DNA of 64,000 nt from Lachnospiraceae bacterium NK4A144 (GTDB lineage Bacteria; Bacillota; Clostridia; Lachnospirales; Lachnospiraceae): NCBI GenBank assembly GCA_000424365.1, contig AUJT01000001.1, positions 186,001-250,000 on the forward strand, written 5' to 3'. The first letter of the stretch is position 1, and every line of letters starts with the position of its first letter. The position numbers and the translations under genes were made by a program. Under the pieces are notes generated by a model. It searched no databases, was not told the DNA's origin, and was given only the letters and a program-made list of their open reading frames with translations. Of this stretch, positions 1 through 64,000 are shown one piece after another.

Positions 1-309
1 GCACTTGCAAATGAGCCGGAAGTCCTGCTTATGGATGAACCCTTTGGAGCACTTGATGCGCTTACAAAGATACAGCTCCAGCAGACAGTCAGACGGATCC
101 ATAATGAAAGTCATCAGACGACCATCATGGTCACTCATGATATAGAAGAAGCAGTGTACCTTGCTGACAAGATCGTTATTTTTACAAACAGACCGGGTTC
201 CATCCGAAAGATCATCAATGTAGATCTGCCGGAGGACAGAGACAGAAACAGTCTGGAATTTGTAAATGTCAGAAAGAAAGTATTTGATGCGATCACGATC
301 AGCGCATGA
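1..309 (+). CDS. ABC transporter ATP-binding protein, C-terminal part (SsuB/TauB/NrtD-like)
   Basis: The gene begins upstream of the window; the reading frame is open from base 1. What remains is the Walker B region (LLMDEPFGALD) followed by the H-loop (VTHDIEEAVYLAD), which is the usual end of nitrate/sulfonate/taurine-family ATPases. It would energise uptake at the inner face of the membrane. The adjacent binding protein has SsuA/TauA character, so the pair most likely imports a sulfonate-like or other small organic anion. Walker A and the signature motif lie outside the window. Family assignment is good; substrate is inferred only. Confidence 0.9.
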   Translation, partial: ALANEPEVLLMDEPFGALDALTKIQLQQTVRRIHNESHQTTIMVTHDIEEAVYLADKIVIFTNRPGSIRKIINVDLPEDRDRNSLEFVNVRKKVFDAITISA

Positions 310-363
310 TCAGGAAAAAACGGCAATATCCGGTAAGATAAATAGTTTCATGTGGAGGAGATT

Positions 364-1416
364 ATGAAAAAGAAAGTAGTATCAGTGATGCTTGCAGGCA
401 TCATGGCAATGACTATGCTTTCAGCATGTGGAAGCAAGAGCTCATCAGCAGGAAGTGAAGCAAACACCGAAGCAAAGACAACAACTGAGGAAAGCGCAGA
501 AACAGCTGCCGCATCCGCAGCATCCGGTACAGAGGGTGTCACAGATACCGAAGTAAATATCGCTATGCAGCCCTCAGGTGCTTTTATCCCGTTTATGATC
601 GCCAGAGAAGAGGGATGGCTTGAGGAATCTCTTTCGGAGTATGGTGTCACAGTAAACTGGAATGATTTTGAATCAGGCCCGCCGATGAATGAGTCAATGG
701 CAGCAGGAAGCTCTGATATTGGTTTCCTCGGAGATGTTCCGGCTGTATCCGCTATCGCAGCAGGTCAGGACAATGTAGCTATCGCTATCGCAGCTGAGGG
801 AACAAATGCGTATGCGCTCCTTGTTCCGGCTGATTCAGATGTGGAGTCTGTAGCTGATCTCAAGGGTCAGACAGTATCCACTGTTATCGGTTCAACAGGC
901 CACAACCTTATGGAAAAGCTCCTTTCAGATGCAGGTCTTGATATCAATACAGATGTTAACTTTGTAAATATCAATGCAGGTGACGCAGGAACAGTTCTTT
1001 CAACAGGTCAGGCTGCAGCAGTTACCATCTGGGAGCCGAATGTAACACGTCTCATCGAGAACGGTACAGCTAAGCCTCTTGCATATGCCCATGATACAGA
1101 TCTCCTCGGAGTTAACCCTATCATGGCAAACAGAGAGTTTGCTGAGTCAAATCCGGTTATCATCAATGCTATCGTAGATGCATATAAGAGAGGTGTTGAG
1201 GAATTACCGAACCTTAGCGGTGATACTCTCAAGTCTATCGCAGAGTATCTCTCACTTGATGAAGCTCAGGTAGCTACTGTTGCAGGAAACTGGGATTACA
1301 CAGTTGATATTACAGATAAGGACGTTGCCGGTCTTAATGACACTATTGATTTCCTTGTAAAGATCGGTAATCTGACAGACAGCTACGATTTTGCAGAGCA
1401 CGTTTATGGAAAATAA
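364..1416 (+). CDS. ABC transporter substrate-binding lipoprotein, SsuA/TauA (NMT1-like) type
   Basis: A 350-residue solute-binding protein. The N-terminus is a lipoprotein signal (MKKKVVSVMLAG, lipobox LSAC with Cys at about residue 22), then a Ser/Thr/Glu-rich linker to about residue 60, then a periplasmic-binding-protein fold of the sulfonate/nitrate/taurine class; the stretch FESGPPMNESMAAGSSDIGF is typical of that class. The ATG at 364 is chosen because GGAGG at 354-358 serves it; an upstream in-frame GTG at 352 overlaps that site. It follows its ATPase by 54 bases and overlaps the next gene by 11 bases, so transport and the glycyl-radical genes are probably co-transcribed. The ligand cannot be read from sequence. 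Confidence 0.88.
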   Translation: MKKKVVSVMLAGIMAMTMLSACGSKSSSAGSEANTEAKTTTEESAETAAASAASGTEGVTDTEVNIAMQPSGAFIPFMIAREEGWLEESLSEYGVTVNWNDFESGPPMNESMAAGSSDIGFLGDVPAVSAIAAGQDNVAIAIAAEGTNAYALLVPADSDVESVADLKGQTVSTVIGSTGHNLMEKLLSDAGLDINTDVNFVNINAGDAGTVLSTGQAAAVTIWEPNVTRLIENGTAKPLAYAHDTDLLGVNPIMANREFAESNPVIINAIVDAYKRGVEELPNLSGDTLKSIAEYLSLDEAQVATVAGNWDYTVDITDKDVAGLNDTIDFLVKIGNLTDSYDFAEHVYGK

Positions 1417-2359
1417 GGCATCAGGCCTTGTCTTTAACATACAGAGGTTCACCATCAGTGACGGTCCGGGACTTAGAACAGAGCTTTTTCTTAAGGGATG
1501 TCCCTTAAGATGCCGTTGGTGTTCTAATCCCGAGAGCTGGATGGATCATCCTGAACCCGGTATATATCCGACAAAATGCATAGGAACCGATAAGTGTGGC
1601 AGATGTCGTTTATCAGATGGTCACGAAGCCTTGAGATTTAATGAAAATGTGATCAGCGGCTATGACAGGCAGCATAGTGCTGACGCACTGAAATGTGCAG
1701 AAAAATGTCCTGCTGATGCAATTAAAGTTTGGGGCATAAAAAGATCTGTTTCCGAATGCATGGATATTATACGTAAGGATAAAGGATATTATGAACGATC
1801 AGGGGGCGGCGTTACCATTTCAGGTGGCGAGCCCCTTTTGCAAACTAATTTTGTGAAAGAAATCCTTTCTGCATGTAAAGATGAGGATATTAATACATGT
1901 GTGGAATCATGTCTTCATGTGGAGTATGAAGCGGTTGAAAAGGTGCTTCCGGTCACGGATATTTTTATCTCTGATATAAAACACATGAATGACGAAATTC
2001 ATAAAAAATATACCGGAGTGACAAATAAGCTGATATTATCTAATTTGGAGAAATTGTCTTCCGAAAATATACGGATCATATTACGTATCCCATTGATCCC
2101 CGGTATTAATGATGATGATAAGAACATGCAGGAGACTGCAGATTTTATCAAATTTAAGATGAATGGTAAAATAGAAGAGCTGCAGCTTCTTAGCTACATG
2201 CGTCTCGGTGAAGAAAAGTATTCTTCATTATGTCTTGATTATCCTTTGGGTGAATTTTTGGTCGACAGGGATTCGTTTCAAAAAAGAGTAAGAACTATCA
2301 GAGATTTCTTTATAAGTCAGGGTATCCCCTGCAGGATTGGTACAAATGATAATGAATAA
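1406..2359 (+). CDS. Glycyl-radical enzyme activating protein (radical SAM)
   Basis: About 317 residues. It should use S-adenosylmethionine and a [4Fe-4S] cluster to place the glycyl radical on the enzyme encoded next. The radical SAM motif CPLRCRWC (CxxxCxxC) lies near residues 31-38, after a GPGLRTELFLKGC stretch typical of PFL-activase relatives. A ferredoxin-like insert with cysteines (CIGTDKCGRC, then CAEKCPADAI) follows, as in activases of CutC/PD/HPAD-type enzymes. The start at 1406 lies inside the end of the binding-protein gene; an in-frame TTG at 1391 is also possible. No good Shine-Dalgarno site is visible, which suggests translational coupling. Confidence 0.9.
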   Translation: MENKASGLVFNIQRFTISDGPGLRTELFLKGCPLRCRWCSNPESWMDHPEPGIYPTKCIGTDKCGRCRLSDGHEALRFNENVISGYDRQHSADALKCAEKCPADAIKVWGIKRSVSECMDIIRKDKGYYERSGGGVTISGGEPLLQTNFVKEILSACKDEDINTCVESCLHVEYEAVEKVLPVTDIFISDIKHMNDEIHKKYTGVTNKLILSNLEKLSSENIRIILRIPLIPGINDDDKNMQETADFIKFKMNGKIEELQLLSYMRLGEEKYSSLCLDYPLGEFLVDRDSFQKRVRTIRDFFISQGIPCRIGTNDNE

Positions 2360-4823
2360 AGAAGCACATACAAAAGCAATAGGAACAGAACCTTATGATA
2401 AGAGCTATGGACTTGGATATCAGGTGCATCATGGTGACTGGTCTCCGTTTCCGAGAGTAAATCATTTAAGGCAGACTTTTCTTGATAGAGAATATTATAT
2501 TGATGTGCAGAGACTCCGTCTTGTGACAGAGAGCTATAAGGAGCATGAGAACGAGAGTCAGATCATGAAATGTGCCTATGCTTTTCAGAATGTGCTTCTT
2601 AATTCGGATCTTTATATCTATGATGAGGATCTGATCGTTGGTGAGATCTGCGCGCCGGCAAAGGCTTCGCCGATATATCCGGAGTTCTCTGTAAAATGGA
2701 TCATTAATGAGATTAAAAATTTTCCGTTTGAAGAAAGAGAACATGATCAGTTTTATGTAAGAAATGATCAGGAAAGACAGGAAATACTGGAACTTTGTGA
2801 GTGGTGGAGAGGCAAGACTGTTGAAGATTATGTGGATGACAATCTTACTCGTGAGGAAACAAAGGGCTCTGAGGATGGAGCGAGAGTATTCCAGACAAAT
2901 CTGTACCACTATGCAGGTGTAGGCCATCTTGCAATAGATTATCCAAGGCTTATGGCACTTGGATTTGGCGGCATACGTAAAGAAGCCGAGGAAAAGCTTG
3001 CGGCAGAGGATAATGCGGAGAAACGTGAGTTTTATAAAGCAGTCATCATAATGTATGAGGCTGTTTCAAAGTATGTGCTTCGTTATGCGGATCTTGCAGA
3101 TGAAAAAGCATCAGTTGAGAACGATCCTGTACGTAAGGCAGAGCTTATACGTTTAGCAGATGTTTGCCGAGATATCGCTGAAGAGGCGCCTAAGAGCTTC
3201 TATGAAGCGCTTCAGCTCTTCCAGATAGCTACCAGTCTGATCGTAGTAGAAGGAAATGGACATTCTATTTCTTACGGAAGAATGGATCAGTGGCTATATC
3301 CTTTTTATGAGAAAGATGTAAAAAATGGTGCGATCACAAAGGAGTTTGCTCTGGAACTGCTTGAGGTGATCTATGTAAAGCTTAATAATCCTACAAAGCT
3401 TAAAGACCGCGGAAGCATGGCACTTAGAAACGGACGCGGATTTGGTGGTGAGAGTCTTACTATCGGTGGAACTGATACGGAAGGTAATGATGCAACAAAC
3501 GACCTTACCATGCTGATGCTTGAGGCTTCTGCGCATACGAGAATGATGAATCCGTGGGTTTGTGTACGAATTCATGAAAATACACCGCATGAGCTGTTAT
3601 GCAAGGCTGTTGAGTGTATAAGAGCGGGTTACGGCCATCCTAAGCTCTTTAACGATGGACCTGCTGTAAAGGCTATGCTCAGAAAAGGAATGTCAATCGA
3701 GGAAGCAAGGGACTACTGCGTGGTCGGATGCGTTGAGATCGATCTGCCCGGACGTGAGTATGGCTGGCATGATGCTGCATATGTTAATACCGCGAAAATG
3801 ATGGAGCTCGTTATAAACGGCGGAAAATGTCTTGATTCAGATGATGGGATAGGCCCGGATACAGGTTCACTTGACAGCTTCAATTCCTTTGATGAGGTTC
3901 TTGAGTCCTTTAAGGCACAGGTAAATTACTGGGCTGACAGGATGTGCGCTTCACTCAGTGTCATTGAAAAGGGGCATCAAAGCCTGAAACCACTTCCGTT
4001 CGTTTCAGCATTTTTTCCTGACTGTATGGAAAAGGGGATCGATCTCAATGCCGGTGGTGCGCGATATAATGGTATCGGACCGCAGGCAAGCGGTATCGCT
4101 ACCTGTGCGGACTCGCTTTCTGCCATAAAACAGCTTGTGTTTGATGAAAAGGTCTGCACTGGTGCAGAGTTCCTTGATGCCTTAAAGAACAATTACGAAG
4201 GCTATGAATGGCTCTATGCTCTGACTAACAGCACAAAAGTGCATCATTACGGAAATGATGACGATCAGGCAGATGACCTGTTCCGCTTTGTTTTCGAGAC
4301 ATACTGCAAGAGTCTGGAGGGCAGAGAGACAGTAAGAAAGGGTGGTCATTACCATCCGGGGGTTTATTCTGTAAATGCTAACGTCGCAATGGGTGTAAAT
4401 ACAAATGCGACTCCTGACGGACGTAAAAAGGGAGAAGCAATATCCGAAAATATGGGACCTGTGCATAATTCTGCAGGTTCGCATGATATTGCAGGACCTA
4501 CAGCACTCGCAAACTCTGTAGCGAAGGTCGATCATTCGCTTGCTACGAACGGAACCCTTATGAATATGAGATTTCCGCAGGATGCCGTTGCAGGACAGAG
4601 AGGCAGAGATAACCTCATGTACTTTATCCGTGAGTATATGGCAAAAGGCCCTATGCATATACAGTTTAATATTATGAGTGCAGAGACTATGCGGCAGGCG
4701 CAGAAGCATCCTGAGGATTATAAGGATATGCTGGTCCGTGTGGCAGGTTACAGTGCATATTTTGTAGAGCTCGGCACAAGACTCCAGACAGACTTGATAC
4801 AGAGAACAGAACTTCATTTTTAA
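2346..4823 (+). CDS. Glycyl radical enzyme, C-S/C-N/C-O lyase or dehydratase type (not PFL)
   Basis: An 825-residue glycyl radical enzyme. The active-site motif VVGCVEID puts the thiyl cysteine at about residue 462 and the general-base Glu two residues later. The glycyl loop RVAGYSAYF puts the radical Gly at about residue 801. A single Cys with Glu at +2 marks the eliminase group (choline lyase, diol dehydratase, hydroxyproline dehydratase, isethionate or DHPS sulfite-lyases) and excludes pyruvate formate-lyase, which has two adjacent Cys. The residue after Glu is Ile, where I would expect Pro in several characterised members. With a sulfonate-type importer upstream and an aldehyde dehydrogenase downstream, C-S cleavage of an organosulfonate is plausible but unproven. 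ATG 2346 has AGGA at 2333; ATG 2352 is the alternative. Confidence 0.9.
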   Translation: MIMNKEAHTKAIGTEPYDKSYGLGYQVHHGDWSPFPRVNHLRQTFLDREYYIDVQRLRLVTESYKEHENESQIMKCAYAFQNVLLNSDLYIYDEDLIVGEICAPAKASPIYPEFSVKWIINEIKNFPFEEREHDQFYVRNDQERQEILELCEWWRGKTVEDYVDDNLTREETKGSEDGARVFQTNLYHYAGVGHLAIDYPRLMALGFGGIRKEAEEKLAAEDNAEKREFYKAVIIMYEAVSKYVLRYADLADEKASVENDPVRKAELIRLADVCRDIAEEAPKSFYEALQLFQIATSLIVVEGNGHSISYGRMDQWLYPFYEKDVKNGAITKEFALELLEVIYVKLNNPTKLKDRGSMALRNGRGFGGESLTIGGTDTEGNDATNDLTMLMLEASAHTRMMNPWVCVRIHENTPHELLCKAVECIRAGYGHPKLFNDGPAVKAMLRKGMSIEEARDYCVVGCVEIDLPGREYGWHDAAYVNTAKMMELVINGGKCLDSDDGIGPDTGSLDSFNSFDEVLESFKAQVNYWADRMCASLSVIEKGHQSLKPLPFVSAFFPDCMEKGIDLNAGGARYNGIGPQASGIATCADSLSAIKQLVFDEKVCTGAEFLDALKNNYEGYEWLYALTNSTKVHHYGNDDDQADDLFRFVFETYCKSLEGRETVRKGGHYHPGVYSVNANVAMGVNTNATPDGRKKGEAISENMGPVHNSAGSHDIAGPTALANSVAKVDHSLATNGTLMNMRFPQDAVAGQRGRDNLMYFIREYMAKGPMHIQFNIMSAETMRQAQKHPEDYKDMLVRVAGYSAYFVELGTRLQTDLIQRTELHF

Positions 4824-4839
4824 GGAGCATTGAATAAAC

Positions 4840-6225
4840 ATGATAAAGGTAACTAATCCCTATAATGGTGAAATAGTCGGTGAAGTAGAAGAATACACGG
4901 ACAGTATGATAGGTGAGGTCGTTGATCGGGCTTACGAGGCGCAGAAAGAATGGAAAAAAGTGCCTGTATATAAGAAAGTCGATCTGTCTCTTAGATTTCT
5001 GGAACTCGTGAAGGAGCATAGAGATGAGCTCAAGGCACTTCTGTCTTCCGAGTCCGGAAAGAATTATTCAGAAGTAGAGATCGAAATGAATAATATCTTT
5101 ACTTCCTGGAGAGCCTTTGGAGAAAAAGCGAAGCATCTGTACGACGAAGTGATACCTGCGGGACTGGAAGCCGGTCATGATAGAAATGTAGTGATCACAA
5201 AGCGCGAACCCGTTGGTGTTGTTGCTGCGATCATCCCTTTTAATTTCCCGACAAATCTTTTTAATCAGAAGGTTGCGCCGTCCCTTCTGGCAGGAAATAC
5301 TGTGATCGTAAAGCCGGCATCTGCAAATCCGCTCACAGTTATCAGACTAGTTGAACTCCTGCACGAAGCAGGTTTTCCTGAGGATGTTATTAGTGTTGTT
5401 ACCGGAAGTGGTTCTAAGATCGGTAAGGCGCTTTGTACAAATGAAAAGGTTGCACTGATCTCACTTACGGGATCAACTGAAGTCGGTGTTCAGGTCGCAA
5501 AGATGGCTGCGGAAGGATTAAAAGAAACTGCGCTGGAACTTGGTGGTAACGATGCATTTGTGGTCCTTAAGGATGCAGATCTGGAACTTGCCATTTCTGA
5601 AGCCGCAGGAGGAAGATTCTTTAATGCCGGACAGATATGCTGTGCACCTAAGCGTTTCCTCGTACATAGTTCTCTTTATGAAGATTTTATAGCAGGAGTA
5701 ACTGAGCGGGTTTCAAAGATAAAGCGCGGAGAACTGAGTGATCCTGATACAAAAATTGGTACATTGATCTCTGAGAATGCAGCAAAGACTGTAGAAGAGC
5801 AGATTAATAAAACTGTTTCAGATGGAGGAAAAGTCATCCTCGGCGGAAACAGAGACGGAGCTTTTATAGAACCTACGATCATACGTGATGTTCCGCATAA
5901 TGCGGCTATCATGCATGATATGGAAGTCTTTGGACCTGTAATGCCAATTACCTCTTTTGAGACAGAAGAAGAGGCACTTCAGCTTGCAAATGACAGCAGA
6001 TATGGACTCGGAGCAAGTGTATTTACTAAGGATATGAAAACCGCGATGCGATTCACGGAAGCGTTTGAATCCGGAAGTGTAGTTATCAATGGCTCCAGCT
6101 ACTTCAGGAGCTTTGAGATGCCGTTCGGCGGCGCAAAAATGTCAGGTATCGGAGCAGAGGGCGTTTACTCAACCTTTGATGAAGTAACCAGACGAAAGTG
6201 TGTAGTGTTAAAAGGAATCTTATGA
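4840..6225 (+). CDS. NAD(P)-dependent aldehyde dehydrogenase (non-acylating family)
   Basis: 461 residues, the normal length for the superfamily. Visible features are the cofactor-binding stretch IIPFNFPTN, the VTGSGSKIG loop, the ELGGND motif with the general-base Glu, and the nucleophile in NAGQICCAPKRF. It resembles the lactaldehyde/succinate-semialdehyde dehydrogenase branch, not the CoA-acylating enzymes common in microcompartment operons. It starts 16 bases after the glycyl radical enzyme with AAGGAG upstream, so it very likely oxidises the aldehyde made by that enzyme to a carboxylate. The actual aldehyde (acetaldehyde, propionaldehyde, a sulfoaldehyde) is not deducible. No shell-protein genes are present in the window. 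Confidence 0.88.
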   Translation: MIKVTNPYNGEIVGEVEEYTDSMIGEVVDRAYEAQKEWKKVPVYKKVDLSLRFLELVKEHRDELKALLSSESGKNYSEVEIEMNNIFTSWRAFGEKAKHLYDEVIPAGLEAGHDRNVVITKREPVGVVAAIIPFNFPTNLFNQKVAPSLLAGNTVIVKPASANPLTVIRLVELLHEAGFPEDVISVVTGSGSKIGKALCTNEKVALISLTGSTEVGVQVAKMAAEGLKETALELGGNDAFVVLKDADLELAISEAAGGRFFNAGQICCAPKRFLVHSSLYEDFIAGVTERVSKIKRGELSDPDTKIGTLISENAAKTVEEQINKTVSDGGKVILGGNRDGAFIEPTIIRDVPHNAAIMHDMEVFGPVMPITSFETEEEALQLANDSRYGLGASVFTKDMKTAMRFTEAFESGSVVINGSSYFRSFEMPFGGAKMSGIGAEGVYSTFDEVTRRKCVVLKGIL

Positions 6226-6247
6226 TCTACATTGAGAGGAATTCGAT

Positions 6248-6547
6248 ATGCCCACTAAAGGTGCAGTTCAGGAAAAGACATTTACAAAGATAAAGGAACC
6301 GGGCAAATACAACGTGGTCATGCATAACGATGACTTTACCACGATGGAATTTGTCGTTGAGGTTCTTGAAGATATTTTTCATAAAAACAGCATGGAAGCC
6401 GAGATACTGATGCTCACTGTTCACAAGAGCGGCAAGGCTGTGATAGGCAGTTACCCGTATGATATCGCTGTTTCAAAGGTAAATACTGCGATATCCCGTG
6501 CAAAGTCAGCAGGTTTTCCGTTCAGGATGACAGTTGAGGAGGCGTGA
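6248..6547 (+). CDS. clpS: ATP-dependent Clp protease adaptor ClpS
   Basis: 99 residues, the usual ClpS size. ClpS delivers proteins with destabilising N-terminal residues (Leu, Phe, Tyr, Trp) to ClpAP. The core NVVMHNDDFTTMEFVVEVL contains the Asn-Asp-Asp of the N-degron pocket; HKSGKAVIGSYPYDIAVSKV is the conserved C-terminal half with the ClpA-contacting surface. GAGAGGA precedes the ATG. The gene sits 22 bases after the aldehyde dehydrogenase and directly before clpA and aat, so the recognition, unfolding and tagging parts of the N-end rule pathway are together. Confidence 0.95.
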   Translation: MPTKGAVQEKTFTKIKEPGKYNVVMHNDDFTTMEFVVEVLEDIFHKNSMEAEILMLTVHKSGKAVIGSYPYDIAVSKVNTAISRAKSAGFPFRMTVEEA

Positions 6548-6548
6548 G

Positions 6549-8771
6549 ATGAATGTAACGAAAGAAGTTGCCGGAATAATAAATAATACACTGGCACTGG
6601 CGGCGGACAGGCATTATGAATACGCGACACCTGAACTCATGCTCCTTGTTATGTGCGAGAGTACAGGGTTTGTACGCGCTTTTTCCGATTGCGGAGGAAG
6701 TGTTCCGATGCTGTCTGCAAAACTCGAAGAATATCTGAAAGAATATGTGGATACAGTCGGGGATGCAGAGCCCGGTATTTCTACAGGTCTTAATATGATC
6801 TTTTCTATCGCGCAAAATTCTGCGATAAACAGCAGTAAACCCGCAGTAGAGTTGTCACACCTTGTCCATGCCATGTTTGGCTTAAAGGACAGCTATGCGG
6901 TTTACTATATGCAGGAACAGGGCGTAGATGAAGTGTCGCTCATACAGGAGATAATAAGCGAACCTGTGATAAACAGAAAAAGCCCGGCAGGACACGGAAC
7001 AGATGTCGAGGAAGAGAGCGAAGATGATCCGCTTGAAGGATATGCCATTTGCTTAAATGACATTGCAGAGGGCATGAATCCGCTTATAGGGCGTGAGGAA
7101 GAACTGGAACGCACCATACAGGTGCTTTGCAGAAAAGATAAGAATAACCCGCTGCACATAGGTGAACCCGGTGTCGGAAAGACAGCACTCACCTATGGAC
7201 TGGCGCGCAGGGTAAATAGCGGAGAAGTTCCCGACGTACTTAAGGGCGCAAAGATATTTTCTCTGGATCTCGGCAGCGTCATAGCCGGAACACGTTACAG
7301 AGGTGAATTTGAAAAGCGACTGAAAACCATCCTGAACGTCATTTCTGAGGAAGAAAAACCAATCATATATATCGATGAGATCCATAATCTTTTGGGAGCA
7401 GGCGCTACAGGAGAAGGAACTTTTGATGCAGCAAATATCCTGAAACCTTATCTGGCAGACGGAAAAATCCGGTTTATCGGCGCTACGACTTTTGAAGAGT
7501 ATAAAAAGCACTTTGAAAAAAGCAAGAGTCTGGTCCGCCGCTTTCAGAATGTAGAGATAAAAGAGCCGTCAATAGAGGAAAGCATCAAGATCCTCGAGGG
7601 ATTAAAAAAGAAATACGAAGCGTTTCATGGTGTGACCTATGGCAGAAATGTGCTCGAATATGCAGTAGAGATGAGCGCGAAATTCATAAACGAGCGTTAT
7701 CTTCCCGATAAAGCTATCGACCTTATGGATGAAGCAGGAGCTTATCGAAAGATCCATCCGCTGCCGCAGAAAAAACAGACTGTGGGAAAGAATCTTATCG
7801 ATGAGATACTTACAAAGATCTGCAGAGTGCCGAAGCAGTCGGTTGAATCGGATGAACTTGAAGGTCTTGCCACTCTTGAAAAACGCATACTTTCAAAGGT
7901 TTATGGACAGGATGCGGCAGTGACACAGGTAGTAAATGCCGTTAAATTTTCCAGAGCAGGGCTTGGAGAAGAATCAAAACCTCTCGCAAGTCTTCTTTTT
8001 GTCGGTCCGACAGGCGTAGGAAAGACGGAGATCGCAAAGACGCTTGCTGACGAACTCGGTGTCAGTCTTGTCAGATTTGATATGAGCGAATACGGAGAGA
8101 AGCATTCTGTAGCCAAGCTTATCGGTGCTCCGGCAGGATACGTTGGCTACGAAGAGGGAGGACTTCTCACAGAAGCGATCAGAAAGACTCCGTCCTGCGT
8201 GCTTCTCCTCGATGAGATAGAAAAAGCACATCCCGATATATACAGTATGCTCCTGCAGGTCATGGATTATGCCACACTTACCGACAATCAGGGACGCAAG
8301 GCGGATTTTAGAAATGTTATCATCATAATGACTTCAAATGCCGGAGCGAGCCGTATGGGTAAGTCGGGTATAGGGTTCCTGTCAAAAGATGTGTCTGCCG
8401 ATACACTGCTGGATGCGGTAAAACATGTATTTCAGCCGGAATTCAGAAACCGTCTGAGCGGCATAGTAGTCTTTAACAGAATGAATGACGCTATGGCAGG
8501 AATGATCGTTGATAAGAAGCTCAGAGAACTTTCCGGTATACTCCTTAGCAAAAAGGTCGAACTTATCATAGATCATGAAGCAGTGGATCTCATCAGGAAA
8601 AAGGGTATCAGTGAAGAATACGGTGCCCGTGAGATAGACCGCGTGATCCGAAATGATATTAAGCCGTTGTTTGTAGATGAGCTTCTTTTCGGAAAGCTGA
8701 AAAAGGGCGGCAAATGCGAGCTTACGGTTAAAAATGGCACATTTATAGTAAAGATCTCGAGGAAAAAATAA
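6549..8771 (+). CDS. clpA: ATP-dependent Clp protease ATP-binding subunit ClpA
   Basis: 740 residues. An N-terminal Clp repeat domain (about 1-150) is followed by two AAA+ modules with Walker A motifs GEPGVGKT (about residue 205) and GPTGVGKT (about 486), Walker B elements IIYIDEIHN and LLLDEIEKAHP, and a ClpP-docking loop SGIGFLS near residue 610. There is no coiled-coil M domain of the ClpB/ClpC kind between the modules, which together with the adjacent clpS supports ClpA, not ClpC. It unfolds substrates for ClpP; no clpP is in the window. ATG 6549 is chosen for AGGAGG six bases upstream; it begins one base after the clpS stop codon. Confidence 0.93.
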   Translation: MNVTKEVAGIINNTLALAADRHYEYATPELMLLVMCESTGFVRAFSDCGGSVPMLSAKLEEYLKEYVDTVGDAEPGISTGLNMIFSIAQNSAINSSKPAVELSHLVHAMFGLKDSYAVYYMQEQGVDEVSLIQEIISEPVINRKSPAGHGTDVEEESEDDPLEGYAICLNDIAEGMNPLIGREEELERTIQVLCRKDKNNPLHIGEPGVGKTALTYGLARRVNSGEVPDVLKGAKIFSLDLGSVIAGTRYRGEFEKRLKTILNVISEEEKPIIYIDEIHNLLGAGATGEGTFDAANILKPYLADGKIRFIGATTFEEYKKHFEKSKSLVRRFQNVEIKEPSIEESIKILEGLKKKYEAFHGVTYGRNVLEYAVEMSAKFINERYLPDKAIDLMDEAGAYRKIHPLPQKKQTVGKNLIDEILTKICRVPKQSVESDELEGLATLEKRILSKVYGQDAAVTQVVNAVKFSRAGLGEESKPLASLLFVGPTGVGKTEIAKTLADELGVSLVRFDMSEYGEKHSVAKLIGAPAGYVGYEEGGLLTEAIRKTPSCVLLLDEIEKAHPDIYSMLLQVMDYATLTDNQGRKADFRNVIIIMTSNAGASRMGKSGIGFLSKDVSADTLLDAVKHVFQPEFRNRLSGIVVFNRMNDAMAGMIVDKKLRELSGILLSKKVELIIDHEAVDLIRKKGISEEYGAREIDRVIRNDIKPLFVDELLFGKLKKGGKCELTVKNGTFIVKISRKK

Positions 8772-9425
8772 ATGGGGATATATCTCTTAGATGATGAAAT
8801 CTGGTTTCCGAAGCCGGAACTTGCGGAAGAGGACGGTCTCCTTGCGGTAGGAGGAGATCTTAGTCGCGACAGACTCCTGCTCGCATATATGCATGGAATC
8901 TTTCCCTGGTACAATCCCGGAGAGCAGATAATGTGGTGGTGTCCTCATGAGAGATATATCATCAGACCCGAAAAGATCCATATTTCTCACTCGATGAAAA
9001 AATTTATCAAAAAACATGAAATCTCGATCGTCTGGAACAGGGATTTCAGAGATACGATGCACAGGTGCCGGATGAAAAGAGAAAAAGAAGGTACCTGGAT
9101 CGGTGATGATATGGAAAAGGCATATTTTGCCCTTCATGAAGAAGGCTATGCGGAGAGCGGTGAAGCATATATTGACGGAGAACTCGCAGGGGGACTATAC
9201 GGAGTTTCCCTTGGACGATGCTTTTTTGGTGAAAGCATGTACAGTAATCTGGAAAATGGTTCAAAACTCGCACTGATCGGTCTTGCGCAAAAAATGCAGA
9301 ATATGGGCGGTCTCATGATAGACTGTCAGTTTCATACAGATCATCTGGAGAGTATGGGCGGTGAAACCATTAGTTATAAAGAATATAATGAAATACTTGT
9401 AAAAAATTTTGCACAGAATAATTGA
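8772..9425 (+). CDS. aat: Leucyl/phenylalanyl-tRNA-protein transferase
   Basis: 217 residues. Aat transfers Leu or Phe from aminoacyl-tRNA to proteins with N-terminal Lys or Arg, turning them into ClpS substrates. Diagnostic stretches are WFPKPELAEEDGLLAVGGDL, AYMHGIFPWYN, WWCPHERY, ESMYS (in GRCFFGESMYS) and the IDCQFHTDHLESMGGE block. The ATG follows the clpA stop codon immediately, with GAGG inside the end of clpA, so the two are translationally coupled. A terminator-like hairpin begins just after the stop codon, closing the operon. Confidence 0.95.
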   Translation: MGIYLLDDEIWFPKPELAEEDGLLAVGGDLSRDRLLLAYMHGIFPWYNPGEQIMWWCPHERYIIRPEKIHISHSMKKFIKKHEISIVWNRDFRDTMHRCRMKREKEGTWIGDDMEKAYFALHEEGYAESGEAYIDGELAGGLYGVSLGRCFFGESMYSNLENGSKLALIGLAQKMQNMGGLMIDCQFHTDHLESMGGETISYKEYNEILVKNFAQNN

Positions 9426-9427
9426 AG

Positions 9428-9475
9428 AAAAATACAGTCTGAACGGCAGATATTGCCTAAGGGCTGTATTTTTTG
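9428..9475 (+). terminator. Rho-independent terminator after aat
   Basis: Outer stem AAAATACAG/CTGTATTTT encloses a smaller hairpin GGCA-GATAT-TGCC and ends in a T run. It begins just beyond the aat stop codon and separates the N-degron operon from the diguanylate cyclase gene. Confidence 0.8.
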
Positions 9476-9548
9476 TTTAAATATGTCGAAATATAAGCAG
9501 GAAAGTATATAGTACGTTGGGATATAAGGTGGGGGAGCCGGACTATAG

Positions 9549-11129
9549 ATGACAAAGAAAAAAGCCAAGAAAAGATCAATTGCAATTGTGTCATTGATGG
9601 CTATATTGTCTATGATCATTTTGCATAATGCATTCAGCTGGATACGTGGCTTTTACTCAGAGCAGTTGTATTCAAATGCGCTTAAGCTAAAAACCGGTTT
9701 TATAAAAAGTATTGTTCAAACTCTGGGAAATGATGTTTCTTCAGAGAAAGAAAATCAAAATAAAGAATTTACTGTTAGATTGGAAAACAGTAAAGCTTAT
9801 GTGAGCGATATCATATATCGCACTGACAAAAAGCCTGAGGTCGCGGTCAAAGATTATCTGAAAAGCAGAGTGGATGGTTCTGACTGGACGTATCTGGCAT
9901 ATGACAAAGAAACAAATGAGATAATAATGGATTCAGATGGTCTCCTCGGTGATTCTTTTAATGGAGATATTGAGGAGATCGAGTCATGTTTTTCTGCTTT
10001 TGAAAAGCTTACATTTGGAAATACAATAATAATTTACGGCATCACAAATGACTATTTAAAAAATTATGTTTTGGAAGATATATCTCGTAAAGTTATGGAT
10101 GATGAATATGAAGGCGACACACTGTTATGGATAAATGAGATCAGAAATTTTGAGGGTGGATATAATTATGCTGTACGTATAGCGGATTCCGACGGACGGA
10201 AAAATAAAGGGCTGCTTCTGAATACAGATATTACAGATGCTGCCGGAAATACGTATCTCGCTGCCGAACTCGATATGCTCAAGGAAAGCGGAGAAGCGTT
10301 TTATACATATCAGATGAAAAAGGAAGGAACAGAAGATACTTATCCGATACTTGTGTATGCCAGGTTAGTAAAAGATTATAACCTGGTTGTCGGTATGCAG
10401 TCTGATATGAGAGATGTCACTCTGGTAGTAGAAGAGACACGGAAGACAGTTAACAGATATCTGTATCTGCTGGAAGCAGGATTGATATTTACGTTTCTGA
10501 TACTGATCTTTTTAGTAGGTTATGGTACCGCCAAAACAGAAAGAGCATTTACAACCAATGAAACAAAAATACTTGTAAGAAAAGTGCAGAATGACGCGCT
10601 TACAGGGGCTACCAGCAGACAATTCGGAGAGGAGAAGCTTAACGACTTTTTCCGGGCGTTTAAGGAAGGGAAGCCCAGTCCTGTCATCATGATACTGGAT
10701 ATAGATTATTTTAAGCAGATAAATGATACGTACGGACATGATATTGGTGATGTGGTTTTAAAAAGAGTTGTCACCGGACTTTACCGTACCATTCGCCAGT
10801 CTGATTACCTGATACGATGGGGCGGAGATGAGTTTATCGGCGTATATCTCGGTGTTACGCATGAAAATATCGAGATAGTTGCTGAAAAGGTTATGGAATC
10901 CATCAGGCTTGTCAGAGTCGTTACGGAGGATGGAACGGAAATAAAGGTTACGGCATCTGTGGGATTTGCGGAATTTGGCGATAGTGATGAAGAATACGGG
11001 GACGGACTAAAGAGAGCGGATAATATGCTCTATAAATCAAAACTTGGAGGCAGAAATCAGTATCAAATCGCAAATGTAAATGCTGCCATAGATAAGGATA
11101 AAAAGAGCGACAGTATTTCAAGAAACTGA
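9549..11129 (+). CDS. Membrane-anchored diguanylate cyclase
   Basis: 526 residues. A basic N-terminus and a transmembrane segment (about 10-30) lead to an extracytoplasmic sensor region of about 270 residues, a second membrane segment (YLYLLEAGLIFTFLILIFLV, about 305-325), then a GGDEF domain. The catalytic GGDEF sits at about residues 425-429 (RWGGDEF), the metal-binding stretch LDIDYFKQINDTYGHDIGD is intact, and an inhibitory I-site RxxD (RQSD) lies exactly five residues before the signature. It should make c-di-GMP from GTP in response to an external cue and be product-inhibited. The sensor is dCache-like in layout, but its ligand is unknown. GGGGGAG precedes the ATG. Confidence 0.9.
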   Translation: MTKKKAKKRSIAIVSLMAILSMIILHNAFSWIRGFYSEQLYSNALKLKTGFIKSIVQTLGNDVSSEKENQNKEFTVRLENSKAYVSDIIYRTDKKPEVAVKDYLKSRVDGSDWTYLAYDKETNEIIMDSDGLLGDSFNGDIEEIESCFSAFEKLTFGNTIIIYGITNDYLKNYVLEDISRKVMDDEYEGDTLLWINEIRNFEGGYNYAVRIADSDGRKNKGLLLNTDITDAAGNTYLAAELDMLKESGEAFYTYQMKKEGTEDTYPILVYARLVKDYNLVVGMQSDMRDVTLVVEETRKTVNRYLYLLEAGLIFTFLILIFLVGYGTAKTERAFTTNETKILVRKVQNDALTGATSRQFGEEKLNDFFRAFKEGKPSPVIMILDIDYFKQINDTYGHDIGDVVLKRVVTGLYRTIRQSDYLIRWGGDEFIGVYLGVTHENIEIVAEKVMESIRLVRVVTEDGTEIKVTASVGFAEFGDSDEEYGDGLKRADNMLYKSKLGGRNQYQIANVNAAIDKDKKSDSISRN

Positions 11130-11146
11130 TACGGAGGAAAAGGCAT

Positions 11147-11965
11147 ATGAATTCAACAGTAGCGGTTAATACATGTCCCTTTGGGGTTGATCATCTGAAA
11201 GATCTGACAGAATTCGGAAAGAGATTTGGTCAGGACGTCGGATTTGAGATCATGGCTTCTTTTGAGGAAAAAGACTTCGAAAAAAATCTGGTCGATGTGT
11301 TGCCGGAACTTATGAATCATCAGATAAGCTGGCATTGTCCCGTGAAAGGATGCGAGTATTCTGCGCCGAAGGGAACTCCGGAATATGAGCATACGATGGC
11401 TCAGATGAAGACTATTTTCCGATTTGCAAAGATGACACATAGTGATCACTATGTGATGAGATTTAATAATTGTGTTGTAACACCGGAAACAAAAGATAAT
11501 ATGCTGTTTAATGCTTTGGAGAATTATTGCAAGGTGGAAGACCTTTTTGGACAGATCGGCTGCCGCATCTATGTAGAAAATTCCGGTACTATCGATGAGG
11601 GAACGATGCTTCTTGATCAGGATGAGTTTACGCTGATCGTTAAAGAGTATGATTTTGATGTTCTAGTAGATCTGGGTCATGCTCATGCGAATGGATGGGA
11701 TATCAAGAAACTTGTTTCTGATCTAAAAGACCAGATATGGGCTTTCCATCTGCATAATAACGATGGACGTCATGATACTCATAACAGGCTGCAGGACGGT
11801 ACGCTTGATTATGATGAGATGCTCAATTTCCTTGCGGAGACAGCTCCGGGAGCAGAATGGGTTCTTGAGTATGAGAAACCGGAAGATCTCGGTGAATCGC
11901 TGCGTGAAGATCTTGAGGAACTGATCGCATTCCGTAAGATGACAGTAGGAAGTTATCAATTGTGA
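11147..11965 (+). CDS. Xylose isomerase-like TIM-barrel protein (sugar phosphate isomerase/epimerase family)
   Basis: 272 residues. The pattern of the AP-endonuclease-2/xylose-isomerase-like barrel is present: IYVENSGT with a metal-ligand Glu, VLVDLGHAHANG with Asp and His ligands, WAFHLHNNDGRHDTHN with His ligands, and a closing WVLEYEKPED Glu. Such proteins isomerise or epimerise sugars or cyclitols with a divalent metal. It starts 17 bases after the cyclase gene with CGGAGGAAAAG upstream and ends at a strong terminator. The substrate is not identifiable. Confidence 0.8.
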   Translation: MNSTVAVNTCPFGVDHLKDLTEFGKRFGQDVGFEIMASFEEKDFEKNLVDVLPELMNHQISWHCPVKGCEYSAPKGTPEYEHTMAQMKTIFRFAKMTHSDHYVMRFNNCVVTPETKDNMLFNALENYCKVEDLFGQIGCRIYVENSGTIDEGTMLLDQDEFTLIVKEYDFDVLVDLGHAHANGWDIKKLVSDLKDQIWAFHLHNNDGRHDTHNRLQDGTLDYDEMLNFLAETAPGAEWVLEYEKPEDLGESLREDLEELIAFRKMTVGSYQL

Positions 11966-11981
11966 TAAAATAAATGTTTAT

Positions 11982-12026
11982 ACAACAATAAAAGCGGTGC
12001 CCGTCGGCACCGCTTTTATTGTTGTA
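11982..12026. terminator. Bidirectional terminator between convergent genes
   Basis: A near-perfect hairpin: ACAACAATAAAAGCGGTGCC pairs with its complement around a CGTC loop, with A-rich and T-rich flanks usable on both strands. It serves the TIM-barrel gene on the plus strand and the HPr-like gene on the minus strand. Confidence 0.92.
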
Positions 12027-12078
12027 TAGGAGTTCCTATACGATAAAGAAGAATAAGGATTTTGGAACAGCGTAAATC

Positions 12079-12324
12079 TTAACTTTCTGCGATAAGATCA
12101 TGCTGTTTGTAGGCATCAAAAATTTTATTGACCTTTTCATCTTCTCCGATCAGTGATACCTGAAGCGGACGGAAAAGACCAAGCGAAAGAATGCCGATCA
12201 TAGATTTACCATCAGCATAGGTTCTGCCATTATTAACATCAATCTGACAATCAGAATTTGAATTGATCTTCAAGAACTGTTCGATTTGATTTTTGTCGCG
12301 TAAGATTACCGGAATTGTAGTCAT
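12079..12324 (-). CDS. HPr-like/Crh-like PTS family protein lacking the phosphorylatable histidine
   Basis: 81 residues, the size of HPr. The second half, GRTYADGKSMIGILSLGLFR, matches the HPr region around the regulatory serine (KSMIGILSLG, Ser-46 equivalent). The N-terminal active-site segment carrying His-15 in true HPr reads LRDKNQIEQFL here, with no histidine, so PTS phosphotransfer is unlikely. By analogy with Bacillus Crh, a regulatory role through serine phosphorylation is possible. The ATG at 12324 has GGGGAG ten bases upstream; a TTG start at 12342 would overlap that site. Confidence 0.75.
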   Translation of the reverse strand: MTTIPVILRDKNQIEQFLKINSNSDCQIDVNNGRTYADGKSMIGILSLGLFRPLQVSLIGEDEKVNKIFDAYKQHDLIAES

Positions 12325-12770
12325 ATCTATAATGCTCCCCAAAATAGAATTTGTGTTAGGAACCGTTTCAGAATGTACCCCCTTATCTGTTGGTACATTA
12401 CCTATAATAAAAAATGATTCTCATAATAGCAAGGCAATAAATGATATAAATAGACACTATATGCAAAAGCGTTGTTGTGAATCTAATTTTAAACAATGAA
12501 AACGTTTAAGAAAACTAATGGGTATGTACAAAAAAATGCATATTGAATAGGGCGATGGGGATTTTTTTGAACGTGCAAAAAAACAGTTGATGGTTTGGGA
12601 TGGTTGGATAAAAGAAAAAAATATTGAAAAAAAAGCCCTGTTATTGTACTCTTGTATGCGATACGCTCTTAAGAGACATATATCTTATAGAGCCGGTAAT
12701 GATAGCAGATTTTAAGTTACTGGAACGAGCTGATAGCGAGTGAACAGTAACGATTTTAAGGAAAAAAGTA
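12325..12770. other. Intergenic region between the divergent HPr-like and ABC-F genes
   Basis: 446 bases without a credible gene. It is AT-rich and must hold two divergent promoters. A hairpin at 12665-12693 (GCTCT-TAAGA paired with TCTTA-T-AGAGC) and the 36-bp repeat at 12716-12751 lie in the leader of the ABC-F gene. Leaders of ABC-F genes are often attenuators; no leader peptide was identified. Confidence 0.6.
12716..12751 (+). repeat. 36-bp dispersed repeat, copy 1
   Basis: Begins GTTAC and ends GTAAC, with the core GAACGAGCTG...GCGAGTGAACA. A second copy of the same length is at 56559-56594; 32 of 36 bases agree. Both lie in the region upstream of a plus-strand gene. Confidence 0.75.
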
Positions 12771-14327
12771 ATGAGCATATTAAACGTAAGTAATGTCAGT
12801 CTGGGTTTTGGCGAGCGTCAGATCCTGGATTCAGTAAGTTTTAAGCTGTCAAAGGGCGAGCATATCGGACTTGTGGGAGCAAATGGTGAAGGTAAGTCTA
12901 CCTTTATGAACCTGATAACCGGAAAGATAAATCCGGAAGAAGGAAAAGTCGAGTGGTCTAAAAATGTAAAGGTGGGTTACCTCGATCAGCATGCAGTGCT
13001 TGAAAAGGGGATGTCCATCGGTTCTGTTCTGAAAAGCGCATTTGACGATCTTTTTGTCATGGAAGAAAAGATGAATGAAATCTGCGATAAGCTCGGAACA
13101 GCTGATGAAGATGAGCAGGCTGCATTACTGGAAGAACTCGGAACTATTCAGGATCTCCTCACTATGCATGATTTTTATATGATAGATGCAAAGGTTGAGG
13201 AAGTAGCCAGAGCTCTGGGGCTTTTAGACCTTGGTCTCGATAAGGATGTTACGGAATTATCCGGCGGACAGAGGACAAAGATCCTTCTTGGTAAGCTGCT
13301 CCTTGCAAAGCCTGACATCCTGCTCCTCGACGAGCCTACGAACTATCTCGATGCAGAGCATATTGCATGGCTTCAGAGATATCTTGAAGAATATGAAAAC
13401 GCGTTTATTCTTATTTCTCACGATATCCCGTTCCTGAATAGTGTAATAAACATTATCTATCACATGGATCAGTGTCATCTTAATCGTTATCCGGGTGACT
13501 ATGACCACTTCCAGGAAGTGTATGCTGTGCAGAAAGCCCAGCAGGACGCAGCATATGAACGTCAGCAGAGAGAGATCGCTGATCTCAAGGACTTTGTTGC
13601 GAGAAATAAAGCACGTGTCGCTACGAGAAATATGGCAATGTCTCGTCAGAAAAAGCTTGATAACATGGAACTTCTGCAGAAGAGTACTGAGAAGCCCAAG
13701 CCTGAGTTTAATTTCCGTACAGCCAGAACTCCGGGAAGAGTACTTTTTGAGACAAAAGATCTGGTGATCGGTTATGACGAACCGCTTTCATCACCTCTTA
13801 ATCTCATAATGGAAAGAAACCAGAAAATCGTTATCACAGGTGCGAACGGTATCGGTAAGACAACGCTCCTTAAGAGTCTTTTAGGTATTATTAAGCCAAT
13901 CTCCGGTTCAGTAGAAAAGGATCAGTTCCTGGAAATCGGATATTTTGAGCAGGAGATGTCTCCGGACATCAATACAACCTGTATGGAAGAAATCTGGCAG
14001 GAGTTTCCTTCATTTAATCAGTATGAGGTTAGAAGCGCGCTTGCAAAGTGCGGTCTTACCACAAATCATATCGAGAGTAAGGTAAAGGTACTTTCCGGTG
14101 GAGAACAGGCAAAAGTAAGACTCTGTAAGCTGATAAATCGTGAGTCAAATCTGTTGATACTCGATGAGCCTACGAACCACCTTGATGTGGATGCAAAAGA
14201 TGAGCTTAAGAGAGCATTAAAAGAATTCAAGGGGGCGATCCTCATGGTATGTCATGAACCTGATTTCTATGAAGGTCTTGCAGACGATATCTGGGATGCT
14301 TCCAAGTGGACAACAAAGATCGTTTGA
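12771..14327 (+). CDS. ABC-F family ATPase (YbiT/YkpA-like ribosome-associated)
   Basis: 518 residues with two fused ATPase domains and no membrane segments. Walker A motifs GANGEGKST (about 36-44) and GANGIGKTT (second half), signature LSGGQRTK and LSGGEQAK, and Walker B LLLDEPTNYLD and LILDEPTNHLD are all present. A basic, charged linker (AYERQQREIADLKDFVARNKAR onward) forms the P-site tRNA interaction motif region. Such proteins act on the translating ribosome. The short arm region and overall length fit the YkpA/YbiT group and not target-protecting resistance factors, but that split cannot be settled by eye. The upstream leader carries a hairpin and a dispersed repeat. Confidence 0.9.
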   Translation: MSILNVSNVSLGFGERQILDSVSFKLSKGEHIGLVGANGEGKSTFMNLITGKINPEEGKVEWSKNVKVGYLDQHAVLEKGMSIGSVLKSAFDDLFVMEEKMNEICDKLGTADEDEQAALLEELGTIQDLLTMHDFYMIDAKVEEVARALGLLDLGLDKDVTELSGGQRTKILLGKLLLAKPDILLLDEPTNYLDAEHIAWLQRYLEEYENAFILISHDIPFLNSVINIIYHMDQCHLNRYPGDYDHFQEVYAVQKAQQDAAYERQQREIADLKDFVARNKARVATRNMAMSRQKKLDNMELLQKSTEKPKPEFNFRTARTPGRVLFETKDLVIGYDEPLSSPLNLIMERNQKIVITGANGIGKTTLLKSLLGIIKPISGSVEKDQFLEIGYFEQEMSPDINTTCMEEIWQEFPSFNQYEVRSALAKCGLTTNHIESKVKVLSGGEQAKVRLCKLINRESNLLILDEPTNHLDVDAKDELKRALKEFKGAILMVCHEPDFYEGLADDIWDASKWTTKIV

Positions 14328-14354
14328 TACATATAATTAAACTTATGAAAAGCG

Positions 14355-14397
14355 AAAAGAGCACTACCCTGTATTATATGAGGGCAGTGCTCTTTTT
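14355..14397. terminator. Terminator between convergent ABC-F and phosphohexomutase genes
   Basis: Stem AAAAGAGCACT-A-CCCT pairs with AGGG-C-AGTGCTCTTTTT around a short AT loop. It can act in both directions. Confidence 0.9.
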
Positions 14398-14423
14398 AGG
14401 TATTTGTAAAGTCGATATCTCGG

Positions 14424-16118
14424 TTAGTCTACAGAATTGATAAGTCCAAGTATTTCATCTTTTATAGCCTTATTTACAGCGAGGGCTTTTTCTCTTGAGT
14501 CCTGATCGGAGTAGAAGTAGAACTTGATCTTTGGCTCTGTGCCGCTTGGACGGATAGCGAACCAGGAACCGTTATCCAGGAATAAACGCAGGGCATTCTG
14601 CGCAGGGATGGCTTCATATCCGTTGATGTAGTCAATGACTTTCACAACTTTTGAGCCTGCAACGGTCTCGGGGAGATTTTCACGGAACCACTTCATCATG
14701 CGCTGGATACGTTCTGCTCCGGGGATTCCTTCCAAAACGATATTCGGTTCATCTTCTGCAAAGAATCCGTACTTTGCATAGATATCCTGCAAAACATCCC
14801 AAAGAGTCTTTCCCTGTTTTCTGTAGTAGGCAGCTGCTTCGGCAACAAGCATACCTGCAGAAATACCGTCTTTATCACGAATATCCTCACATGCAGCGTA
14901 GCCTACAGATTCTTCATATCCAAAGAGGTAGGTGTAACCGTTTTCGTGAAGCATAGGGATCTGACCGCAGATATTCTTAAATCCTGTGAGAGATTCAAAC
15001 ATAGCTACACCGTAGTCCTTTGCGATGATATCTGACAGGGTGGATGTTACTATGGATCTCACGATAGCGCCCTTTGCAGGAAGCGTACCGGCTGTTTTAT
15101 GTCCTTCGAGCACGTAGTTTACGAGGATGTATCCTGTCTGATTTCCGTTAAGAGGTATGTAGTTTCCCTCGTTATCACGGATCTCTATAGCAAAACGATC
15201 TGCATCGGGATCGGTTGCCATCAGGAGTTCTGCATTAAATTCCTTGCCGTACTGTTCACTGAGCTTAAACGCTTTTGGATCTTCGGGATTAGGATAACCT
15301 ACTGTTGTGAAATCGGGATCGGGATCAGCCTGTTCCGGAACAATCTTAAAGTTTGTAAAACCGCGGTCTTTCAGCATTTCACGGAAAGGAATGGAACCGC
15401 ATCCGTTTAGCGGGGTATAAACAAATGGGATCGTGAGATCAAGCTCATCACCCTCGTGTATTGCAAGGGATTCGATACGGTCAAGGTACGCGCGGTCATA
15501 TTTTTCACCGAGAACAGTGATCATACCGTTCTTTATTCCTTCTGCGTAGTCAAGCTTCTTTATGCCGTTCCAGATATCTACGGCATTTATCTTTTCTGTC
15601 ATGCCATCTGCTATATCAGATGAAACCTGACATCCGTCATCCCAATATGCCTTGTAGCCGTTGTATTCGCGCGGGTTATGTGAGGCTGTGATATTTATTC
15701 CGGAGATAGTGTGCAGTTTTCTGATCATAAACGCAAGCTCCGGTGTAGGGCGGAGAGCCGGGAAAGTGTACACTTTTATGCCGTTTGCAGCAAAGATCCC
15801 TGCTGCGAGCTCGGAGAATTCTTTTGAAAAGTGTCTTGGATCATGAGCGATGATCACGCCGCGGTCCATTGCTTCCTGACCGTGAGACACAATGAAATCT
15901 GCGATTCCCTGACTGGCTTTTCCTACAGTATAGAAATTCATCCTGTTTGTGCCTGCACCGACTTTTCCGCGGAGTCCCGCAGTTCCGAAAGACAGATCCT
16001 GATAGAAGCGGTCTTCCTTTTCGGTTTCATTGTCCTTTATTGAAAGGAGTTCGTCCTTAAGCGGATCTCCTTCCGGCAGACATTTAAGCCATTCTTCGTA
16101 TTTATCTTGATAGTTCAT
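14424..16118 (-). CDS. Phosphoglucomutase/phosphomannomutase (PgcA-like alpha-D-phosphohexomutase)
   Basis: 564 residues. It interconverts hexose 1- and 6-phosphates, feeding glycogen, nucleotide sugars or glycolysis. The phosphoserine loop TASHNPREYNG puts the catalytic Ser at about residue 146; the metal loop is DPDADRFAIE; the sugar-specificity loop is GYEESVGY; and the C-terminal phosphate-binding loop is RPSGTEPKIKFY. Length and motifs fit the PgcA group of Firmicutes. AGGAGG precedes the start codon. It stands alone between a terminator and a divergent thioesterase gene. Confidence 0.93.
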   Translation of the reverse strand: MNYQDKYEEWLKCLPEGDPLKDELLSIKDNETEKEDRFYQDLSFGTAGLRGKVGAGTNRMNFYTVGKASQGIADFIVSHGQEAMDRGVIIAHDPRHFSKEFSELAAGIFAANGIKVYTFPALRPTPELAFMIRKLHTISGINITASHNPREYNGYKAYWDDGCQVSSDIADGMTEKINAVDIWNGIKKLDYAEGIKNGMITVLGEKYDRAYLDRIESLAIHEGDELDLTIPFVYTPLNGCGSIPFREMLKDRGFTNFKIVPEQADPDPDFTTVGYPNPEDPKAFKLSEQYGKEFNAELLMATDPDADRFAIEIRDNEGNYIPLNGNQTGYILVNYVLEGHKTAGTLPAKGAIVRSIVTSTLSDIIAKDYGVAMFESLTGFKNICGQIPMLHENGYTYLFGYEESVGYAACEDIRDKDGISAGMLVAEAAAYYRKQGKTLWDVLQDIYAKYGFFAEDEPNIVLEGIPGAERIQRMMKWFRENLPETVAGSKVVKVIDYINGYEAIPAQNALRLFLDNGSWFAIRPSGTEPKIKFYFYSDQDSREKALAVNKAIKDEILGLINSVD

Positions 16119-16209
16119 ATATATCCTCCTGAATTTTGTGGTATCATCTAATGAAAATGTACTGATGACCCTGTCATCATAAAAATATTTTAGGTAAAAA
16201 GGATTAAAG

Positions 16210-16626
16210 ATGGAAGAGGAAAAGAAAAATTTTATCTACAGAAGAGCTGCTAATTATTACGAGACCGATCAGATGGCGATCATCCATCATTCAAATTATG
16301 TAAGATGGATGGAAGAAGCGCGGATGGCGTGGATGGCATCTCTCGGCGTTGATTATGCGGAGATGGAGAGACTCGGTGTGATCTCACCGGTCGTTTCCAT
16401 AAATGTTAAGTATAAGAAACCGGTGCTTTACGGAGAGACAGTTGATATCGAAGTCTTTGTAAAAAAATACAATGGGGTAAAGCTGGCACTTGCCTATGAA
16501 ATGACAAACATTGAGACCGGGGAAGTGACCACTATAGGTGAATCAACACATGCTTTCATGAAGGATGGCAAACTTGTATCACTAAAGCGGACACTTCCTG
16601 ACATGGACGCTAAACTGAATGTATGA
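16210..16626 (+). CDS. Acyl-CoA thioesterase, 4HBT/YbgC hot-dog family
   Basis: 138 residues. The motif YYETDQMAIIHHSNYVRWMEEAR near the N-terminus is the 4-hydroxybenzoyl-CoA thioesterase signature, with the probable catalytic Asp at about residue 20. The VSINVKYKKPVLYGETVDIEV strand is typical of the hot-dog fold. It should hydrolyse an acyl thioester, substrate unknown. AAAGGA lies upstream. Its last codons overlap the tail of the convergent HD-domain gene by 17 bases. Confidence 0.85.
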   Translation: MEEEKKNFIYRRAANYYETDQMAIIHHSNYVRWMEEARMAWMASLGVDYAEMERLGVISPVVSINVKYKKPVLYGETVDIEVFVKKYNGVKLALAYEMTNIETGEVTTIGESTHAFMKDGKLVSLKRTLPDMDAKLNV

Positions 16627-17191
16627 GCACTTCATGGAGTTGATGAGCATACTCCTCTTTGATAAAGTTTAGAAATACCGCTGCAGGACTACGATCCTTG
16701 CCATAGGCTTTTTCCACGGAAGCGCAGTATTTATCAGCTGCGATGAGGACAAAGCCCTCAAGGTGATGCGGCGGAATGGGAGTCATCGGAAACATGTGAT
16801 GCAGGATGGAATCGATGACGGTCTCATCTATGTGATAAAAAATTGATTCTGCAACTGATACGGAATCAATTGGATGACGATAGCAGCAAACTACGTCATT
16901 GGCATACTTCGAGTATCGCCCAACGATCCCAAGATCATGGAGCAGAGCACCCTTTATCAGATTGTCTTTATTCAGTCGTATGTGGTGTTCAAGTAGATAA
17001 TAGTAAATCCGTAAAGAGATAACGGCGACACAGATAGTGTGAACAGCAACAGAAGTGTGCCCGTGATGCTCCTGTTTCATTGCCTTTTTAAAGGCATCAC
17101 AGTCATATATCCGACGGGCAGTATCAGAACGAAGGTCCTTGGCGATTTTTCTATAAACGAGTGATCTCTTATGTAAAACTGTTGCATTCAT
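16610..17191 (-). CDS. HD-domain phosphohydrolase
   Basis: About 193 residues. An HD metal-site pattern is visible: HTSVAVHTICVAV near the N-terminus, LLHDLGIVGRYSKYAND in the middle, and further His and Asp residues (CCYRHPIDSVSVAESIFYH, ILHHMFPMTP, IAADKYCA). Proteins of this group hydrolyse nucleotides or other phosphates. The start at 17191 has AAGGAAG eight bases upstream; the longer frame to 17233 lacks such a site. It lies downstream of thiT on the same strand but after a terminator. Exact substrate unknown. Confidence 0.8.
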   Translation of the reverse strand: MNATVLHKRSLVYRKIAKDLRSDTARRIYDCDAFKKAMKQEHHGHTSVAVHTICVAVISLRIYYYLLEHHIRLNKDNLIKGALLHDLGIVGRYSKYANDVVCCYRHPIDSVSVAESIFYHIDETVIDSILHHMFPMTPIPPHHLEGFVLIAADKYCASVEKAYGKDRSPAAVFLNFIKEEYAHQLHEVLIHSV

Positions 17192-17356
17192 AACATATAC
17201 TTCCTTGTAGAGTGAAGCAAACCTGCCGCTCATCCGTGTAGGGCAGGTGTATAGCCGTTACCGGCCGAAAGAATAATGCCGGGTTCTTGTATTAGTTATC
17301 GACCGAAATTACTCGGAAGTAAATATGCATTTTACTTCATTTTACTTATTGAAAAA

Positions 17357-17404
17357 TAAAAAAACAGCACGTCAATTCGAAATGGATCGGCGTGCTGTTT
17401 TTTA
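17357..17404 (-). terminator. Terminator downstream of thiT
   Basis: AAAAACAGCACG pairs with CGTGCTGTTTTT around a 16-base loop, with a T run on each strand. It ends the riboswitch-controlled thiT transcript and isolates the HD-domain gene. Confidence 0.88.
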
Positions 17405-17408
17405 TTCG

Positions 17409-18110
17409 TTAAGTATGTGCAACGTTTCCGGAAGCAACAGGTGTGTCCTCCGGTTCCGCCATTTTACGTATCTGACGGATACTGTTAGAAACTGCGGGAA
17501 TGGAAAGAATAGCCACAGTTGCTACCATTTCCGGGAAAATATATGTAGCGTTGTATCCCAGAGAATAGATGATGGGATTCATGCCCTCAGGTGCACTGGA
17601 TGCAAAGAAAACATAGCCGGAGATCACGTGCATGAGGAAACGTCCAAAAACTCCGAGCGCATAACCTGCGATGAGACCGTGACGCTTAGCTGTAAAAAGA
17701 CCTGCGAGACCGAGCATACCGAAAGCCAGCGGATAATCAAGAAGAACCTGTACCGGGTGATAAATATACGGCCCTGTAACCAGCTGGAGAAGTCCGTAAG
17801 CCATACCGGTTACGATACCGACCCTGAGACCGTAAATATAACCGATAAGAGCGATGAAAAACATGGAAAACAGGGTGATCGAGCCGCCAAAAGGAAGGGA
17901 AGCAAACTTGATAAAAGATGTAACCATTGCAAGAGCCATTGCCATAGCACAGAAAGACAGCTCTTTAGCAGACATCTTTTGACGGTTATCCTTACGGAGT
18001 AAAAAGATCACTGCAAAAACGACGAGAAGCAGGATGACCATGAGTACATAACCTGCTGTAGTTGGAAGATAAGAATAATCTTCCTCAGACCAATTGAAAA
18101 AAAGTGACAT
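17409..18110 (-). CDS. thiT: Thiamine ECF transporter substrate-specificity component ThiT
   Basis: 233 residues, all helical and hydrophobic. The S-component core begins about residue 45 (MSAKELSFCAMAMALAMVTSF) and has the ThiT hallmarks GGSITLFSMFFIALIGYIYG, GLLQLVTGPYIYHPVQVLLDYPLAF and a late conserved VISGYVFFA helix; the Trp and Tyr around these bind thiamine in the family. It is about 40 residues longer than most ThiT proteins because of an extra N-terminal membrane segment (about 19-40). It works with a shared EcfAA'T module not present here. A TPP riboswitch lies upstream, which fixes the assignment. AAGGAGG precedes the start. Confidence 0.95.
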   Translation of the reverse strand: MSLFFNWSEEDYSYLPTTAGYVLMVILLLVVFAVIFLLRKDNRQKMSAKELSFCAMAMALAMVTSFIKFASLPFGGSITLFSMFFIALIGYIYGLRVGIVTGMAYGLLQLVTGPYIYHPVQVLLDYPLAFGMLGLAGLFTAKRHGLIAGYALGVFGRFLMHVISGYVFFASSAPEGMNPIIYSLGYNATYIFPEMVATVAILSIPAVSNSIRQIRKMAEPEDTPVASGNVAHT

Positions 18111-18164
18111 AAAAAAACCTCCTTATGTAAGCATAGGAGGGGAGCGTGAAAAAACGACATATTG

Positions 18165-18246
18165 CCTCCCTCCGCCGGTATTATCCGGTTCAGGTGTTGA
18201 GGGTCATCAGAATAAACTGATGTCTCAGCGAAAGCTCCCCTGGCAT
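18165..18246 (-). ncRNA. TPP riboswitch (THI element) controlling thiT
   Basis: On the minus strand the conserved elements occur in order: an AGGGGAGC P1 arm, GCTGAGA, a P3 hairpin (CATCAG...CTGATG), GACCCT, ACCTGAACCGGATAATACC, and a closing GGAGGGA. This is the thiamine pyrophosphate aptamer. Downstream, before thiT, CTCCCCTCC (plus 18133-18143) can pair with the GGAGGGAGG 3' arm, offering an anti-aptamer or regulatory stem close to the AAGGAGG site. It should switch off thiT when TPP is plentiful. Confidence 0.95.
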
Positions 18247-18448
18247 CGACACGTCAAAGACGTGCATTTATTTAAGTACATGCATATCCTATATTAGAGA
18301 AAAAAATATGTCAAGGAAATGTCGGCGATATGGTGATTTTGTAAAATAATAAGTGCATTTTTCTAATAAAGTACATGAATAATGCCGAAATATGTATCGT
18401 AACTATGATGTGTAGCTGTATATGGTCGTACAGAGTTGGGGGAATATT

Positions 18449-21400
18449 ATGGACAAAAGAGATCTTGATGATCTTACAGGGCTCCCAAAAAGACGTTATT
18501 TTTGTCAGCTTGCAGATGTTAGTAAGGAAAATATCGTCGAACGCGGCGGCATGCCCGTTGTTATAGCCTTTAATTTTGTCGATATGAAGGGGTTCAATTC
18601 GAAATATGGAACAGACGAGGGAGATCGTTTACTTATAGGCTTCTCTGACCTGCTTGTGGAGCATTTTGATCTGGAAAATGCTTCGAGGTTTGGAGAGGAT
18701 CATTTTTATGCACTTTCAAGCGTAGATGAGATAGATGAAAAGATTAACAGGATCATAGAAAGCATAAAATACCTGAACGGTGGAAAAAATCTTCCTGTAA
18801 GGATCGGCATAGCCAGGTTTGAAAAAGACACAGAAATAGATGTGGTATGTAATCTTGCGAAAGCGGCTGCCGACACTATCAGGAATATCAGGGAAACGTT
18901 CTTTGTCTGGTATGACGAATCTATATCGGAAAAACTTTCAAAGCGTGAGTATATCTTAAATCACATCGATAAAGCGATATCAGAAGGATGGATCGAGCCT
19001 TTTTATCAGCCTGTTGTGCGGACATATACAAAAAGGCTTTGTGGGGTAGAAGCACTGGCGAGATGGAAAGATCCGGAAAGAGGTATGATCTTTCCGAATG
19101 ATTTCGTGACCGTATTAGAAGAACACGGTCTGTCCTATAAACTCGATATATATATGATAGAACGTATCGTCAGTATGCTTCAGCAGCGGCTAAAGGGAGG
19201 TCTGCCGGTTGTGCCGGTATCGGTCAATATCTCCCGGTCTGACTTTTTATATTGCGATCCAGTAAATGTCATATCCGAAACATGTGATAAACATGGTGTT
19301 CCGAGAAATCTTATATGCGTGGAGATCACTGAGACAGCCCTTGTATCAGACAAAGGCTGTATTAATGATGCTATCACGAGATTTCATGAGGCGGGCTTTG
19401 ATGTATGGATGGACGATTTCGGAAGCGGATATTCATCCCTTAATATGCTCAAGGATTTTGACTTCGATGAGATAAAGCTCGACATGATATTTCTTAGGGA
19501 CTTTAATGAGCGATCAAAGAAGATCGTGACAATGGTCGTAAGGATGGCAAAGTCACTCGGGATCCATACTCTTGCGGAAGGTGTGGAAAATGAGGAGCAT
19601 GTTCAGTTTTTGCACAGTATTGGCTGTGAGCGGATCCAGGGGTATTATTACGGAAAACCTATGCCGATATCCGATATCTTAGAGCATTTACGGGAAAAAG
19701 GCATAGCTTTTGAAACCAGAGAAAATTTTGCTTTGTATGAAAAGACAGGTCTTACGGATATCGTCTCTTCAAAGCCGCGCGCGCTGTTTTTCTTTGACGG
19801 CAGGCGCTTTGAGCTGATATTCAGAAATGAAGAATATGCAAAGGTCTTGCCGGAGACAGGAAAGGATCCGGATGCAGCCATAGATTACAATATGAATGCG
19901 GACGAAACTCTGGCAAGCCGTCAGTTAAGAGCATTTGCGCAAAAAGTGATAAAGAGCGGTCATAAGGAGATAATGACCTTTGTGGCAAATAACAGATATT
20001 TCCATTTTTCGATGTCCCCTATAGCGAGATCCCAGAAGGGATATATGATGGAAGTCTCTCTTGACAAATCTTTATATGAAGAACAGGAACAGTTCTCTGA
20101 GAGAGATAATCTCATGAGAAACATGTTTTCTATATATGAATCTGTATATATCATTGATTTTACATCTGACACGAGAAAAATCATCGTATCTTCGATACCG
20201 GGTGAAAATGAAGGTGACGTTGTTCATGGCATCGCGGATTTTTACAGAAATTATAAGACGAGAGAGATATTTGAAGACGATCTGGATCGCTGGAAAAAAT
20301 TTATAAACAAGGATTATTTGTTTTATAAGGCAAGATCATCGGCACGCGGTTCTTTTTCAGATGTTTTCTGTGTACGGCAGCATGACGGAAATTATGTATG
20401 GATGGAATTTCTAGTCGTTGCATTTTCGGACAACGAGCACGAATCTCTGCTGATATGTATAAAACCTTCTGCGTTGGAGAGTCATGAGGATAAGACTGAT
20501 ATATTGAAGCGGATCGTCAGATACAATTATCTGAGTTTGGATGATCTTTATAAGAACTCGCAGGATATACTTTACTCATTTATCGATTACGGAAATATCA
20601 AATTTTTCTGGAAAGATAAGGAACAGCGTATACTTGGTGCCAGCAAGGCATTTTGCGAGTACTATGGCTTTGAGTCTCCGGATGAATTTGTAGGAAAGAC
20701 AGAAGAAGAAATTGGATGGCAAAAAAATGACGCATTGTTTGCGGAAAAAAAGCTCCTTGAAACAGGGGAGCCGATTCCGTATGCGCAGAATGTCAATGTC
20801 ATAGACGGTGTCATTCATAATATCATAGTGTCGAAATTTCCACTCTATCATGACAATCAGATAATTGGTCTCATAGGCTATTTCATGGATGCCGAGCAGG
20901 ATATGATAAAGGATATGCACGGTCAGGATATACATCTTGTCGATCAGCTTACGGGGCTTACGAATGCTCAAGGACTGATGCTGGCTGTCATAGAGTATGG
21001 GAATAATCATCAATTAAATGGTGAAAATTATATATATGGTATCATGTTAGTCGAAGGCTACGAGGCGGTACGTAAAGATTATGGTCCGGAAATCGCGAGA
21101 GAGCTGATACGAACTGTATCCGTAAGGATACGTGAAGCTTTTAGTGAGGCGGATATGGTTGCAAGGACAGACGGATGCAGCTTTGTCATCTTCTCCCGCA
21201 AGCTTTCATCTGAGGAATTTTCACAGTCATTGGAAGAATGTGTGGATGAGATCCGCAATATAAGGGAAATAAACGGTGCATCCTGTGATCTGTCTGCTTT
21301 TTATGGAACATCAAGCGGTATGGAGACCGGAAATGTCAAAAAGGCTCTGGAACTGGCAAAGAGCAGGCTTATGTACAGGGTAATGCATAAAGAAGAATCC

Positions 21401-21790
21401 GTCATGGCTATATCGGGAGAAGTGCTGCCTGATCAGTACAGTGATTTCCCGCTTCCGATAGTCGTGGTGAGACCCCGTATGGACAGCGAAAATAAAAACG
21501 TGGAAGACATGATATTTGTATTCGTAAATAATGTCTACTGCGATATGACAGGCAGAAAGCGTCATGAACTTGTTGGCAAGGGGTATCTGGAAACATTTCC
21601 GAGAACCGATAAACGCTGGATAGAACTCACCTATCGTGCCAGCAGGGGTGAGTATATCAGAAGTCAGCTTTATGATGGAGCGACCAGTCACTGGCTTAAG
21701 TTTACTGCGGCTCCTATGGGGATGATCGGTGCATGTACGGTTATCTGCGATGCTGTGGATGATGAACGTATAACAGAAGAAAACGCGTGA
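18449..21790 (+). CDS. Multidomain c-di-GMP protein: degenerate GGDEF - EAL - PAS - degenerate GGDEF - PAS
   Basis: About 1113 residues, no membrane segment. An N-terminal GGDEF-like domain (about 1-155) has GEDHF in place of the signature. An EAL domain follows with EALARW at about residue 201, SVNIS, EITETAL, DDFGSGYSSLN, IKLD, AEGVE and QGYYYGKP, so the phosphodiesterase residues appear complete. The C-terminal half has PAS-like segments, a second GGDEF-like region (LVDQLTGLTNAQG) with RTDGCSF at the signature, and a final PAS-like domain. Most likely it degrades c-di-GMP under control of its sensory domains. ATG 18449 has GGGGGAA upstream. It opens a five-gene signalling operon. Confidence 0.88.
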   Translation: MDKRDLDDLTGLPKRRYFCQLADVSKENIVERGGMPVVIAFNFVDMKGFNSKYGTDEGDRLLIGFSDLLVEHFDLENASRFGEDHFYALSSVDEIDEKINRIIESIKYLNGGKNLPVRIGIARFEKDTEIDVVCNLAKAAADTIRNIRETFFVWYDESISEKLSKREYILNHIDKAISEGWIEPFYQPVVRTYTKRLCGVEALARWKDPERGMIFPNDFVTVLEEHGLSYKLDIYMIERIVSMLQQRLKGGLPVVPVSVNISRSDFLYCDPVNVISETCDKHGVPRNLICVEITETALVSDKGCINDAITRFHEAGFDVWMDDFGSGYSSLNMLKDFDFDEIKLDMIFLRDFNERSKKIVTMVVRMAKSLGIHTLAEGVENEEHVQFLHSIGCERIQGYYYGKPMPISDILEHLREKGIAFETRENFALYEKTGLTDIVSSKPRALFFFDGRRFELIFRNEEYAKVLPETGKDPDAAIDYNMNADETLASRQLRAFAQKVIKSGHKEIMTFVANNRYFHFSMSPIARSQKGYMMEVSLDKSLYEEQEQFSERDNLMRNMFSIYESVYIIDFTSDTRKIIVSSIPGENEGDVVHGIADFYRNYKTREIFEDDLDRWKKFINKDYLFYKARSSARGSFSDVFCVRQHDGNYVWMEFLVVAFSDNEHESLLICIKPSALESHEDKTDILKRIVRYNYLSLDDLYKNSQDILYSFIDYGNIKFFWKDKEQRILGASKAFCEYYGFESPDEFVGKTEEEIGWQKNDALFAEKKLLETGEPIPYAQNVNVIDGVIHNIIVSKFPLYHDNQIIGLIGYFMDAEQDMIKDMHGQDIHLVDQLTGLTNAQGLMLAVIEYGNNHQLNGENYIYGIMLVEGYEAVRKDYGPEIARELIRTVSVRIREAFSEADMVARTDGCSFVIFSRKLSSEEFSQSLEECVDEIRNIREINGASCDLSAFYGTSSGMETGNVKKALELAKSRLMYRVMHKEESVMAISGEVLPDQYSDFPLPIVVVRPRMDSENKNVEDMIFVFVNNVYCDMTGRKRHELVGKGYLETFPRTDKRWIELTYRASRGEYIRSQLYDGATSHWLKFTAAPMGMIGACTVICDAVDDERITEENA

Positions 21791-21877
21791 ATAAATCTTT
21801 ATGGAGCCTGGCAGTAAGTGGGATAAATGCATTAAATATAAGCCGCTGAACCTTACATCATAATGGGGAACATTCAG

Positions 21878-24800
21878 ATGAGAAAAAATAAATTAAACTC
21901 AACTGAAAAAAGAATTTCTGATATTTCAAGTGAGTATTGGAATTACTATGACATATTGACCAGGCTTCCCAATATGTCCTATTTTCTGACGCTCGCGGAT
22001 AAACATTGGCGGGACGCAGCAAAGAAAAAAGCTGTCCCTGTCATGCTCTGCTTTAATCTGAACCGTATGAAGACCTTTAATAACCGCTATGGAGTTGACG
22101 AAGGAACACATCTCCTTACGATCTTTGCGGATATTTTAAGACGGATCTTTGGAAATGGAGCTACAGCGAGATTTGGTGAAGACAGTTTTTATGCATTTAC
22201 AGAGATAAGCGATGATCCGGAGGTACAGGTACTTACTGTTTTTAATGAGATGGAAAACGCTAACGAGGGGCGTTCTCTGCCTGTAAGAGCCGGGATGTTT
22301 ATTGACAGGAACGGAGATACCGAACCAAGTACAGCGTGTGACTGGGCAAAGATCGCCTGTGATAGTGACAGGGATAATTATGCATCTCATTTGTCGTACT
22401 TTGATGAAACGATGATGGAGAGAGTATTTGATCAGGAATATGTTCTTCACCATTTTAATACAGCGTTAAAGGAACGATGGATACAGGTTTATTATCATCC
22501 TATCGTGCGGCTTCTTACCGGTGATATCTGCGAAGAGGAAGCACTGACGAGATGGATCGATCCGATACAGGGAGTCATACCGCCGGGAAGATTCCTTCCG
22601 ATACTTGAAGACGCAAAGCTTTTATATAAGGTCGATCTGTATATGGCGGACCGCATCCTCGAGGACATGAAGACCAAGAGAGACGCAGGTCTTAGGATCG
22701 TGCCGGTATCCTTAAATGTGTCACGTTATGATTTTGAATGCTGTGACATGGTTTCAGAGATCGTGATACGTACCAAAGAAGCAGGGATAGATCCCAAATT
22801 CTTAAATATCGAGATCACTGAAACTGTAATGGGAATGGATGAAAATTTCCTAAAGGAACAGATACGTCTCCTGCATGAGGAAGGTTTTCAGGTGTGGATG
22901 GACGACTTTGGCAGCGGCTATTCATCGCTGAATATCCTTCAGGAATTTGACTTTGATCTGGTAAAGCTCGATATGCGTTTCCTTACAGGCGTAGGAAAAA
23001 ATTTTAGAAGCCCGTTAATATTAAAAAATATCGTAAATATGGCATTATCTCTTGGCACAGATATCATCGCGGAAGGCGTGGAAACCCACGAGCAGATGGA
23101 ATTTTTAAGGGAGATCGGCTGTGATAAAGCTCAGGGTTATTACTATGCGAAGCCAATGGATCTGGACAGGATCATTGAGACTCACGATGAAAGACGTCGT
23201 GAAAATGTAGAAGAATCCAGATATTTTAGGGTCATCAGCATGACAAGTATGTATGACCCTATGATAAATGGTGATTACCATACAGCCGTTACTGACTTTG
23301 GTACAGGAAATGCAGTAGGAATAATAGAACTCCGCGATGACAGATATTATCTATTGCGCTCAAATGATACTTTCCGGCGCCTGCTTCGTGAAGCTTTTCA
23401 TGTAAAGATAGACAGTGTATATACTGAGTTTTCTGATATCAGGGAAAAATTTGGCGGAAAATTTCAGGACGCGGTACATAGATGCGTCAGATCAGGAAAC
23501 TGGGAAAGAGTCGGATATATGGAAGTTAATGATATCCTTGTCACTTTCCATGTAAGAGAGATAACAAAAAATCCGGTGACAAATGCAAGCGCATTGCTTG
23601 TAGTTCTGTCAACGGTATACAGAGATGAGGAAATTTTTTCAAAGTACAGTGATGACATTGCAAATGAGGGTAATGAGATCAAGCAGACTCTGTCTCTTTA
23701 CGGGCAGTTGCCGGTCAATTACATAGTAGTCCGGGTTTTAGAGGATCCTGTAACCCACGGACCTCTTGATATGAAGTACGTCTTTGCGAATAAGCGTTAT
23801 TGCAGTCTTGTGGGAAAGAGATTTGACGAGCTAAAAGATCACTCCTATGTGGAGCTTTTCGGGGTAACTGATCTCGAATGGCCTTCGGTCGCCTATAGAG
23901 CGGCATTTAACGGAGAAGAGAGTGAAGGAGTACATTTTAGTCATATTCTCGGAAAATGGGTTTATTATCTGGCACGACCGATATCTATCCCCGGGTGCTG
24001 TGCTTTTGTATTCCTTGATATAGATAAAGAACAGAAAGAAAAAGAGCAGCTTATCGTTAATTCCAGAACTGACGATACCATAATCCAGATCATAAAGCTG
24101 CTTAACAGTGAGATGCCTTATGAGGATATCATTAATAAGGTATTACAGGAGCTGAGTTTCGTAATTCATCCGGATCGTATCTGTATATTGGAGATAGACG
24201 GAAAGAAAGTCATAAATGATTTTGAGTGGTGCGCAAAAGGCGTCAGCAGTACCAGGTATTATATTTATAAGATCGCAGACTATGATCTGGTAGCCATTTG
24301 GAAAAAATATAAAACAGATGACGGAACACTTTTGGTCGACGATGTCGATAAAATAAAAAAGGTGGAACCTGATTTTTATAAGTTTTTCCATGATAACGGT
24401 ACACGGCGCTTTATGGGAGTCCCTTTATATACAAAGGAGCGCGTGATTGGTTTTTTATGCGCGGCAAATTATGAGCTAAATGATATCTTTGACACAAAGA
24501 AGCTGTTAGAGACGGTTGCATTCTTTATCACATTTAAGATAACCAACAACAGTCTCATGAATAAACTGGATCAGATGTGCTATATTGACGCTCTTACGGG
24601 TATATATAACAGACACGGAATAGATCATGAAACAAGCAAGTATCTGTTAGCCCACCCGGATGCATCGTGTACTATAGCTGCGCTTGATATCGATGACTTT
24701 AAGCTCGTTAATGACAGATACGGGCATCTGATAGGTGATGAAGTCTTAAAACATCTGGCTTCTTCATTAAATGAACGGTTTGGCGAGTTTTCGATAATAG

Positions 24801-25453
24801 GCAGAAATGGCGGAGATGAGTTCCTTATTATCATAAAATATATGGACGCATCGGAAGCAGAGCCGTTATTTAGGAACTTTACAAAGGAAGAACATATCCT
24901 GCAATATGAGGGATCCAAATATGAGTACTTTATTTCCCTTGGATTTGCGGAGTATCCTGTGCAGGCGGATAAATTCAAGACTCTGTTCCGCTGTGCTGAT
25001 GCTGCTCTTTACTCGGTAAAATTCAGCGGAAAGCATGGATGCAGGCAGTACAGCGAAGACATGAATTTCCAGGACAGGTCCAGTCCGGGATTTGGATTAA
25101 AGGAGATCGCTGCAAATATGCCGGGAGCGATCCTTGCGTACAGAGCTGATGCTGAAGAAAAGATATTATACGCTAATCAGGAATTACTCGATATCTTTGA
25201 CTGCAGGAATATGGAGGAATTTATCGGGTATTCCGATCGTTGTTTTAAGAACGTGTTACATCCTGATGATCTGTTACGTGCAGAAAAAGAGATCAGAGAA
25301 CAGGTAAATGCAGAGGGAGCGGATGCCAGAAGGCTGGTAAATTTCAGGGTAATTTCAAAGACCGGCAAAGTAAAAAAAGTGAAGTACCGCGGACATCTCG
25401 TACATAATGAGTGTTACGGAAAGGTATATCTGGCGCTGCTGCTGGAAGAATAA
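21878..25453 (+). CDS. Multidomain c-di-GMP protein: degenerate GGDEF - EAL - PAS - GAF-like - GGDEF - PAS
   Basis: About 1191 residues, soluble. It repeats the layout of its upstream neighbour: N-terminal degenerate GGDEF (GEDSF), then an EAL domain with EALTRW at about residue 221, SLNVS, EITETVM, DDFGSGYSSLN, VKLD, AEGVE and QGYYYAKP. PAS-like and GAF-like segments follow, then a GGDEF domain with an intact signature (RNGGDEF, about 978-982) and LDIDDFKLVNDRYGHLIGD, and a C-terminal PAS. There is no RxxD I-site before the signature. Both synthesis and degradation look chemically possible. The start is placed at 21878 because GGGGAA sits seven bases upstream; ATG 21863 has no such site. Confidence 0.88.
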   Translation: MRKNKLNSTEKRISDISSEYWNYYDILTRLPNMSYFLTLADKHWRDAAKKKAVPVMLCFNLNRMKTFNNRYGVDEGTHLLTIFADILRRIFGNGATARFGEDSFYAFTEISDDPEVQVLTVFNEMENANEGRSLPVRAGMFIDRNGDTEPSTACDWAKIACDSDRDNYASHLSYFDETMMERVFDQEYVLHHFNTALKERWIQVYYHPIVRLLTGDICEEEALTRWIDPIQGVIPPGRFLPILEDAKLLYKVDLYMADRILEDMKTKRDAGLRIVPVSLNVSRYDFECCDMVSEIVIRTKEAGIDPKFLNIEITETVMGMDENFLKEQIRLLHEEGFQVWMDDFGSGYSSLNILQEFDFDLVKLDMRFLTGVGKNFRSPLILKNIVNMALSLGTDIIAEGVETHEQMEFLREIGCDKAQGYYYAKPMDLDRIIETHDERRRENVEESRYFRVISMTSMYDPMINGDYHTAVTDFGTGNAVGIIELRDDRYYLLRSNDTFRRLLREAFHVKIDSVYTEFSDIREKFGGKFQDAVHRCVRSGNWERVGYMEVNDILVTFHVREITKNPVTNASALLVVLSTVYRDEEIFSKYSDDIANEGNEIKQTLSLYGQLPVNYIVVRVLEDPVTHGPLDMKYVFANKRYCSLVGKRFDELKDHSYVELFGVTDLEWPSVAYRAAFNGEESEGVHFSHILGKWVYYLARPISIPGCCAFVFLDIDKEQKEKEQLIVNSRTDDTIIQIIKLLNSEMPYEDIINKVLQELSFVIHPDRICILEIDGKKVINDFEWCAKGVSSTRYYIYKIADYDLVAIWKKYKTDDGTLLVDDVDKIKKVEPDFYKFFHDNGTRRFMGVPLYTKERVIGFLCAANYELNDIFDTKKLLETVAFFITFKITNNSLMNKLDQMCYIDALTGIYNRHGIDHETSKYLLAHPDASCTIAALDIDDFKLVNDRYGHLIGDEVLKHLASSLNERFGEFSIIGRNGGDEFLIIIKYMDASEAEPLFRNFTKEEHILQYEGSKYEYFISLGFAEYPVQADKFKTLFRCADAALYSVKFSGKHGCRQYSEDMNFQDRSSPGFGLKEIAANMPGAILAYRADAEEKILYANQELLDIFDCRNMEEFIGYSDRCFKNVLHPDDLLRAEKEIREQVNAEGADARRLVNFRVISKTGKVKKVKYRGHLVHNECYGKVYLALLLEE

Positions 25454-25463
25454 GGGGTAAGAG

Positions 25464-27089
25464 ATGGAGAACGAGAATTACATCATTGAAAATCTGGACA
25501 GGGCATTGAGTGAAGGATGGATCAAGGTGTATTACCAGCCGATCGTCCGTATAGTGTCAAAAAAGATCTGCGGAACGGAAGCTCTTGCAAAGTGGTTCGA
25601 TCCGGAAAAGGGTGAACTGTCCATGACTAATGTCTGGCAGATACTTTCGAAACATGATCTTACAAAGAAACTGGATATGTATGTCTTAAAACAGGTTCTT
25701 GAAGATCTGCAGGAAGCTGTAAGCAGAAAACTTCCCTGTGTTCCGGTTGCAGTGAAGATATCAGTGACCGATTTTGTTGATGAAAGCTATGCGGATACTG
25801 TGATCGACATTATACATGCCTACGGTATCACGGAAGATTATCTGAATTTTGAGATACTTGATTATACGGACAACAGATATGAGATCCAAAAAGGAAAGTG
25901 TATAAAGAATTTTATGTCCTATGGATGTAAGATCTGGCTCGATGATTTTGGGCGCAGCTATGCGTCTCTTGAGGGGCTGAAAAAGTTTCCTTACAGTGTT
26001 ATCAAGTTTAATATCAACTTTTTTGATGATGTTTATGGCGCAGAGGGTGAGGCACGTGCCAGAACCATGCTTGCATATACCATTAATATGGCGAAATGCA
26101 TGAAGATCGGAACTGCCATAGCCGGGATAGAAACATCCGATCAGTACAATTTCTTTTATAAACTTGGCTGCGAAATGGCCCAGGGATCATATTTTTCGGA
26201 GCCTTTAACGCCTGAGGAACTGATCAAATCTGATATGGAGATGGAGGCTCTTGAAGAAGCGGCATACTACAATGCCATCGGACAGATAGAGATCGAAGCT
26301 TCTAATATGCACACTGCAAATCAGAGGATAGGTACGGCAGAATCTCTGGCAGTAATGGAATATGTTGATCATACATACAAATTTTTGTATATTAACGAAT
26401 CCTACAGGATGTACTTAAGAAGCCTCGGCCTTACTGCCAAATCAATGGAATACCTATTTAATCAACGTTCAGGAATGCTCCAGGAAAATCTGCATTCCTT
26501 TATAAAGCAACTGACACAGGGAATGAACGGTGCTCAGCTTTTCTTCCTGCTGCAGGAAAAGATCGTTGATCTCAAGGGAAATTTCATTGCGAGAAATACA
26601 AAATCAGGAGCCATTGCATTTGTGCTGTATACTTCACAGGCTTTCGATATATCCAGAAGCCGTATCCATGATTACAATAAGGCGATGGAAGGCATCTATA
26701 CGATCTTTGACCGGTTTGACCTGATAACCATGCCTTCGGGGATAATAGAAAATACATATCTGAATACCTGTGAGTACGGAGGGATACATGCAGGGGCAAA
26801 TATCAGGGAGGTGCTTCCGGAATTTAGTGAGCAGTATATCGTAAAGTCGGAAAGAGAAGCTTTTCTGGAATTCATGAACGTTGATACATTTTGGGATCGC
26901 CTGTACGAAGGGAATCATATATATCTGACAAAGAATTTTAAAACAGTAATGGATGACGGAAAAGTTCACACTAAACGATATCTGCTTATAAGTATAAAGG
27001 GCGATGAAAATGACATAATACTGGCTGCTGTTATCAAGACTGATAAGGCAGGTCCGACAGGTGGTAATAAATCTCAGAAAGAGGGATGA
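25464..27089 (+). CDS. Degenerate EAL-domain protein with C-terminal PAS-like region
   Basis: 541 residues. The EAL fold is clear (VYYQPIVR, TEALAKW, LDDFGRSYASLEG, GSYFSEPL), but catalytic positions have changed relative to the two genes upstream: the Asn of SVNIS is Lys (AVKIS), EITE reads EILD, and EGVE reads AGIE. Loss of these metal ligands makes phosphodiesterase activity unlikely, so a c-di-GMP-binding or partner-binding role is more probable. The remaining 260 residues look PAS-like. It begins ten bases after the previous gene with AAGGGGTAAGAG upstream and ends three bases before the kinase gene. Confidence 0.85.
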   Translation: MENENYIIENLDRALSEGWIKVYYQPIVRIVSKKICGTEALAKWFDPEKGELSMTNVWQILSKHDLTKKLDMYVLKQVLEDLQEAVSRKLPCVPVAVKISVTDFVDESYADTVIDIIHAYGITEDYLNFEILDYTDNRYEIQKGKCIKNFMSYGCKIWLDDFGRSYASLEGLKKFPYSVIKFNINFFDDVYGAEGEARARTMLAYTINMAKCMKIGTAIAGIETSDQYNFFYKLGCEMAQGSYFSEPLTPEELIKSDMEMEALEEAAYYNAIGQIEIEASNMHTANQRIGTAESLAVMEYVDHTYKFLYINESYRMYLRSLGLTAKSMEYLFNQRSGMLQENLHSFIKQLTQGMNGAQLFFLLQEKIVDLKGNFIARNTKSGAIAFVLYTSQAFDISRSRIHDYNKAMEGIYTIFDRFDLITMPSGIIENTYLNTCEYGGIHAGANIREVLPEFSEQYIVKSEREAFLEFMNVDTFWDRLYEGNHIYLTKNFKTVMDDGKVHTKRYLLISIKGDENDIILAAVIKTDKAGPTGGNKSQKEG

Positions 27090-27092
27090 GAT

Positions 27093-30000
27093 ATGATCCA
27101 GGCGACATTTACCCTTATGCGGGAATCTGATCTGCAGAGCTTATTTCATAAGCTGGAACAGATCATAAAGGGAAAAAACCCAAAAAATATGTTTCTTCTC
27201 ACTTATTCTGTCGGAATAACGGAAGAAAAACTTTCAAAGATCTTTTCAAATATTAATGAATCTTATCCGTTTTTGTTTGTGACAGGTATCTGTAAGAATT
27301 ATTCGATAAAAGGAGAAAGATTTTTAAGATTGTCCTTCTGTCAGTTTGATACATCGGAGGTTTCGGTTTTTTACAGTGACTTTACGAAAATGACAGAGGA
27401 AGAGACCTGCCGTGAACTAGGTAACAGGATAGAGAAAACTCCGGATCCGGTTGCTGTCATGGCTCTTGCGGCAGGCGGAAATATCAAGATCTCCGGGCCT
27501 CTTTCAGAGTTTGAAAGAAAGTACCGGATACCTGTATTTGGTTCATGGACTGCGGATTTTGACGTGAATGATGAGGAGAAGCATTATCTATGGCAGGATG
27601 GCTGTCGGAATCGCGGGATTTCTTTCATTATCTTTTCGGGAAAAGACCTTTCTGTTCATGCAGAGCTGCTTAACGGCTGGAATCCTCTCGGAAAGTCTTT
27701 CACTCTGGCTACGCGTACAAAGATGCCCCGGTCGTCACTTGGAGAGTCTATCATAAAGAAGATCGACGGTAAGCCCGCGACAGAGATATATCGTAAGTAT
27801 CTGCATGTAGAACCTAATGATGCTTTTATAGAAAATATCAGGCAGTTTCCGTTTATCATAAAGAGGAACGGTGAATATCTGAGCCGTATTCCTTACTTCT
27901 GCGATGCTGCCGGAGAGCTTTATTTTATCGGTGATATTCATGATGAGGACAATCTCTGCTTTTCATCGGCAGATCCTGACATGATGTTTGACGAGTCTGT
28001 AGAGATAAGCAGACGCATGGCTGATTTTTCGCCGGCAGTCATGTTTTTCTTTGGCAGCGGCATGAGAAAAGATTTTATCGGAAGCGAGGAAAGGGAACTT
28101 CTTTGTTTCCAGAATATCCTGCCAAATTCCCAGTATCTGAGAGCCAGGGGTCAGATACTATACAAGGATGGCGCAGGCGGAGTTCATAATACCTGTGCTG
28201 TCGTTGTGGGACTTAGGGAAGGTGAGCCTACATGCAAAAAGGGGCATTATGCTTTTAATGTCCGTACCTTTATGAAGAAAAAGCTGATACATCCGCTGGC
28301 AGACAGAAATACTTCATTTTTGCTGGCGATCACAGATGATCTCAACGATGCACTGGAAAATGCAGAGCGCGCGAGTAAGGCAAAGTCTGATTTCCTCTCG
28401 AATATGTCTCACGAGATCCGAACTCCTATAAATGCCATTCTTGGTATGGACGAGATGATCATTCGTGAGTGCAGTGATGAAAGTATCCTTGGATATGCAA
28501 ATGATATAAGGAATGCCGGAGTAGAGCTTCTCGGTATCATTAATGATATCCTGGACTTCTCAAAGATCGAATCCGGCAGACTCACTATCATACCTGTTGA
28601 GTATAAACCTGCGGAAATGATAAGGGATCTTTATCAGATGATAAAGAAGCGCGCAGATGATAAGGGGTTGAAATTTGTAGTCGAGGCTGATCCTGATATA
28701 CCGGAAGCTCTTTTCGGGGATGAAGTCAGGATAAAGCAGGCAATCACCAATATCCTCACAAATGCCGTAAAGTACTCTGAAAAAGGAACGGTAACCTTCA
28801 GCGTGGGACTCAAAGAGCTCCATGCGACAGAGGTCGTTCTGTATATCTCGGTTGAAGATCAGGGAATCGGTATAAAGAAAGAAGATATAAAGAAGATCTT
28901 TGATTCTTTCCAGAGACTTGATGAAAAGCGCAATAGAAATATAGAAGGAACCGGACTCGGAATGGGTATCACAAGGCAGCTCCTAAACCTTATGGATACC
29001 GATCTGGAAATTCAGAGTGAGTATGGAAAGGGCTCTGTTTTCTCATTTAGTTTAAAGCAGAAGATCAAATCCGGCGCTCCGATGGGTAAGCCTTCATTTG
29101 AACATAAAAACGGGGAACTCAGAAAGAAGCTTCCTCAGTTTACCGCACCGGACGCAATGGTACTCGTGGTGGATGATACACCGATGAACCTAACGGTCAT
29201 AAAGGCGCTGCTTAAGCAGAATAAGATTCAGGTCGATACGGCGGAGAGCGGTCAGGAAGCCATAGACAGAGTGAGACACATTCATTATGATATCGTATTT
29301 CTGGATTTCAGAATGCCGAATATGACGGGTATAGAGACTTTGCAGGCAATCCGCGAAATGGAAGAAAATGAATGTAAAAATACGCCGTTTATCTGTCTCA
29401 CAGCAAATGCAGTTACAGGCGCTATGGAGGAATACAGGAAAGCAGGATTTGATGATGTGATAACAAAGCCTGTAGATCCGGAGCTCCTGCAGGATAAACT
29501 CCTTTTCTATCTGCCGCAGGAAAAGATAAAGATAAATATGGATGCGGTGATGGGTATCTCATCTTCGGAGGACGAAGAACCTGAAATGCCTCTTCCGGAT
29601 GGTCTTGAAGATATTCCGAACCTGTCAGTCCGTGACGGCATACATAATTGCGGCTCGATAGAAGCATTTCTTGCGACACTTGATACTTTTTACAGGGGCT
29701 TTGAGAATCAGGTTGGATCTATCAGGAACTATTTAAAAGAGGAAGATATTCCGAATTATACTATAAAGGTTCATGCTCTTAAGAGTTCGGCGCGTATAAT
29801 CGGATGCGGGAAACTGGCGTCGCTGGCAGCGGCACTGGAAAAAGCAGGCGATGAAAACCGGGTTGATGTCATAAAGAAGGACACTCCGGAACTCATGCAG
29901 CTTGCGGAACAGCTATATAATAGTCTGGACTACTGTCTCGGTGAAAAGGATGATCCGAATGATGAGAGACCGGAGATGGAACAGGAAGAATGGGTAGAAG

Positions 30001-30185
30001 CACTGATGGCTTTGCAGGGATTTGTGGCTGATTACGATCACAGTAATCTCGGTATGATTCTTGACATGCTGAAGCAGTACAAAGTTCCCGAAAAGGATAA
30101 GGAACTTTATAAGCAGATATCAAGCGCTGCAGTTGGACCTGACTGGCAAAAACTTACCATGCTTCTAAAGGATATAGAAGTATAA
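27093..30185 (+). CDS. Hybrid sensor histidine kinase with N-terminal FIST domain, receiver and HPt
   Basis: 1030 residues, no membrane segment. Residues 1 to about 380 form FIST and FIST-C sensory domains (GNRIEKTPDPVAVMALAAGG, GWNPLGKSFTLATRT, SPAVMFFFGSGMRKDFIG). HisKA has SHEIRTPIN with the phospho-acceptor His at about 440; the ATPase has NILTNAVKYS, EDQGIGI and GTGLGMGI. A receiver domain follows (VVDDTPMN, acceptor Asp about 738 in LDFRMPNMTG, TKPVD), then an HPt domain with His at about 894 (KVHALKSSAR). A full internal His-Asp-His relay is therefore present. FIST domains are predicted to bind small molecules such as amino acids. The next gene is the likely final acceptor. Confidence 0.93.
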   Translation: MIQATFTLMRESDLQSLFHKLEQIIKGKNPKNMFLLTYSVGITEEKLSKIFSNINESYPFLFVTGICKNYSIKGERFLRLSFCQFDTSEVSVFYSDFTKMTEEETCRELGNRIEKTPDPVAVMALAAGGNIKISGPLSEFERKYRIPVFGSWTADFDVNDEEKHYLWQDGCRNRGISFIIFSGKDLSVHAELLNGWNPLGKSFTLATRTKMPRSSLGESIIKKIDGKPATEIYRKYLHVEPNDAFIENIRQFPFIIKRNGEYLSRIPYFCDAAGELYFIGDIHDEDNLCFSSADPDMMFDESVEISRRMADFSPAVMFFFGSGMRKDFIGSEERELLCFQNILPNSQYLRARGQILYKDGAGGVHNTCAVVVGLREGEPTCKKGHYAFNVRTFMKKKLIHPLADRNTSFLLAITDDLNDALENAERASKAKSDFLSNMSHEIRTPINAILGMDEMIIRECSDESILGYANDIRNAGVELLGIINDILDFSKIESGRLTIIPVEYKPAEMIRDLYQMIKKRADDKGLKFVVEADPDIPEALFGDEVRIKQAITNILTNAVKYSEKGTVTFSVGLKELHATEVVLYISVEDQGIGIKKEDIKKIFDSFQRLDEKRNRNIEGTGLGMGITRQLLNLMDTDLEIQSEYGKGSVFSFSLKQKIKSGAPMGKPSFEHKNGELRKKLPQFTAPDAMVLVVDDTPMNLTVIKALLKQNKIQVDTAESGQEAIDRVRHIHYDIVFLDFRMPNMTGIETLQAIREMEENECKNTPFICLTANAVTGAMEEYRKAGFDDVITKPVDPELLQDKLLFYLPQEKIKINMDAVMGISSSEDEEPEMPLPDGLEDIPNLSVRDGIHNCGSIEAFLATLDTFYRGFENQVGSIRNYLKEEDIPNYTIKVHALKSSARIIGCGKLASLAAALEKAGDENRVDVIKKDTPELMQLAEQLYNSLDYCLGEKDDPNDERPEMEQEEWVEALMALQGFVADYDHSNLGMILDMLKQYKVPEKDKELYKQISSAAVGPDWQKLTMLLKDIEV

Positions 30186-30200
30186 ACTGGGGGTGCAAAC

Positions 30201-30962
30201 ATGAAACATCAAGACAGAATACTGCTTGTCAGCAGCAAGTTTAATTTCACGACTGATGCTTTAAAAAATTCTCTGACCGAGGATGGTTTTGGTATCACCA
30301 CATGCGGATATGACAGAGAAGCTATACTTGAAGGAACAAGTGATTCAGATGTAATCATTCTCTATCTCGACGCTCAGATAAGCAGGAAAAGGGAAGTCCT
30401 GACCTACATACAGGTATTATTTGAGGAAAATGACAAGGTACTCGCGACTATCGGATCCGATATGGAAACTGAGAAACTCTGTGAGATCATTCCTAAAAAC
30501 ATAATCGATCTCCCGATGATACGGCCGGTCAATATACGTAATCTGATACATGAGATACATACCATTCTAAACGCTGCAGGCAGGAGAAAGAGGTACAGGA
30601 TCCTGCTTATAGATGATGACTCCACATTTCTGCAGGCTGCATCAAGGTGGCTGAAAAAAACAGGATTTTACGATGTTACCATTGTTAATTCCGGTATAAG
30701 TGCTCTGAATTATCTTGATGACCATCTGCCGGATCTCATCCTGCTTGATTATGAGATGCCGATCATGAAGGGACCGGAAGTCCTGAAAAAGATACGTGCC
30801 AATCTCAGGAGCAGTGATATACCTGTATTTTTCCTTACCGGCAGAAATGAGAAAAATGCCGTTATGGAAGCCATGAGAGAGAAGCCGGAAGGGTATCTCT
30901 TAAAGACAGACGAGAAACAAATTATTGAACGTCTTAACAGCTATTTTGGAACCGGACGTTAG
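30201..30962 (+). CDS. Response regulator with a pseudo-receiver and a receiver domain
   Basis: 253 residues. The C-terminal half is a standard receiver: LLIDDDST acidic pocket, acceptor Asp at about residue 183 (LLDYEMPIMKG), FLTGR Thr, and a final Lys in LLKTDEK. The N-terminal 120 residues have a receiver-like outline (RILLVSSKFNFTTDAL, VIILYLDAQ) but no acidic pair. There is no DNA-binding or enzymatic output domain. It starts 15 bases after the hybrid kinase with GGGGGTG upstream and ends the operon, so it is the probable phosphoryl acceptor of the kinase HPt domain, acting by protein contact. Confidence 0.88.
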   Translation: MKHQDRILLVSSKFNFTTDALKNSLTEDGFGITTCGYDREAILEGTSDSDVIILYLDAQISRKREVLTYIQVLFEENDKVLATIGSDMETEKLCEIIPKNIIDLPMIRPVNIRNLIHEIHTILNAAGRRKRYRILLIDDDSTFLQAASRWLKKTGFYDVTIVNSGISALNYLDDHLPDLILLDYEMPIMKGPEVLKKIRANLRSSDIPVFFLTGRNEKNAVMEAMREKPEGYLLKTDEKQIIERLNSYFGTGR

Positions 30963-30969
30963 GTATAGA

Positions 30970-31020
30970 AATCCCGAATTGACCACTAAAAAATTTGTGT
31001 CAGTTCGGGATTATTTTTGT
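30970..31020 (+). terminator. Terminator ending the c-di-GMP signalling operon
   Basis: AATCCCGAATTGAC pairs with GTCAGTTCGGGATT (one mismatch) followed by a T-rich tail. Confidence 0.88.
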
Positions 31021-31316
31021 TCGATATACCGAAATTAATGTTGAATGGATCACATAACAGCATGAGGTATGTTCAAATTTATTTTATTGAACGTATTTGT
31101 ATGTACGGGTATGCACGCAGATTGTCTTTTGACAGTATGTATTGTGAATAATTAACAGAAATGGTCTGTAAGATAGATTTAAATAAACCAACACAATCCA
31201 CATATAGTGTGGGATGTTGAGACTTTACAAAAATCGGCTATGATGTTATCGTTTATCTCAACGATTTTTAGATTTTTAGATTTGGTAACTGAGATAAGTC
31301 TGATAGGGGTTAAGTT
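31021..31316. other. Intergenic region upstream of the TPR-GGDEF gene
   Basis: About 296 bases with no gene. It holds an imperfect hairpin at 31189-31219 (CAACACAATCCACA against TGTGGGATGTTG) and an 8-bp perfect inverted repeat TTATCTCA/TGAGATAA at 31253-31260 and 31290-31297, which lies just before the start codon and encloses a duplicated TTTTTAGATT. The second could be a leader stem or a regulator site. It does not match a riboswitch class I can name. Confidence 0.5.
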
Positions 31317-32879
31317 ATGAAAGAATTTTCGGAGTTCTCAGAAGACATACAGGTCAGGCTCAGAGAAATGGATGAACTAAGATTTTCTGAGCCGGAAAAA
31401 GTTATTCCACTTGCTGAAAAATTATATAAAGAAGCGTCTGATGCGGAAAATGACGAGCTGATGGGATACGCGGATTTCTTTGCAGGAGACGCATGGTATT
31501 GTATCGGAAACGTCGATAGCTGTCTTTACCATATGAAACGTGCTATTCGTGGGTTCGAGCGCGTAGGAAACTGGTATAAAGAAATAGGCTGTTACATTCT
31601 TCTCGGTGTTGTATTTTCCAATCAGGGCGACACCAGCAATGCCTTTGCAAGCTATCGTGAAGCATTGATACTTGCGCAGGAAAATGAAGATATATTTGAC
31701 ATGGCACTGATCTATGAAAATTATAGTGAGATCTGTGACATGACGGAGAACGAAGATAAGGCACTTCAGTATGCACTCCTTGCAAGGCGATGCATATTGA
31801 AAAGCCGTGAAAATCCGAGGTTCAGACGAATTTACGCGATCATACAGACAACAGTCGCCAAGCTCGATCTGAAGGCAGGTAAGCTCGACCACGCAGAACG
31901 TATAATTGCCGAACTTAGGAGATTTCTAGCAGAGAATAATGAAGAACCGGGACTCGATATGCTGATCGTCGAATTGCTCTGCAAACATGCAAAGGGTGAT
32001 ACGGTGCATGAAGAAGAGTCTGTTCAGAGAGTTATGGAGAACTTTGATAATAATTCGTACCGTTCGGATTATTTCATGTATATTCTCTTATTTATGAAGT
32101 ATCTGCGTGACAAGGGCATGAATGATATCCTTTCACGTGTGCTTGAAGAAATGGAAGATTCTCTTGGAAATGAGAATTTCCCGGCAATACAGCTAAAGAT
32201 ATCTGATTTCAAGGTTGAACTTCTCGAAGCACAGCACAGAGAGGATGAACTCCTTAACGAGCTTCGTAAGTACAGAACGTACTTTAGGAGACAGCAGGAA
32301 CAAAATAGCAAAACAGTTAAGTTTGTTCTTGATCTGCAGAGCTCTCTTGAGTGCTCCAGAAAGGTAAATGGAGAGCTGCAGAAAAAAGTCGGTACAGATG
32401 AACTTACAGGTATCGCAAACCGCTGGAGGCTTCGTGACAAGCTTTTCTCCATGTATAAGAAAGCTGAGTCCGATTCCATGCTCTTCGCTATCGAGATGAT
32501 GGATATAGATCACTTTAAGGAAATAAACGATACTTACGGTCATGCAGCAGGAGATAAGTGCCTCACAGCAGTAGCAGAGGTATTGAAGGATATTTCCGAT
32601 GAGAAATGCTTCCCTATACGATATGGCGGAGATGAATTTATGATCCTGTACACAGGTCAGAGTCAGGACGAACTTGATCGTATCTGCCATCATATACGCA
32701 TGAATGTGCAGGAAAAGATTAAAGAAACGGATATTCCGGATTTCACTATTTCACAGGGAGTATTCGGTGCTGTTCCCGATTCTTCCGATCATATGGAAAG
32801 CTGGGCAACCAGAGCAGACCACGCTCTGTATCAGGGTAAAAATCTTGGCGGAGATGCCATCAATCTGAATTTCCTGTAA
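31317..32879 (+). CDS. TPR-repeat diguanylate cyclase
   Basis: 520 residues, soluble. Residues 1 to about 330 are helical tetratricopeptide-like repeats (ADFFAGDAWYCIGNVDSCLYH, GCYILLGVVFSNQGDTSNAF, ALIYENYSEICDMTENEDKAL), then a short coiled segment, then a GGDEF domain with DELTGIANRWRLRDK, MDIDHFKEINDTYGHAAGD and the signature RYGGDEF at about 437-441. No RxxD I-site precedes the signature, so product inhibition is not expected. It should make c-di-GMP in response to a protein partner or peptide bound by the TPR part. A terminator follows, so it is monocistronic. Confidence 0.9.
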   Translation: MKEFSEFSEDIQVRLREMDELRFSEPEKVIPLAEKLYKEASDAENDELMGYADFFAGDAWYCIGNVDSCLYHMKRAIRGFERVGNWYKEIGCYILLGVVFSNQGDTSNAFASYREALILAQENEDIFDMALIYENYSEICDMTENEDKALQYALLARRCILKSRENPRFRRIYAIIQTTVAKLDLKAGKLDHAERIIAELRRFLAENNEEPGLDMLIVELLCKHAKGDTVHEEESVQRVMENFDNNSYRSDYFMYILLFMKYLRDKGMNDILSRVLEEMEDSLGNENFPAIQLKISDFKVELLEAQHREDELLNELRKYRTYFRRQQEQNSKTVKFVLDLQSSLECSRKVNGELQKKVGTDELTGIANRWRLRDKLFSMYKKAESDSMLFAIEMMDIDHFKEINDTYGHAAGDKCLTAVAEVLKDISDEKCFPIRYGGDEFMILYTGQSQDELDRICHHIRMNVQEKIKETDIPDFTISQGVFGAVPDSSDHMESWATRADHALYQGKNLGGDAINLNFL

Positions 32880-32916
32880 GGAATCGCAGAGTCTTGGAGA
32901 GAAGATAAATGTTTAT

Positions 32917-32961
32917 TAAAAAAGTGTGAGGGCCTTCAAAATGACCCTTACACTTTTTTTA
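32917..32961 (+). terminator. Terminator after the TPR-GGDEF gene
   Basis: AAAAAGTGTGAGGG pairs with CCCTTACACTTTTT around a ten-base loop, with a long T run. Confidence 0.9.
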
Positions 32962-33038
32962 TTCTATATTTTTTAAATCTTTTCTTAAGAAAAAGAGAAC
33001 AAATACTTAGAAAATAATTTTTGAAAGTTGGTTATTTT

Positions 33039-34121
33039 ATGTACAGAAGGTATTTAGTAATAGCATTATCGGCAATGCTTACGGCCGGATCTATGACAGG
33101 ATGCGGTCTTTATTCCACGAAACTCGGTCACATTACGGAAGAAACGGCAGAGGCTGCAGAAGAGGCTTCAGAAACTGAGAGTGAAGCAGATGAGGAAGAA
33201 CCGGAAGAAAGCACCATTCCTGAGGAAGAAACAGAAGCATCAGAAGAGGAAGAAGAACCGGAAGACACTTCTGAAGAATCTCAAAATGAGAAGAAGACAA
33301 AGGGAATCTCCCATAACTCTGTATCATCAAATAAGAAAAAGAAGACGGTCAGTGATAATAAGACGTCTGATGAGGATGAATCAGTTTCGGATAATGATGC
33401 AGCTGCAGACGGTACTGTTTCTGATCCGTTCCACACAAGCGAGACAAAATTCTATACAAGAGCTAATATCGATGAATGTCTGAAATTCGTTAATTCCTGT
33501 ACCTATGGCGATGAAGCACATGCATCAAATCTTTCAGCGGCAGGAACACCGCTTGAGTATGAGTTTTATAATAAGAGCGGCTCGCTTCTGTTCACGATCT
33601 ATGATTATCAGAGTGAAGATCATGTAAAGATCGTTACTGCTGATGGTGAAACACATAACTATATTTATAAAGTCGGAGACAATACAAATAAGTATACTGT
33701 TTCCAGAATGACCATTTCACAGGACAATAAGGCAGAGAAACTGGCATATCGCATGCTCAAGGACAATAGCAGTTATACTTACGATGTGTCCAAGGATTAT
33801 GATATAAATAAGGATTTCTCCACAGGTATTGATGCAGTTGAGAGGATCACTGTTGATGCACCTTCGCCTTATGGTTATGCACAGATTTATTATTGTGAGG
33901 ATGAAGACGACTCTACAACACTCGTAAAGGATGCAGTAAAAGAGTATAAAAACAACGAAAATGATATCAGGCTTTACAAGAGTGGACGCGTGGTTGTTCT
34001 GCTTTATACACCCACAGGTGCTATGGTGGATGCACTTGATGACTATGACTATGATGAGCAGTCGTTAAAGGAAAAGTCGGAGACAACGGATGACGATAAT
34101 TCTAATCCGGAATCGACCTGA
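33039..34121 (+). CDS. Lipoprotein of unknown function with acidic linker
   Basis: About 360 residues. The N-terminus is a lipoprotein signal (YLVIALSAMLTAGSMTGC, lipobox Cys at about residue 22). It is followed by a low-complexity linker of about 100 residues very rich in Glu, Asp and Ser with a short Lys-rich patch, then a folded region of about 220 residues (from TKFYTRANIDECLKFVNSC) that I do not recognise; it has many Tyr, Asp and Lys. The linker would carry this domain away from the membrane through the cell wall. No strong ribosome site is seen upstream. The next gene, a HAD hydrolase, starts 23 bases later, so the two may be co-transcribed. Confidence 0.8.
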   Translation: MYRRYLVIALSAMLTAGSMTGCGLYSTKLGHITEETAEAAEEASETESEADEEEPEESTIPEEETEASEEEEEPEDTSEESQNEKKTKGISHNSVSSNKKKKTVSDNKTSDEDESVSDNDAAADGTVSDPFHTSETKFYTRANIDECLKFVNSCTYGDEAHASNLSAAGTPLEYEFYNKSGSLLFTIYDYQSEDHVKIVTADGETHNYIYKVGDNTNKYTVSRMTISQDNKAEKLAYRMLKDNSSYTYDVSKDYDINKDFSTGIDAVERITVDAPSPYGYAQIYYCEDEDDSTTLVKDAVKEYKNNENDIRLYKSGRVVVLLYTPTGAMVDALDDYDYDEQSLKEKSETTDDDNSNPEST

Positions 34122-34144
34122 TAAAGAGAAAGGATAGTTTTTCG

Positions 34145-34858
34145 ATGATCAAAGCTGTTTATTTTGACATTGACAATACATTATACAACTTTAACGATTC
34201 TGATAAGCGTGCAATGGAAGCGATGTACGACTACTGCGAGGAACACTTTCAGATGGATCGTGATACGGCTATGCGTGAAATTAAGGAAGCAAAGGCGCAG
34301 GTAAGTGAAGAGCTTCAGGATCGTCCCGCAATGCATAATCGTCTGCTCAGATATCAGCGTTTTTTGGAGAATAATAAGCTTCCTCTTTTTCCGCATACGG
34401 TCAATATGGCAATTCACTACTGGCAGACACTTCTCGATAATGCGGAAATCGAGCCCGGTATCGAGGATCTGATGAAGGCTGTTAGGGAAAAGGGATGTAA
34501 AGTCGGTATCGGTACAAATATGACAACGTACGTACAGTTTCTAAAGCTTGATAAGCTGAAGCTCTCCGAGTATATTGATTTTATCGTTACCAGTGAAGAA
34601 GCAGATCATGAGAAGCCGAGTAAGGAGTTTTTTGATCTTGTCATAAAGAAAGCCGGGGGTGTTCCTGATGAGATAGTGTTTATCGGAGACAATCTGGAAC
34701 TGGATGCGCTTGGCTCTTCCAAATGCGGCATGCATGGTGTTCTGTATCTGCCGCCGTATCTTAAAGAACCGGCTGTGACACCGGAGAATGGCATTATTAG
34801 GAATTATTCAGACTGTATAACTGAAGATGGGATTAGGTTGGGGAATTTAATGCTGTAA
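34145..34858 (+). CDS. HAD-superfamily hydrolase (YjjG/pyrimidine 5'-nucleotidase-like)
   Basis: 237 residues. HAD motif I is YFDIDNTLYNF near the N-terminus, motif II is the GIGTNMT region, motif III the Lys of HEKPSKEFF, and motif IV VFIGDNLELD. The helical cap between residues 15 and 90 is of the C1 kind. The sequence resembles house-cleaning nucleotidases of the YjjG group, but the substrate is uncertain. GAGAAAGGATAG lies upstream of the ATG. Confidence 0.85.
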   Translation: MIKAVYFDIDNTLYNFNDSDKRAMEAMYDYCEEHFQMDRDTAMREIKEAKAQVSEELQDRPAMHNRLLRYQRFLENNKLPLFPHTVNMAIHYWQTLLDNAEIEPGIEDLMKAVREKGCKVGIGTNMTTYVQFLKLDKLKLSEYIDFIVTSEEADHEKPSKEFFDLVIKKAGGVPDEIVFIGDNLELDALGSSKCGMHGVLYLPPYLKEPAVTPENGIIRNYSDCITEDGIRLGNLML

Positions 34859-34934
34859 GTTTTTGGTGATTCATTAAATGTTAAGAATCGTTACGAGTAT
34901 AGATGTGTAATTTACAAGGCGATTTTATTAAAAC

Positions 34935-35137
34935 GTAAGTGACGTCGGATAAATATCTTCGGGAACAATCAGCCGGCAGCACTTAGTGAACACATTGTCC
35001 GAATAGAAAAAATCTGCGAACTGTTTGAGACGCAAAGCGTCGAGTTTCGCAGATTTTTTCGCGTATATGAGGACAGTGCGTGAGCTTAGTGCAGTCCGAG
35101 CGTTCCAGAAGATACTTATCCGAACGGAACGTATATT
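34935..35137. repeat. Long imperfect palindrome (about 200 bp) with a central terminator-like hairpin
   Basis: The two halves of this intergenic region are imperfect reverse complements around a centre at 35035 (GACGC-AAA-GCGTC). For example 34946-34966 (CGGATAAATATCTTCGGGAAC shortened: CGGATA...CTTC.GGAAC) pairs with 35102-35122 with two mismatches, and the central AAAAAATCTGCGAA arms (35006-35059) pair closely. It separates a HAD gene from a convergent transporter gene. The centre works as a bidirectional terminator; the length of the outer arms goes far beyond one. Confidence 0.8.
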
Positions 35138-35156
35138 AAAAAGCATCACATATAGT

Positions 35157-36530
35157 TTACATCTTAATAAATCCAAGCACGTTTGCAACGGAGCTGAAAA
35201 GGATGATAGCTACGAAGAACGGGCAGAGATAGCGGATCATAAAGTTAAATACAGGCTTACGGACAAACTTTGCACCATCGAGCTCGATCTCGCCGCAGAT
35301 CTTTTCAACAGTGATGACACGGATGATAAGAAGGCAGGTAGCCATAGCTGCAAGCGGCATCATTACTGAGTTTGTCAGGAAATCAAAGAGATCCAGGAAC
35401 TGCATACCGAAAATAGTTACGTTCGCAAGAGGACCGTAACCTAAGGCTGACAGAGATCCAAGAACTATCATGATGATTCCAAGAAGAACAGTACATCTTC
35501 TTCTGCTCCAGTGAAGCTCGTCCTCAAAAGTAGAAACAGCACTTTCTGCAAGAGCGATAGCAGAAGTAAGAGCTGCAAAAAGTACCAGAAGGAAGAAAAG
35601 GAATCCGAAAAATGCTCCGAAGCTCATGCTGGCAAAGATCTTTGGCATGGTAATGAACATAAGTGACGGACCGGCCTGAAGCGTGGAAGCTGCATCATCG
35701 CCGGAAAAAGCAAATACAGCTGGGATGATCATGAGACCTGCCATGATAGCGATAGCAGTATCAAAAATCTCAACCTGATTAGTAGTACCTTCGATCGAAA
35801 CGTCCTTTTTCATGTAAGAACCAAAAGTCACAAGGATTCCCATTGCGATAGAAAGGGAGTAGAACATCTGACCCATAGCGGAAACAACCGTCATCCATGA
35901 GAAATTTTTAACGTTTGGTACGATGAAGTAATAAATACCTGCAACAGCACCCGGACGAGTCATGGAATAAATTGCGATGATACATGCCAGAACGACCAGT
36001 ATAGGCATCATGATACGTGAAACGCGTTCAATACCATTCTGAACACCGAGATAGATAATGAACATGGTGATCAAAGTAAATACCAGAAACCATGTTTCGG
36101 GCTGAGTACCGTTAGTGATAAAAGAAGTAAAGTAATCATCACCGGCAAGCTCCTTTGAAGCACCCGTAAGATATCCGAAAAGGTATTTCATAACCCATCC
36201 GCCGATAACGGAATAGTAGGGAACGATCAGGATAGGGATTATCGCATTGATCCATCCGCCGTAAGCAGACTGCCAGGTTTTTCCGAAGAAACGGAAAGCA
36301 CCGACGGGGCTCTTCTGTGTCATACGTCCGAGAGCTGTCTCAGCCATGATCATCGTGTAACCAAATGTAAGTGCAAGAATAATATATACGAGAAGGAAGA
36401 TACCGCCGCCATACTTTGCAGCGAGATACGGAAATCTCCAGATATTACCTAAACCTACGGAAGCACCTGCAGCAGAAAGAACGAATCCCAGTTTTCCTGA
36501 GAAACTGCTGCGCTTTTGTTTTTTCTCCAT
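35157..36530 (-). CDS. Sodium-dependent amino acid/neurotransmitter-type symporter (NSS family)
   Basis: 457 residues with about 11 to 12 membrane segments. The first helix carries the NSS signature GFVLSAAGASVGLGNIWRFPY, whose unwound centre binds Na+ and the substrate; AETALGR, GGWVMKYLFGY and FFGFLFFLLVLFAALTSAIAL (sodium-site helix 8 region) follow. Bacterial relatives (MhsT, LeuT) import hydrophobic amino acids. It stands alone, convergent with the HAD gene across a long palindrome and divergent from dinB. The substrate is not known. Confidence 0.92.
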   Translation of the reverse strand: MEKKQKRSSFSGKLGFVLSAAGASVGLGNIWRFPYLAAKYGGGIFLLVYIILALTFGYTMIMAETALGRMTQKSPVGAFRFFGKTWQSAYGGWINAIIPILIVPYYSVIGGWVMKYLFGYLTGASKELAGDDYFTSFITNGTQPETWFLVFTLITMFIIYLGVQNGIERVSRIMMPILVVLACIIAIYSMTRPGAVAGIYYFIVPNVKNFSWMTVVSAMGQMFYSLSIAMGILVTFGSYMKKDVSIEGTTNQVEIFDTAIAIMAGLMIIPAVFAFSGDDAASTLQAGPSLMFITMPKIFASMSFGAFFGFLFFLLVLFAALTSAIALAESAVSTFEDELHWSRRRCTVLLGIIMIVLGSLSALGYGPLANVTIFGMQFLDLFDFLTNSVMMPLAAMATCLLIIRVITVEKICGEIELDGAKFVRKPVFNFMIRYLCPFFVAIILFSSVANVLGFIKM

Positions 36531-36653
36531 AACAATACATCTCCATTGACTTTATTTAATCAACGCTTTAGCGCGTTATATTATTTTACATCAACACAGG
36601 AATAAAGCAAACGGAAAATTTGTTTGGTTTTTGTCGCCAAAATGGATGAAAAC

Positions 36654-36662
36654 TGATATAAT
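36654..36662 (+). promoter_or_regulatory. Extended -10 promoter of dinB
   Basis: TGATATAAT is an extended -10 element (TG at 36654, TATAAT at 36657-36662). No convincing -35 lies at the right distance. The SOS box begins seven bases downstream, so a bound repressor would cover the transcription start. Confidence 0.65.
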
Positions 36663-36669
36663 GCATAGA

Positions 36670-36681
36670 GAACGTGCGTTC
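36670..36681 (+). promoter_or_regulatory. LexA/DinR (SOS) box upstream of dinB
   Basis: GAACGTGCGTTC matches the Firmicutes SOS operator core GAACRNRYGTTC at every defined position. It lies between the -10 element and the dinB start codon. This predicts DNA-damage induction of the polymerase. Confidence 0.85.
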
Positions 36682-36737
36682 AATGATGTAAAAACGGACG
36701 GCGTACAGAAAAATAAGCATTTATGGAGGAGCTTGTA

Positions 36738-38006
36738 ATGCGGAGAACAATTTTTCATGTAGACGTTAATTCTGCGTTTCTAAGCTGGTCTGCCGTAAAG
36801 AAGCTTAGGGAAGAACCGGGGAGTGTGGATCTGAGAACGATCCCGTCTGCTGTAGGAGGCGATGTTTCTACCCGTCACGGTATCATTACCGCGAGATCGA
36901 TACCTGCAAAAAAATTGGGGATAAAAACAGCGATGCCTGTAAATAAAGCCCTTGAACTATGTCCAAATCTGGTAATGGTTAAGAGTGACTTTGAAACTTA
37001 TCGCAGATTTTCTGCAGCATTTATAGAAATACTGAAAAAATATGGTGGTGTAGTCGAACAGGCATCCATAGATGAAGCATATGTAGATATGACCGGTCAG
37101 GAAAATTTGATAGAAAAGGCTGCTGCAGGACGATACAGCGAGCCGTTTCCGATAAATGCAGCGCTTTTGATAAAAAATGAGATCAGAGATACGCTTGGTT
37201 TTACGGTAAATATCGGAATCTCCGAAAATAAACTTCTCGCAAAAATGGCTTCAGATTTTCAAAAGCCTGACAGGATACACACACTTTATCCTGAGGAAGT
37301 TCCGGAAAAGATGTGGCCTTTACCCATCGGGGATTTATTTGGATGCGGCAGTAAATCAGCAGAACGATTACGTCATATAGGTGTATTTACGATCGGAGAT
37401 GCGGCTAAACTTGCTCCGGAATTATTGATACCGCTTCTTGGAAATGCAGGAGGAACGTATATCCATGAGGCAGCTAATGGCAGGTCGGACAGCATTGTTA
37501 CCGATGAGAGAGAAGAAGTAAAGAGTGTCAGTAATGAGCTCACAACTTCCTATGATATCGATGAAAAAAATCTGAGTCCCGATGGAGAGCAGATACTTAG
37601 AATGCTTGCTGAAAAAGTAAGTAAACGATTAAAAGCCAAGGATTTATATGCAGGCACTATCGGATTTGGTGTAAAAACAGACGATTTCAGAAGAAGATCT
37701 ATACAAAGAAAACTTGACGATACCGTAAATGACGAGGATACTATCTATCAGGTCTCTCGAAAACTTATGGATGAGCTTCTGCTTGGCGAAAAGGGATTGT
37801 TTCGACAGGGAGTTAAGATACGTCTCTTTTGTATCAGTGCGACAGGGCTTGACCATGGTGAATTTCGGCAGATGACGCTTTTTGACTTTGCACAGAAAAA
37901 AGCAGTTGAGAGAAAGGAGAATGAAAAAAGAGAGAGGCTTAACCTTATGACCCGTGCTATACAGGAAAAGTATGGAAGGGACGCGGTTCATAAAGGATTT
38001 AAATAA
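36738..38006 (+). CDS. dinB: DNA polymerase IV (Y-family, DinB)
   Basis: 422 residues. Y-family translesion polymerase for replication past damaged bases. The N-terminal motif FHVDVNSAF has catalytic Asp at about residue 9, and SIDEAYVDMT has the second catalytic acid pair at about 112-113. The helix-hairpin-helix thumb (LPIGDLFGCGSKSAERLRHIG) and C-terminal little-finger domain are present. There is no obvious C-terminal clamp-binding peptide of the QLSLF sort, although QMTLFDF near residue 387 could serve. ATG 36738 is chosen since GGAGGA sits eight bases upstream; the upstream ATG at 36723 overlaps that site. Regulated by the SOS box upstream. Confidence 0.93.
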   Translation: MRRTIFHVDVNSAFLSWSAVKKLREEPGSVDLRTIPSAVGGDVSTRHGIITARSIPAKKLGIKTAMPVNKALELCPNLVMVKSDFETYRRFSAAFIEILKKYGGVVEQASIDEAYVDMTGQENLIEKAAAGRYSEPFPINAALLIKNEIRDTLGFTVNIGISENKLLAKMASDFQKPDRIHTLYPEEVPEKMWPLPIGDLFGCGSKSAERLRHIGVFTIGDAAKLAPELLIPLLGNAGGTYIHEAANGRSDSIVTDEREEVKSVSNELTTSYDIDEKNLSPDGEQILRMLAEKVSKRLKAKDLYAGTIGFGVKTDDFRRRSIQRKLDDTVNDEDTIYQVSRKLMDELLLGEKGLFRQGVKIRLFCISATGLDHGEFRQMTLFDFAQKKAVERKENEKRERLNLMTRAIQEKYGRDAVHKGFK

Positions 38007-38031
38007 TAATAGTTTCAGCAGGAGGGTTATC

Positions 38032-38913
38032 ATGACTTGTAAGTTCAATTTTTTGACTCGAAAAACGGGCTATAGGGTAGCCGCGGTTTTCTTAAGTGCG
38101 TTGTTTTGTTTATTGTTCATATTGAGCAGAGAGGCGTGGGCAAGGACACCTAAAAATACCGGAGATTATGGTGTATTTATTGGCTCTGATTCAGAAGATG
38201 TTGAAAAGATATCCGGCTTTTCGACCGTTGTCATAGATGCGTGGCAGCTTTCGGCGGATGATGTAAAGGCTCTTCATGACAAAGGCTGCAAGGTTTACTC
38301 GTACATTAATGTAGGATCTATAGAAAACTGGAGAAGCTACTATAAAGATTATTCCCATCTGAGCATTGGAAAATATGAAAATTGGGAAGATGAGGAATGG
38401 ATAAATGTTGCAGATAAGTCTTGGCAGGAGTTTATGACAGGAACTGTCGCAAAGAAGATAGCAGAAAATGGTGCTGATGGTTACTTCGTCGACAACGCCG
38501 ATGTTTATTATAATTTTCCGACAGATGAGATCTATAATGGACTCGTGACCATCATGACAGGACTCAGGAGCTATGGAAAACCCGTACTCATAAATGGCGG
38601 AAATGACTTTGTTTCACGTCTTATCGAGGAAAAGAACAGTGCTTTGATCACAGGAGTAAATCAGGAAACTGTATTTACCAAGATCAAAAACTATAAAAAG
38701 GATCGATTCGCAAGACAGAAAAAAGCAGAGACCAAATTCTATCAGGAATATCTTGAAAGCTGTAAAAATGCCGGTCTGCAGGTGTATCTTCTTGAGTATA
38801 CGCGCAATAAGGGCCTTGCAGTGAAGATCAGAAAGTACTGCGCTGAAAATGGCTTTCAGTATTTTATAGCTGATTCTCTTAAACTGGAGTGGAGCGAAAA
38901 AGTTTTGAATTAA
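38032..38913 (+). CDS. Secreted or membrane-anchored GH114-like glycosidase (endo-alpha-1,4-polygalactosaminidase family)
   Basis: 293 residues. A signal or anchor segment (VAAVFLSALFCLLFILS, about 16-32) with cleavage possible after AWA precedes a TIM-barrel domain of the GH114 type: VVIDAWQLS, KVYSYINVGSIENWR, EWINVADKSWQEFM, GADGYFVDNADVYYNF and ITGVNQETVF. Family members cleave alpha-1,4-linked galactosamine polymers of exopolysaccharides. GGAGGG precedes the ATG, 25 bases after dinB, so it may share the dinB transcript. Its stop codon lies three bases before that of the convergent AraC gene. Substrate inferred from family only. Confidence 0.82.
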   Translation: MTCKFNFLTRKTGYRVAAVFLSALFCLLFILSREAWARTPKNTGDYGVFIGSDSEDVEKISGFSTVVIDAWQLSADDVKALHDKGCKVYSYINVGSIENWRSYYKDYSHLSIGKYENWEDEEWINVADKSWQEFMTGTVAKKIAENGADGYFVDNADVYYNFPTDEIYNGLVTIMTGLRSYGKPVLINGGNDFVSRLIEEKNSALITGVNQETVFTKIKNYKKDRFARQKKAETKFYQEYLESCKNAGLQVYLLEYTRNKGLAVKIRKYCAENGFQYFIADSLKLEWSEKVLN

Positions 38914-38916
38914 ATG

Positions 38917-39885
38917 TTACGAAATCCTGTATTCTCGCGGGGTACAGTTCATAACCCGACGGAAAAGCCGGTGAAAAAAGCTGGTATTTTCATACCCTAC
39001 AGCTGCAGCAATATCATCAACGGACAGATCAGAATTTCTCAGGTAAAAACATGCCTGGGAAATTCTTTTTTCTGCGAGCAGATCGCGAAAAGTTTTATTT
39101 GTTGTCTTTTTTATAAGTCGGGAAAGAGAATATATATCTATGTCATTTTTCTTAGCGAATGTTCCCAGCTCAGCATCTCTGTAATCAGTTTCTATGTAAG
39201 ATAGGAGACTGATCATTATCTTTTCATCATAGGAAGTACCGGACATCATGATCTTATCCGCATTCTGCGTGAGGTGCATGAAAAGCAGTCCCAGGGTATT
39301 TTCTGCCAGAGTTCTTTTATTGGGGAGATCGCTCATCATTACCCATATAAGATTTTCCATAAGGTTTTGCACAGGCAGGACACCTGATACATTAAAATAC
39401 AGATAGTTTCCACCTCGGTCTGTTTCTGTAAGGCAGGATATCAGAAAGGCGCGAAGCTCTGAGTTTTCTGAGCCCAGCATACGAAACGCTGTGTCAAAGA
39501 ATGCCGGAAGTATCATAAAATTTACGGCGATATCGTCACGACCGGCAGGAAGTATCTCCTGCGTTGCATGTTGGTTAAGGAACAGCAGATCCCCTTCTTT
39601 TAATTCTATCTTATTATCATCTACGAAATGTGTAGTATGCCCCTGACACATATATACGAACTCTACATAATTATGTGTGTGCTTAGGAAAATGGACAAAG
39701 CGCACATTTGGACGTATATCGATGAGCTTTCCGTCCTGGAGTACCAGTGAAGAGTCGATCACATCAGTGGATCTTGTTTTTTCGGGACGATAATAAAGAC
39801 TCCTGTTGATATCGCGGTGCCCGCTTAAAATCTCTTTTTCTTCGTCTGTGATCACGTCGAGACGATCCAGTATTTCACGATTCAT
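38917..39885 (-). CDS. AraC-family transcriptional regulator, probable control of rhaA
   Basis: 322 residues. An N-terminal cupin-like sensing domain (about 55-130: HFPKHTHNYVEFVYMCQG, EGDLLFLNQHA) and a C-terminal pair of helix-turn-helix motifs (about 220-322: LGTFAKKNDIDIYSLSRLIKK and the AraC signature SVDDIAAAVGYENTSFFHRLFRR). It is divergent from L-rhamnose isomerase across 223 bases, the classic arrangement for a rhamnose-responsive activator. It lacks other rha neighbours, so this role is inference from position. Confidence 0.88.
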   Translation of the reverse strand: MNREILDRLDVITDEEKEILSGHRDINRSLYYRPEKTRSTDVIDSSLVLQDGKLIDIRPNVRFVHFPKHTHNYVEFVYMCQGHTTHFVDDNKIELKEGDLLFLNQHATQEILPAGRDDIAVNFMILPAFFDTAFRMLGSENSELRAFLISCLTETDRGGNYLYFNVSGVLPVQNLMENLIWVMMSDLPNKRTLAENTLGLLFMHLTQNADKIMMSGTSYDEKIMISLLSYIETDYRDAELGTFAKKNDIDIYSLSRLIKKTTNKTFRDLLAEKRISQACFYLRNSDLSVDDIAAAVGYENTSFFHRLFRRVMNCTPREYRIS

Positions 39886-40108
39886 GTTATAATAGCTCCA
39901 TTTATCTTAATGTTTATTTATATTTTATCATAAAATTATTAAGTGCAAAAATGGACTCTTTTTTTATAAATTGTGGACCTTAAAAAACAATGTATTTCGA
40001 TTTATACTTTTCTCAAGTCAAGAGCGGACAGGAACGCGGGAAGCCGGCGTTTCACCGCATACCGTTTAAAAAAATAATGCAGGCTTAAGAAATGGAGAAG
40101 AGTATATC

Positions 40109-41362
40109 ATGACAGTAGAAGAACGTTATCAGGATGCAAAAGAGCGCTATGCAGCAGTTGGTGTTGATGTGGACGCAGCACTTAAGAGAACAGCAGAGAT
40201 CCCGATTTCTCTGCATTGCTGGCAGGGCGATGATGTAGTTGGATTTGATCAGAAGGGTGCACTTAGCGGCGGTATCCAGACAACAGGTAATTATCCGTAT
40301 CGCGCAAGAAACGTTGAGGAAGTATTCGCAGATATCGAAAAGGTTCTTTCCTATACACCCGGTAAGCATCATAAGATCAACCTTCATGCTTCCTATGCTA
40401 TTTTTGACGAGGGTGAGTGGGTTGACCGCAATAAGCTTGAGCCGAAGCACTTTGCAAAGTGGGTTGAGTTTGCTAAGAAGAATCATGTAGGACTGGACTT
40501 CAATCCGACATTGTTCTCACACCCGCTTGCAGCGGATGCAACACTTTCATCTGAAAATGAAGAGATCCGTAAGTTCTGGATCGAGCACTGCATTGCATCC
40601 CTCAAGATCTCAGAGTATCTCGCTACAGAGACAGGTGAGCCCTGCCTTATGAATATCTGGATCCCTGACGGTTTAAAGGATCTGCCGGCAGACAGAAGAG
40701 GACCGAGAGCAAGACTTAAGGATTCACTGGATCAGATTATTTCCCAGACTTATGACAAGTCAAAGGTTTATATCTCTGTTGAGTCAAAGGTATTTGGAAT
40801 CGGTATGGAGTCCTATACAGTTGGTTCTCATGAGTTTTACATGAACTATGCTGCAAAGAATAACCTTCTTTGCCTCATTGATACAGGACACTTCCATCCG
40901 ACAGAAGTTGTTGCAGACAAGCTCAGCTCCATGCTTCTTTTCAATGACAAGATGGCACTTCACGTTTCCCGTCCTGTTCGTTGGGATTCTGATCACGTAA
41001 TCCTCTTTAATGATGAGCTTCGTGAGCTTGCTGAGGAGATCGTTAAGAACGGTCCTGATCACTTCTTTATCGGACTTGATTACTTTGATGCATCCATTAA
41101 CCGTGTGTCAGCATGGACAAATGGTATCCGCAATATGGAAAAGGCACTTCTGTACGCTGAGCTGGAGCCTAATGATAGATTAGCTGAGCTTCAGGAGAAG
41201 CGTGATTTCACAGGAGTAATGTCTCTTCGTGAAGAAGTAAGAACTCTTCCTTTCGGTGATGTATGGGATTACTACTGCGAGCAGCAGAAGGTTCTTAAAG
41301 AGCACGACTGGTTTGCAGATTGCAAGAAGTACGAGACAGAAGTAATGTCCAAGAGAGCATAA
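40109..41362 (+). CDS. rhaA: L-rhamnose isomerase
   Basis: 417 residues, the usual length. It converts L-rhamnose to L-rhamnulose with Mn2+ or other divalent metals. Family stretches are ISLHCWQGDDVVGFD, GGIQTTGNYPYRARN, GLDFNPTLFSHP, MNIWIPDGLKD, VESKVFGIG and the metal site LCLIDTGHFHPTE with HVSRPVRWDSDH. It is alone on its strand, preceded by a divergent AraC regulator and followed by a strong terminator, so kinase (rhaB), aldolase and uptake genes must be elsewhere. The ATG is preceded by GGAGAAG. Confidence 0.95.
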   Translation: MTVEERYQDAKERYAAVGVDVDAALKRTAEIPISLHCWQGDDVVGFDQKGALSGGIQTTGNYPYRARNVEEVFADIEKVLSYTPGKHHKINLHASYAIFDEGEWVDRNKLEPKHFAKWVEFAKKNHVGLDFNPTLFSHPLAADATLSSENEEIRKFWIEHCIASLKISEYLATETGEPCLMNIWIPDGLKDLPADRRGPRARLKDSLDQIISQTYDKSKVYISVESKVFGIGMESYTVGSHEFYMNYAAKNNLLCLIDTGHFHPTEVVADKLSSMLLFNDKMALHVSRPVRWDSDHVILFNDELRELAEEIVKNGPDHFFIGLDYFDASINRVSAWTNGIRNMEKALLYAELEPNDRLAELQEKRDFTGVMSLREEVRTLPFGDVWDYYCEQQKVLKEHDWFADCKKYETEVMSKRA

Positions 41363-41385
41363 ATATAAATTATCATAAGATGATC

Positions 41386-41436
41386 ATCCCGACACATGGC
41401 AATTAGGGTTTTGCCATGTGTCGGGACTTTTTGTTT
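41386..41436 (+). terminator. Terminator after rhaA
   Basis: A 15-base perfect stem, CCCGACACATGGCAA with its complement, around an eight-base loop, followed by CTTTTTG. Confidence 0.93.
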
Positions 41437-41547
41437 TCTTAAGCAAATATTAAGAAAATCTCTCGGTTATGTACATAAAATTGTAAGTGGTCAAGCGGTA
41501 TAATTCTTATATAGAAAATGAAAGGGTCAAATGAGATATAAGAGGGT

Positions 41548-42261
41548 ATGATTGTTGCTGATTCAAAAGGTAAGGGGCGTATGATGATCATTTTATTGTT
41601 CATATCAGTTTTGATCGTGGTGTTGATGGTCACGAGTAAGGGAATTCTTAACAAATACTATTTTTATGGCAGCGATAATATCCACTCACAACGTGCCATA
41701 GAAAGGCATTTATCAAACACATATGGGGAAAATTTTGTTACAGTTAAGAAATCTTGTGATGTGCAGAGAGAGGAGAAGGACTATAGGTTTACGGTACATT
41801 ATGTTATGTCAGACTGTAGCGGTCTCGTGTTTGATGCCTATGAATATGGTTATGGGCTGAGGGCTCATGACGGCGATTTTAACGGTAACGATTATTATTT
41901 AGTTAGGGATAATCTAACCGGTAAGCGGCTGGAAAATAAATTAAATAAAAAAGTTGATCTAAGAAAATACCGGTCATGGGATCGTTTGGCAGATGATGAG
42001 AAAGTGTGCGATTACACGATTGTTTACAATGGCCAAAATGAAGAAGAAATCGCAGAAGTGGTTTCTCATATCCATATTGCCAATAAAAATCTTCAAGGGG
42101 AGGCACCGGTTAATTGTGAAATAACCGATGCGGATGGAAATCGATTGTGGATCTATGGATATCAAAGATTTTCTGAAGAACTCAAGGATGCCGGCATTAA
42201 TGAAAACAGTATTTCAGATGTACAGAAATATGTAGATCAAAAAATTAAAGATATTGAGTAA
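41548..42261 (+). CDS. Single-pass membrane protein of unknown function
   Basis: 237 residues at the 41548 start. A hydrophobic anchor (MMIILLFISVLIVVLMV, about 12-28) is followed by an extracytoplasmic domain of about 200 residues rich in Tyr, Asp and Asn (HLSNTYGENFVTVKK, YRFTVHYVMSDCSGLVFDAY). I do not recognise the family. The start is uncertain: GAGGG lies too close to 41548, while ATG 41581 has AAGGGG three bases upstream. An 11-base AGGGTCAAATG motif at 41523 recurs before two later genes. A hairpin follows the stop codon. Confidence 0.7.
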   Translation: MIVADSKGKGRMMIILLFISVLIVVLMVTSKGILNKYYFYGSDNIHSQRAIERHLSNTYGENFVTVKKSCDVQREEKDYRFTVHYVMSDCSGLVFDAYEYGYGLRAHDGDFNGNDYYLVRDNLTGKRLENKLNKKVDLRKYRSWDRLADDEKVCDYTIVYNGQNEEEIAEVVSHIHIANKNLQGEAPVNCEITDADGNRLWIYGYQRFSEELKDAGINENSISDVQKYVDQKIKDIE

Positions 42262-42269
42262 TTGACAAA

Positions 42270-42314
42270 AGTCCGAAATCGAACTATTAACCTTTGTTCG
42301 GTTTCGGATTATTT
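42270..42314 (+). terminator. Probable terminator
   Basis: AGTCCGAAATCGAAC pairs with GTTCGGTTTCGGATT; the tail (ATTATTTG) is only moderately T-rich. Confidence 0.65.
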
Positions 42315-42392
42315 GCGCTAAAAATTCTTTTAGATTAAAATATGAATCGGACTTTCAATTTTTTTAACTGCCGGTGGCGGAAAGGAATAAAG

Positions 42393-42878
42393 ATGGCTCG
42401 AAATCGAAGGAATAGTGGTGGAAACGCATTTATAACAGTAGTTCTGATAATTGCGGTTTTACTGCTTGGCGTTATAGCAGTTCTCTATACAAATAATCCG
42501 ATCAAGCGGAAACTGGTATCGATGGCTGTGAATAAGATGCTGGATGAAAAGATTGAAAATATGGAAGTATCATCAGATAGTGATCCATCAGAGGAAGAGG
42601 GAAATAGCGAGGTTTCATCTGCTGAGAAAAAGGCCAATGAGGTGCTTAAATCCATGTCAGAGGAAGATCGTGAGACTGTAACGGATATTATCACAGAGAA
42701 CCTGACTCCATCTACGATGAATGATGTTTCAGAGTATATTGAGACCGGAGATAAAGAAGGTCTCATGGACTATGCCGAGGAAAATTTGTCCGAGGAAGAC
42801 TATGAAAAATTAAAAGAGCTGTATAAGAAATACTCGGAGAATGGTCAACTTGATAGTGTTGACGAAGAGCAGGAATAA
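42393..42878 (+). CDS. Small single-pass membrane protein with acidic helical domain
   Basis: 161 residues. A basic N-terminus (MARNRRNSGGN) and one membrane segment (FITVVLIIAVLLLGVIAVL, about 14-32) precede a very acidic, helical cytoplasmic or external part rich in Glu, Ser and Asp. Two similar helical segments, VLKSMSEEDRETVTDIITENL and YAEENLSEEDYEKLKELYKKY, recall short helical repeats. The function is unknown. The start at 42393 has GGAAAGGA upstream. Confidence 0.75.
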   Translation: MARNRRNSGGNAFITVVLIIAVLLLGVIAVLYTNNPIKRKLVSMAVNKMLDEKIENMEVSSDSDPSEEEGNSEVSSAEKKANEVLKSMSEEDRETVTDIITENLTPSTMNDVSEYIETGDKEGLMDYAEENLSEEDYEKLKELYKKYSENGQLDSVDEEQE

Positions 42879-42928
42879 ATATGATGATAGGGTCAAAAGT
42901 AATATTGGTACCCCGCTTAAGGTGAAAA

Positions 42929-43528
42929 ATGAGTAATACGGATAAAAACGAAAATGTAGCATTTGAACTGGTAAAAACAGAGCATATCGTTCAGGATCAC
43001 TGGATCGATTTTCGGAGAGAAACCTATCGTATGCCGAATGGAATGGAAGCAGGCCCTTTTTACAACTATAGCCGCAGAAGCTATGTAGTGATAGTGGCAT
43101 CTGATGAAGATGAAAATTATCTCTGTGTCCGTCAGTACCGACATGGACTGGGATGTGTGACCACAGAATTTCCTGCAGGTGGTATCGAGAGAACTGATGA
43201 AAAAGAGTATGCCGGACGCGGAGAGCGCAGAGCTTCGGAAGAGGATGCGCTTCATGCAGCGAAGCGTGAACTGCAGGAGGAAACAGGCTATATATCTGAT
43301 AACTGGACGCATCTCATCACTGTTCCTTCAAATGCCACAGTTTCTGATAACTATGCACATGTCTATCTGGCAAGAAACTGCCGTAAAGTCAGTGATCTGG
43401 AACTTGATGATACGGAGTTTTTGAATGTTGAGAAGCATTCGGAAGCAGAGATGGAAGAATTGATCAGATCCGGAAATTTCCAGCAGGCGATACATATACT
43501 CGCCTGGGAACTGCAAAAGAATAAGTAA
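42929..43528 (+). CDS. NUDIX hydrolase (ADP-ribose pyrophosphatase-like)
   Basis: 199 residues. Flanking features match the ADP-sugar pyrophosphatase group: YVVIVASDEDENYLCVRQYRHG, then EFPAGGIE, then the Nudix helix AAKRELQEETGY. Between the GG and the helix there is an insertion of about 18 charged residues (RTDEKEYAGRGERRASEED), so the box is not canonical in spacing. Such enzymes hydrolyse nucleoside diphosphates linked to another group. A TGATAGGGTCAAAAGTA motif lies 45 bases upstream of the start. A terminator follows directly. Confidence 0.88.
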   Translation: MSNTDKNENVAFELVKTEHIVQDHWIDFRRETYRMPNGMEAGPFYNYSRRSYVVIVASDEDENYLCVRQYRHGLGCVTTEFPAGGIERTDEKEYAGRGERRASEEDALHAAKRELQEETGYISDNWTHLITVPSNATVSDNYAHVYLARNCRKVSDLELDDTEFLNVEKHSEAEMEELIRSGNFQQAIHILAWELQKNK

Positions 43529-43541
43529 ATAAGCGATATTT

Positions 43542-43577
43542 TATCCCGTCAGGATTTAGTCCTGGCGGGATTTTTTA
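43542..43577 (+). terminator. Terminator after the NUDIX gene
   Basis: ATCCCG-T-CAGGA pairs with TCCTGGCGGGAT around a short loop and ends in six T. Its last bases are also the first bases of the repeat element that follows. Confidence 0.9.
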
Positions 43578-43877
43578 CTTTGACCCCTGTCATGATGACA
43601 CGAATTGCTACGCTACTTATGTAGCTCACGCAATTCTAAAACACTCGCATTTCGCGTAATTACGCTACATGCTCGTGTTTTGCGGGTTCCAAATAAAAAA
43701 TCCTTTATGTGCAAGCACAATCGGATTTTTTACTTTGACCCCTGTCATCTTCATATTAAAACTTTATAAACTAGCCGAAATATTACTTGCAAATAATTTT
43801 TTAAAGAGTTAATATGTAGCACGCTACGTGTAGCACACTACACATTTGTGATGACAGGGTCAAATGTAAAAAAATCC
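43568..43877. mobile_element. MITE-like intergenic element with about 26-bp terminal inverted repeats
   Basis: The left end at 43568-43593 begins GGATTTTTTACTTTGACC and the right end at 43851-43877 is its inverted near-copy (ATGACAGGGTCAAATG then an A run and TCC). A second, exact 26-base direct copy of the left end lies inside at 43723-43748, preceded by a hairpin (43694-43731). No coding sequence is present. A palindromic repeat (43593-43637) and a TGTAGC/GCTACA-rich segment (43814-43842) fill the interior. Mobility is inferred from structure only; the left end overlaps a terminator. Confidence 0.6.
43593..43637 (-). repeat. Dispersed palindromic repeat, copy A
   Basis: On the plus strand it starts ATGACACGAATTGCT and ends CACGCAATTCT. 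The same ends in opposite orientation bound 50143-50180 and 63732-63829. Confidence 0.75.
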
Positions 43878-43897
43878 GAAACAGGTAATGGGGAAAT

Positions 43898-44404
43898 ATG
43901 AAGGTACAGGCAGAGGAAGAAATCATTAAAGAAGATCAGGTACATAAAGACATCGGTTTTCTCGTAAAAACCATTTCAGAGCGCTTCAGATCATCAATTG
44001 GAGAGGCTGTTTGCGAGAGGGGACTTACAATGTCCCAGATGATGGTACTGCAGATCATAAGAAAAAACGGCGGTTCATCCAATCAGAGAAATATCGAACG
44101 AATATTGGAAGTAGCGCATCCGACGGTTGTTGGGCTGGTTGCTCGTCTTGAAAAAAATGGATTTGTGACCTGCCGGACTGATCCGGAAAACCGAAGAAAC
44201 AAAATTGTCGAAATGACCGACAAAAGCTATCAGGCTTTCGAATTTTTTGAGTCGGGCTATCAGGATTTTCAAAAAGTGGTATTCAAGGGATTCAGTGCAG
44301 AAGAGAAGGAACAGCTCCTTTGCTTTTTAGAGAGGCTCCGAGAAAATCTGGAGTCAGACCCACGAAAGGCGGAGATAAAAAAAGGTAAACTATTCGGAGA
44401 ATAA
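43898..44404 (+). CDS. MarR-family transcriptional regulator
   Basis: 168 residues. The winged helix-turn-helix of MarR is clear: LTMSQMMVLQIIRKNGGSSNQRNIERIL, VAHPTVVGLVARLEKNGFV (recognition helix) and TDPENRRNKIVEMTDK (wing). Helices at both ends form the dimer interface. It is followed 39 bases later by a two-gene ABC exporter, so it very likely represses that pair and responds to a toxic ligand. GGGGAAAT precedes the ATG; the right end of the repeat element, with its TGACAGGGTCA palindrome-like half, lies just upstream. Confidence 0.9.
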   Translation: MKVQAEEEIIKEDQVHKDIGFLVKTISERFRSSIGEAVCERGLTMSQMMVLQIIRKNGGSSNQRNIERILEVAHPTVVGLVARLEKNGFVTCRTDPENRRNKIVEMTDKSYQAFEFFESGYQDFQKVVFKGFSAEEKEQLLCFLERLRENLESDPRKAEIKKGKLFGE

Positions 44405-44443
44405 AATATCCGGATTGAATATATATTTATAGGAGGAACCTGA

Positions 44444-46174
44444 ATGGTAAAAACATTATTACAAAGTGTTCGGGAATACAAAAAAGCGTCCATTCTTACA
44501 CCAATCTATGTGGCGCTGGAAGTCCTGCTTGAGTGCATACTTCCGTTTGTTATGGCTGATCTTATCGATCACATGGATGGAACGTCTATGGATCCGGTGA
44601 TCAAATACGGTCTTGTACTGTTGATTATGGCATTTTTGTCACTTTTATGCGGTGTATTGTCCGGTCGAGAGGCTGCTACAGCAGCCTGCGGTTTTGCAAA
44701 AAATCTGCGTCATGACCTGTTCTACAGGATCCAGACTTTTTCTTTTGCAGATGTAGATAAATTCTCATCTTCATCACTTGTAACAAGAATGACAACAGAC
44801 GTTACGAATGTGCAGAATGCCTATATGATGGTCATACGTATCGCGGTGAGAACACCGCTCATGATGATCTTTTCACTCTTTATGGCGTTCTCAATCAATG
44901 CACGGATGGCTCTCATATTTGCAGTGATGGTTCCGATAGTAGGAATAGCCATCGGAACGATCGTCCGCACAGTTTTCCCTATTTTTAAGAGCATATTCCA
45001 TAAATATGATGCCCTTAATAATTCTGTACAGGAAAATGTATCCGCTATCCGCGTAGTTAAGGCATTTGTAAGAGAAGACCATGAGCAGGTTAAATTTAAG
45101 AATGCATCAGAGGAAGTGAGAAAAGACTTCACAAGAGCAGAGAAGATCATTGCCATGAATAATCCGATCCTGACTTTCGGAATATTCACATCACTTACTC
45201 TTTTAAGCTGGTTTGGCGCAAACATGATCATTTCGTCTGCCGGATCATCACTTACAACAGGTGAGCTCACATCACTTATTACTTACGGTGTGCAGATAAT
45301 GATCTCTATCATGATGCTGTCAATGGTATTTGTAATGGTTTCAATGGCTACGGAGTCTGCAGAGAGAATCGTAGAAGTACTGAGATATGAGCCGACTCTC
45401 GTTAGTCCTGAAAACGGTGAGACAGTTGTAACTGACGGAAGCATCGATTTTGACCATGTTTCCTTCCGTTATTCAGCGAAAAGTAAGAAAAAGGCTCTGT
45501 CTGATATCGACCTTCACATCAAGTCCGGTGAGACTATCGGTATCATCGGTGGAACAGGTTCATCAAAGACAACGCTTATCCAGCTGATCTCCAGACTGTA
45601 TGACGTTACTGAGGGAACCGTAAAAGTTGGTGGAAGAGATGTAAAGGATTATGATCTCAAGTCTCTTCGTGACCAGGTTGCAGTTGTACTGCAAAAAAAT
45701 GTACTTTTCTCCGGAACCATAAAGGATAATCTCCGTTGGGGAAAGAAAGATGCTACTGATGAAGAAATACTCCATGCCTGCAAGCTTTCTCAGGCAGATG
45801 AGTTTGTACAGCTTTTCCCTGATAAATATGACACCTGGATCGAGCAGGGCGGTACAAATGTATCCGGCGGTCAGAAGCAGAGACTTTGTATCGCAAGAGC
45901 TCTCCTTAAAAAACCAAAGGTATTGATACTCGATGATTCAACATCGGCTGTTGATACAAAGACAGATGCGCTCATTCGCCGCGCATTTGCACAGGAAATC
46001 CCTGATACTACAAAGATCATAATCGCCCAGCGTATCTCGTCTGTTCAGGATGCAGACCAGATCCTCGTTATGGATGGCGGAAAGATCGTAGAACAGGGTA
46101 CACATGATGAGCTTCTCGAAGTTAACGGCATTTACCGTGAACTTTATGACACACAGACAAGAAAGGAGGCGTGA
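44444..46174 (+). CDS. Heterodimeric ABC exporter subunit with degenerate ATPase site (LmrC/BmrC-like)
   Basis: 576 residues: six membrane segments (about 15-300) fused to an ATPase domain. Walker A is GGTGSSKTT, signature VSGGQKQR, Walker B VLILDDSTSAVD. The residue after Walker B is Asp instead of the catalytic Glu, and the H-loop region reads IIAQRIS with Gln in place of His. These changes mark the non-catalytic site of heterodimeric multidrug exporters. AGGAGG precedes the start; its stop codon lies five bases before the next start. It should pump drugs or peptides outward together with its partner. Confidence 0.92.
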   Translation: MVKTLLQSVREYKKASILTPIYVALEVLLECILPFVMADLIDHMDGTSMDPVIKYGLVLLIMAFLSLLCGVLSGREAATAACGFAKNLRHDLFYRIQTFSFADVDKFSSSSLVTRMTTDVTNVQNAYMMVIRIAVRTPLMMIFSLFMAFSINARMALIFAVMVPIVGIAIGTIVRTVFPIFKSIFHKYDALNNSVQENVSAIRVVKAFVREDHEQVKFKNASEEVRKDFTRAEKIIAMNNPILTFGIFTSLTLLSWFGANMIISSAGSSLTTGELTSLITYGVQIMISIMMLSMVFVMVSMATESAERIVEVLRYEPTLVSPENGETVVTDGSIDFDHVSFRYSAKSKKKALSDIDLHIKSGETIGIIGGTGSSKTTLIQLISRLYDVTEGTVKVGGRDVKDYDLKSLRDQVAVVLQKNVLFSGTIKDNLRWGKKDATDEEILHACKLSQADEFVQLFPDKYDTWIEQGGTNVSGGQKQRLCIARALLKKPKVLILDDSTSAVDTKTDALIRRAFAQEIPDTTKIIIAQRISSVQDADQILVMDGGKIVEQGTHDELLEVNGIYRELYDTQTRKEA

Positions 46175-46179
46175 TCAGC

Positions 46180-48081
46180 ATGAATATGAAAAAAGCTTCA
46201 AAAGCAGGCACATTTCCTCGTCTCCTGAAATATGTTTTCAGTAAATATCCGGGAACAATTATAACTGTTATTATTTGTATCATTTTTGCAGCTCTTTCAT
46301 CTACAGTAGCAACTGCTTTTATGCAGAGGCTGATCGATGAATGTATCATTCCGGGAATGAATAACGGTCTGGACAGCGTTTATACAAAGATGGTTTCCAT
46401 CGTGCTCACCATGGCTTTAGTATATTTACTCGGTGTTACAGGAAACTTTATCTATACAAGACTTATGGCGACAGTTACTCAGGGTACGCTTAAGTCTCTC
46501 CGTGATGATATGTTTTTCAAAATGGAGACGCTTCCTATAAAGTACTTCGATACATATGCTCATGGCGATATCATGAGTACCTATACAAATGATGTAGATG
46601 CTATCCGTCAGATGATAGGTCAGTGTATCCCAATGATCTTTCAATCGACTCTCAGTATCGTGTCAATTCTCTTAATGATGCTTTACTACAGTGTATGGCT
46701 TACCATTGTTGTAGTTGCAGTGTGCTACCTCATGACACTGATATCAAAGAAATATACCGGAGCCAGCACAAAGTATATGATCCGTCAGCAGGAATCACTG
46801 GCTGCGGAGGAAGGCTTCATCGAGGAAATGATGGGCGGTCAGAAGGTCATCAAGGTGTTCACTCATGAAGAAGAGAGCGAAAAGGCTTTTGATGAATATA
46901 ATGAGAAGCTCTTCATTAACGGAGAAAAGGCAAACAAAGCCGGAAACGTGCTGATGCCGATACTTGGAAATGTCGGAAATGTAATGTATGTGCTGCTCGC
47001 AGCTGTTGGTGGAACACTTGTTATCCTTAATCTGCCGAACCTCAGACTTATCGGTGTTTCGACGATTTCCATAGGTATCATTGTTTCTTTCCTTAGTATG
47101 TCCCGCCAGCTGTCACAGACTATCGGACAGGTTTCCATGCAGGTATCCATGATCGCTATGGGTATCGCCGGAGCAGGCCGTGTATTTGAGCTTATTGACG
47201 AAGAACCGGAACATGACGAGGGTTATGTAATGCTCGTAAATGCTTACAAGGATGAAAACGGTGAGATTCACGAAACTGATAAAAAGACCGATTTCTGGGC
47301 ATGGAAGCATTATCATAAGGATACAGATACAACAACTTATCAGGAACTTAAGGGAGATATACAGCTTGAAAACGTCGACTTCGGTTATGTACCCGAAAAA
47401 CTTGTGCTTCATAATGTAAGTCTCTATGCGAAGCCGGGACAGAAGATAGCATTTGTAGGTGCTACGGGAGCAGGAAAGACCACCATTACAAACCTGATCA
47501 ACAGGTTTTATGATATTCCGGACGGAAAGATCCGTTATGATGGCATAAATATCAATAAGATCAAAAAGCCGGACCTCCGTAGGTCCCTTGGAATCGTATT
47601 GCAGGAAGTTAATCTCTTTACAGGTACTGTTATGGATAATATCCGTTATGGTCGTCTCGATGCTACCGATGAAGAATGTATCGCAGCTGCAAAGCTCGCT
47701 AACGCAGATGACTTCATTACCAGACTTCCTGATGGATATGACACTATGCTTACCGGTAACGGTTCGCAGCTCTCACAGGGACAGAGACAGCTTATCTCAA
47801 TCGCAAGGGCCGCAGTTGCTGATCCGCCGGTTATGATCCTTGACGAGGCTACAAGTTCCATCGATACACGTACTGAAGAACTTGTTCAGCGTGGTATGGA
47901 TAACCTCATGAAGGGCAGAACAGTATTTGTAATTGCTCACAGACTCTCGACAGTTCGCAATAGTAATGCTATTATGGTGCTCGACCACGGCAATATCATT
48001 GAACGTGGAACACACGACGACCTGCTTGCACAGAAGGGTACATATTATCAGCTGTACACAGGCGCATTTGAATTGGAGTAA
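46180..48081 (+). CDS. Heterodimeric ABC exporter subunit with catalytic ATPase site (LmrD/BmrD-like)
   Basis: 633 residues. Six membrane segments and an ATPase with Walker A GATGAGKTT, signature LSQGQRQ, Walker B VMILDEATSSID with the catalytic Glu and H-loop IAHRLS. Between the membrane and ATPase parts is an insertion of about 50 residues (NAYKDENGEIHETDKKTDFWAWKHYHKD) seen in this subunit class. ATG 46180 is used, with AGGAGG 11 bases upstream; a GTG at 46171 would be too close. It pairs with the gene before it and is probably under the MarR gene at the head of the cluster. Confidence 0.92.
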   Translation: MNMKKASKAGTFPRLLKYVFSKYPGTIITVIICIIFAALSSTVATAFMQRLIDECIIPGMNNGLDSVYTKMVSIVLTMALVYLLGVTGNFIYTRLMATVTQGTLKSLRDDMFFKMETLPIKYFDTYAHGDIMSTYTNDVDAIRQMIGQCIPMIFQSTLSIVSILLMMLYYSVWLTIVVVAVCYLMTLISKKYTGASTKYMIRQQESLAAEEGFIEEMMGGQKVIKVFTHEEESEKAFDEYNEKLFINGEKANKAGNVLMPILGNVGNVMYVLLAAVGGTLVILNLPNLRLIGVSTISIGIIVSFLSMSRQLSQTIGQVSMQVSMIAMGIAGAGRVFELIDEEPEHDEGYVMLVNAYKDENGEIHETDKKTDFWAWKHYHKDTDTTTYQELKGDIQLENVDFGYVPEKLVLHNVSLYAKPGQKIAFVGATGAGKTTITNLINRFYDIPDGKIRYDGININKIKKPDLRRSLGIVLQEVNLFTGTVMDNIRYGRLDATDEECIAAAKLANADDFITRLPDGYDTMLTGNGSQLSQGQRQLISIARAAVADPPVMILDEATSSIDTRTEELVQRGMDNLMKGRTVFVIAHRLSTVRNSNAIMVLDHGNIIERGTHDDLLAQKGTYYQLYTGAFELE

Positions 48082-48089
48082 GAGTTTTA

Positions 48090-48737
48090 ATGGACGGAGC
48101 AATTTTTGACATGGATGGTCTTCTCTTTGATACAGAGAAGATCTGGCAGAGAAAATGGCATGATATCGCTGACGAAATGGGCGTTACACTGCCGGAAGAG
48201 TTTAAGAATGAGATCACAGGTTCCAGCGGACCTTTCATGAACAGCGTGGTAAAGAAGTATTATCATGTGGAAGATGGAGCCGAGATCATAAAAGACTGTT
48301 ATGAGCGTGTACATGAAGAAGCACAGCGCCACGTAGATATGAAAAAGGGTGTAGTAGAAATCCTTGATTATCTTAAAGAGAATGGCTTCCTCATCGCGGT
48401 TGCCAGCAGTTCTTCAAGAAAGCAGATTCTGCACAATATCCAGTCCGCAGGTATCCAGAACTACTTTGATGCAATCGTTAGCGGAGTAGAGCTTAAACGC
48501 GGAAAGCCGGCACCGGATATTTTCCTGAAGGCTGCTGAGCAGATAAAGTGCAGACCGGAAGACTGCTATGTATTTGAAGATGCGATAAACGGTGTAACAG
48601 CCGGACACGCAGCAGGATGCAAGACAGTTATGATCCCGGATATGCTGACACCTGATGAAGAGACGATCAAAAAGACAGTTATGGTATGTAATGACCTCAT
48701 CGAGGCAAGAGATGCCATAAAGGCCGGACAGATCTGA
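48090..48737 (+). CDS. HAD-superfamily phosphatase (beta-phosphoglucomutase/YcjU-like)
   Basis: 215 residues. Motif I is IFDMDGLLFDTE, motif II AVASSSSRKQI, motif III the Lys of RGKPAPDIFLKA and motif IV YVFEDAINGV. The four-helix cap lies between residues 15 and 80. This is the beta-phosphoglucomutase/phosphatase group; most members are sugar-phosphate phosphatases. It begins eight bases after the exporter and is likely co-transcribed. A terminator follows. Confidence 0.88.
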   Translation: MDGAIFDMDGLLFDTEKIWQRKWHDIADEMGVTLPEEFKNEITGSSGPFMNSVVKKYYHVEDGAEIIKDCYERVHEEAQRHVDMKKGVVEILDYLKENGFLIAVASSSSRKQILHNIQSAGIQNYFDAIVSGVELKRGKPAPDIFLKAAEQIKCRPEDCYVFEDAINGVTAGHAAGCKTVMIPDMLTPDEETIKKTVMVCNDLIEARDAIKAGQI

Positions 48738-48764
48738 GAATTTGAATTATCTATAATGTAAAAT

Positions 48765-48809
48765 GAACCGACAGTTCCAGTTAAATGTGAACTGCCGGTT
48801 CTTTTTTGA
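48765..48809. terminator. Bidirectional terminator between convergent genes
   Basis: GAACCG-A-CAGTTC pairs with GAACTGCCGGTTC around a short loop, with a T run on the plus strand and an A-rich stretch on the other side. Confidence 0.88.
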
Positions 48810-48817
48810 TTTACATT

Positions 48818-49927
48818 TCAATCAATATGAAGATTTTCGTCCAGCCAGGTAGTATCTTTTTCAATCTGTTTGATAAAAATTCGTGATTTGTATTCCGGAT
48901 ACTTATTTTCATGGAACTTGAAAAGCATCTTTCCTTCTTCGATCTCGCCAAGGATTTCGATTTTTCCCAAAGGGTGACTCATGCAATATCGCACACTTTT
49001 TCCTATACCGTTTTGAAGAGACTTGGCATCATCTACGATGCGTACGCCCTCTCTGAGTGGGATCTGAAACCTGCTCTTTACACCGGTGACAGGTCTGCAC
49101 TGGAAAATGTAATAGGGTACGACACCTATACGTGTGAGACTGCGTAAGAGCTCTCCAAGAACTGACGGGTCGTCATTTACACCGCGCAGGAGTACAGTTT
49201 GATTGCGTACCTGTAGTCCGCATCGCTGTGCAGCACGAACAGCGGCGATCGATTCAGAGGTGATCTCTCTCGGATGATTGAATTGGGCAACAAGATACAG
49301 CTGTTTTTTATCTGAGTACTCTTTGAATATGTTTAAGAGTTCTTCATCATCATATATTCTTTGAGGTAATGTAACCGGTATACGGCTGCAAATGCGGATC
49401 AGATCGAGATTAGGGATACTGCATAATTCCTCAAGATAACGCCTGATCACATCGTTTGTATTCATCAGTGAATCTCCGCCTGAAATGAGAACGTTAGTTA
49501 TTTCAGGGTGGGAGCGTACATAAGAAGCGGCCTTGTCTACCTGTTTATTTAATTCTTTTTCTGACAGCCCTACGAATCTCTTTCTGAAACAGTGCCTGCA
49601 GTACATGGCACAGGCATTGGTAGAAAGAATCAATGCAGACTGTGTATATTTGTGCTGGACGCCTTCCTGCTTAGTATTGCTGTTTTCGCCGCTTGTATCA
49701 AAGCTTCCTTCCTGTGTAAGCTCAGATTCGGACGGGATACACATCCTCGCGATCGGATCCTCCGTATCATTCCCATCAATGAGAGAAAAATAGTAAGGTG
49801 TTATCATCATAGGAAAACGTGAAATGATCTCTTCATACTTTTTTCTGTCAGATTCCGAAAGTCTCAGTTTGTCGCAGAGCTCATCTGCTGTTGTGATACA
49901 TTTTTTCAGTTCCTCCTGCCATGACAT
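48818..49927 (-). CDS. KamA-family radical SAM aminomutase-like protein
   Basis: 369 residues. The radical SAM motif CAMYCRHC (Cys 106, 110, 113) sits in the lysine 2,3-aminomutase context LSTNACAMYCRHCFRKRFVG, followed by VLISGGDSL. A Lys in the C-terminal SHPLGKIEI stretch is the candidate PLP-binding residue. At 369 residues it is shorter than clostridial lysine 2,3-aminomutase (about 415) and closer to the EpmB/YjeK length, yet no epmA/poxA or efp gene is next to it. It could act on free lysine, glutamate or a protein lysine. A good ribosome site (GGAGGGGA) precedes the ATG. Confidence 0.85.
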   Translation of the reverse strand: MSWQEELKKCITTADELCDKLRLSESDRKKYEEIISRFPMMITPYYFSLIDGNDTEDPIARMCIPSESELTQEGSFDTSGENSNTKQEGVQHKYTQSALILSTNACAMYCRHCFRKRFVGLSEKELNKQVDKAASYVRSHPEITNVLISGGDSLMNTNDVIRRYLEELCSIPNLDLIRICSRIPVTLPQRIYDDEELLNIFKEYSDKKQLYLVAQFNHPREITSESIAAVRAAQRCGLQVRNQTVLLRGVNDDPSVLGELLRSLTRIGVVPYYIFQCRPVTGVKSRFQIPLREGVRIVDDAKSLQNGIGKSVRYCMSHPLGKIEILGEIEEGKMLFKFHENKYPEYKSRIFIKQIEKDTTWLDENLHID

Positions 49928-50212
49928 AGAAAATCCCCTCCATAAATACCGATAGTCTGACTTAGAAATGACTACGCCTCAAAGTTGATTACAATTCACC
50001 AAAATGTATATGCATTATTATACAACAAACGGACAAATATCGCATCAAATGTCATCATATTTACTTAAAAACATTTAAAAAAGATTGTTGCGTGTGTGAA
50101 ATATTCACAATACATGCCGCGAAAATGATATTACAAGATAAGAGAATTACGAGAGCATTATAAGAAGCAATTCGTGTTATCTGACAGTTTTATTTCACAT
50201 AAGGAGGCATCC
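49928..50212. other. Intergenic region upstream of the sigma-factor remnant
   Basis: 285 bases with no gene. It carries the promoter region of the KamA-like gene on the minus strand and a 38-bp dispersed palindromic repeat at 50143-50180. Confidence 0.5.
50143..50180 (+). repeat. Dispersed palindromic repeat, copy C
   Basis: Starts AGAATTACGAGAGCATTAT and ends AGCAATTCGTGTTAT; both ends match copies at 63732-63829 and, inverted, 43593-43637. It lies just upstream of a truncated sigma-factor gene. Confidence 0.7.
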
Positions 50213-50413
50213 ATGCCAGATACCTTTGCAGTGCTGTCGTCACGAAGGGCAAACTTTAAGGAAAGAGAGGGGAGTACTTTCAAAACCTGGCTTTTCAAGA
50301 TCGCGAAAAACATTGCCTTAAAGCACTTGAGGAAGCGCAGGCACGTATTCTCTGAAGTTTTCGATGACATGATGAAAATCCGTTATTTTTTACTAAATTT
50401 TGAATCCAACTAG
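50213..50413 (+). pseudogene. Remnant of an ECF-type RNA polymerase sigma factor (region 2 only)
   Basis: 66 residues from an ATG with an excellent AAGGAGG site. The stretch MPDTFAVLSSRRANFKEREG then FKTWLFKIAKNIALKHLRKRR is the end of sigma region 2 of ECF factors (compare the FRTWLYRIARN consensus). The N-terminal part of region 2 and the whole of region 4 are missing; after RKRRH the reading frame continues only 24 codons. A dispersed repeat sits immediately upstream. A decayed gene is the simplest view, though the short frame could still be translated. Confidence 0.65.
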
Positions 50414-50517
50414 TCTGACAATTACGGGATGATTCTAGAAATCAAAGACTGCATGTGTTAAAATCAGTATATAAAAAGGGCGCGTGATTGCTCTGCCAGT
50501 GCAAAGGAGGTGGCGCA

Positions 50518-51489
50518 ATGGGTGCGCTTGATGCTGAAGCAAAACAGTATTTGGGGAAGAAGGAGACATTTGCTGATGCCTTTAATTTTCTTCTATATGA
50601 TGGGAAACAAGTAATAGATCCGGACAGTTTACAGGAGATGGATACTTCCCAGATTACAGTTCCTTATGGAAATAATGCTCATTTACCTGTTCAGAAATAT
50701 AGAGATCTTCTTCGAATTTGGGAAGCGATGACAGACGGTAAGGCGATATACGTAATTTTGGGTTCTGAGATACAGGGAAGTGTGCACTATGCCATGCCTG
50801 TGAAAGACGGATTATATGATTGGATTGGTTATTCAAAGCAGGTAGAAGAAGCAAGAAAGTCTTTCAAAAAGAAAAAGGGTAAACCTGAAGAATCCGCAGA
50901 ACTTTATTCCGAGGATGGTGTGCTTAAGATTAAACTCACAAGTGAAGAGTTTTTGTCAGGATTTAGGAAGACTGATAGGCTTATTCCTATAATCACAGCG
51001 GTAATATATGTAGGTTCTGATCCTTGGGACGGACCAAAGAGCTTATTTGATATGATGGATATTCCCGATAAGAGACTTATACCATTTCTTAATGACTATA
51101 AGCTGAATATTATATCTGCTCCGGATATAAAGGATGAGGATTTTGATAAATTCCATACGGATTTAGGTTTTGCCATGAAAATCATAAAGCATCAGAAAGA
51201 TGATGCTGATAAAATAATAGAAAATTCAGAACATAGAAAAATTGATTCTGATGCAGCGTTTTTTATTAAGGAAGCTGCAAAATTAGATCTGGAATTTGAA
51301 CGAGAGGAGGACGGTGTCGATATGTGTCTAGCGCAGGAAAATAGAGATCAAAGGATGAAGATTTTAGGAGCTATTGAAATTTATCGAGAATATGGAGCAA
51401 CTGATGAAGACATCATCCAAAAAGTTATAAATAAATTTAATGTAACACGAGAAGTTGTCCTTTCATTACTTACTTCTAAAACTGTATGA
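50518..51489 (+). CDS. Rpn/PD-(D/E)XK nuclease-like family protein (first copy)
   Basis: 323 residues. The region IYVILGSEIQGSVHYAMPVKDGLYDWIGY with an Glu-x-Gln pair, and later FRKTDRLIPIITAVIYVGSDPWDGP, is typical of the PD-(D/E)XK transposase/recombination-promoting nuclease families that are abundant in Lachnospiraceae. The catalytic Asp expected before the E-x-Q pair is less obvious here. Helices at the C-terminus (EIYREYGATDEDIIQKVINKF) are seen in relatives. ATG 50518 has AAGGAGG upstream. These genes are often mobile or multicopy; another relative lies at 52699-53571. Confidence 0.7.
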   Translation: MGALDAEAKQYLGKKETFADAFNFLLYDGKQVIDPDSLQEMDTSQITVPYGNNAHLPVQKYRDLLRIWEAMTDGKAIYVILGSEIQGSVHYAMPVKDGLYDWIGYSKQVEEARKSFKKKKGKPEESAELYSEDGVLKIKLTSEEFLSGFRKTDRLIPIITAVIYVGSDPWDGPKSLFDMMDIPDKRLIPFLNDYKLNIISAPDIKDEDFDKFHTDLGFAMKIIKHQKDDADKIIENSEHRKIDSDAAFFIKEAAKLDLEFEREEDGVDMCLAQENRDQRMKILGAIEIYREYGATDEDIIQKVINKFNVTREVVLSLLTSKTV

Positions 51490-51519
51490 TTGTTTACACT
51501 TTGAGCTAAGGATTATTTG

Positions 51520-51549
51520 GGTGCAGAGTTTCGGCTCTGCGCCTTTTTT
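51520..51549 (+). terminator. Terminator after the first Rpn-like gene
   Basis: GGTGCAGAG pairs with CTCTGCGCC around TTTCGG, followed by six T. Confidence 0.9.
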
Positions 51550-51590
51550 CAGAATGTGGTAACAAAATTTTAAGGGTGATAAAGAACAAA

Positions 51591-52169
51591 ATGGCAAAAT
51601 TATATTTTAGATATGGTGCAATGGGTTCTTCTAAGACTGCGAACGCATTGATGGTTCATTACAATTACATCGAGCGTGGCAGTAATGCAGTATTATTAAA
51701 GCCGCAGCTTGAGAATCGTGACGGTGAGAAAATAATAAAGTCCAGAATAGGTTTGGAGTCGGAATGTTGCTATGTTGAAGATTTCATAACTGAAATTGGT
51801 ACTAATTGGGATGCGGCGAAAAAGTATGACGCTGTAATTGTTGATGAATGTCAGTTTCTCAGTGCAGAGCAGGTTGACTGGTTGTCTGACCTTGTAGATT
51901 TTGCAGAGATACCGGTTATCTGCTACGGGCTTCGTACGGACTTTCAGAGTAAATTCTTCCCGGGCTCAAAACGGCTTATGGAGATCGCAGATAAGATCGA
52001 GGAAATAAAGACAGTTTGCTGGTGCGGACGAAAGGCTGCGATAAATGCCCGTATTTCTGATGGAAAGATAGTCAGAAACGGTGAACAGGTAATGATGGGT
52101 GGAAATGAGAGCTATATAGCAATCTGCCGAAAGCACTTCAAACTGGGAATGCTGTCGGCAGAGAAGTAA
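51591..52169 (+). CDS. tdk: Thymidine kinase
   Basis: 192 residues. It phosphorylates thymidine with ATP for salvage. Walker A is GAMGSSKTANAL near the N-terminus, the Walker B-like motif is DAVIVDECQFL, the lasso and specificity segment is CYGLRTDFQSKFFPGSKRL, and structural zinc cysteines occur in VCWCGRKA with a final CRKHF. This is the type II (TK1-like) enzyme. ATG 51591 is preceded by AAGGGTGA. Its stop codon is one base before that of the convergent HD gene. Confidence 0.95.
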   Translation: MAKLYFRYGAMGSSKTANALMVHYNYIERGSNAVLLKPQLENRDGEKIIKSRIGLESECCYVEDFITEIGTNWDAAKKYDAVIVDECQFLSAEQVDWLSDLVDFAEIPVICYGLRTDFQSKFFPGSKRLMEIADKIEEIKTVCWCGRKAAINARISDGKIVRNGEQVMMGGNESYIAICRKHFKLGMLSAEK

Positions 52170-52170
52170 A

Positions 52171-52632
52171 TTATAATCCAAATTCTTTGCACAAATTTTT
52201 GTAACGTGCCTGTTCTTTTTCTTTAATTGGCTTTGACAGGTCATTCATGATGTGATGCATCGCATCGGCATCTTTGAGAACTTCATCCATCGGACTGTCC
52301 GTAACAAGCTTGTCATCATGGTGATAGATTGCAGAACAAATAATTTCTGTTTCTTTATCATCTGTCAGATTAAGCTCAGTGAGGATAGTCCGTGCTAGCT
52401 CAGCTCCTTTATGTGCGTGGTCATCATAAGAGCCTGATTCATATGCATGCAAATCGTGCATCATTGCAGCCATAGACGCAAGTTCGGAATCCAAGCCTCT
52501 CTTTTTGGCGATAAGAGTAGCCGCAAGAGAGACTCCGTATAAGTGGACAAAAGCACTGTTTCTCTTATCCTCATCAGTTATCTTATTCAACTCTCTATCA
52601 ACATATTTTCTAAGTTCTTTTAATCTGCTCAT
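52171..52632 (-). CDS. HD-domain hydrolase
   Basis: 153 residues. HD motif: FVHLYGVSLAATLIAKKRG, then AAMMHDLHAYESGSYDDHAHKGAEL, then SAIYHHDDKL and a late KDADAMHHIMND. This is the small HD phosphohydrolase type, likely acting on a nucleotide or phosphorylated metabolite. GGAGGA precedes the ATG. It is convergent with tdk and lies downstream of the second Rpn-like gene with a gap of 66 bases. Function not further definable. Confidence 0.85.
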   Translation of the reverse strand: MSRLKELRKYVDRELNKITDEDKRNSAFVHLYGVSLAATLIAKKRGLDSELASMAAMMHDLHAYESGSYDDHAHKGAELARTILTELNLTDDKETEIICSAIYHHDDKLVTDSPMDEVLKDADAMHHIMNDLSKPIKEKEQARYKNLCKEFGL

Positions 52633-52698
52633 AGGTGTCCTCCAAGCAAAAAGTTGATAGTTACTATAAACTTATGGATTCATGAATGCTACATAAAA

Positions 52699-53571
52699 TC
52701 AATCACATTCTGTTTCAGAAATTGCATAATCTGCGACGTCTTCATCGTCCCAGTCTGGATTATCTTTTATAGCTTTTCGAACACAACTGAGGAACTCGGG
52801 CGTAATTTTCAAAATCTTAATCAATTCTTCATCAGATACAGGTATATTATTGTCGCGTATTAGCTCTACCTTGTCACTATACTTACCTAATATTCTTTCA
52901 TCAATAGAAAATAAATTTAGGTTCATATATTCATGCCTCCTTTTTTGGTTATCCTTAACCTTTTTTACTGCGTTATCTAGTAATCTCGCATAATCTGATT
53001 CAGGTGCATTTCCGTCCATGTAGGAAAGCATTGCCTTGATCTCATCGCTAACTTCGTGACCTTCTTTGTCTTTGGTTCCTTTAGTATTCAAGATGATACG
53101 TTTAGCGTGGTCTTTCATCTTTATGCTACTGTCCCAACTGCATATAGTTTCAAAAGGATACATGTACCAACTCATTCCGAAAGGATCGTATGTGGTTACG
53201 AAGATGATAAAGCTATCTTTGAGAGCACCAAAATCATCACCTTTATTTACGATATCGACATCGATGGAGCTTTGATAATACCTAAAACGCTTACCAAGAA
53301 ATCTTTTTCTGGATGCTTGCATTTCAACGTCATAGATCGTGTTTTCGTCATCCTCCACATATACATCCATGCGGATTCCTCTTGAGTCATATCCGGTCTC
53401 AACAGTTTTCTCTGGAGTGAGGACTTCAATTTTACGGATTTTCTTTCCGATAACCATTTCCAATAATGGTCGTACATGCTTTGGATCAGCCATTACTGTC
53501 TGAAACATATAGTTATCAGTGATAGTAAGCTCATCAAAGGGTTTCTTTGTTCTCTTTTTTGTGTTAGACAT
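52699..53571 (-). CDS. Rpn/PD-(D/E)XK nuclease-like family protein (second copy)
   Basis: 290 residues. This is a clearer family member than the copy at 50518: an N-terminal FDELTITDNYMFQTVMAD, then GIRMDVYVEDDENTIYDVEMQ (the D...ExQ core of PD-(D/E)XK), RFRYYQSSIDVDIVNKGDDF, and FVTTYDPFG. Relatives are annotated as recombination-promoting nucleases or putative transposases. The core residues appear intact, so nuclease activity is possible. An AGAAAGG site lies upstream. The inverted-repeat segment 53626-53758 begins 55 bases upstream of its start. Confidence 0.82.
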   Translation of the reverse strand: MSNTKKRTKKPFDELTITDNYMFQTVMADPKHVRPLLEMVIGKKIRKIEVLTPEKTVETGYDSRGIRMDVYVEDDENTIYDVEMQASRKRFLGKRFRYYQSSIDVDIVNKGDDFGALKDSFIIFVTTYDPFGMSWYMYPFETICSWDSSIKMKDHAKRIILNTKGTKDKEGHEVSDEIKAMLSYMDGNAPESDYARLLDNAVKKVKDNQKRRHEYMNLNLFSIDERILGKYSDKVELIRDNNIPVSDEELIKILKITPEFLSCVRKAIKDNPDWDDEDVADYAISETECD

Positions 53572-53912
53572 TAACTTTATTTGCCTTTCTTAATACTAAC
53601 ATTTAGTGACACTTGTCTCAATATCCATACATAGAGGTGTTTAAAAAGATGAGATTATTTGGCTATGCAGAGCCTTTTTTGATAAAAACACTAGATTTTT
53701 AAAACATTTTATAAAGGGATTTTGTGAGCGAAATGCTCAAGACACCTCTAATGTATACAAATGAGGCTTTTCGAATATAGCATCTGAAGGAGGAACTGTA
53801 AAGTGTTAAAGTATAAATATCTAATAAGTTTGACAAGCTTAACTAGTATGCGTATGCGGTAGGCGATATACTTATAGTTAAGTGTTAACAGAGTTGATGA
53901 TGAGGTGATCGT
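53572..53912. other. Intergenic region upstream of two divergent genes
   Basis: 341 bases without a gene. It contains an inverted-repeat-bounded segment (53626-53758) and probable promoters for the Rpn-like gene and the small protein at 53913. Confidence 0.5.
53626..53758. repeat. Inverted-repeat-bounded 133-bp segment
   Basis: CATACATAGAGGTGT at 53626-53640 is matched by ACACCTCTAATGTATAC at 53742-53758 (one inserted base). A small hairpin TGAGC-GAAAT-GCTCA lies just inside the right arm (53725-53739). It has no coding capacity. It may be a remnant of a small mobile element. Confidence 0.55.
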
Positions 53913-54128
53913 ATGTTTTTTAAGAAGAATACAGTTAAGAAAACTTACGACAGGGAAAATCAGAAGCCGGTCTTGAAGTGCAGCATCTGCAATGGAGAAC
54001 AGGTTGCAGGATTTTTAAATGTACATAATAATGTATTTGAAGACGTAATGCTTATAAGAGATCATGATGATCTTGAGCGCTTTAAAGCTCAGTATGGTAT
54101 ATCTGAAGAGATTGAGAAGATATACTGA
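53913..54128 (+). CDS. Small conserved protein of unknown function
   Basis: 71 residues. The sequence MFFKKNTVKKTYDRENQKP, KCSICNGEQVAGF and VMLIRDHDDLERF has the look of a small cytosolic protein found widely in Lachnospiraceae and Clostridia; I cannot assign a function. Two cysteines in a CSIC arrangement are the only notable residues. GAGGTGA precedes the ATG, and the next gene starts 46 bases after it. Confidence 0.72.
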   Translation: MFFKKNTVKKTYDRENQKPVLKCSICNGEQVAGFLNVHNNVFEDVMLIRDHDDLERFKAQYGISEEIEKIY

Positions 54129-54174
54129 GTTTTTTAACTTATAGGAAATAATGTATTCAGAGAGGAGACGTATC

Positions 54175-54519
54175 ATGCCATTTATTTCTACCAAAACTAA
54201 CGTAAAGATTTCAGAGGAGAAAGAAACAAAACTGAAGGAACGCTTGGGCCAGGCAATTTCTATTCTTCCCGGTAAAAGCGAAAGTTGGCTCATGCTTGCT
54301 ATCGAGGGTGACATCCCTATGTATTTCAGAGGTGACAACACAAAGCCTGTTGCATTTGTAGAGATTAAAACATATGGCAGTGCATCTCCTGATGTTTATG
54401 AAAAGATGACTAAGGAACTGACTGGTATTTACGGAGACATACTTGGTGTATCGCCGGATCATATGTATATCCGTTACTTTGGTTCTGATGATTGGGGCTG
54501 GAATGGATCCAATTTTTGA
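54175..54519 (+). CDS. MIF/tautomerase-family protein (phenylpyruvate tautomerase-like)
   Basis: 114 residues. After Met removal the N-terminal Pro (MPFISTKTNV) is the catalytic base of this superfamily. Further features are ESWLMLAIEGDIPMYFRG, the VEIKTYG strand and the closing YIRYFGSDDWGWNGSNF, all typical of MIF-like proteins. Members tautomerise keto-enol substrates such as phenylpyruvate. ATG 54175 has GAGGAGA upstream. Its last 17 bases overlap the start of the fructosamine kinase remnant. Confidence 0.85.
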   Translation: MPFISTKTNVKISEEKETKLKERLGQAISILPGKSESWLMLAIEGDIPMYFRGDNTKPVAFVEIKTYGSASPDVYEKMTKELTGIYGDILGVSPDHMYIRYFGSDDWGWNGSNF

Positions 54520-54890
54520 TGAGATGAAAAAAGTACCGGTATGCAGTTCTCTTTCTGAGGCAGTATCTTATGTTTGTGGAGATGGTGTTGTCATAGAAAA
54601 GAAGCAGCCGGTTCATGGTGGAGATGCCAATGAAGCCTATAAGCTTTTCCTTTCAGATGGGACAACGTTGTTTCTAAAAGCCAATACTTTATCAAACATC
54701 GTTACATGGAGATCTTTGGTCGGGAAATTTCATGTCAGATGAGTCAGGACTGCCGGTCTTGATCGATCCGGCAGTGTATATCGGCTGCAATGAAGCAGAT
54801 ATAGCCATGACAGAACTTTTTGGTGGATTTGACAGAAGATTTTCTACTTGTTCGGAAGCGCATATCTGTCAGCGGTTTATAGAATTATAA
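54503..54890 (+). pseudogene. Fructosamine kinase family pseudogene with internal deletion and frameshift
   Basis: The first part, 54503 to about 54715, encodes the kinase N-terminus (MDPIFDEMKKVPVCSSLSEA; PVHGGDANEAYKLFLSDG; LFLKANT). It runs off-frame to a stop after FHVR. From about 54722, in the +1 frame relative to it, the C-terminal kinase signature continues: GNFMSDESGLPVLIDPAVYIG, then EADIAMTELFGGFDRRF, ending at TAA 54890. About 125 residues remain of a protein usually near 285, so roughly 450 to 500 bases, including the catalytic HGDLW region, have been lost at about 54716-54722. Fructosamine kinases repair early glycation products. Confidence 0.85.
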
Positions 54891-54902
54891 AAAAGTATGT
54901 AA

Positions 54903-56414
54903 CTACTTCATGATCTTCAGCGAATATTCATATGCAAATAAAGCATCCTTATCATCAAGCCGGATGCCGAAGATCTGCTTCATTTTATCGAAGCGGTAAA
55001 ACAATGTAGATTTATGGATAAAGAGTGCGTTGGCTGTTGCAGGCGCACTTCTATTATTGTCAAAATACGTTTCGAGTGTGCTTATGTAATTTGTTCCATG
55101 CTCCAGATCATATTTTTTCATGAACTTTATCGAAGGGTGGATGGATGCCTCTACGAGAGCAGGTTTATTCATTACATTCAATATATGCTTTAAGTAGTAG
55201 TCTTCATAAAAGATGATAGGAGACTCGTTAAATGTCGATAAACGCTGGGAAAGAAGCCCCTGACACTGGTTAAAGTAAGCGGCACTGTCCAATAGATTAC
55301 TGTATGTATAGCTGATGGTACCTATCATATGGTTCATTGTTAGAAAGGTTTCCAGTCTGTTTAATTGTTTTTCGTCGATTTTTCTCATAGTTGACGTGGA
55401 AACCAGTGTTACAAAGCGGTTTCCAAAAATACCGGTTATACTGTTCGTAAAAATGGTAGAAAGCTGGTGTATGTAGTAATGATAAGCCATCAGTCTGTTG
55501 AAGTTTGCTTCAAAGCTGCACGTTAAGATATAGTAGTATTCCTTTGGTTTCACACCGAGAAATGACAGCTGTGTGAGGGAAGTTTCTTCGTCATAGCGTC
55601 TGCTGAAAAGGTCTTTTAGATACACATCGTATTTGATTCCCTGAGGATTATTATAGGAATCGTCCTTTTGCAGCTGGATAGAAACCATCTGTCCGAGCAC
55701 GTGGATTAGATCCAGATCACTTTCTGTGTGTTTGCGTTCTTTACACTGTACGCAGATATAACCTACGACAGCGTGCTTTATCCTTATACTTTCAAAAATC
55801 CATTCAAATGAATAATCTTCAAATTGAGTCGCAAAAGGATACACCGAGTGATAGATTCGCTCGGTGATCTTTTTTTGTTCCATATCTTCAGAATTTTTGG
55901 CACGTACGGTTAGCCGGCTATTTCTGATCTCCAGATCATCATCAACAGACAGTTCGGGGTATGAGGCAATGATGCCGTAGCTGCTGTCGCAGACAACAAC
56001 CGGATTGTTCAAATATTTGTATGCAGTCTGCAGAAGGGACTCTATACCGTAGCCTTTATGCAGGATGCTGAAAAGATTCTGTTTCTGCATATCTATCCTT
56101 TGATATGACAATACTACATCTTCTATGAGATTGTAGAGCTCTATGAGATCAATAGATTCCCTGATAAAGATGCAATCAGAAACCGGCTCCTCCTTACCTG
56201 TCCCGACAAAGATAATATCTCCGTACACTTCGGCTTTTCCGTAGGGATCGTATTTTGCAAGATACAGTACGTTCGGATTCAAGTGTCCGATAGCGGCATC
56301 TGTATCATTTAAAAAGCGTATTCCATCGGTAGCATGTCTTTTTGCGTAGTTTCCTTCTACGACAAGTCCGTATTTTTTCTCTATAGCAGCAACGATATCT
56401 GAAATATAAGCCAT
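54903..56414 (-). CDS. PucR/CdaR-family transcriptional regulator
   Basis: 503 residues. The C-terminus is the PucR helix-turn-helix: LETYFDNNRSAPATANALFIHKSTLFYRFDKMKQIFGI (about 455-490). A GGDEF-derived CdaR-like middle domain and an N-terminal sensing region with YNNPQGIKYDVYLKDLFSR precede it. Such regulators respond to purines, sugar acids or other metabolites. It is divergent from the oxidoreductase-thiolase operon across 350 repeat-rich bases, and is the most likely regulator of that operon. No ligand can be assigned. The ATG has AAGGAT 13 bases upstream. Confidence 0.88.
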   Translation of the reverse strand: MAYISDIVAAIEKKYGLVVEGNYAKRHATDGIRFLNDTDAAIGHLNPNVLYLAKYDPYGKAEVYGDIIFVGTGKEEPVSDCIFIRESIDLIELYNLIEDVVLSYQRIDMQKQNLFSILHKGYGIESLLQTAYKYLNNPVVVCDSSYGIIASYPELSVDDDLEIRNSRLTVRAKNSEDMEQKKITERIYHSVYPFATQFEDYSFEWIFESIRIKHAVVGYICVQCKERKHTESDLDLIHVLGQMVSIQLQKDDSYNNPQGIKYDVYLKDLFSRRYDEETSLTQLSFLGVKPKEYYYILTCSFEANFNRLMAYHYYIHQLSTIFTNSITGIFGNRFVTLVSTSTMRKIDEKQLNRLETFLTMNHMIGTISYTYSNLLDSAAYFNQCQGLLSQRLSTFNESPIIFYEDYYLKHILNVMNKPALVEASIHPSIKFMKKYDLEHGTNYISTLETYFDNNRSAPATANALFIHKSTLFYRFDKMKQIFGIRLDDKDALFAYEYSLKIMK

Positions 56415-56764
56415 ATTAAGTAAATCCTTTAAAACTGATGAAAATTCAGTTACAGTTCACACGCAAACGGAGCACTACGCTGCGGAGTTTGCGACCAAAA
56501 ATGATGAATAGTCATTGGATTTTGCCCATCGACGAAGTCGATTTAATTGGCAAAATTCGTTACGTGAACGAGCTGTAAGCGAGTGAACAGTAACAAAAAT
56601 CATCCGACGTTTGTCGGAAAAAAGAAACGATATTTAATCATTTTACTATATATCCATTGGATGTAAATAAGAACAATCAATGATAAATTTTTAACTAAGT
56701 TAGCGCACAGCGCTTACGTGAAAACCCGACAAAGTCGGATTATTTATTTTTGAGGAGAAATCTA
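56415..56764. other. Repeat- and hairpin-rich intergenic region between pucR-like gene and the redox operon
   Basis: 350 bases with no gene. Hairpins: CGCAAAC...GTTTGCG (56462-56494), a nested TTTTGCC...ATCGAC-GAA-GTCGAT...GGCAAAA (56520-56555), the 36-bp repeat at 56559-56594, TCCGAC-GTTT-GTCGGA (56604-56619) and CCGAC-AAA-GTCGG (56728-56740). The last lies just before the ribosome site GAGGAGA. Promoters for both directions must be here. Confidence 0.6.
56559..56594 (+). repeat. 36-bp dispersed repeat, copy 2
   Basis: GTTAC...GTAAC ends with core GAACGAGCTG...GCGAGTGAACA; 32 of 36 bases agree with 12716-12751. Confidence 0.75.
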
Positions 56765-57709
56765 ATGGGTATCAAAGTAATGGGCGTTACAGCCGGAAGA
56801 AAAAACAGCAACAGCGAAATTTTGTTGAAGGAAGCCCTTATTGCCTGTGAAGAAGCAGGCGCAGAGGTAACAATGATCAATCTTAAGGATTACAACATCC
56901 TTGATTGCACAGGTTGTACTTCGTGTACTATCGGAATGTCACAGGGCAAACACGTTGGTTGTGTTCTTGATGAAAAAGATGACAAGAAAAAAATCATGGA
57001 CGTGCTTCTGGATCAGGATGCTGTTATCTATTCCGTTCCGACATATGACTTAATGCCGTCAGCAACTTATCTTTCATTTGCACAGAGAAGTCTTAGCTAT
57101 GAGACAGCTTTCCTTGAGACGATCGGTGCGATCGAGCATAGAGACAGAGTTGCAGGACTTATCTCTGTAGGTGGTTCTACACGTGCATGGCAGTCAATGG
57201 CACTGGAAGGCATGCAGGCAACAATGTTTACAACAGATATGAAAGTTGTAGATATGATTCTCGCAACAAGAGTACCGGGACCTGCACAGTGTCTTCTTAA
57301 CGATGAACTGATAGAGCGAGCACATAAGCTTGGTGAGAATATCATAAAAGCAGTTAAGACACCTGTTGAAAAGAGAGGCTGGCTCGGAGATGAAGACATG
57401 GGCTGGTGTCCGAACTGTCACTCCAATGCACTTGTACTCGGTGAACCTCAGTGGGATGGACTTCATTATCCTATCGAGTGCCAGGTGTGCGGAGCAGGTG
57501 GAAACCTCGAGAAGACAGAAGATGGAAAGTGGAAGTTCGTCATTCAGGAAGATGGTCTCTTAAAGGATCGTACGACAGTTGAAGGACGAGCAAGACATCT
57601 TGAAGAGATCGGACATACACAGGGCGGCTTTTTCGAGAATCCGGAAAACAGGGAGATCGTTGGCAAGAAGATCCTCAGATATAAGGAGAAGACTTTTAAG
57701 GGAATTTAA
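56765..57709 (+). CDS. Flavodoxin-fold NAD(P)H-dependent FMN oxidoreductase with zinc-ribbon tail
   Basis: 314 residues. Residues 1 to about 200 are a flavodoxin-like iron-sulfur flavoprotein/FMN reductase: GVTAGRKNSNSEILLKEAL is the FMN phosphate loop, followed by DCTGCTSC, VIYSVPTYDLMPSA and GLISVGGSTRAWQSM. The tail has a four-Cys ribbon (WCPNCHSN and CQVCGAG) that could hold zinc or a cluster. It should transfer electrons from NAD(P)H or ferredoxin to a flavin or substrate. It is the first gene of the operon; ATG 56765 has GAGGAGA upstream. The closest partner is the FAD protein that starts 35 bases after it. Confidence 0.85.
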   Translation: MGIKVMGVTAGRKNSNSEILLKEALIACEEAGAEVTMINLKDYNILDCTGCTSCTIGMSQGKHVGCVLDEKDDKKKIMDVLLDQDAVIYSVPTYDLMPSATYLSFAQRSLSYETAFLETIGAIEHRDRVAGLISVGGSTRAWQSMALEGMQATMFTTDMKVVDMILATRVPGPAQCLLNDELIERAHKLGENIIKAVKTPVEKRGWLGDEDMGWCPNCHSNALVLGEPQWDGLHYPIECQVCGAGGNLEKTEDGKWKFVIQEDGLLKDRTTVEGRARHLEEIGHTQGGFFENPENREIVGKKILRYKEKTFKGI

Positions 57710-57744
57710 GACAATAACTTTTTAGAAAAGTGGAGGTACAAAAA

Positions 57745-59238
57745 ATGGAAAAGTTACAGTCAGATGTAATCGTTGTAGCAGCCGGTCTTTCAGGACTCGC
57801 AGCCAGCATCGCAGCAGCAGAAAATGGCGCAAGTGTTATTACTTTTGAAAAATCATCCACAACAGGTGGTGCAGCGAATATGGGAATGGGACCTCTCGGA
57901 GTAGGTTCCAGGATCCAGAAAGAGCACATGATCGCTCTTACTCCGGGTGAAGCTTTCAGAAAGCATATGTATTTCACACACTATCGTGTAGACGCAAGGA
58001 TGGTAAGAGATTACTACTTTAAGTCAGGTGACACTATCGACTGGCTCATGGATATGGGTGTTGAGTTCGTAGGTGTTCAGCGAGCTTTCAGCGCACCGGA
58101 GGCTACACGTGCTTATTCTGATGGTGAGTTTACATGGCATGTAGTAAAGCCTGAGGACGGTGGCATGCCGGGTCCCAGATGCGCAACAGCTATGACAAAG
58201 AAGATGACAGAGAGAGCAAAGGATCTCGGCGTAGAGTTCAGATTTGAAACTCCTGTAAAGAAGATCATCATGGAAGACGGCGCTGCTGTAGGTGTCATCG
58301 CTGTTGATAAGAATGGTGAAGAGATCGAAGCAAGAGCAAAGTCTGTGATCATCTGTACAGGCGGATTCGGTGATAATCCGGAGATGATCAAGGAGCAGAC
58401 CGAGTTTGAGTATGGCAAAACTATTTACAACTTTGCGATCCCGGGAATGAAGGGTGAAGGTATCAAGATGGCATGGGAAGCAGGAGCAGGCAAAGAGCCA
58501 TGCATCATGGAGCTTATGTACCAGCTTCCTGACAACATGAATCACTTTATCCTTGATGGTGCTTTCCGTCAGCCTTGCCTCTGGGTAAACAGAAACGGTG
58601 AAAGATTTATGCCGGAGGATCAGATCGCAAATACTACATTCACAGGAAATGCAATCGCAGCTCAGCCGGGAAAGGTTGCCTACTCTATCTTTGATAGTAA
58701 GCTTCTTAAAAAATATAAGAAGAAGGGACCGGATATCGTTTCTCACGTGCATCCTCATGACCTTTTTGATCATTTTGACGAGCAGTGGGAGAGAGATCTC
58801 GCTGACGGATACGAGCCTATCGTACAGGCTGATACTATCGAAGAACTTGCTGAAAAGGCAGGTATCGATGTAGAGGGACTTGTACGTCAGATCGAAGAAT
58901 ACAATGAGATGTGCGAGAACGGTTATGACGAGATCTTCGAAAAAGATCGTGCATATATGCAGCCTATCGAAAAGGCTCCGTTCTATCTTTGCAGAGAAAA
59001 TGTAGGTGCTTACGGTTCACTCGGCGGAGTAAAGATCAACCATAAGACACAGGTTCTCACACAGGATGCAAAGGTAATACCGGGACTTTACTGTGCAGGA
59101 ACAGACGCCTGCAATATTTTCGGAGACAGCTATCCTTTTATCCTCTCAGGAAACACAATGGGATTCTGCCTGAACAGCGGTCGTATCGCAGGAGAAAATG
59201 CTTCTGCAAGCGATGAAGATTTCGATGATTATGAGTAA
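57745..59238 (+). CDS. FAD-dependent reductase, fumarate reductase/3-ketosteroid dehydrogenase fold
   Basis: 497 residues. The N-terminal Rossmann motif VVAAGLSGLAASIAAAENGA binds FAD (first Gly of the usual GxGxxG replaced by Ala), followed by EKSSTTGGAANMGMGPLGVG. A capping domain and the C-terminal FAD strand GLYCAGTDACNIFGDSYPFILSGNTMGFCLNSGR complete the flavocytochrome c/FrdA-like family. There is no cytochrome or signal peptide. Family members reduce C=C bonds of enoates, urocanate or steroids in anaerobes. Electrons could come from the next two genes. GGAGGT precedes the ATG. The substrate is unknown. Confidence 0.87.
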   Translation: MEKLQSDVIVVAAGLSGLAASIAAAENGASVITFEKSSTTGGAANMGMGPLGVGSRIQKEHMIALTPGEAFRKHMYFTHYRVDARMVRDYYFKSGDTIDWLMDMGVEFVGVQRAFSAPEATRAYSDGEFTWHVVKPEDGGMPGPRCATAMTKKMTERAKDLGVEFRFETPVKKIIMEDGAAVGVIAVDKNGEEIEARAKSVIICTGGFGDNPEMIKEQTEFEYGKTIYNFAIPGMKGEGIKMAWEAGAGKEPCIMELMYQLPDNMNHFILDGAFRQPCLWVNRNGERFMPEDQIANTTFTGNAIAAQPGKVAYSIFDSKLLKKYKKKGPDIVSHVHPHDLFDHFDEQWERDLADGYEPIVQADTIEELAEKAGIDVEGLVRQIEEYNEMCENGYDEIFEKDRAYMQPIEKAPFYLCRENVGAYGSLGGVKINHKTQVLTQDAKVIPGLYCAGTDACNIFGDSYPFILSGNTMGFCLNSGRIAGENASASDEDFDDYE

Positions 59239-59257
59239 AAGCAGAGGTTTGTTTTAG

Positions 59258-61345
59258 ATGAAGATTTTTATTGATGGAAAAGAAATTGAAGCAAGAGAAG
59301 GCGTGTCCGTTCTAGATGCGGCTCTTGAAGCAGGTGTTTTTATTCCTCATCTTTGCTCTCATCCTGATCTGGAAGCAAAAGGCGGCTGTCGTCTCTGCTC
59401 TGTTGAAATAGACGGAGTAGAGGGGGCAGTCCCCTCTTGTAAGACCATCGTGGAAGATGGCATGAAGATCACCGTCAACGGTCCTGCGGCAGATAAGGTC
59501 AGAAAGACAGCAATGGAGCTTATCCTTGCGACACATCCAGCTGACTGTACAGGATGTCCTAAGTACGGAAAGTGCGAATTGCAGTCCATGTATCAGTACA
59601 TGGGGGTCAGTCCTGAGAGATGGAGAAAGAAGTCCAGAGCAGTTCCGAATGATGAGAGTAATCCTCTTATTTCCCATCTCTTTACCAGATGCGTGAGATG
59701 TGGACGCTGTATCCGTGCCTGCCAGGAAATGCGCGGCGTAAAGATACTTGATTATGTAAAAACAGATGCAGGCATCCGTGCAGGTGTGCCTGACGGAAAG
59801 AGTCTTGCGGACGCAGGTTGTCGTTTCTGCGGCGCTTGTATCGAGGTATGCCCGACAGGCTCCATCATGGACGCATTTAAGATCATGAAGCCTGAGCGCT
59901 CTTACGAAGAAAATGTAGTTCCGTGCAGAAGTTCATGTCCGGCACATGTAGATATACCGGAGTACTTAAGAGCAGTGAAAGAAGGGGATTTTGATAAGGC
60001 TGCTGCCATTATCAGAGAGAAAGTTCCTTTCCCTGAGACACTTGGTTCTGTTTGTACAAAAAAATGTGAGAGTAACTGTAAGAGAGGCGAGCTGAATGCA
60101 CCTGTTTCCATCTGCAGACTTAAGCGCGCAGCAGCGCTGAATGATAGCGGTGCATGGAAAAAGCGTGTGCGCAAAGATCCTGCGACAGGAAAGAAAGTTG
60201 CAGTTATCGGCGGTGGTCCGTCCGGACTCACAGCGGCATATTACCTCACAAAGAAAGGTCACGAAGTAACTGTATTTGAGAAGAATGAAAAAGCCGGCGG
60301 ACAGTGCCGCTACGGTATACCTTCATACAGACTTCCGGACGAACTTCTAGATAGAGAGATCGATACCATTTTAGAATCCGGATTCACAATAAAGACCGGC
60401 ACAGAGTGCAGTGAACCTGCAAAGCTTTTATCTGAAGGATTCGATGCAGTGCTGATCTCGATCGGAACACATCAGGGTACGAAGCTTCCGATTGACGGTA
60501 ATGACCTTGAAGGTGTCTATGTCAATGCAGATTTCCTGAAAGCTGCCAGAGAAGGAAAGCCGCTCCCTGTAGGAGACAGAGTCATGGTACTTGGCGGCGG
60601 AAATGTTGCCTATGACTGTGCACGTACCGCCATCAGGCAGGGTGCAAAGGAAGTACACATTGCCTGTCTCGAAAATCTCCAGCAGATGACATCATCAGCT
60701 GATGAGAGACAGGAGGGTGAAGAGGAAGGAGTTATCCTTCATGCAGCACATTCTTTCCTGCGTATCACAGGAGAAAACAAAGTCAGCGGAGTAGAACTTA
60801 AGAAAGTAAATAAGTTTTATTTTGACGAAAACAGAAAGGCAATCCTTGAGCTTGAGGAAGGCTCAGAGCATATCGTTGAAGTCGATAACGTGATCTTTGC
60901 CGTAGGACAGAAGCCTCTCGGCACTGACAAGATGGGTGTTGAGCTTACTCACGGACCTTATATCGCAGCAAATGACAGTAAAACCTCGATGGATGGTGTT
61001 TTTGCATCTGGTGACGTAGTAACAGGTACACGTTCTGTTATCGAGGCGATCACGGGTGGCAGAAATGCAGCGATCGCTATTGATAAATATCTCGGTGGAG
61101 ACGGAGACATCAGCGAAACACTGACAGACAGAAAAGAACCTGAAAAATATATCGGACGTATCGAAGGATTTGCAGGACTGAAACGGACAGAAGCCGAAGT
61201 GATGGACGCAGATAAGAGAAAGTGCGGATTTGACGCCATAGAAAAGCCTCTTACCTGTGATCAGGCAAAATGCGAAGCGGGACGATGCCTGCAGTGTGAT
61301 CTAAGAACAAAAATATCCAAAGTAAAGCTTTGGAATGAGTACTAG
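59258..61345 (+). CDS. Multi-cluster NAD(P)H oxidoreductase: NuoG-like N-terminus fused to GltD-like flavoprotein
   Basis: 695 residues. A [2Fe-2S] domain (Cys 33, 44, 47, 61), a NuoG/HydA-type H-cluster motif (His 93, Cys 97, 100, 106) and two [4Fe-4S] sets (CVRCGRCIRAC at 145-155 and CRFCGACIEVC at 188-198) are followed by a GltD-like part: CRSSCPAHVDIP cluster region, FAD motif VIGGGPSGLTAAYYL at about 313, NAD(P) motif VLGGGNVAYDCAR and a last CEAGRCLQC. It should split or relay electrons between NAD(P)H, ferredoxin and the flavoproteins in the operon. It starts 20 bases after the FAD gene with weak AGAGG upstream. Confidence 0.9.
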   Translation: MKIFIDGKEIEAREGVSVLDAALEAGVFIPHLCSHPDLEAKGGCRLCSVEIDGVEGAVPSCKTIVEDGMKITVNGPAADKVRKTAMELILATHPADCTGCPKYGKCELQSMYQYMGVSPERWRKKSRAVPNDESNPLISHLFTRCVRCGRCIRACQEMRGVKILDYVKTDAGIRAGVPDGKSLADAGCRFCGACIEVCPTGSIMDAFKIMKPERSYEENVVPCRSSCPAHVDIPEYLRAVKEGDFDKAAAIIREKVPFPETLGSVCTKKCESNCKRGELNAPVSICRLKRAAALNDSGAWKKRVRKDPATGKKVAVIGGGPSGLTAAYYLTKKGHEVTVFEKNEKAGGQCRYGIPSYRLPDELLDREIDTILESGFTIKTGTECSEPAKLLSEGFDAVLISIGTHQGTKLPIDGNDLEGVYVNADFLKAAREGKPLPVGDRVMVLGGGNVAYDCARTAIRQGAKEVHIACLENLQQMTSSADERQEGEEEGVILHAAHSFLRITGENKVSGVELKKVNKFYFDENRKAILELEEGSEHIVEVDNVIFAVGQKPLGTDKMGVELTHGPYIAANDSKTSMDGVFASGDVVTGTRSVIEAITGGRNAAIAIDKYLGGDGDISETLTDRKEPEKYIGRIEGFAGLKRTEAEVMDADKRKCGFDAIEKPLTCDQAKCEAGRCLQCDLRTKISKVKLWNEY

Positions 61346-61355
61346 GAGGATAGAA

Positions 61356-61928
61356 ATGAGTAGCACAGATAAGATCAAAGAATTAAAAGAAGATCAGTGT
61401 GTCGTTGATGTCCTTCTGAAAACTGTTCAGGGTCATGCCTGCAAAGACTGCGGAAAGTGCGTTTTCGGTTATGAAGGCATCACACAGCTGGAAATGATAC
61501 TGAAGGATATCACAGAGAAGAAAGGCAGGGCATCTGACAAGGCTCTTTTAGAAGACCTTTGTGAAATGATGAAGACCCAGTCTCTTTGCGAGGATGGTGC
61601 GGATATCGCAGATGCGGTAAAGGAAGCGCTCAGTTCCTATGGGGATATTTTTGATGAGCATATTTCAAAGAAAGCGTGCCGTGCAGGCGTATGTAAGAAG
61701 TTTATGACTTATCACATCCTGGCAAGTAAGTGCGTAGGATGCGGTGAATGTATGGATGTCTGCGAAGACGAAGCAATCCTCGGAAAGAAAAAATTTGTAC
61801 ATGTTATTGACCTTGACGAGTGTACGCTCTGCGGAAAATGTATGAATGCCTGTGATGAAGACGCTATCGTTATGGCAGGTGCCGTAAAACCTAAATGCCC
61901 GAAGAAACCTATTCCATGCAAAAGATAA
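61356..61928 (+). CDS. NuoF-C-terminal-like iron-sulfur protein with 2[4Fe-4S] ferredoxin domain
   Basis: 190 residues. The N-terminus (GHACKDCGKCVFGYEG, Cys 29, 32, 35) resembles the [4Fe-4S]-binding tail of NuoF/HydB, which normally follows an FMN domain absent here. A four-Cys ferredoxin pair follows: CVGCGECMDVCEDEAI and CTLCGKCMNACDEDAI. It is likely an electron relay for the 695-residue oxidoreductase. AGGAGG is present five bases before the ATG. An in-frame upstream ATG at 61335 overlaps the previous gene and has no such site. Confidence 0.87.
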   Translation: MSSTDKIKELKEDQCVVDVLLKTVQGHACKDCGKCVFGYEGITQLEMILKDITEKKGRASDKALLEDLCEMMKTQSLCEDGADIADAVKEALSSYGDIFDEHISKKACRAGVCKKFMTYHILASKCVGCGECMDVCEDEAILGKKKFVHVIDLDECTLCGKCMNACDEDAIVMAGAVKPKCPKKPIPCKR

Positions 61929-61986
61929 GAGAATGTAACGTTCAGGATCCCATTGATCCTGAACAGTTATAAGAGGATAAAAAAAC

Positions 61987-63294
61987 ATGAAGAAATTCGG
62001 AAAATATTCAAGAAGCGTATCCATCATCGGTGTAGGCTGTACACCCTTTATGTATACGGTAGATAACGAAGAAACTAACGGACTTACAGAAGGCGAGCTT
62101 TTCGGCTATGCCGCTCTTAAGGCAATGGAAGATGCCGGTGTAAACCCTCAGGATGTGGATTTCTATTTCCATGGATGCGCAAGCCCGCTTAACGGATCAA
62201 ATTACCTTACACCAAACGTACAGATCGCAAACTGGTTTGGAATGAAGGGAAAGGGTTCTATCCATCATTCCGAGGCATGCTGCACAGGCTATCTCGCAAT
62301 CGAACAGGCTGTGAATGCTGTTGCTTCCGGAAAGTATGACTGTGTACTTACAGGCGCAGTTGAATTTGGCGACAGCACACCGAGCCCTGCGGATAATGTA
62401 GAAACTCCGAAGCATCCGTATAAGCGTGACAAGATGACTATGGAGAAGTTCCTTAAGACAACTTCATGGCTCTATGACCGCACCTATACCAGAAGTCTCA
62501 TGGCAGGACAGGAGCTTATCTATGATGACGCTGCTGAGTGGTATGTACGTACAAGAGGAATTTCTGCTGAGGATATGAATAAGACTCTCAATGCAATGTG
62601 CATAAATAACAGAAGAAATGCTTCTGTTAATCCTCTTGCTATCGAAAGAACAACTTACGAGGAACTTGCGGAGAAGGCAGGAATGACACTTGATGAGTAC
62701 ATGAACTCACCATATAACCCGAAGATGGGTGATTTCCTCCGTGCCGGCGGTCTGGAGCTTAAGTGTGACGGTGCTGCAGCATGTATCGTATGTGCAACAG
62801 AAAAGATCCCGGAGATCGCAAAGAATCTGAAGCATAAGCCTATTGAGGTTCTTGGCATCGGAAGCGCAGCATGTGAAGCAACTACACCTCACTTTGAAGT
62901 TCGTGCAACAGAAGAAGCCGTAAAGCAGGTATATGAGTCAACAGGACTTTCCGGGGATGATCTGGATCTGTTCTTTGCAAACGACTTTATTATCACATCT
63001 CACCTTGTTTCAGCAGAAATCGCAGGATATCTGCCTTACGGTGAGGGCTGGAAATATATCTGTGACGGACGTACTGCATGGGATGGAGATAAGCCTATCA
63101 ACTCTAACGGTGGAAGAACTTCCTTTGGACATGCCCACGCTGCATCAGGTCTTGCTGATATGTATGAAGCCTGCAAGCAGATGTGGAATGAATGCGGCGA
63201 TCGTCAGGTAAAGAAACTGCCGAAAACAACAATGCTTCGCGGATATGGCGGCGCTCAGAATGTAGCTGCTATCATCATTCGGACAATGGACTGA
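61987..63294 (+). CDS. Thiolase-family protein (SCP-x/DUF35-associated type)
   Basis: 435 residues. Thiolase fold: IIGVGCTPFMYT at the N-terminus, nucleophile region HSEACCTGYLAIEQAVNAVASG with Cys at about 98, and GGRTSFGHAHAASGLADMYEA with the catalytic His. The usual second Cys (CxG near the C-terminus) is not seen; the equivalent reads RGYGGAQNVA. These traits, and the DUF35 gene that follows, place it among non-classical thiolases (archaeal acetoacetyl-CoA thiolase, Ltp2-type aldolase, PhlA-like acylating enzymes). It may form or break a C-C bond in an acyl thioester. ATG preceded by AGAGGA. Confidence 0.87.
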   Translation: MKKFGKYSRSVSIIGVGCTPFMYTVDNEETNGLTEGELFGYAALKAMEDAGVNPQDVDFYFHGCASPLNGSNYLTPNVQIANWFGMKGKGSIHHSEACCTGYLAIEQAVNAVASGKYDCVLTGAVEFGDSTPSPADNVETPKHPYKRDKMTMEKFLKTTSWLYDRTYTRSLMAGQELIYDDAAEWYVRTRGISAEDMNKTLNAMCINNRRNASVNPLAIERTTYEELAEKAGMTLDEYMNSPYNPKMGDFLRAGGLELKCDGAAACIVCATEKIPEIAKNLKHKPIEVLGIGSAACEATTPHFEVRATEEAVKQVYESTGLSGDDLDLFFANDFIITSHLVSAEIAGYLPYGEGWKYICDGRTAWDGDKPINSNGGRTSFGHAHAASGLADMYEACKQMWNECGDRQVKKLPKTTMLRGYGGAQNVAAIIIRTMD

Positions 63295-63309
63295 CAGGGA
63301 GGATTTACC

Positions 63310-63732
63310 ATGGCTATTAAATTAGAGAAGATCGTTGAAAAATTTTATCTTTCCCTGGAAGAAGGGAAAATCATGGGACGCAAGTGTCCGAAGTGCGGAC
63401 ATGTAGAGTTTCCGCCGGTATATGCATGCAATGAATGTGGAAATTACGAGACTGAATGGGTAGAACTCAGCGGAAAAGCAAAGCTTCATTCCATCGTTCT
63501 TCCGGCAGCTCTTTCTTCAAAGCCTGAGTACAAAAAAATGGGCAAGTACGCATACGGCGAAGTTGAGATCGAAGAAGGAACAAGACTTAACGCAGTTGTC
63601 CGCGGTATCAGCAGGAAAAACCGTGCAGAACTTACAGAGAAGCTTCCGCTCAATATCCATGCATCGATCATCGACCGTGACGGCGGATTTAAGACAGTTG
63701 TATTTGATCTGGATGAAGAATACACGAACTGA
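63310..63732 (+). CDS. DUF35 OB-fold/zinc-ribbon protein, partner of the thiolase
   Basis: 140 residues. An N-terminal helix (LEKIVEKFYLSLEEGKIMG) is followed by a rubredoxin-like zinc ribbon (CPKCGHVEFPP and CNECGNYE) and an OB-fold (KLHSIVLPAA, GKYAYGEVEIEEGTRLNAVVRG). This is the ChsH2/PhlB type that docks on thiolases and gives acyl groups a path to the active site. It starts 15 bases after the thiolase with GGGAGGA upstream. No enzymatic residue is expected in it. Confidence 0.9.
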   Translation: MAIKLEKIVEKFYLSLEEGKIMGRKCPKCGHVEFPPVYACNECGNYETEWVELSGKAKLHSIVLPAALSSKPEYKKMGKYAYGEVEIEEGTRLNAVVRGISRKNRAELTEKLPLNIHASIIDRDGGFKTVVFDLDEEYTN

Positions 63733-63829
63733 GAATTGCGTGATGCTACGAACACTTGGCGAACGTTAGTGAGCTTAGTGAGAGTGTATGCAGAGCTGCT
63801 TCGCAAGAAGCGGAGCAATTCGTGTCATA
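63732..63829 (+). repeat. Dispersed palindromic repeat, copy B
   Basis: Begins AGAATTGCGTGATGCTAC and ends GGAGCAATTCGTGTCAT. The ends match 50143-50180 in the same orientation and 43593-43637 inverted, but the interior is about 55 bases longer than in the other two. It begins at the end of the DUF35 gene and lies inside the presumed operon. Confidence 0.75.
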
Positions 63830-63863
63830 GATAAAGATATAAAGAAAAAAGGAGATAGAAACA

Positions 63864-64000
63864 ATGTCAAGACAGGAAATTTTAGAGCAGGTTTTAAATA
63901 TGGTAGCAATGTCCTATAAGAAGGATGTTTCAGAGCTTTCTGAGTCAACTTCTTTTAAGACTGACTTAAACGGAGCATCTGTACAGATGGTAGCACTTGT
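63864..64000 (+). CDS. Acyl carrier protein-like protein (partial, runs off the window)
   Basis: The first 45 residues are visible. The helix SRQEILEQVLNMVAMSYKKDVSELSESTSFKTDL matches the start of acyl carrier proteins. The phosphopantetheine serine region reads LNGASVQMVALV, so a Ser is present but the usual Asp-Ser-Leu is Ala-Ser-Val. GGAGAT precedes the ATG. An ACP beside the thiolase and DUF35 genes suggests that the acyl chain is ACP- and not only CoA-bound. The gene ends outside the window. Confidence 0.72.
   Translation, partial: MSRQEILEQVLNMVAMSYKKDVSELSESTSFKTDLNGASVQMVAL

Follow-up and report, generated by a model that had tools for sequence, protein, structure and literature searches.

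The operon at the end of the stretch analyzed here, from a gut/rumen bacterium, very probably serves a variant form of anaerobic flavonoid/polyphenol breakdown: it probably splits plant polyphenols (flavonoids) at the carbon-carbon bond cut by phloretin hydrolase (PHY), and the freed acid appears to be caught on a small carrier protein (ACP) and turned into ATP, so that its energy is not wasted. The sequences lead us to favor, with some reservation, a form of flavonoid degradation in which an energy-conserving cleavage module that works with ACP takes the place of PHY. Two observations point to flavonoid breakdown: the operon continues into ptb and buk genes, and homologs of its redox genes lie beside PHY and phloroglucinol-degradation genes in other genomes. 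The original prediction allowed that the set either builds or shortens an acyl compound; because of the same two observations, it most likely cleaves, and the building half of that claim found no support. Gene neighborhoods lend good support to the flavonoid context, whereas the chemistry, the substrate, and the transfer to ACP are inferred; gene order, module conservation, shared redox genes, separate cleavage modules, and C-deglycosidase linkage can all be read from the sequences themselves.

Organization of the operon

The window is the whole 64,000-nt stretch of Lachnospiraceae bacterium NK4A144 DNA analyzed (GCA_000424365.1, contig AUJT01000001.1, positions 186,001 to 250,000, forward strand). 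The genome that carries it is designated G000, and other sampled genomes and loci bear G and L codes. All of the genes originally named are intact, collinear open reading frames (ORFs) at or near their predicted positions, and Pfam backs each assignment (Table 1); NCBIfam has related models for every listed window gene except that of the FMN_red protein, which matched none. As predicted, the genes are tightly ordered under a divergent PucR gene, with gaps of −11 to +131 bp and no terminator-like site on the plus strand in any operon gap; a PucR-like gene (23 to 96% identity) is found in 22 of 42 well-covered thiolase loci. Reading past the end of the window added five genes downstream of the ACP gene, for Ptb, Buk, a DUF1097 protein, a metallo-beta-lactamase-fold protein, and an Sfp-type phosphopantetheinyl transferase. 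Placement of redox and thiolase genes on separate transcripts would have told against a common pathway; no terminator-like site lies between the ferredoxin and thiolase genes, but the two blocks are separate from each other in other genomes, and we therefore regard them as modules.

Table 1. Genes of the operon and its divergent regulator, in window positions; coordinates beyond 64,000 are window-equivalent and were read past the window end
Product	Position	Strand	Domain evidence and remarks
PucR-family regulator, 503 aa	54903..56414	-	Divergent; PF13556 59.7 bits
FLR-class ene-reductase (predicted), FMN_red domain + zinc ribbon + C-terminal tail, 314 aa	56765..57709	+	PF03358 41.1 bits
FAD_binding_2 ene-reductase (predicted), fumarate-reductase/vinylphenol-reductase superfamily, 497 aa	57745..59238	+	PF00890 184.4 bits
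NuoG-GltD fusion, 695 aa	59258..61345	+	Pfam Fer2_4, NADH-G_4Fe-4S_3, Fer4_20, Pyr_redox_2
NuoF-tail ferredoxin-like 4Fe-4S protein, 197 aa	61335..61928	+	PF10589 56.9 bits; Fer4, two stretches
Thiolase-fold subunit, 435 aa	61987..63294	+	Thiolase_C_1 91.6 bits
DUF35/ChsH2-like partner, zinc ribbon + OB fold, 140 aa	63310..63732	+	PF12172 35.3 bits, PF01796 21.5 bits
ACP, 79 aa	63864..64103	+	PF00550 32.2 bits; last 103 bases outside window
Ptb, phosphotransacylase (predicted)	64114-65118		Beyond window
Buk, butyrate-kinase family	65115-66248		Beyond window
DUF1097 protein	66258-66758		Beyond window
Metallo-beta-lactamase-fold protein	66806-67567		Beyond window
Sfp-type phosphopantetheinyl transferase	67560-68195		Beyond window; 24.9 bits vs PF01648 cut-off of 25

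The thiolase-DUF35-ACP-Ptb-Buk module

Residues H62, C98, C99, H143, and H382 of the thiolase are identical in all 86 aligned rows. Cys98 and His382 sit at the thiolase Cys and GH positions, and the invariant H62 and H143 may be the counterparts of His56 and His144 of PhlC. The C-terminal motif, RGYGG, has Gly at positions 419, 421, and 422 and Tyr or Phe at 420 in 86 of 86 rows; thus the second catalytic Cys of the C-terminal domain is absent, as had been predicted, a feature in which the protein departs from degradative and biosynthetic CoA thiolases. In the DUF35 protein, the zf-ChsH2 half scores above its curated cut-off (35.3 versus 23.2 bits) and the OB_ChsH2_C half below (21.5 versus 27.1 bits).

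Conserved neighborhoods were scored in 80 loci, leaving aside cases that were truncated or fused or whose neighbor had been dropped as an overlapping ORF. DUF35 directly follows the thiolase in 68/68 scorable loci, DUF35 and ACP are adjacent in 63/65, and ACP and Ptb in 66/69; this neighborhood is not due to chance. The thiolase and DUF35 are naturally fused in five loci (L011, L012, L077, L083, and L093). An AlphaFold model of such a fusion (pLDDT 73.8, pTM 0.81) has P. furiosus thiolase and PhlC chains as its top fold matches, and its predicted fold does not separate clearly from other thiolase-DUF35 complexes; by sequence, P. furiosus thiolase, BbsB, and SCP2 thiolases all outscore PhlC as relatives of the thiolase.

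The PP-binding domain of the ACP passes its cut-off (PF00550, 32.2 versus 20.8 bits). The canonical ACP motif is DSL; here the phosphopantetheine Ser lies in GAS(V/I)QM, preceded by Ala in place of the usual Asp, and GAS(V/I) or a close motif recurs in aligned homologs. Ptb matches PF01515 (283.7 bits), but falls short of both phosphate butyryltransferase (TIGR02706, 68.6 versus 410.5 bits) and phosphate acetyltransferase (TIGR00651, 244.4 versus 311.2 bits), and is classed by sequence as a phosphotransacylase outside both groups. Buk exceeds the butyrate kinase cut-off (TIGR02707, 362.1 versus 289.1 bits) and is distinct from a better-scoring butyrate kinase elsewhere in the genome (C4). Among the 42 well-covered loci, 8 have a dedicated AcpS gene and 9 an Sfp-type gene.

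The FLR-like reductase and its electron partners

The only PDB match of the FLR-like protein is the F. plautii flavone reductase, FLR (7D38-7D3B; phmmer E=7.7e-29). Residues 4-295 of 314 align with 2-288 of 310 of 7D38, and so do both its CPxCHS and CxxCG stretches (phmmer). We assign the protein from sequence to the FLR class, and its family predicts flavone/flavonol reduction. FLR's substrate pocket includes His271, Ile275, Gly106, and Trp149 (PMC7862272). His271 and Ile275, the A/C-ring contacts, correspond to H278 and I282, which are invariant in 10 aligned rows; the segment around Gly106 is missing, leaving a gap of 8 residues, and the residue opposite Trp149 is Arg140, with W142 nearby. 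Because of these last two differences, the substrate may differ from that of FLR.

The authors of PMC7862272 did not settle which electron donor serves FLR physiologically. The NuoG-GltD fusion, with [2Fe-2S], 4Fe-4S, and NAD(P)H/FAD domains, occurs in 22/22 loci that have a close FLR homolog versus 1/20 that do not, and the NuoF-tail ferredoxin directly follows it in 30 of 32 scorable cases; no FLR-like gene lies within reach in 9 of the 42 well-covered loci. The best NCBIfam model for the FAD enzyme is vinylphenol reductase VprA, but at 329.2 bits against a cut-off of 600 it belongs to the same superfamily only. A single, still putative, reductive pathway that joins a flavin/Fe-S chain to thiolase-DUF35 chemistry on an acyl-ACP agrees with the original prediction; its suggestion of flavin-based electron bifurcation was not borne out, since no Etf- or Hdr-type partner is found among the operon genes scanned.

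The same redox genes beside PHY or CocE modules

Three genomes (G262, G093, and G193) have homologs of the FLR-like, FAD, NuoG-GltD, and ferredoxin proteins at 71-72, 86, 65, and 52-56% identity, respectively. In each, across a divergent PucR gene (27-29% identity to the window regulator), the redox genes face a phloroglucinol-type operon that ends in PHY (profile PF18089, DAPG_hydrolase), and the three 20-kb stretches (L135-L137) contain no ACP, Ptb, or Buk gene. A third arrangement occurs in G138, whose operon combines phloroglucinol-type genes with FLR-like, ACP, CocE, AcpS, Ptb, and Buk genes; the FAD, NuoG-GltD, and ferredoxin genes lie across PucR from it. In the window and its relatives, the thiolase-DUF35-ACP-Ptb-Buk set occupies this place. 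PF18089 has no match in G138 or in G000, while as a positive control it matches in 8 of 295 genomes of the order; there are likewise no PHY-like ORFs in 84 fetched thiolase stretches, and G205 has the thiolase module plus a PHY gene elsewhere in its genome.

Distribution and linkage to C-glycoside deglycosidases

Thiolase matches at E<=1e-230 occur in 4 of the 295 genomes. The C-glycoside deglycosidase gene CGDB (PF19906) is present in all four and in 12/295 overall (Fisher p=1.6e-6), and FLR-like genes (E<=1e-25) in all four and in 10/295 overall (p=6.8e-7), both p-values ignoring the relatedness of genomes and loci. CGDB lies 14-21 kb from the thiolase module in G205, G218, and G266 and is linked to it in L052, L064, L066, and L068; in G000 it is on a different contig from the operon. 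CGDB has no match in sampled genomes of the same genus that lack the thiolase (G118, G158, and G187).

Proposed pathway and alternatives

Judging by its family, the FLR-like enzyme would act on a substrate of the flavone/flavonol type and reduce its C2-C3 double bond. From the flavanone/chalcone, the FAD enzyme might reductively open the C ring or convert chalcone to dihydrochalcone, yielding a phloretin-type acyl-phloroglucinol; co-occurrence suggests that both flavoproteins receive electrons from NAD(P)H by way of NuoG-GltD and the NuoF-tail ferredoxin. Thiolase Cys98 would attack the aryl ketone, the polyphenolic ring leaving as a stabilized carbanion (phloroglucinol), in what would amount to a reversed PhlC-type Friedel-Crafts acyl transfer. 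The DUF35-thiolase complex would hand the phenylpropionyl group on to the dedicated ACP, at its phosphopantetheine; Ptb would swap ACP for phosphate, and Buk would yield ATP and a free acid, e.g., 3-(4-hydroxyphenyl)propionate. Several observations weigh against this scheme: the pocket differences of the FLR-like protein, the nine loci lacking an FLR-like gene nearby, the missing DPGC-type match in G000 and the three other thiolase genomes of the sample, the PHY gene of G205, the thiolase relatives that outscore PhlC, the lack of a clear separation by fold, and the position of CGDB on another contig in G000.

The pathway might also run in the building direction, with Buk and Ptb activating an acid to acyl-ACP and thiolase-DUF35 then acylating a carbon nucleophile, phenolic or otherwise, to give a specialized metabolite. 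The closest studied C-acylating complexes of the same fold include PhlABC and MucABC, both biosynthetic, and in L014 a thiolase-DUF35-ACP set (51-52% identity) without its own Ptb/Buk adjoins an OYE reductase, an MFS transporter, and a Mga/PRD-like regulator. Synthesis is nevertheless improbable: clusters for PHY and phloroglucinol degradation contain the same redox genes, the module islands also carry C-deglycosidase, MocA, and GPH transporter genes, and the alternative partner of ACP and Buk, a CocE/NonD hydrolase, fits breakdown. That these are housekeeping fatty-acid or butyrate genes, adjacent by accident, we consider very improbable; Ptb, Buk, and ACP are common annotations, but the thiolase is rare in the order, the gene order is nearly fixed, and the better-scoring butyrate kinase is encoded elsewhere.

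If the direction is degradative, the thiolase could, instead of cleaving a dihydrochalcone, open a reduced ring such as that of dihydrophloroglucinol or 1,3-cyclohexanedione; the resulting oxo-acyl-ACP would then lead to ATP. Thiolases can cleave 1,3-dicarbonyl compounds, and the DPGC-type ring-opening protein has no match in G000, G266, G205, and G218 or in 7 of 10 further thiolase genomes, one other having a 33% match only. We nonetheless think ring opening unlikely, because one contig (L091) holds DPGC-type (76% identity), BKACE, 3HCDH, and FLR-like genes together with the full thiolase-DUF35-ACP-Ptb-Buk set, the genome of L086 has a DPGC-type gene (73% identity), and CocE and PHY modules co-occur with DPGC-type genes, so that the exchangeable slot is the PHY step. 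The same ACP/Ptb/Buk logic might serve another reducible acyl-phenol or beta-diketone (isoflavone, xanthone, chromone, or curcumin-like): the FLR-like pocket is partly unlike that of FLR, two FLR-like subclasses exist, each with different partners, and PMC8563793 reports broad aglycone specificity for C-glycoside deglycosidases. This too is doubtful, as redox genes beside PHY and the phloroglucinol pathway point to phloroglucinol-type A rings.

Replacement of PHY in flavonoid degradation, if true, would explain how gut bacteria without PHY break down the flavonoid skeleton, with a gain of one ATP per molecule, and would make ACP, not CoA, the acyl carrier of a catabolic ATP-forming route. A broader generalization stands, in our estimate, at even chances: that gut and rumen bacteria use ACP-based catabolic substrate-level phosphorylation to save the energy released when the aryl-ketone bond of a flavonoid is split, with an interchangeable cutter (thiolase-DUF35 or an ACP-fused/ACP-linked CocE-type hydrolase), and that FLR-class reductases draw on NuoG-GltD/ferredoxin as their missing donor, for which it would offer a candidate electron chain. 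The module would also supply new marker genes for genome-based prediction of flavonoid breakdown. Two questions would become open to direct test: in which rumen and gut bacteria the breakdown of flavone C-glycosides goes past the aglycone, and what reduces FLR.

Comparison with known systems

As originally predicted, the set matches no single named pathway. The neighbors in other genomes (FLR, PHY, the phloroglucinol pathway, and C-deglycosidase) are already described, whereas no description of the thiolase-DUF35-ACP-Ptb-Buk module was found in the open-access literature searched; continuation into a described pathway, raised earlier as grounds for refutation, thus holds for neighbors elsewhere but not for the module. 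The C-glycoside deglycosidases DgpBC/DfgAB (PMC8563793, PMC11170127) form a linked upstream deglycosylation system that acts at a different step. FLR (7D38-7D3B) shares near full-length homology with the FLR-like protein, including the zinc ribbon and C-terminal tail; the window operon encodes, in addition, a NuoG-GltD/ferredoxin pair beside the FLR-like gene.

PhlACB consists of PhlA (HMGS-like), PhlB (DUF35), and PhlC (thiolase; Cys88, His347, and an essential His56). Like the operon pair, it combines a DUF35 partner of the zinc-ribbon/OB type with a thiolase-fold subunit that has a His and a single catalytic Cys, for which Cys98 is the candidate in the operon protein (PMC6392133); that paper describes its acyl transfer to and from phloroglucinol as reversible. 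The operon pair is not a PhlACB complex, as no KAS III/HMGS-like (PhlA) gene is found among the operon genes scanned; moreover, the window operon has its own ACP, Ptb, and Buk, and the cleaving direction is proposed for it. In the PHY pathway of Eubacterium ramulus and Flavonifractor plautii (FLR, CHI/Fcr, PHY, and the phloroglucinol pathway), the aryl-ketone bond that is cut is the one proposed for the operon, and the same redox genes lie beside PHY in three genomes; PHY hydrolyzes this bond, whereas thiolase-DUF35 would cleave it onto ACP with formation of ATP. Known thiolase-DUF35 two-protein complexes, such as that of archaeal HMG-CoA synthesis, have the same architecture and fold but use CoA substrates, whereas here a dedicated ACP with a GAS motif nearly always adjoins the pair.

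Operon content and surroundings

Every gene that the original prediction had assigned to the operon proved to be real and intact and lies in the predicted order, from the FLR-like (flavone reductase-like, FMN_red) gene through the FAD enzyme, NuoG-GltD fusion, NuoF-tail ferredoxin (Fd), thiolase, and DUF35 genes to that for the ACP. The window is bases 186001 to 250000 of contig C1 (genome, 4.09 Mb in 68 contigs), and the ACP gene crosses its end, where it is cut; 3′ of it lie genes for a phosphotransacylase (Ptb), a butyrate-kinase-family protein (Buk), a DUF1097 membrane protein, a metallo-beta-lactamase-fold protein, and an Sfp-type phosphopantetheinyl transferase (PPTase). Terminator-like sites were absent from the plus strand of the gaps between operon genes, plus-strand matches falling only inside genes or the leader, and no RNA element reached Rfam gathering thresholds in 50000 to 64000. 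By eye, the DUF35/ACP gap (63733 to 63863) and the gap between the divergent PucR regulator gene and the FLR-like gene (56415 to 56764) look inverted-repeat-like, with no Rfam match. A MIF/tautomerase-family protein (PF01187) is encoded just outside the regulator, at 54151 to 54519.

The pattern scan of an 84,980-species collection, which detects close relatives only, yielded 130 relatives; we used the best 80, of which 42 loci are well covered (≥8 kb upstream and ≥6 kb downstream). The DUF1097 gene (window-equivalent 66258 to 66758) recurs in 28 of these 42, and other small membrane proteins (clusters c15 and c18; for example, L085:6111-6551 and L060:6749-7231) recur in operons; at a guess, all of these might be polyphenol or phenylpropionate permeases. 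Two small uncharacterized proteins had no match when searched against the PDB.

The FLR-like enzyme and its proposed electron supply

Gene neighborhoods make it very probable that the operon belongs to polyphenol or flavonoid degradation. The FMN_red protein had one match in the whole PDB, FLR of Flavonifractor plautii (7D38 to 7D3B; E = 7.7e-29), which spans its residues 4 to 295 and takes in the zinc ribbon as well as a portion of the tail. The structural paper assigns these entries to FLR, whose His271 and Ile275 hold the flavone A/C rings (PMC7862272); their equivalents here, H278 and I282, are invariant in a ten-row alignment of FLR-like proteins. An eight-residue gap takes out the FLR Gly106 segment and Trp149 lacks an aligned counterpart, so the exact substrate may differ from that of FLR.

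According to the same paper, FLR is unable to take electrons directly from NAD(P)H, and its electron chain was left for exploration (PMC7862272); we regard the NuoG-GltD/NuoF-tail pair as a candidate electron donor for FLR-class enzymes. Among the 42 well-covered loci (of the best 80 of 130), FLR-like genes, 25 to 99% identical to that of the window, occur in the fetched flanks of 33 and are absent from 9. NuoG-GltD accompanies all 22 close FLR homologues versus 1 of the 20 loci without one (Fisher P = 4e-11, ignoring relatedness), whereas distant FLR homologues show the opposite trend (3 of 13). Flavin-based electron bifurcation, raised earlier for this electron chain, is without support here.

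The 707-amino-acid Old-Yellow-Enzyme (OYE)-type reductase in L011, a stretch that lacks the FAD/NuoG-GltD block, might suggest a clean swap of one for the other; this was not upheld, because the genome of L011 (G266) has an FAD/NuoG-GltD/Fd block ∼21 kb from the thiolase. L036 and L044 carry a 43 to 44%-identical OYE alongside the block. OYEs 92 to 96% identical to that of L011 were seen only in pieces in L077 and L089; at L077:3583-4595 the gene, 93 to 96% identical to the L011 one, appears only as two separate ORFs. Fcr is an enzyme of the OYE type. Fcr of E. ramulus is reported to convert naringenin to phloretin without chalcone isomerase (PMC8398226).

The same redox genes beside other cleavage modules

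Ten of the 295 genomes of the order have FLR-like matches (E ≤ 1e-25), among them all four thiolase genomes, and we read the neighborhoods in the remaining six. In three of these, G262, G093, and G193, a redox block close to that of the window (FLR-like protein, 71 to 72% identical; FAD enzyme, 86%; NuoG-GltD, 65%; Fd, 52 to 56%) faces, across a divergent PucR gene, an operon of 3HCDH, cupin, SDR, DPGC-type cyclase, BKACE, thiolase, CoA transferase, and phloretin hydrolase (PHY; PF18089) genes; the labels other than PHY come from BLAST to Pfam- or NCBIfam-named genes, with the cupin and plain thiolase named by look alone. We take PGR to be an SDR. The composition of this operon agrees with that of the Clostridium scatologenes phloroglucinol cluster, which is reported to comprise PGR, the cyclase DPGC, a 3-hydroxyacyl-CoA dehydrogenase, and a KCE-like transferase (PMC10470551). 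G138 encodes phloroglucinol-type proteins, AcpS, CocE, ACP, an FLR-like protein (53%), Buk, and Ptb on one strand and PucR, then FAD (77%), NuoG-GltD (59%), and Fd (51%) proteins on the other; its genome has no PHY. In G094, a distant FLR is found with a C-glycoside deglycosidase beta subunit (CGDB) and MocA as well as a divergent FAD/NuoG-GltD/Fd block; the FLR homologue of G033 stands alone. L144:7996-17667, from the genome of L086 (titled Agathobacter ruminis), holds a cluster of the phloroglucinol type (cupin, SDR, DPGC-type, BKACE, 3HCDH) and, after it, genes for FAD, NuoG-GltD, and Fd proteins (38 to 49% identical), apart from the thiolase module.

None of the 84 fetched thiolase stretches, many short of full flanks, has a PHY-like ORF, and neither ACP nor Ptb nor Buk is encoded in the three 20-kb PHY stretches. 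We dropped the idea of a PHY elsewhere in the genome of the window, where the profile found no match although it works; among the thiolase genomes, G205 does carry a PHY gene, at a site away from the thiolase. With the redox genes found beside PHY or CocE, and no PHY in thiolase stretches, one slot seems to be filled by any of three cleavage modules: PHY; CocE with ACP and Buk, with or without Ptb; and thiolase-DUF35 with ACP, Ptb, and Buk. That the thiolase module does the work of PHY is, on these gene neighborhoods, likely.

CocE/NonD plus ACP (see the table) is a candidate alternative system for acyl-to-ACP cleavage; in L088 the two are fused. In the CocE cluster of G1042 (17.5-kb contig), a CoA-transferase pair adjoins Buk and no Ptb was found; at the contig end lie genes for a DPGC-type cyclase (85% identical to its G751 counterpart) and a 3HCDH-type protein (47%). 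ACP as a universal partner of the CocE family is ruled out by G751 and G821, which have relatives (37 to 41% identical) without ACP amid C-deglycosidase and phloroglucinol-type genes. Stretches L127 (G821) and L128 (G751) show these ACP-free relatives with CGDB/TIM-barrel genes, a DPGC-type cyclase, and 3HCDH, and L128 adds BKACE, a CoA transferase, and a thiolase-like gene.

Loci in which ACP is fused to, or lies beside, a CocE/NonD (S15-type) hydrolase
Position	Nearby genes	Strand
L088:3779-5932	Buk, FLR-like, Ptb	-
L126:6331-8396	Buk, FLR-like, CoA-transferase pair (not Ptb)	-
L139:5434-7497	Buk, FLR-like, Ptb	-

Links to C-deglycosylation and ring opening

Of the 295 genomes of the order, 12 carry CGDB, and these include every one of the four thiolase genomes (Fisher P = 1.6e-6, or 3.9e-5 minus the genome of the window, ignoring relatedness). 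As a yardstick, PHY co-occurs with CGDB in 3 of 8 PHY genomes (P = 0.003) and with FLR-like genes in 4 of 8 (P = 4e-5), again ignoring relatedness. In G205, G218, and G266, CGDB and the thiolase are 14 to 21 kb apart, and the island also holds the TIM-barrel partner of CGDB, MocA oxidoreductases, a GPH transporter, FLR-like genes, and an FAD/NuoG-GltD/Fd block of divergent sequence (33 to 50% identical); the CGDB locus in the genome of the window lies away from the operon, on contig C9. Sampled same-genus genomes without the thiolase (G118, G158, and G187) had no CGDB match, and 4 of the best 80 (of 130) loci carry CGDB (L052, L064, L066, and L068).

The thiolase might itself open the ring, as most thiolase genomes searched lack a DPGC-type (ring-opening) gene: there is none in the genome of the window or in G266, G205, and G218, and 3 of 10 further thiolase genomes have one, a weak 33% match in one case. 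This reading is weakened by L091, where DPGC-type, BKACE, 3HCDH, FLR-like (48%), thiolase, DUF35, ACP, Ptb, and Buk genes share one contig, the DPGC-type gene adjoining the module; since module and ring-opening enzyme coexist there, the module is probably not the ring opener. The genome of the window, G266, G205, and G218, without a DPGC-type protein, may let the ring go unchanged. A 1,423-amino-acid protein is encoded on the same strand 3′ of Buk in L091 (14681 to 18952); we take its N terminus to resemble 2-hydroxyacyl-CoA dehydratase activators.

Spread and gene order of the thiolase module

Four of the 295 genomes of the order contain close thiolase homologues (E ≤ 1e-230); two more have weak partial matches (31 to 33% identical) and 289 have none at E ≤ 1e-20. 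In a phylum sample of 398 genomes, only that of the window matched at E ≤ 1e-60. The best 80 of 130 relatives come from Butyrivibrio, Pseudobutyrivibrio, Agathobacter, other Lachnospiraceae, Oscillospiraceae MAGs, Floccifex, and two MAGs labeled Chloroflexi and Anaerolineaceae, the nearest named loci being from Butyrivibrio and other Lachnospiraceae, so the window probably belongs to a Butyrivibrio-like bacterium of the rumen or gut. Body sites, where their record titles name them, are the goat, sheep, cattle, or roe deer digestive tract or the rumen; the title of L047 ("Sandtown") names a different place. Several further records are presumably from mouse gut or rumen.

Gene order is nearly fixed across the best 80 of 130 loci: among scorable cases, thiolase-DUF35 are adjacent in 68 of 68, DUF35-ACP in 63 of 65, and ACP-Ptb in 66 of 69. 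Of the 42 well-covered loci, all contain Ptb, 41 ACP (an ACP ORF overlapping the Ptb ORF in L066 was left out), and 40 Buk; 8 carry a dedicated AcpS and 9 an Sfp-type PPTase. The ACP serine is kept, mostly within a GAS(V/I)QM-type motif, and this unusual motif may explain the dedicated PPTases. Natural thiolase-DUF35 fusions occur in five stretches from at least four organisms. A second thiolase-DUF35-ACP set, 51 to 52% identical, lies at L014:5191-12034 and L063:5185-7188; the L014 copy precedes genes for an OYE/BaiCD-like reductase, an MFS transporter, and a Mga/PRD-like regulator, and has no Ptb-Buk of its own.

Proposed chemistry and comparison with PhlC

Among the papers listed by searches of an open-access library, we recognized none that describes the thiolase-DUF35-ACP-Ptb-Buk module. 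Assignment to housekeeping butyrate or fatty-acid metabolism is disfavored by the rarity of the module and by a better-scoring butyrate kinase elsewhere in the genome: the operon Buk passes the butyrate-kinase cutoff and is distinct from the stronger-scoring enzyme on contig C4, while Ptb falls outside both named equivalogs. Thiolase-DUF35 pairs also serve CoA pathways (benzoylsuccinate, steroid side chain, and HMG-CoA), which we rejected: the scanned operon genes of the window include no CoA ligase or transferase, and scores stayed below the equivalog cutoffs.

We instead propose that the thiolase would take the phenylpropionyl group off a dihydrochalcone, with the neighboring ACP as the putative acceptor; Ptb would then convert the acyl-ACP to acyl phosphate, from which Buk would yield ATP. 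PlsX is a precedent for a phosphotransacylase-fold enzyme that uses acyl-ACP. We lean toward this acyl-ACP-to-ATP route, and give a phloretin-type dihydrochalcone an even chance of being the exact substrate.

The removal of the phenylpropionyl group onto ACP is proposed from retained residues, fold matches, and the acyl transfer known for PhlC. Cys98, the nucleophile, and His382 are both present in the window thiolase, which no longer has the second Cys. The structure predicted for a naturally occurring thiolase-DUF35 fusion (pLDDT, 73.8; pTM, 0.81; stretches below 50 near the active site) had a P. furiosus thiolase and PhlC as its top Foldseek matches among the chains listed, with BbsB, SCP2, and HMG-complex thiolases scoring alike; across the 50 chains among the matches listed (E, 1e-25 to 5e-18), PhlC-like folds are not separable from other thiolase-DUF35 folds, and by sequence PhlC is not the closest relative. 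PhlC of PhlACB has a thiolase fold, is complexed with a DUF35 subunit, and reversibly transfers acyl groups between phloroglucinol rings via an acyl-Cys (PMC6392133).
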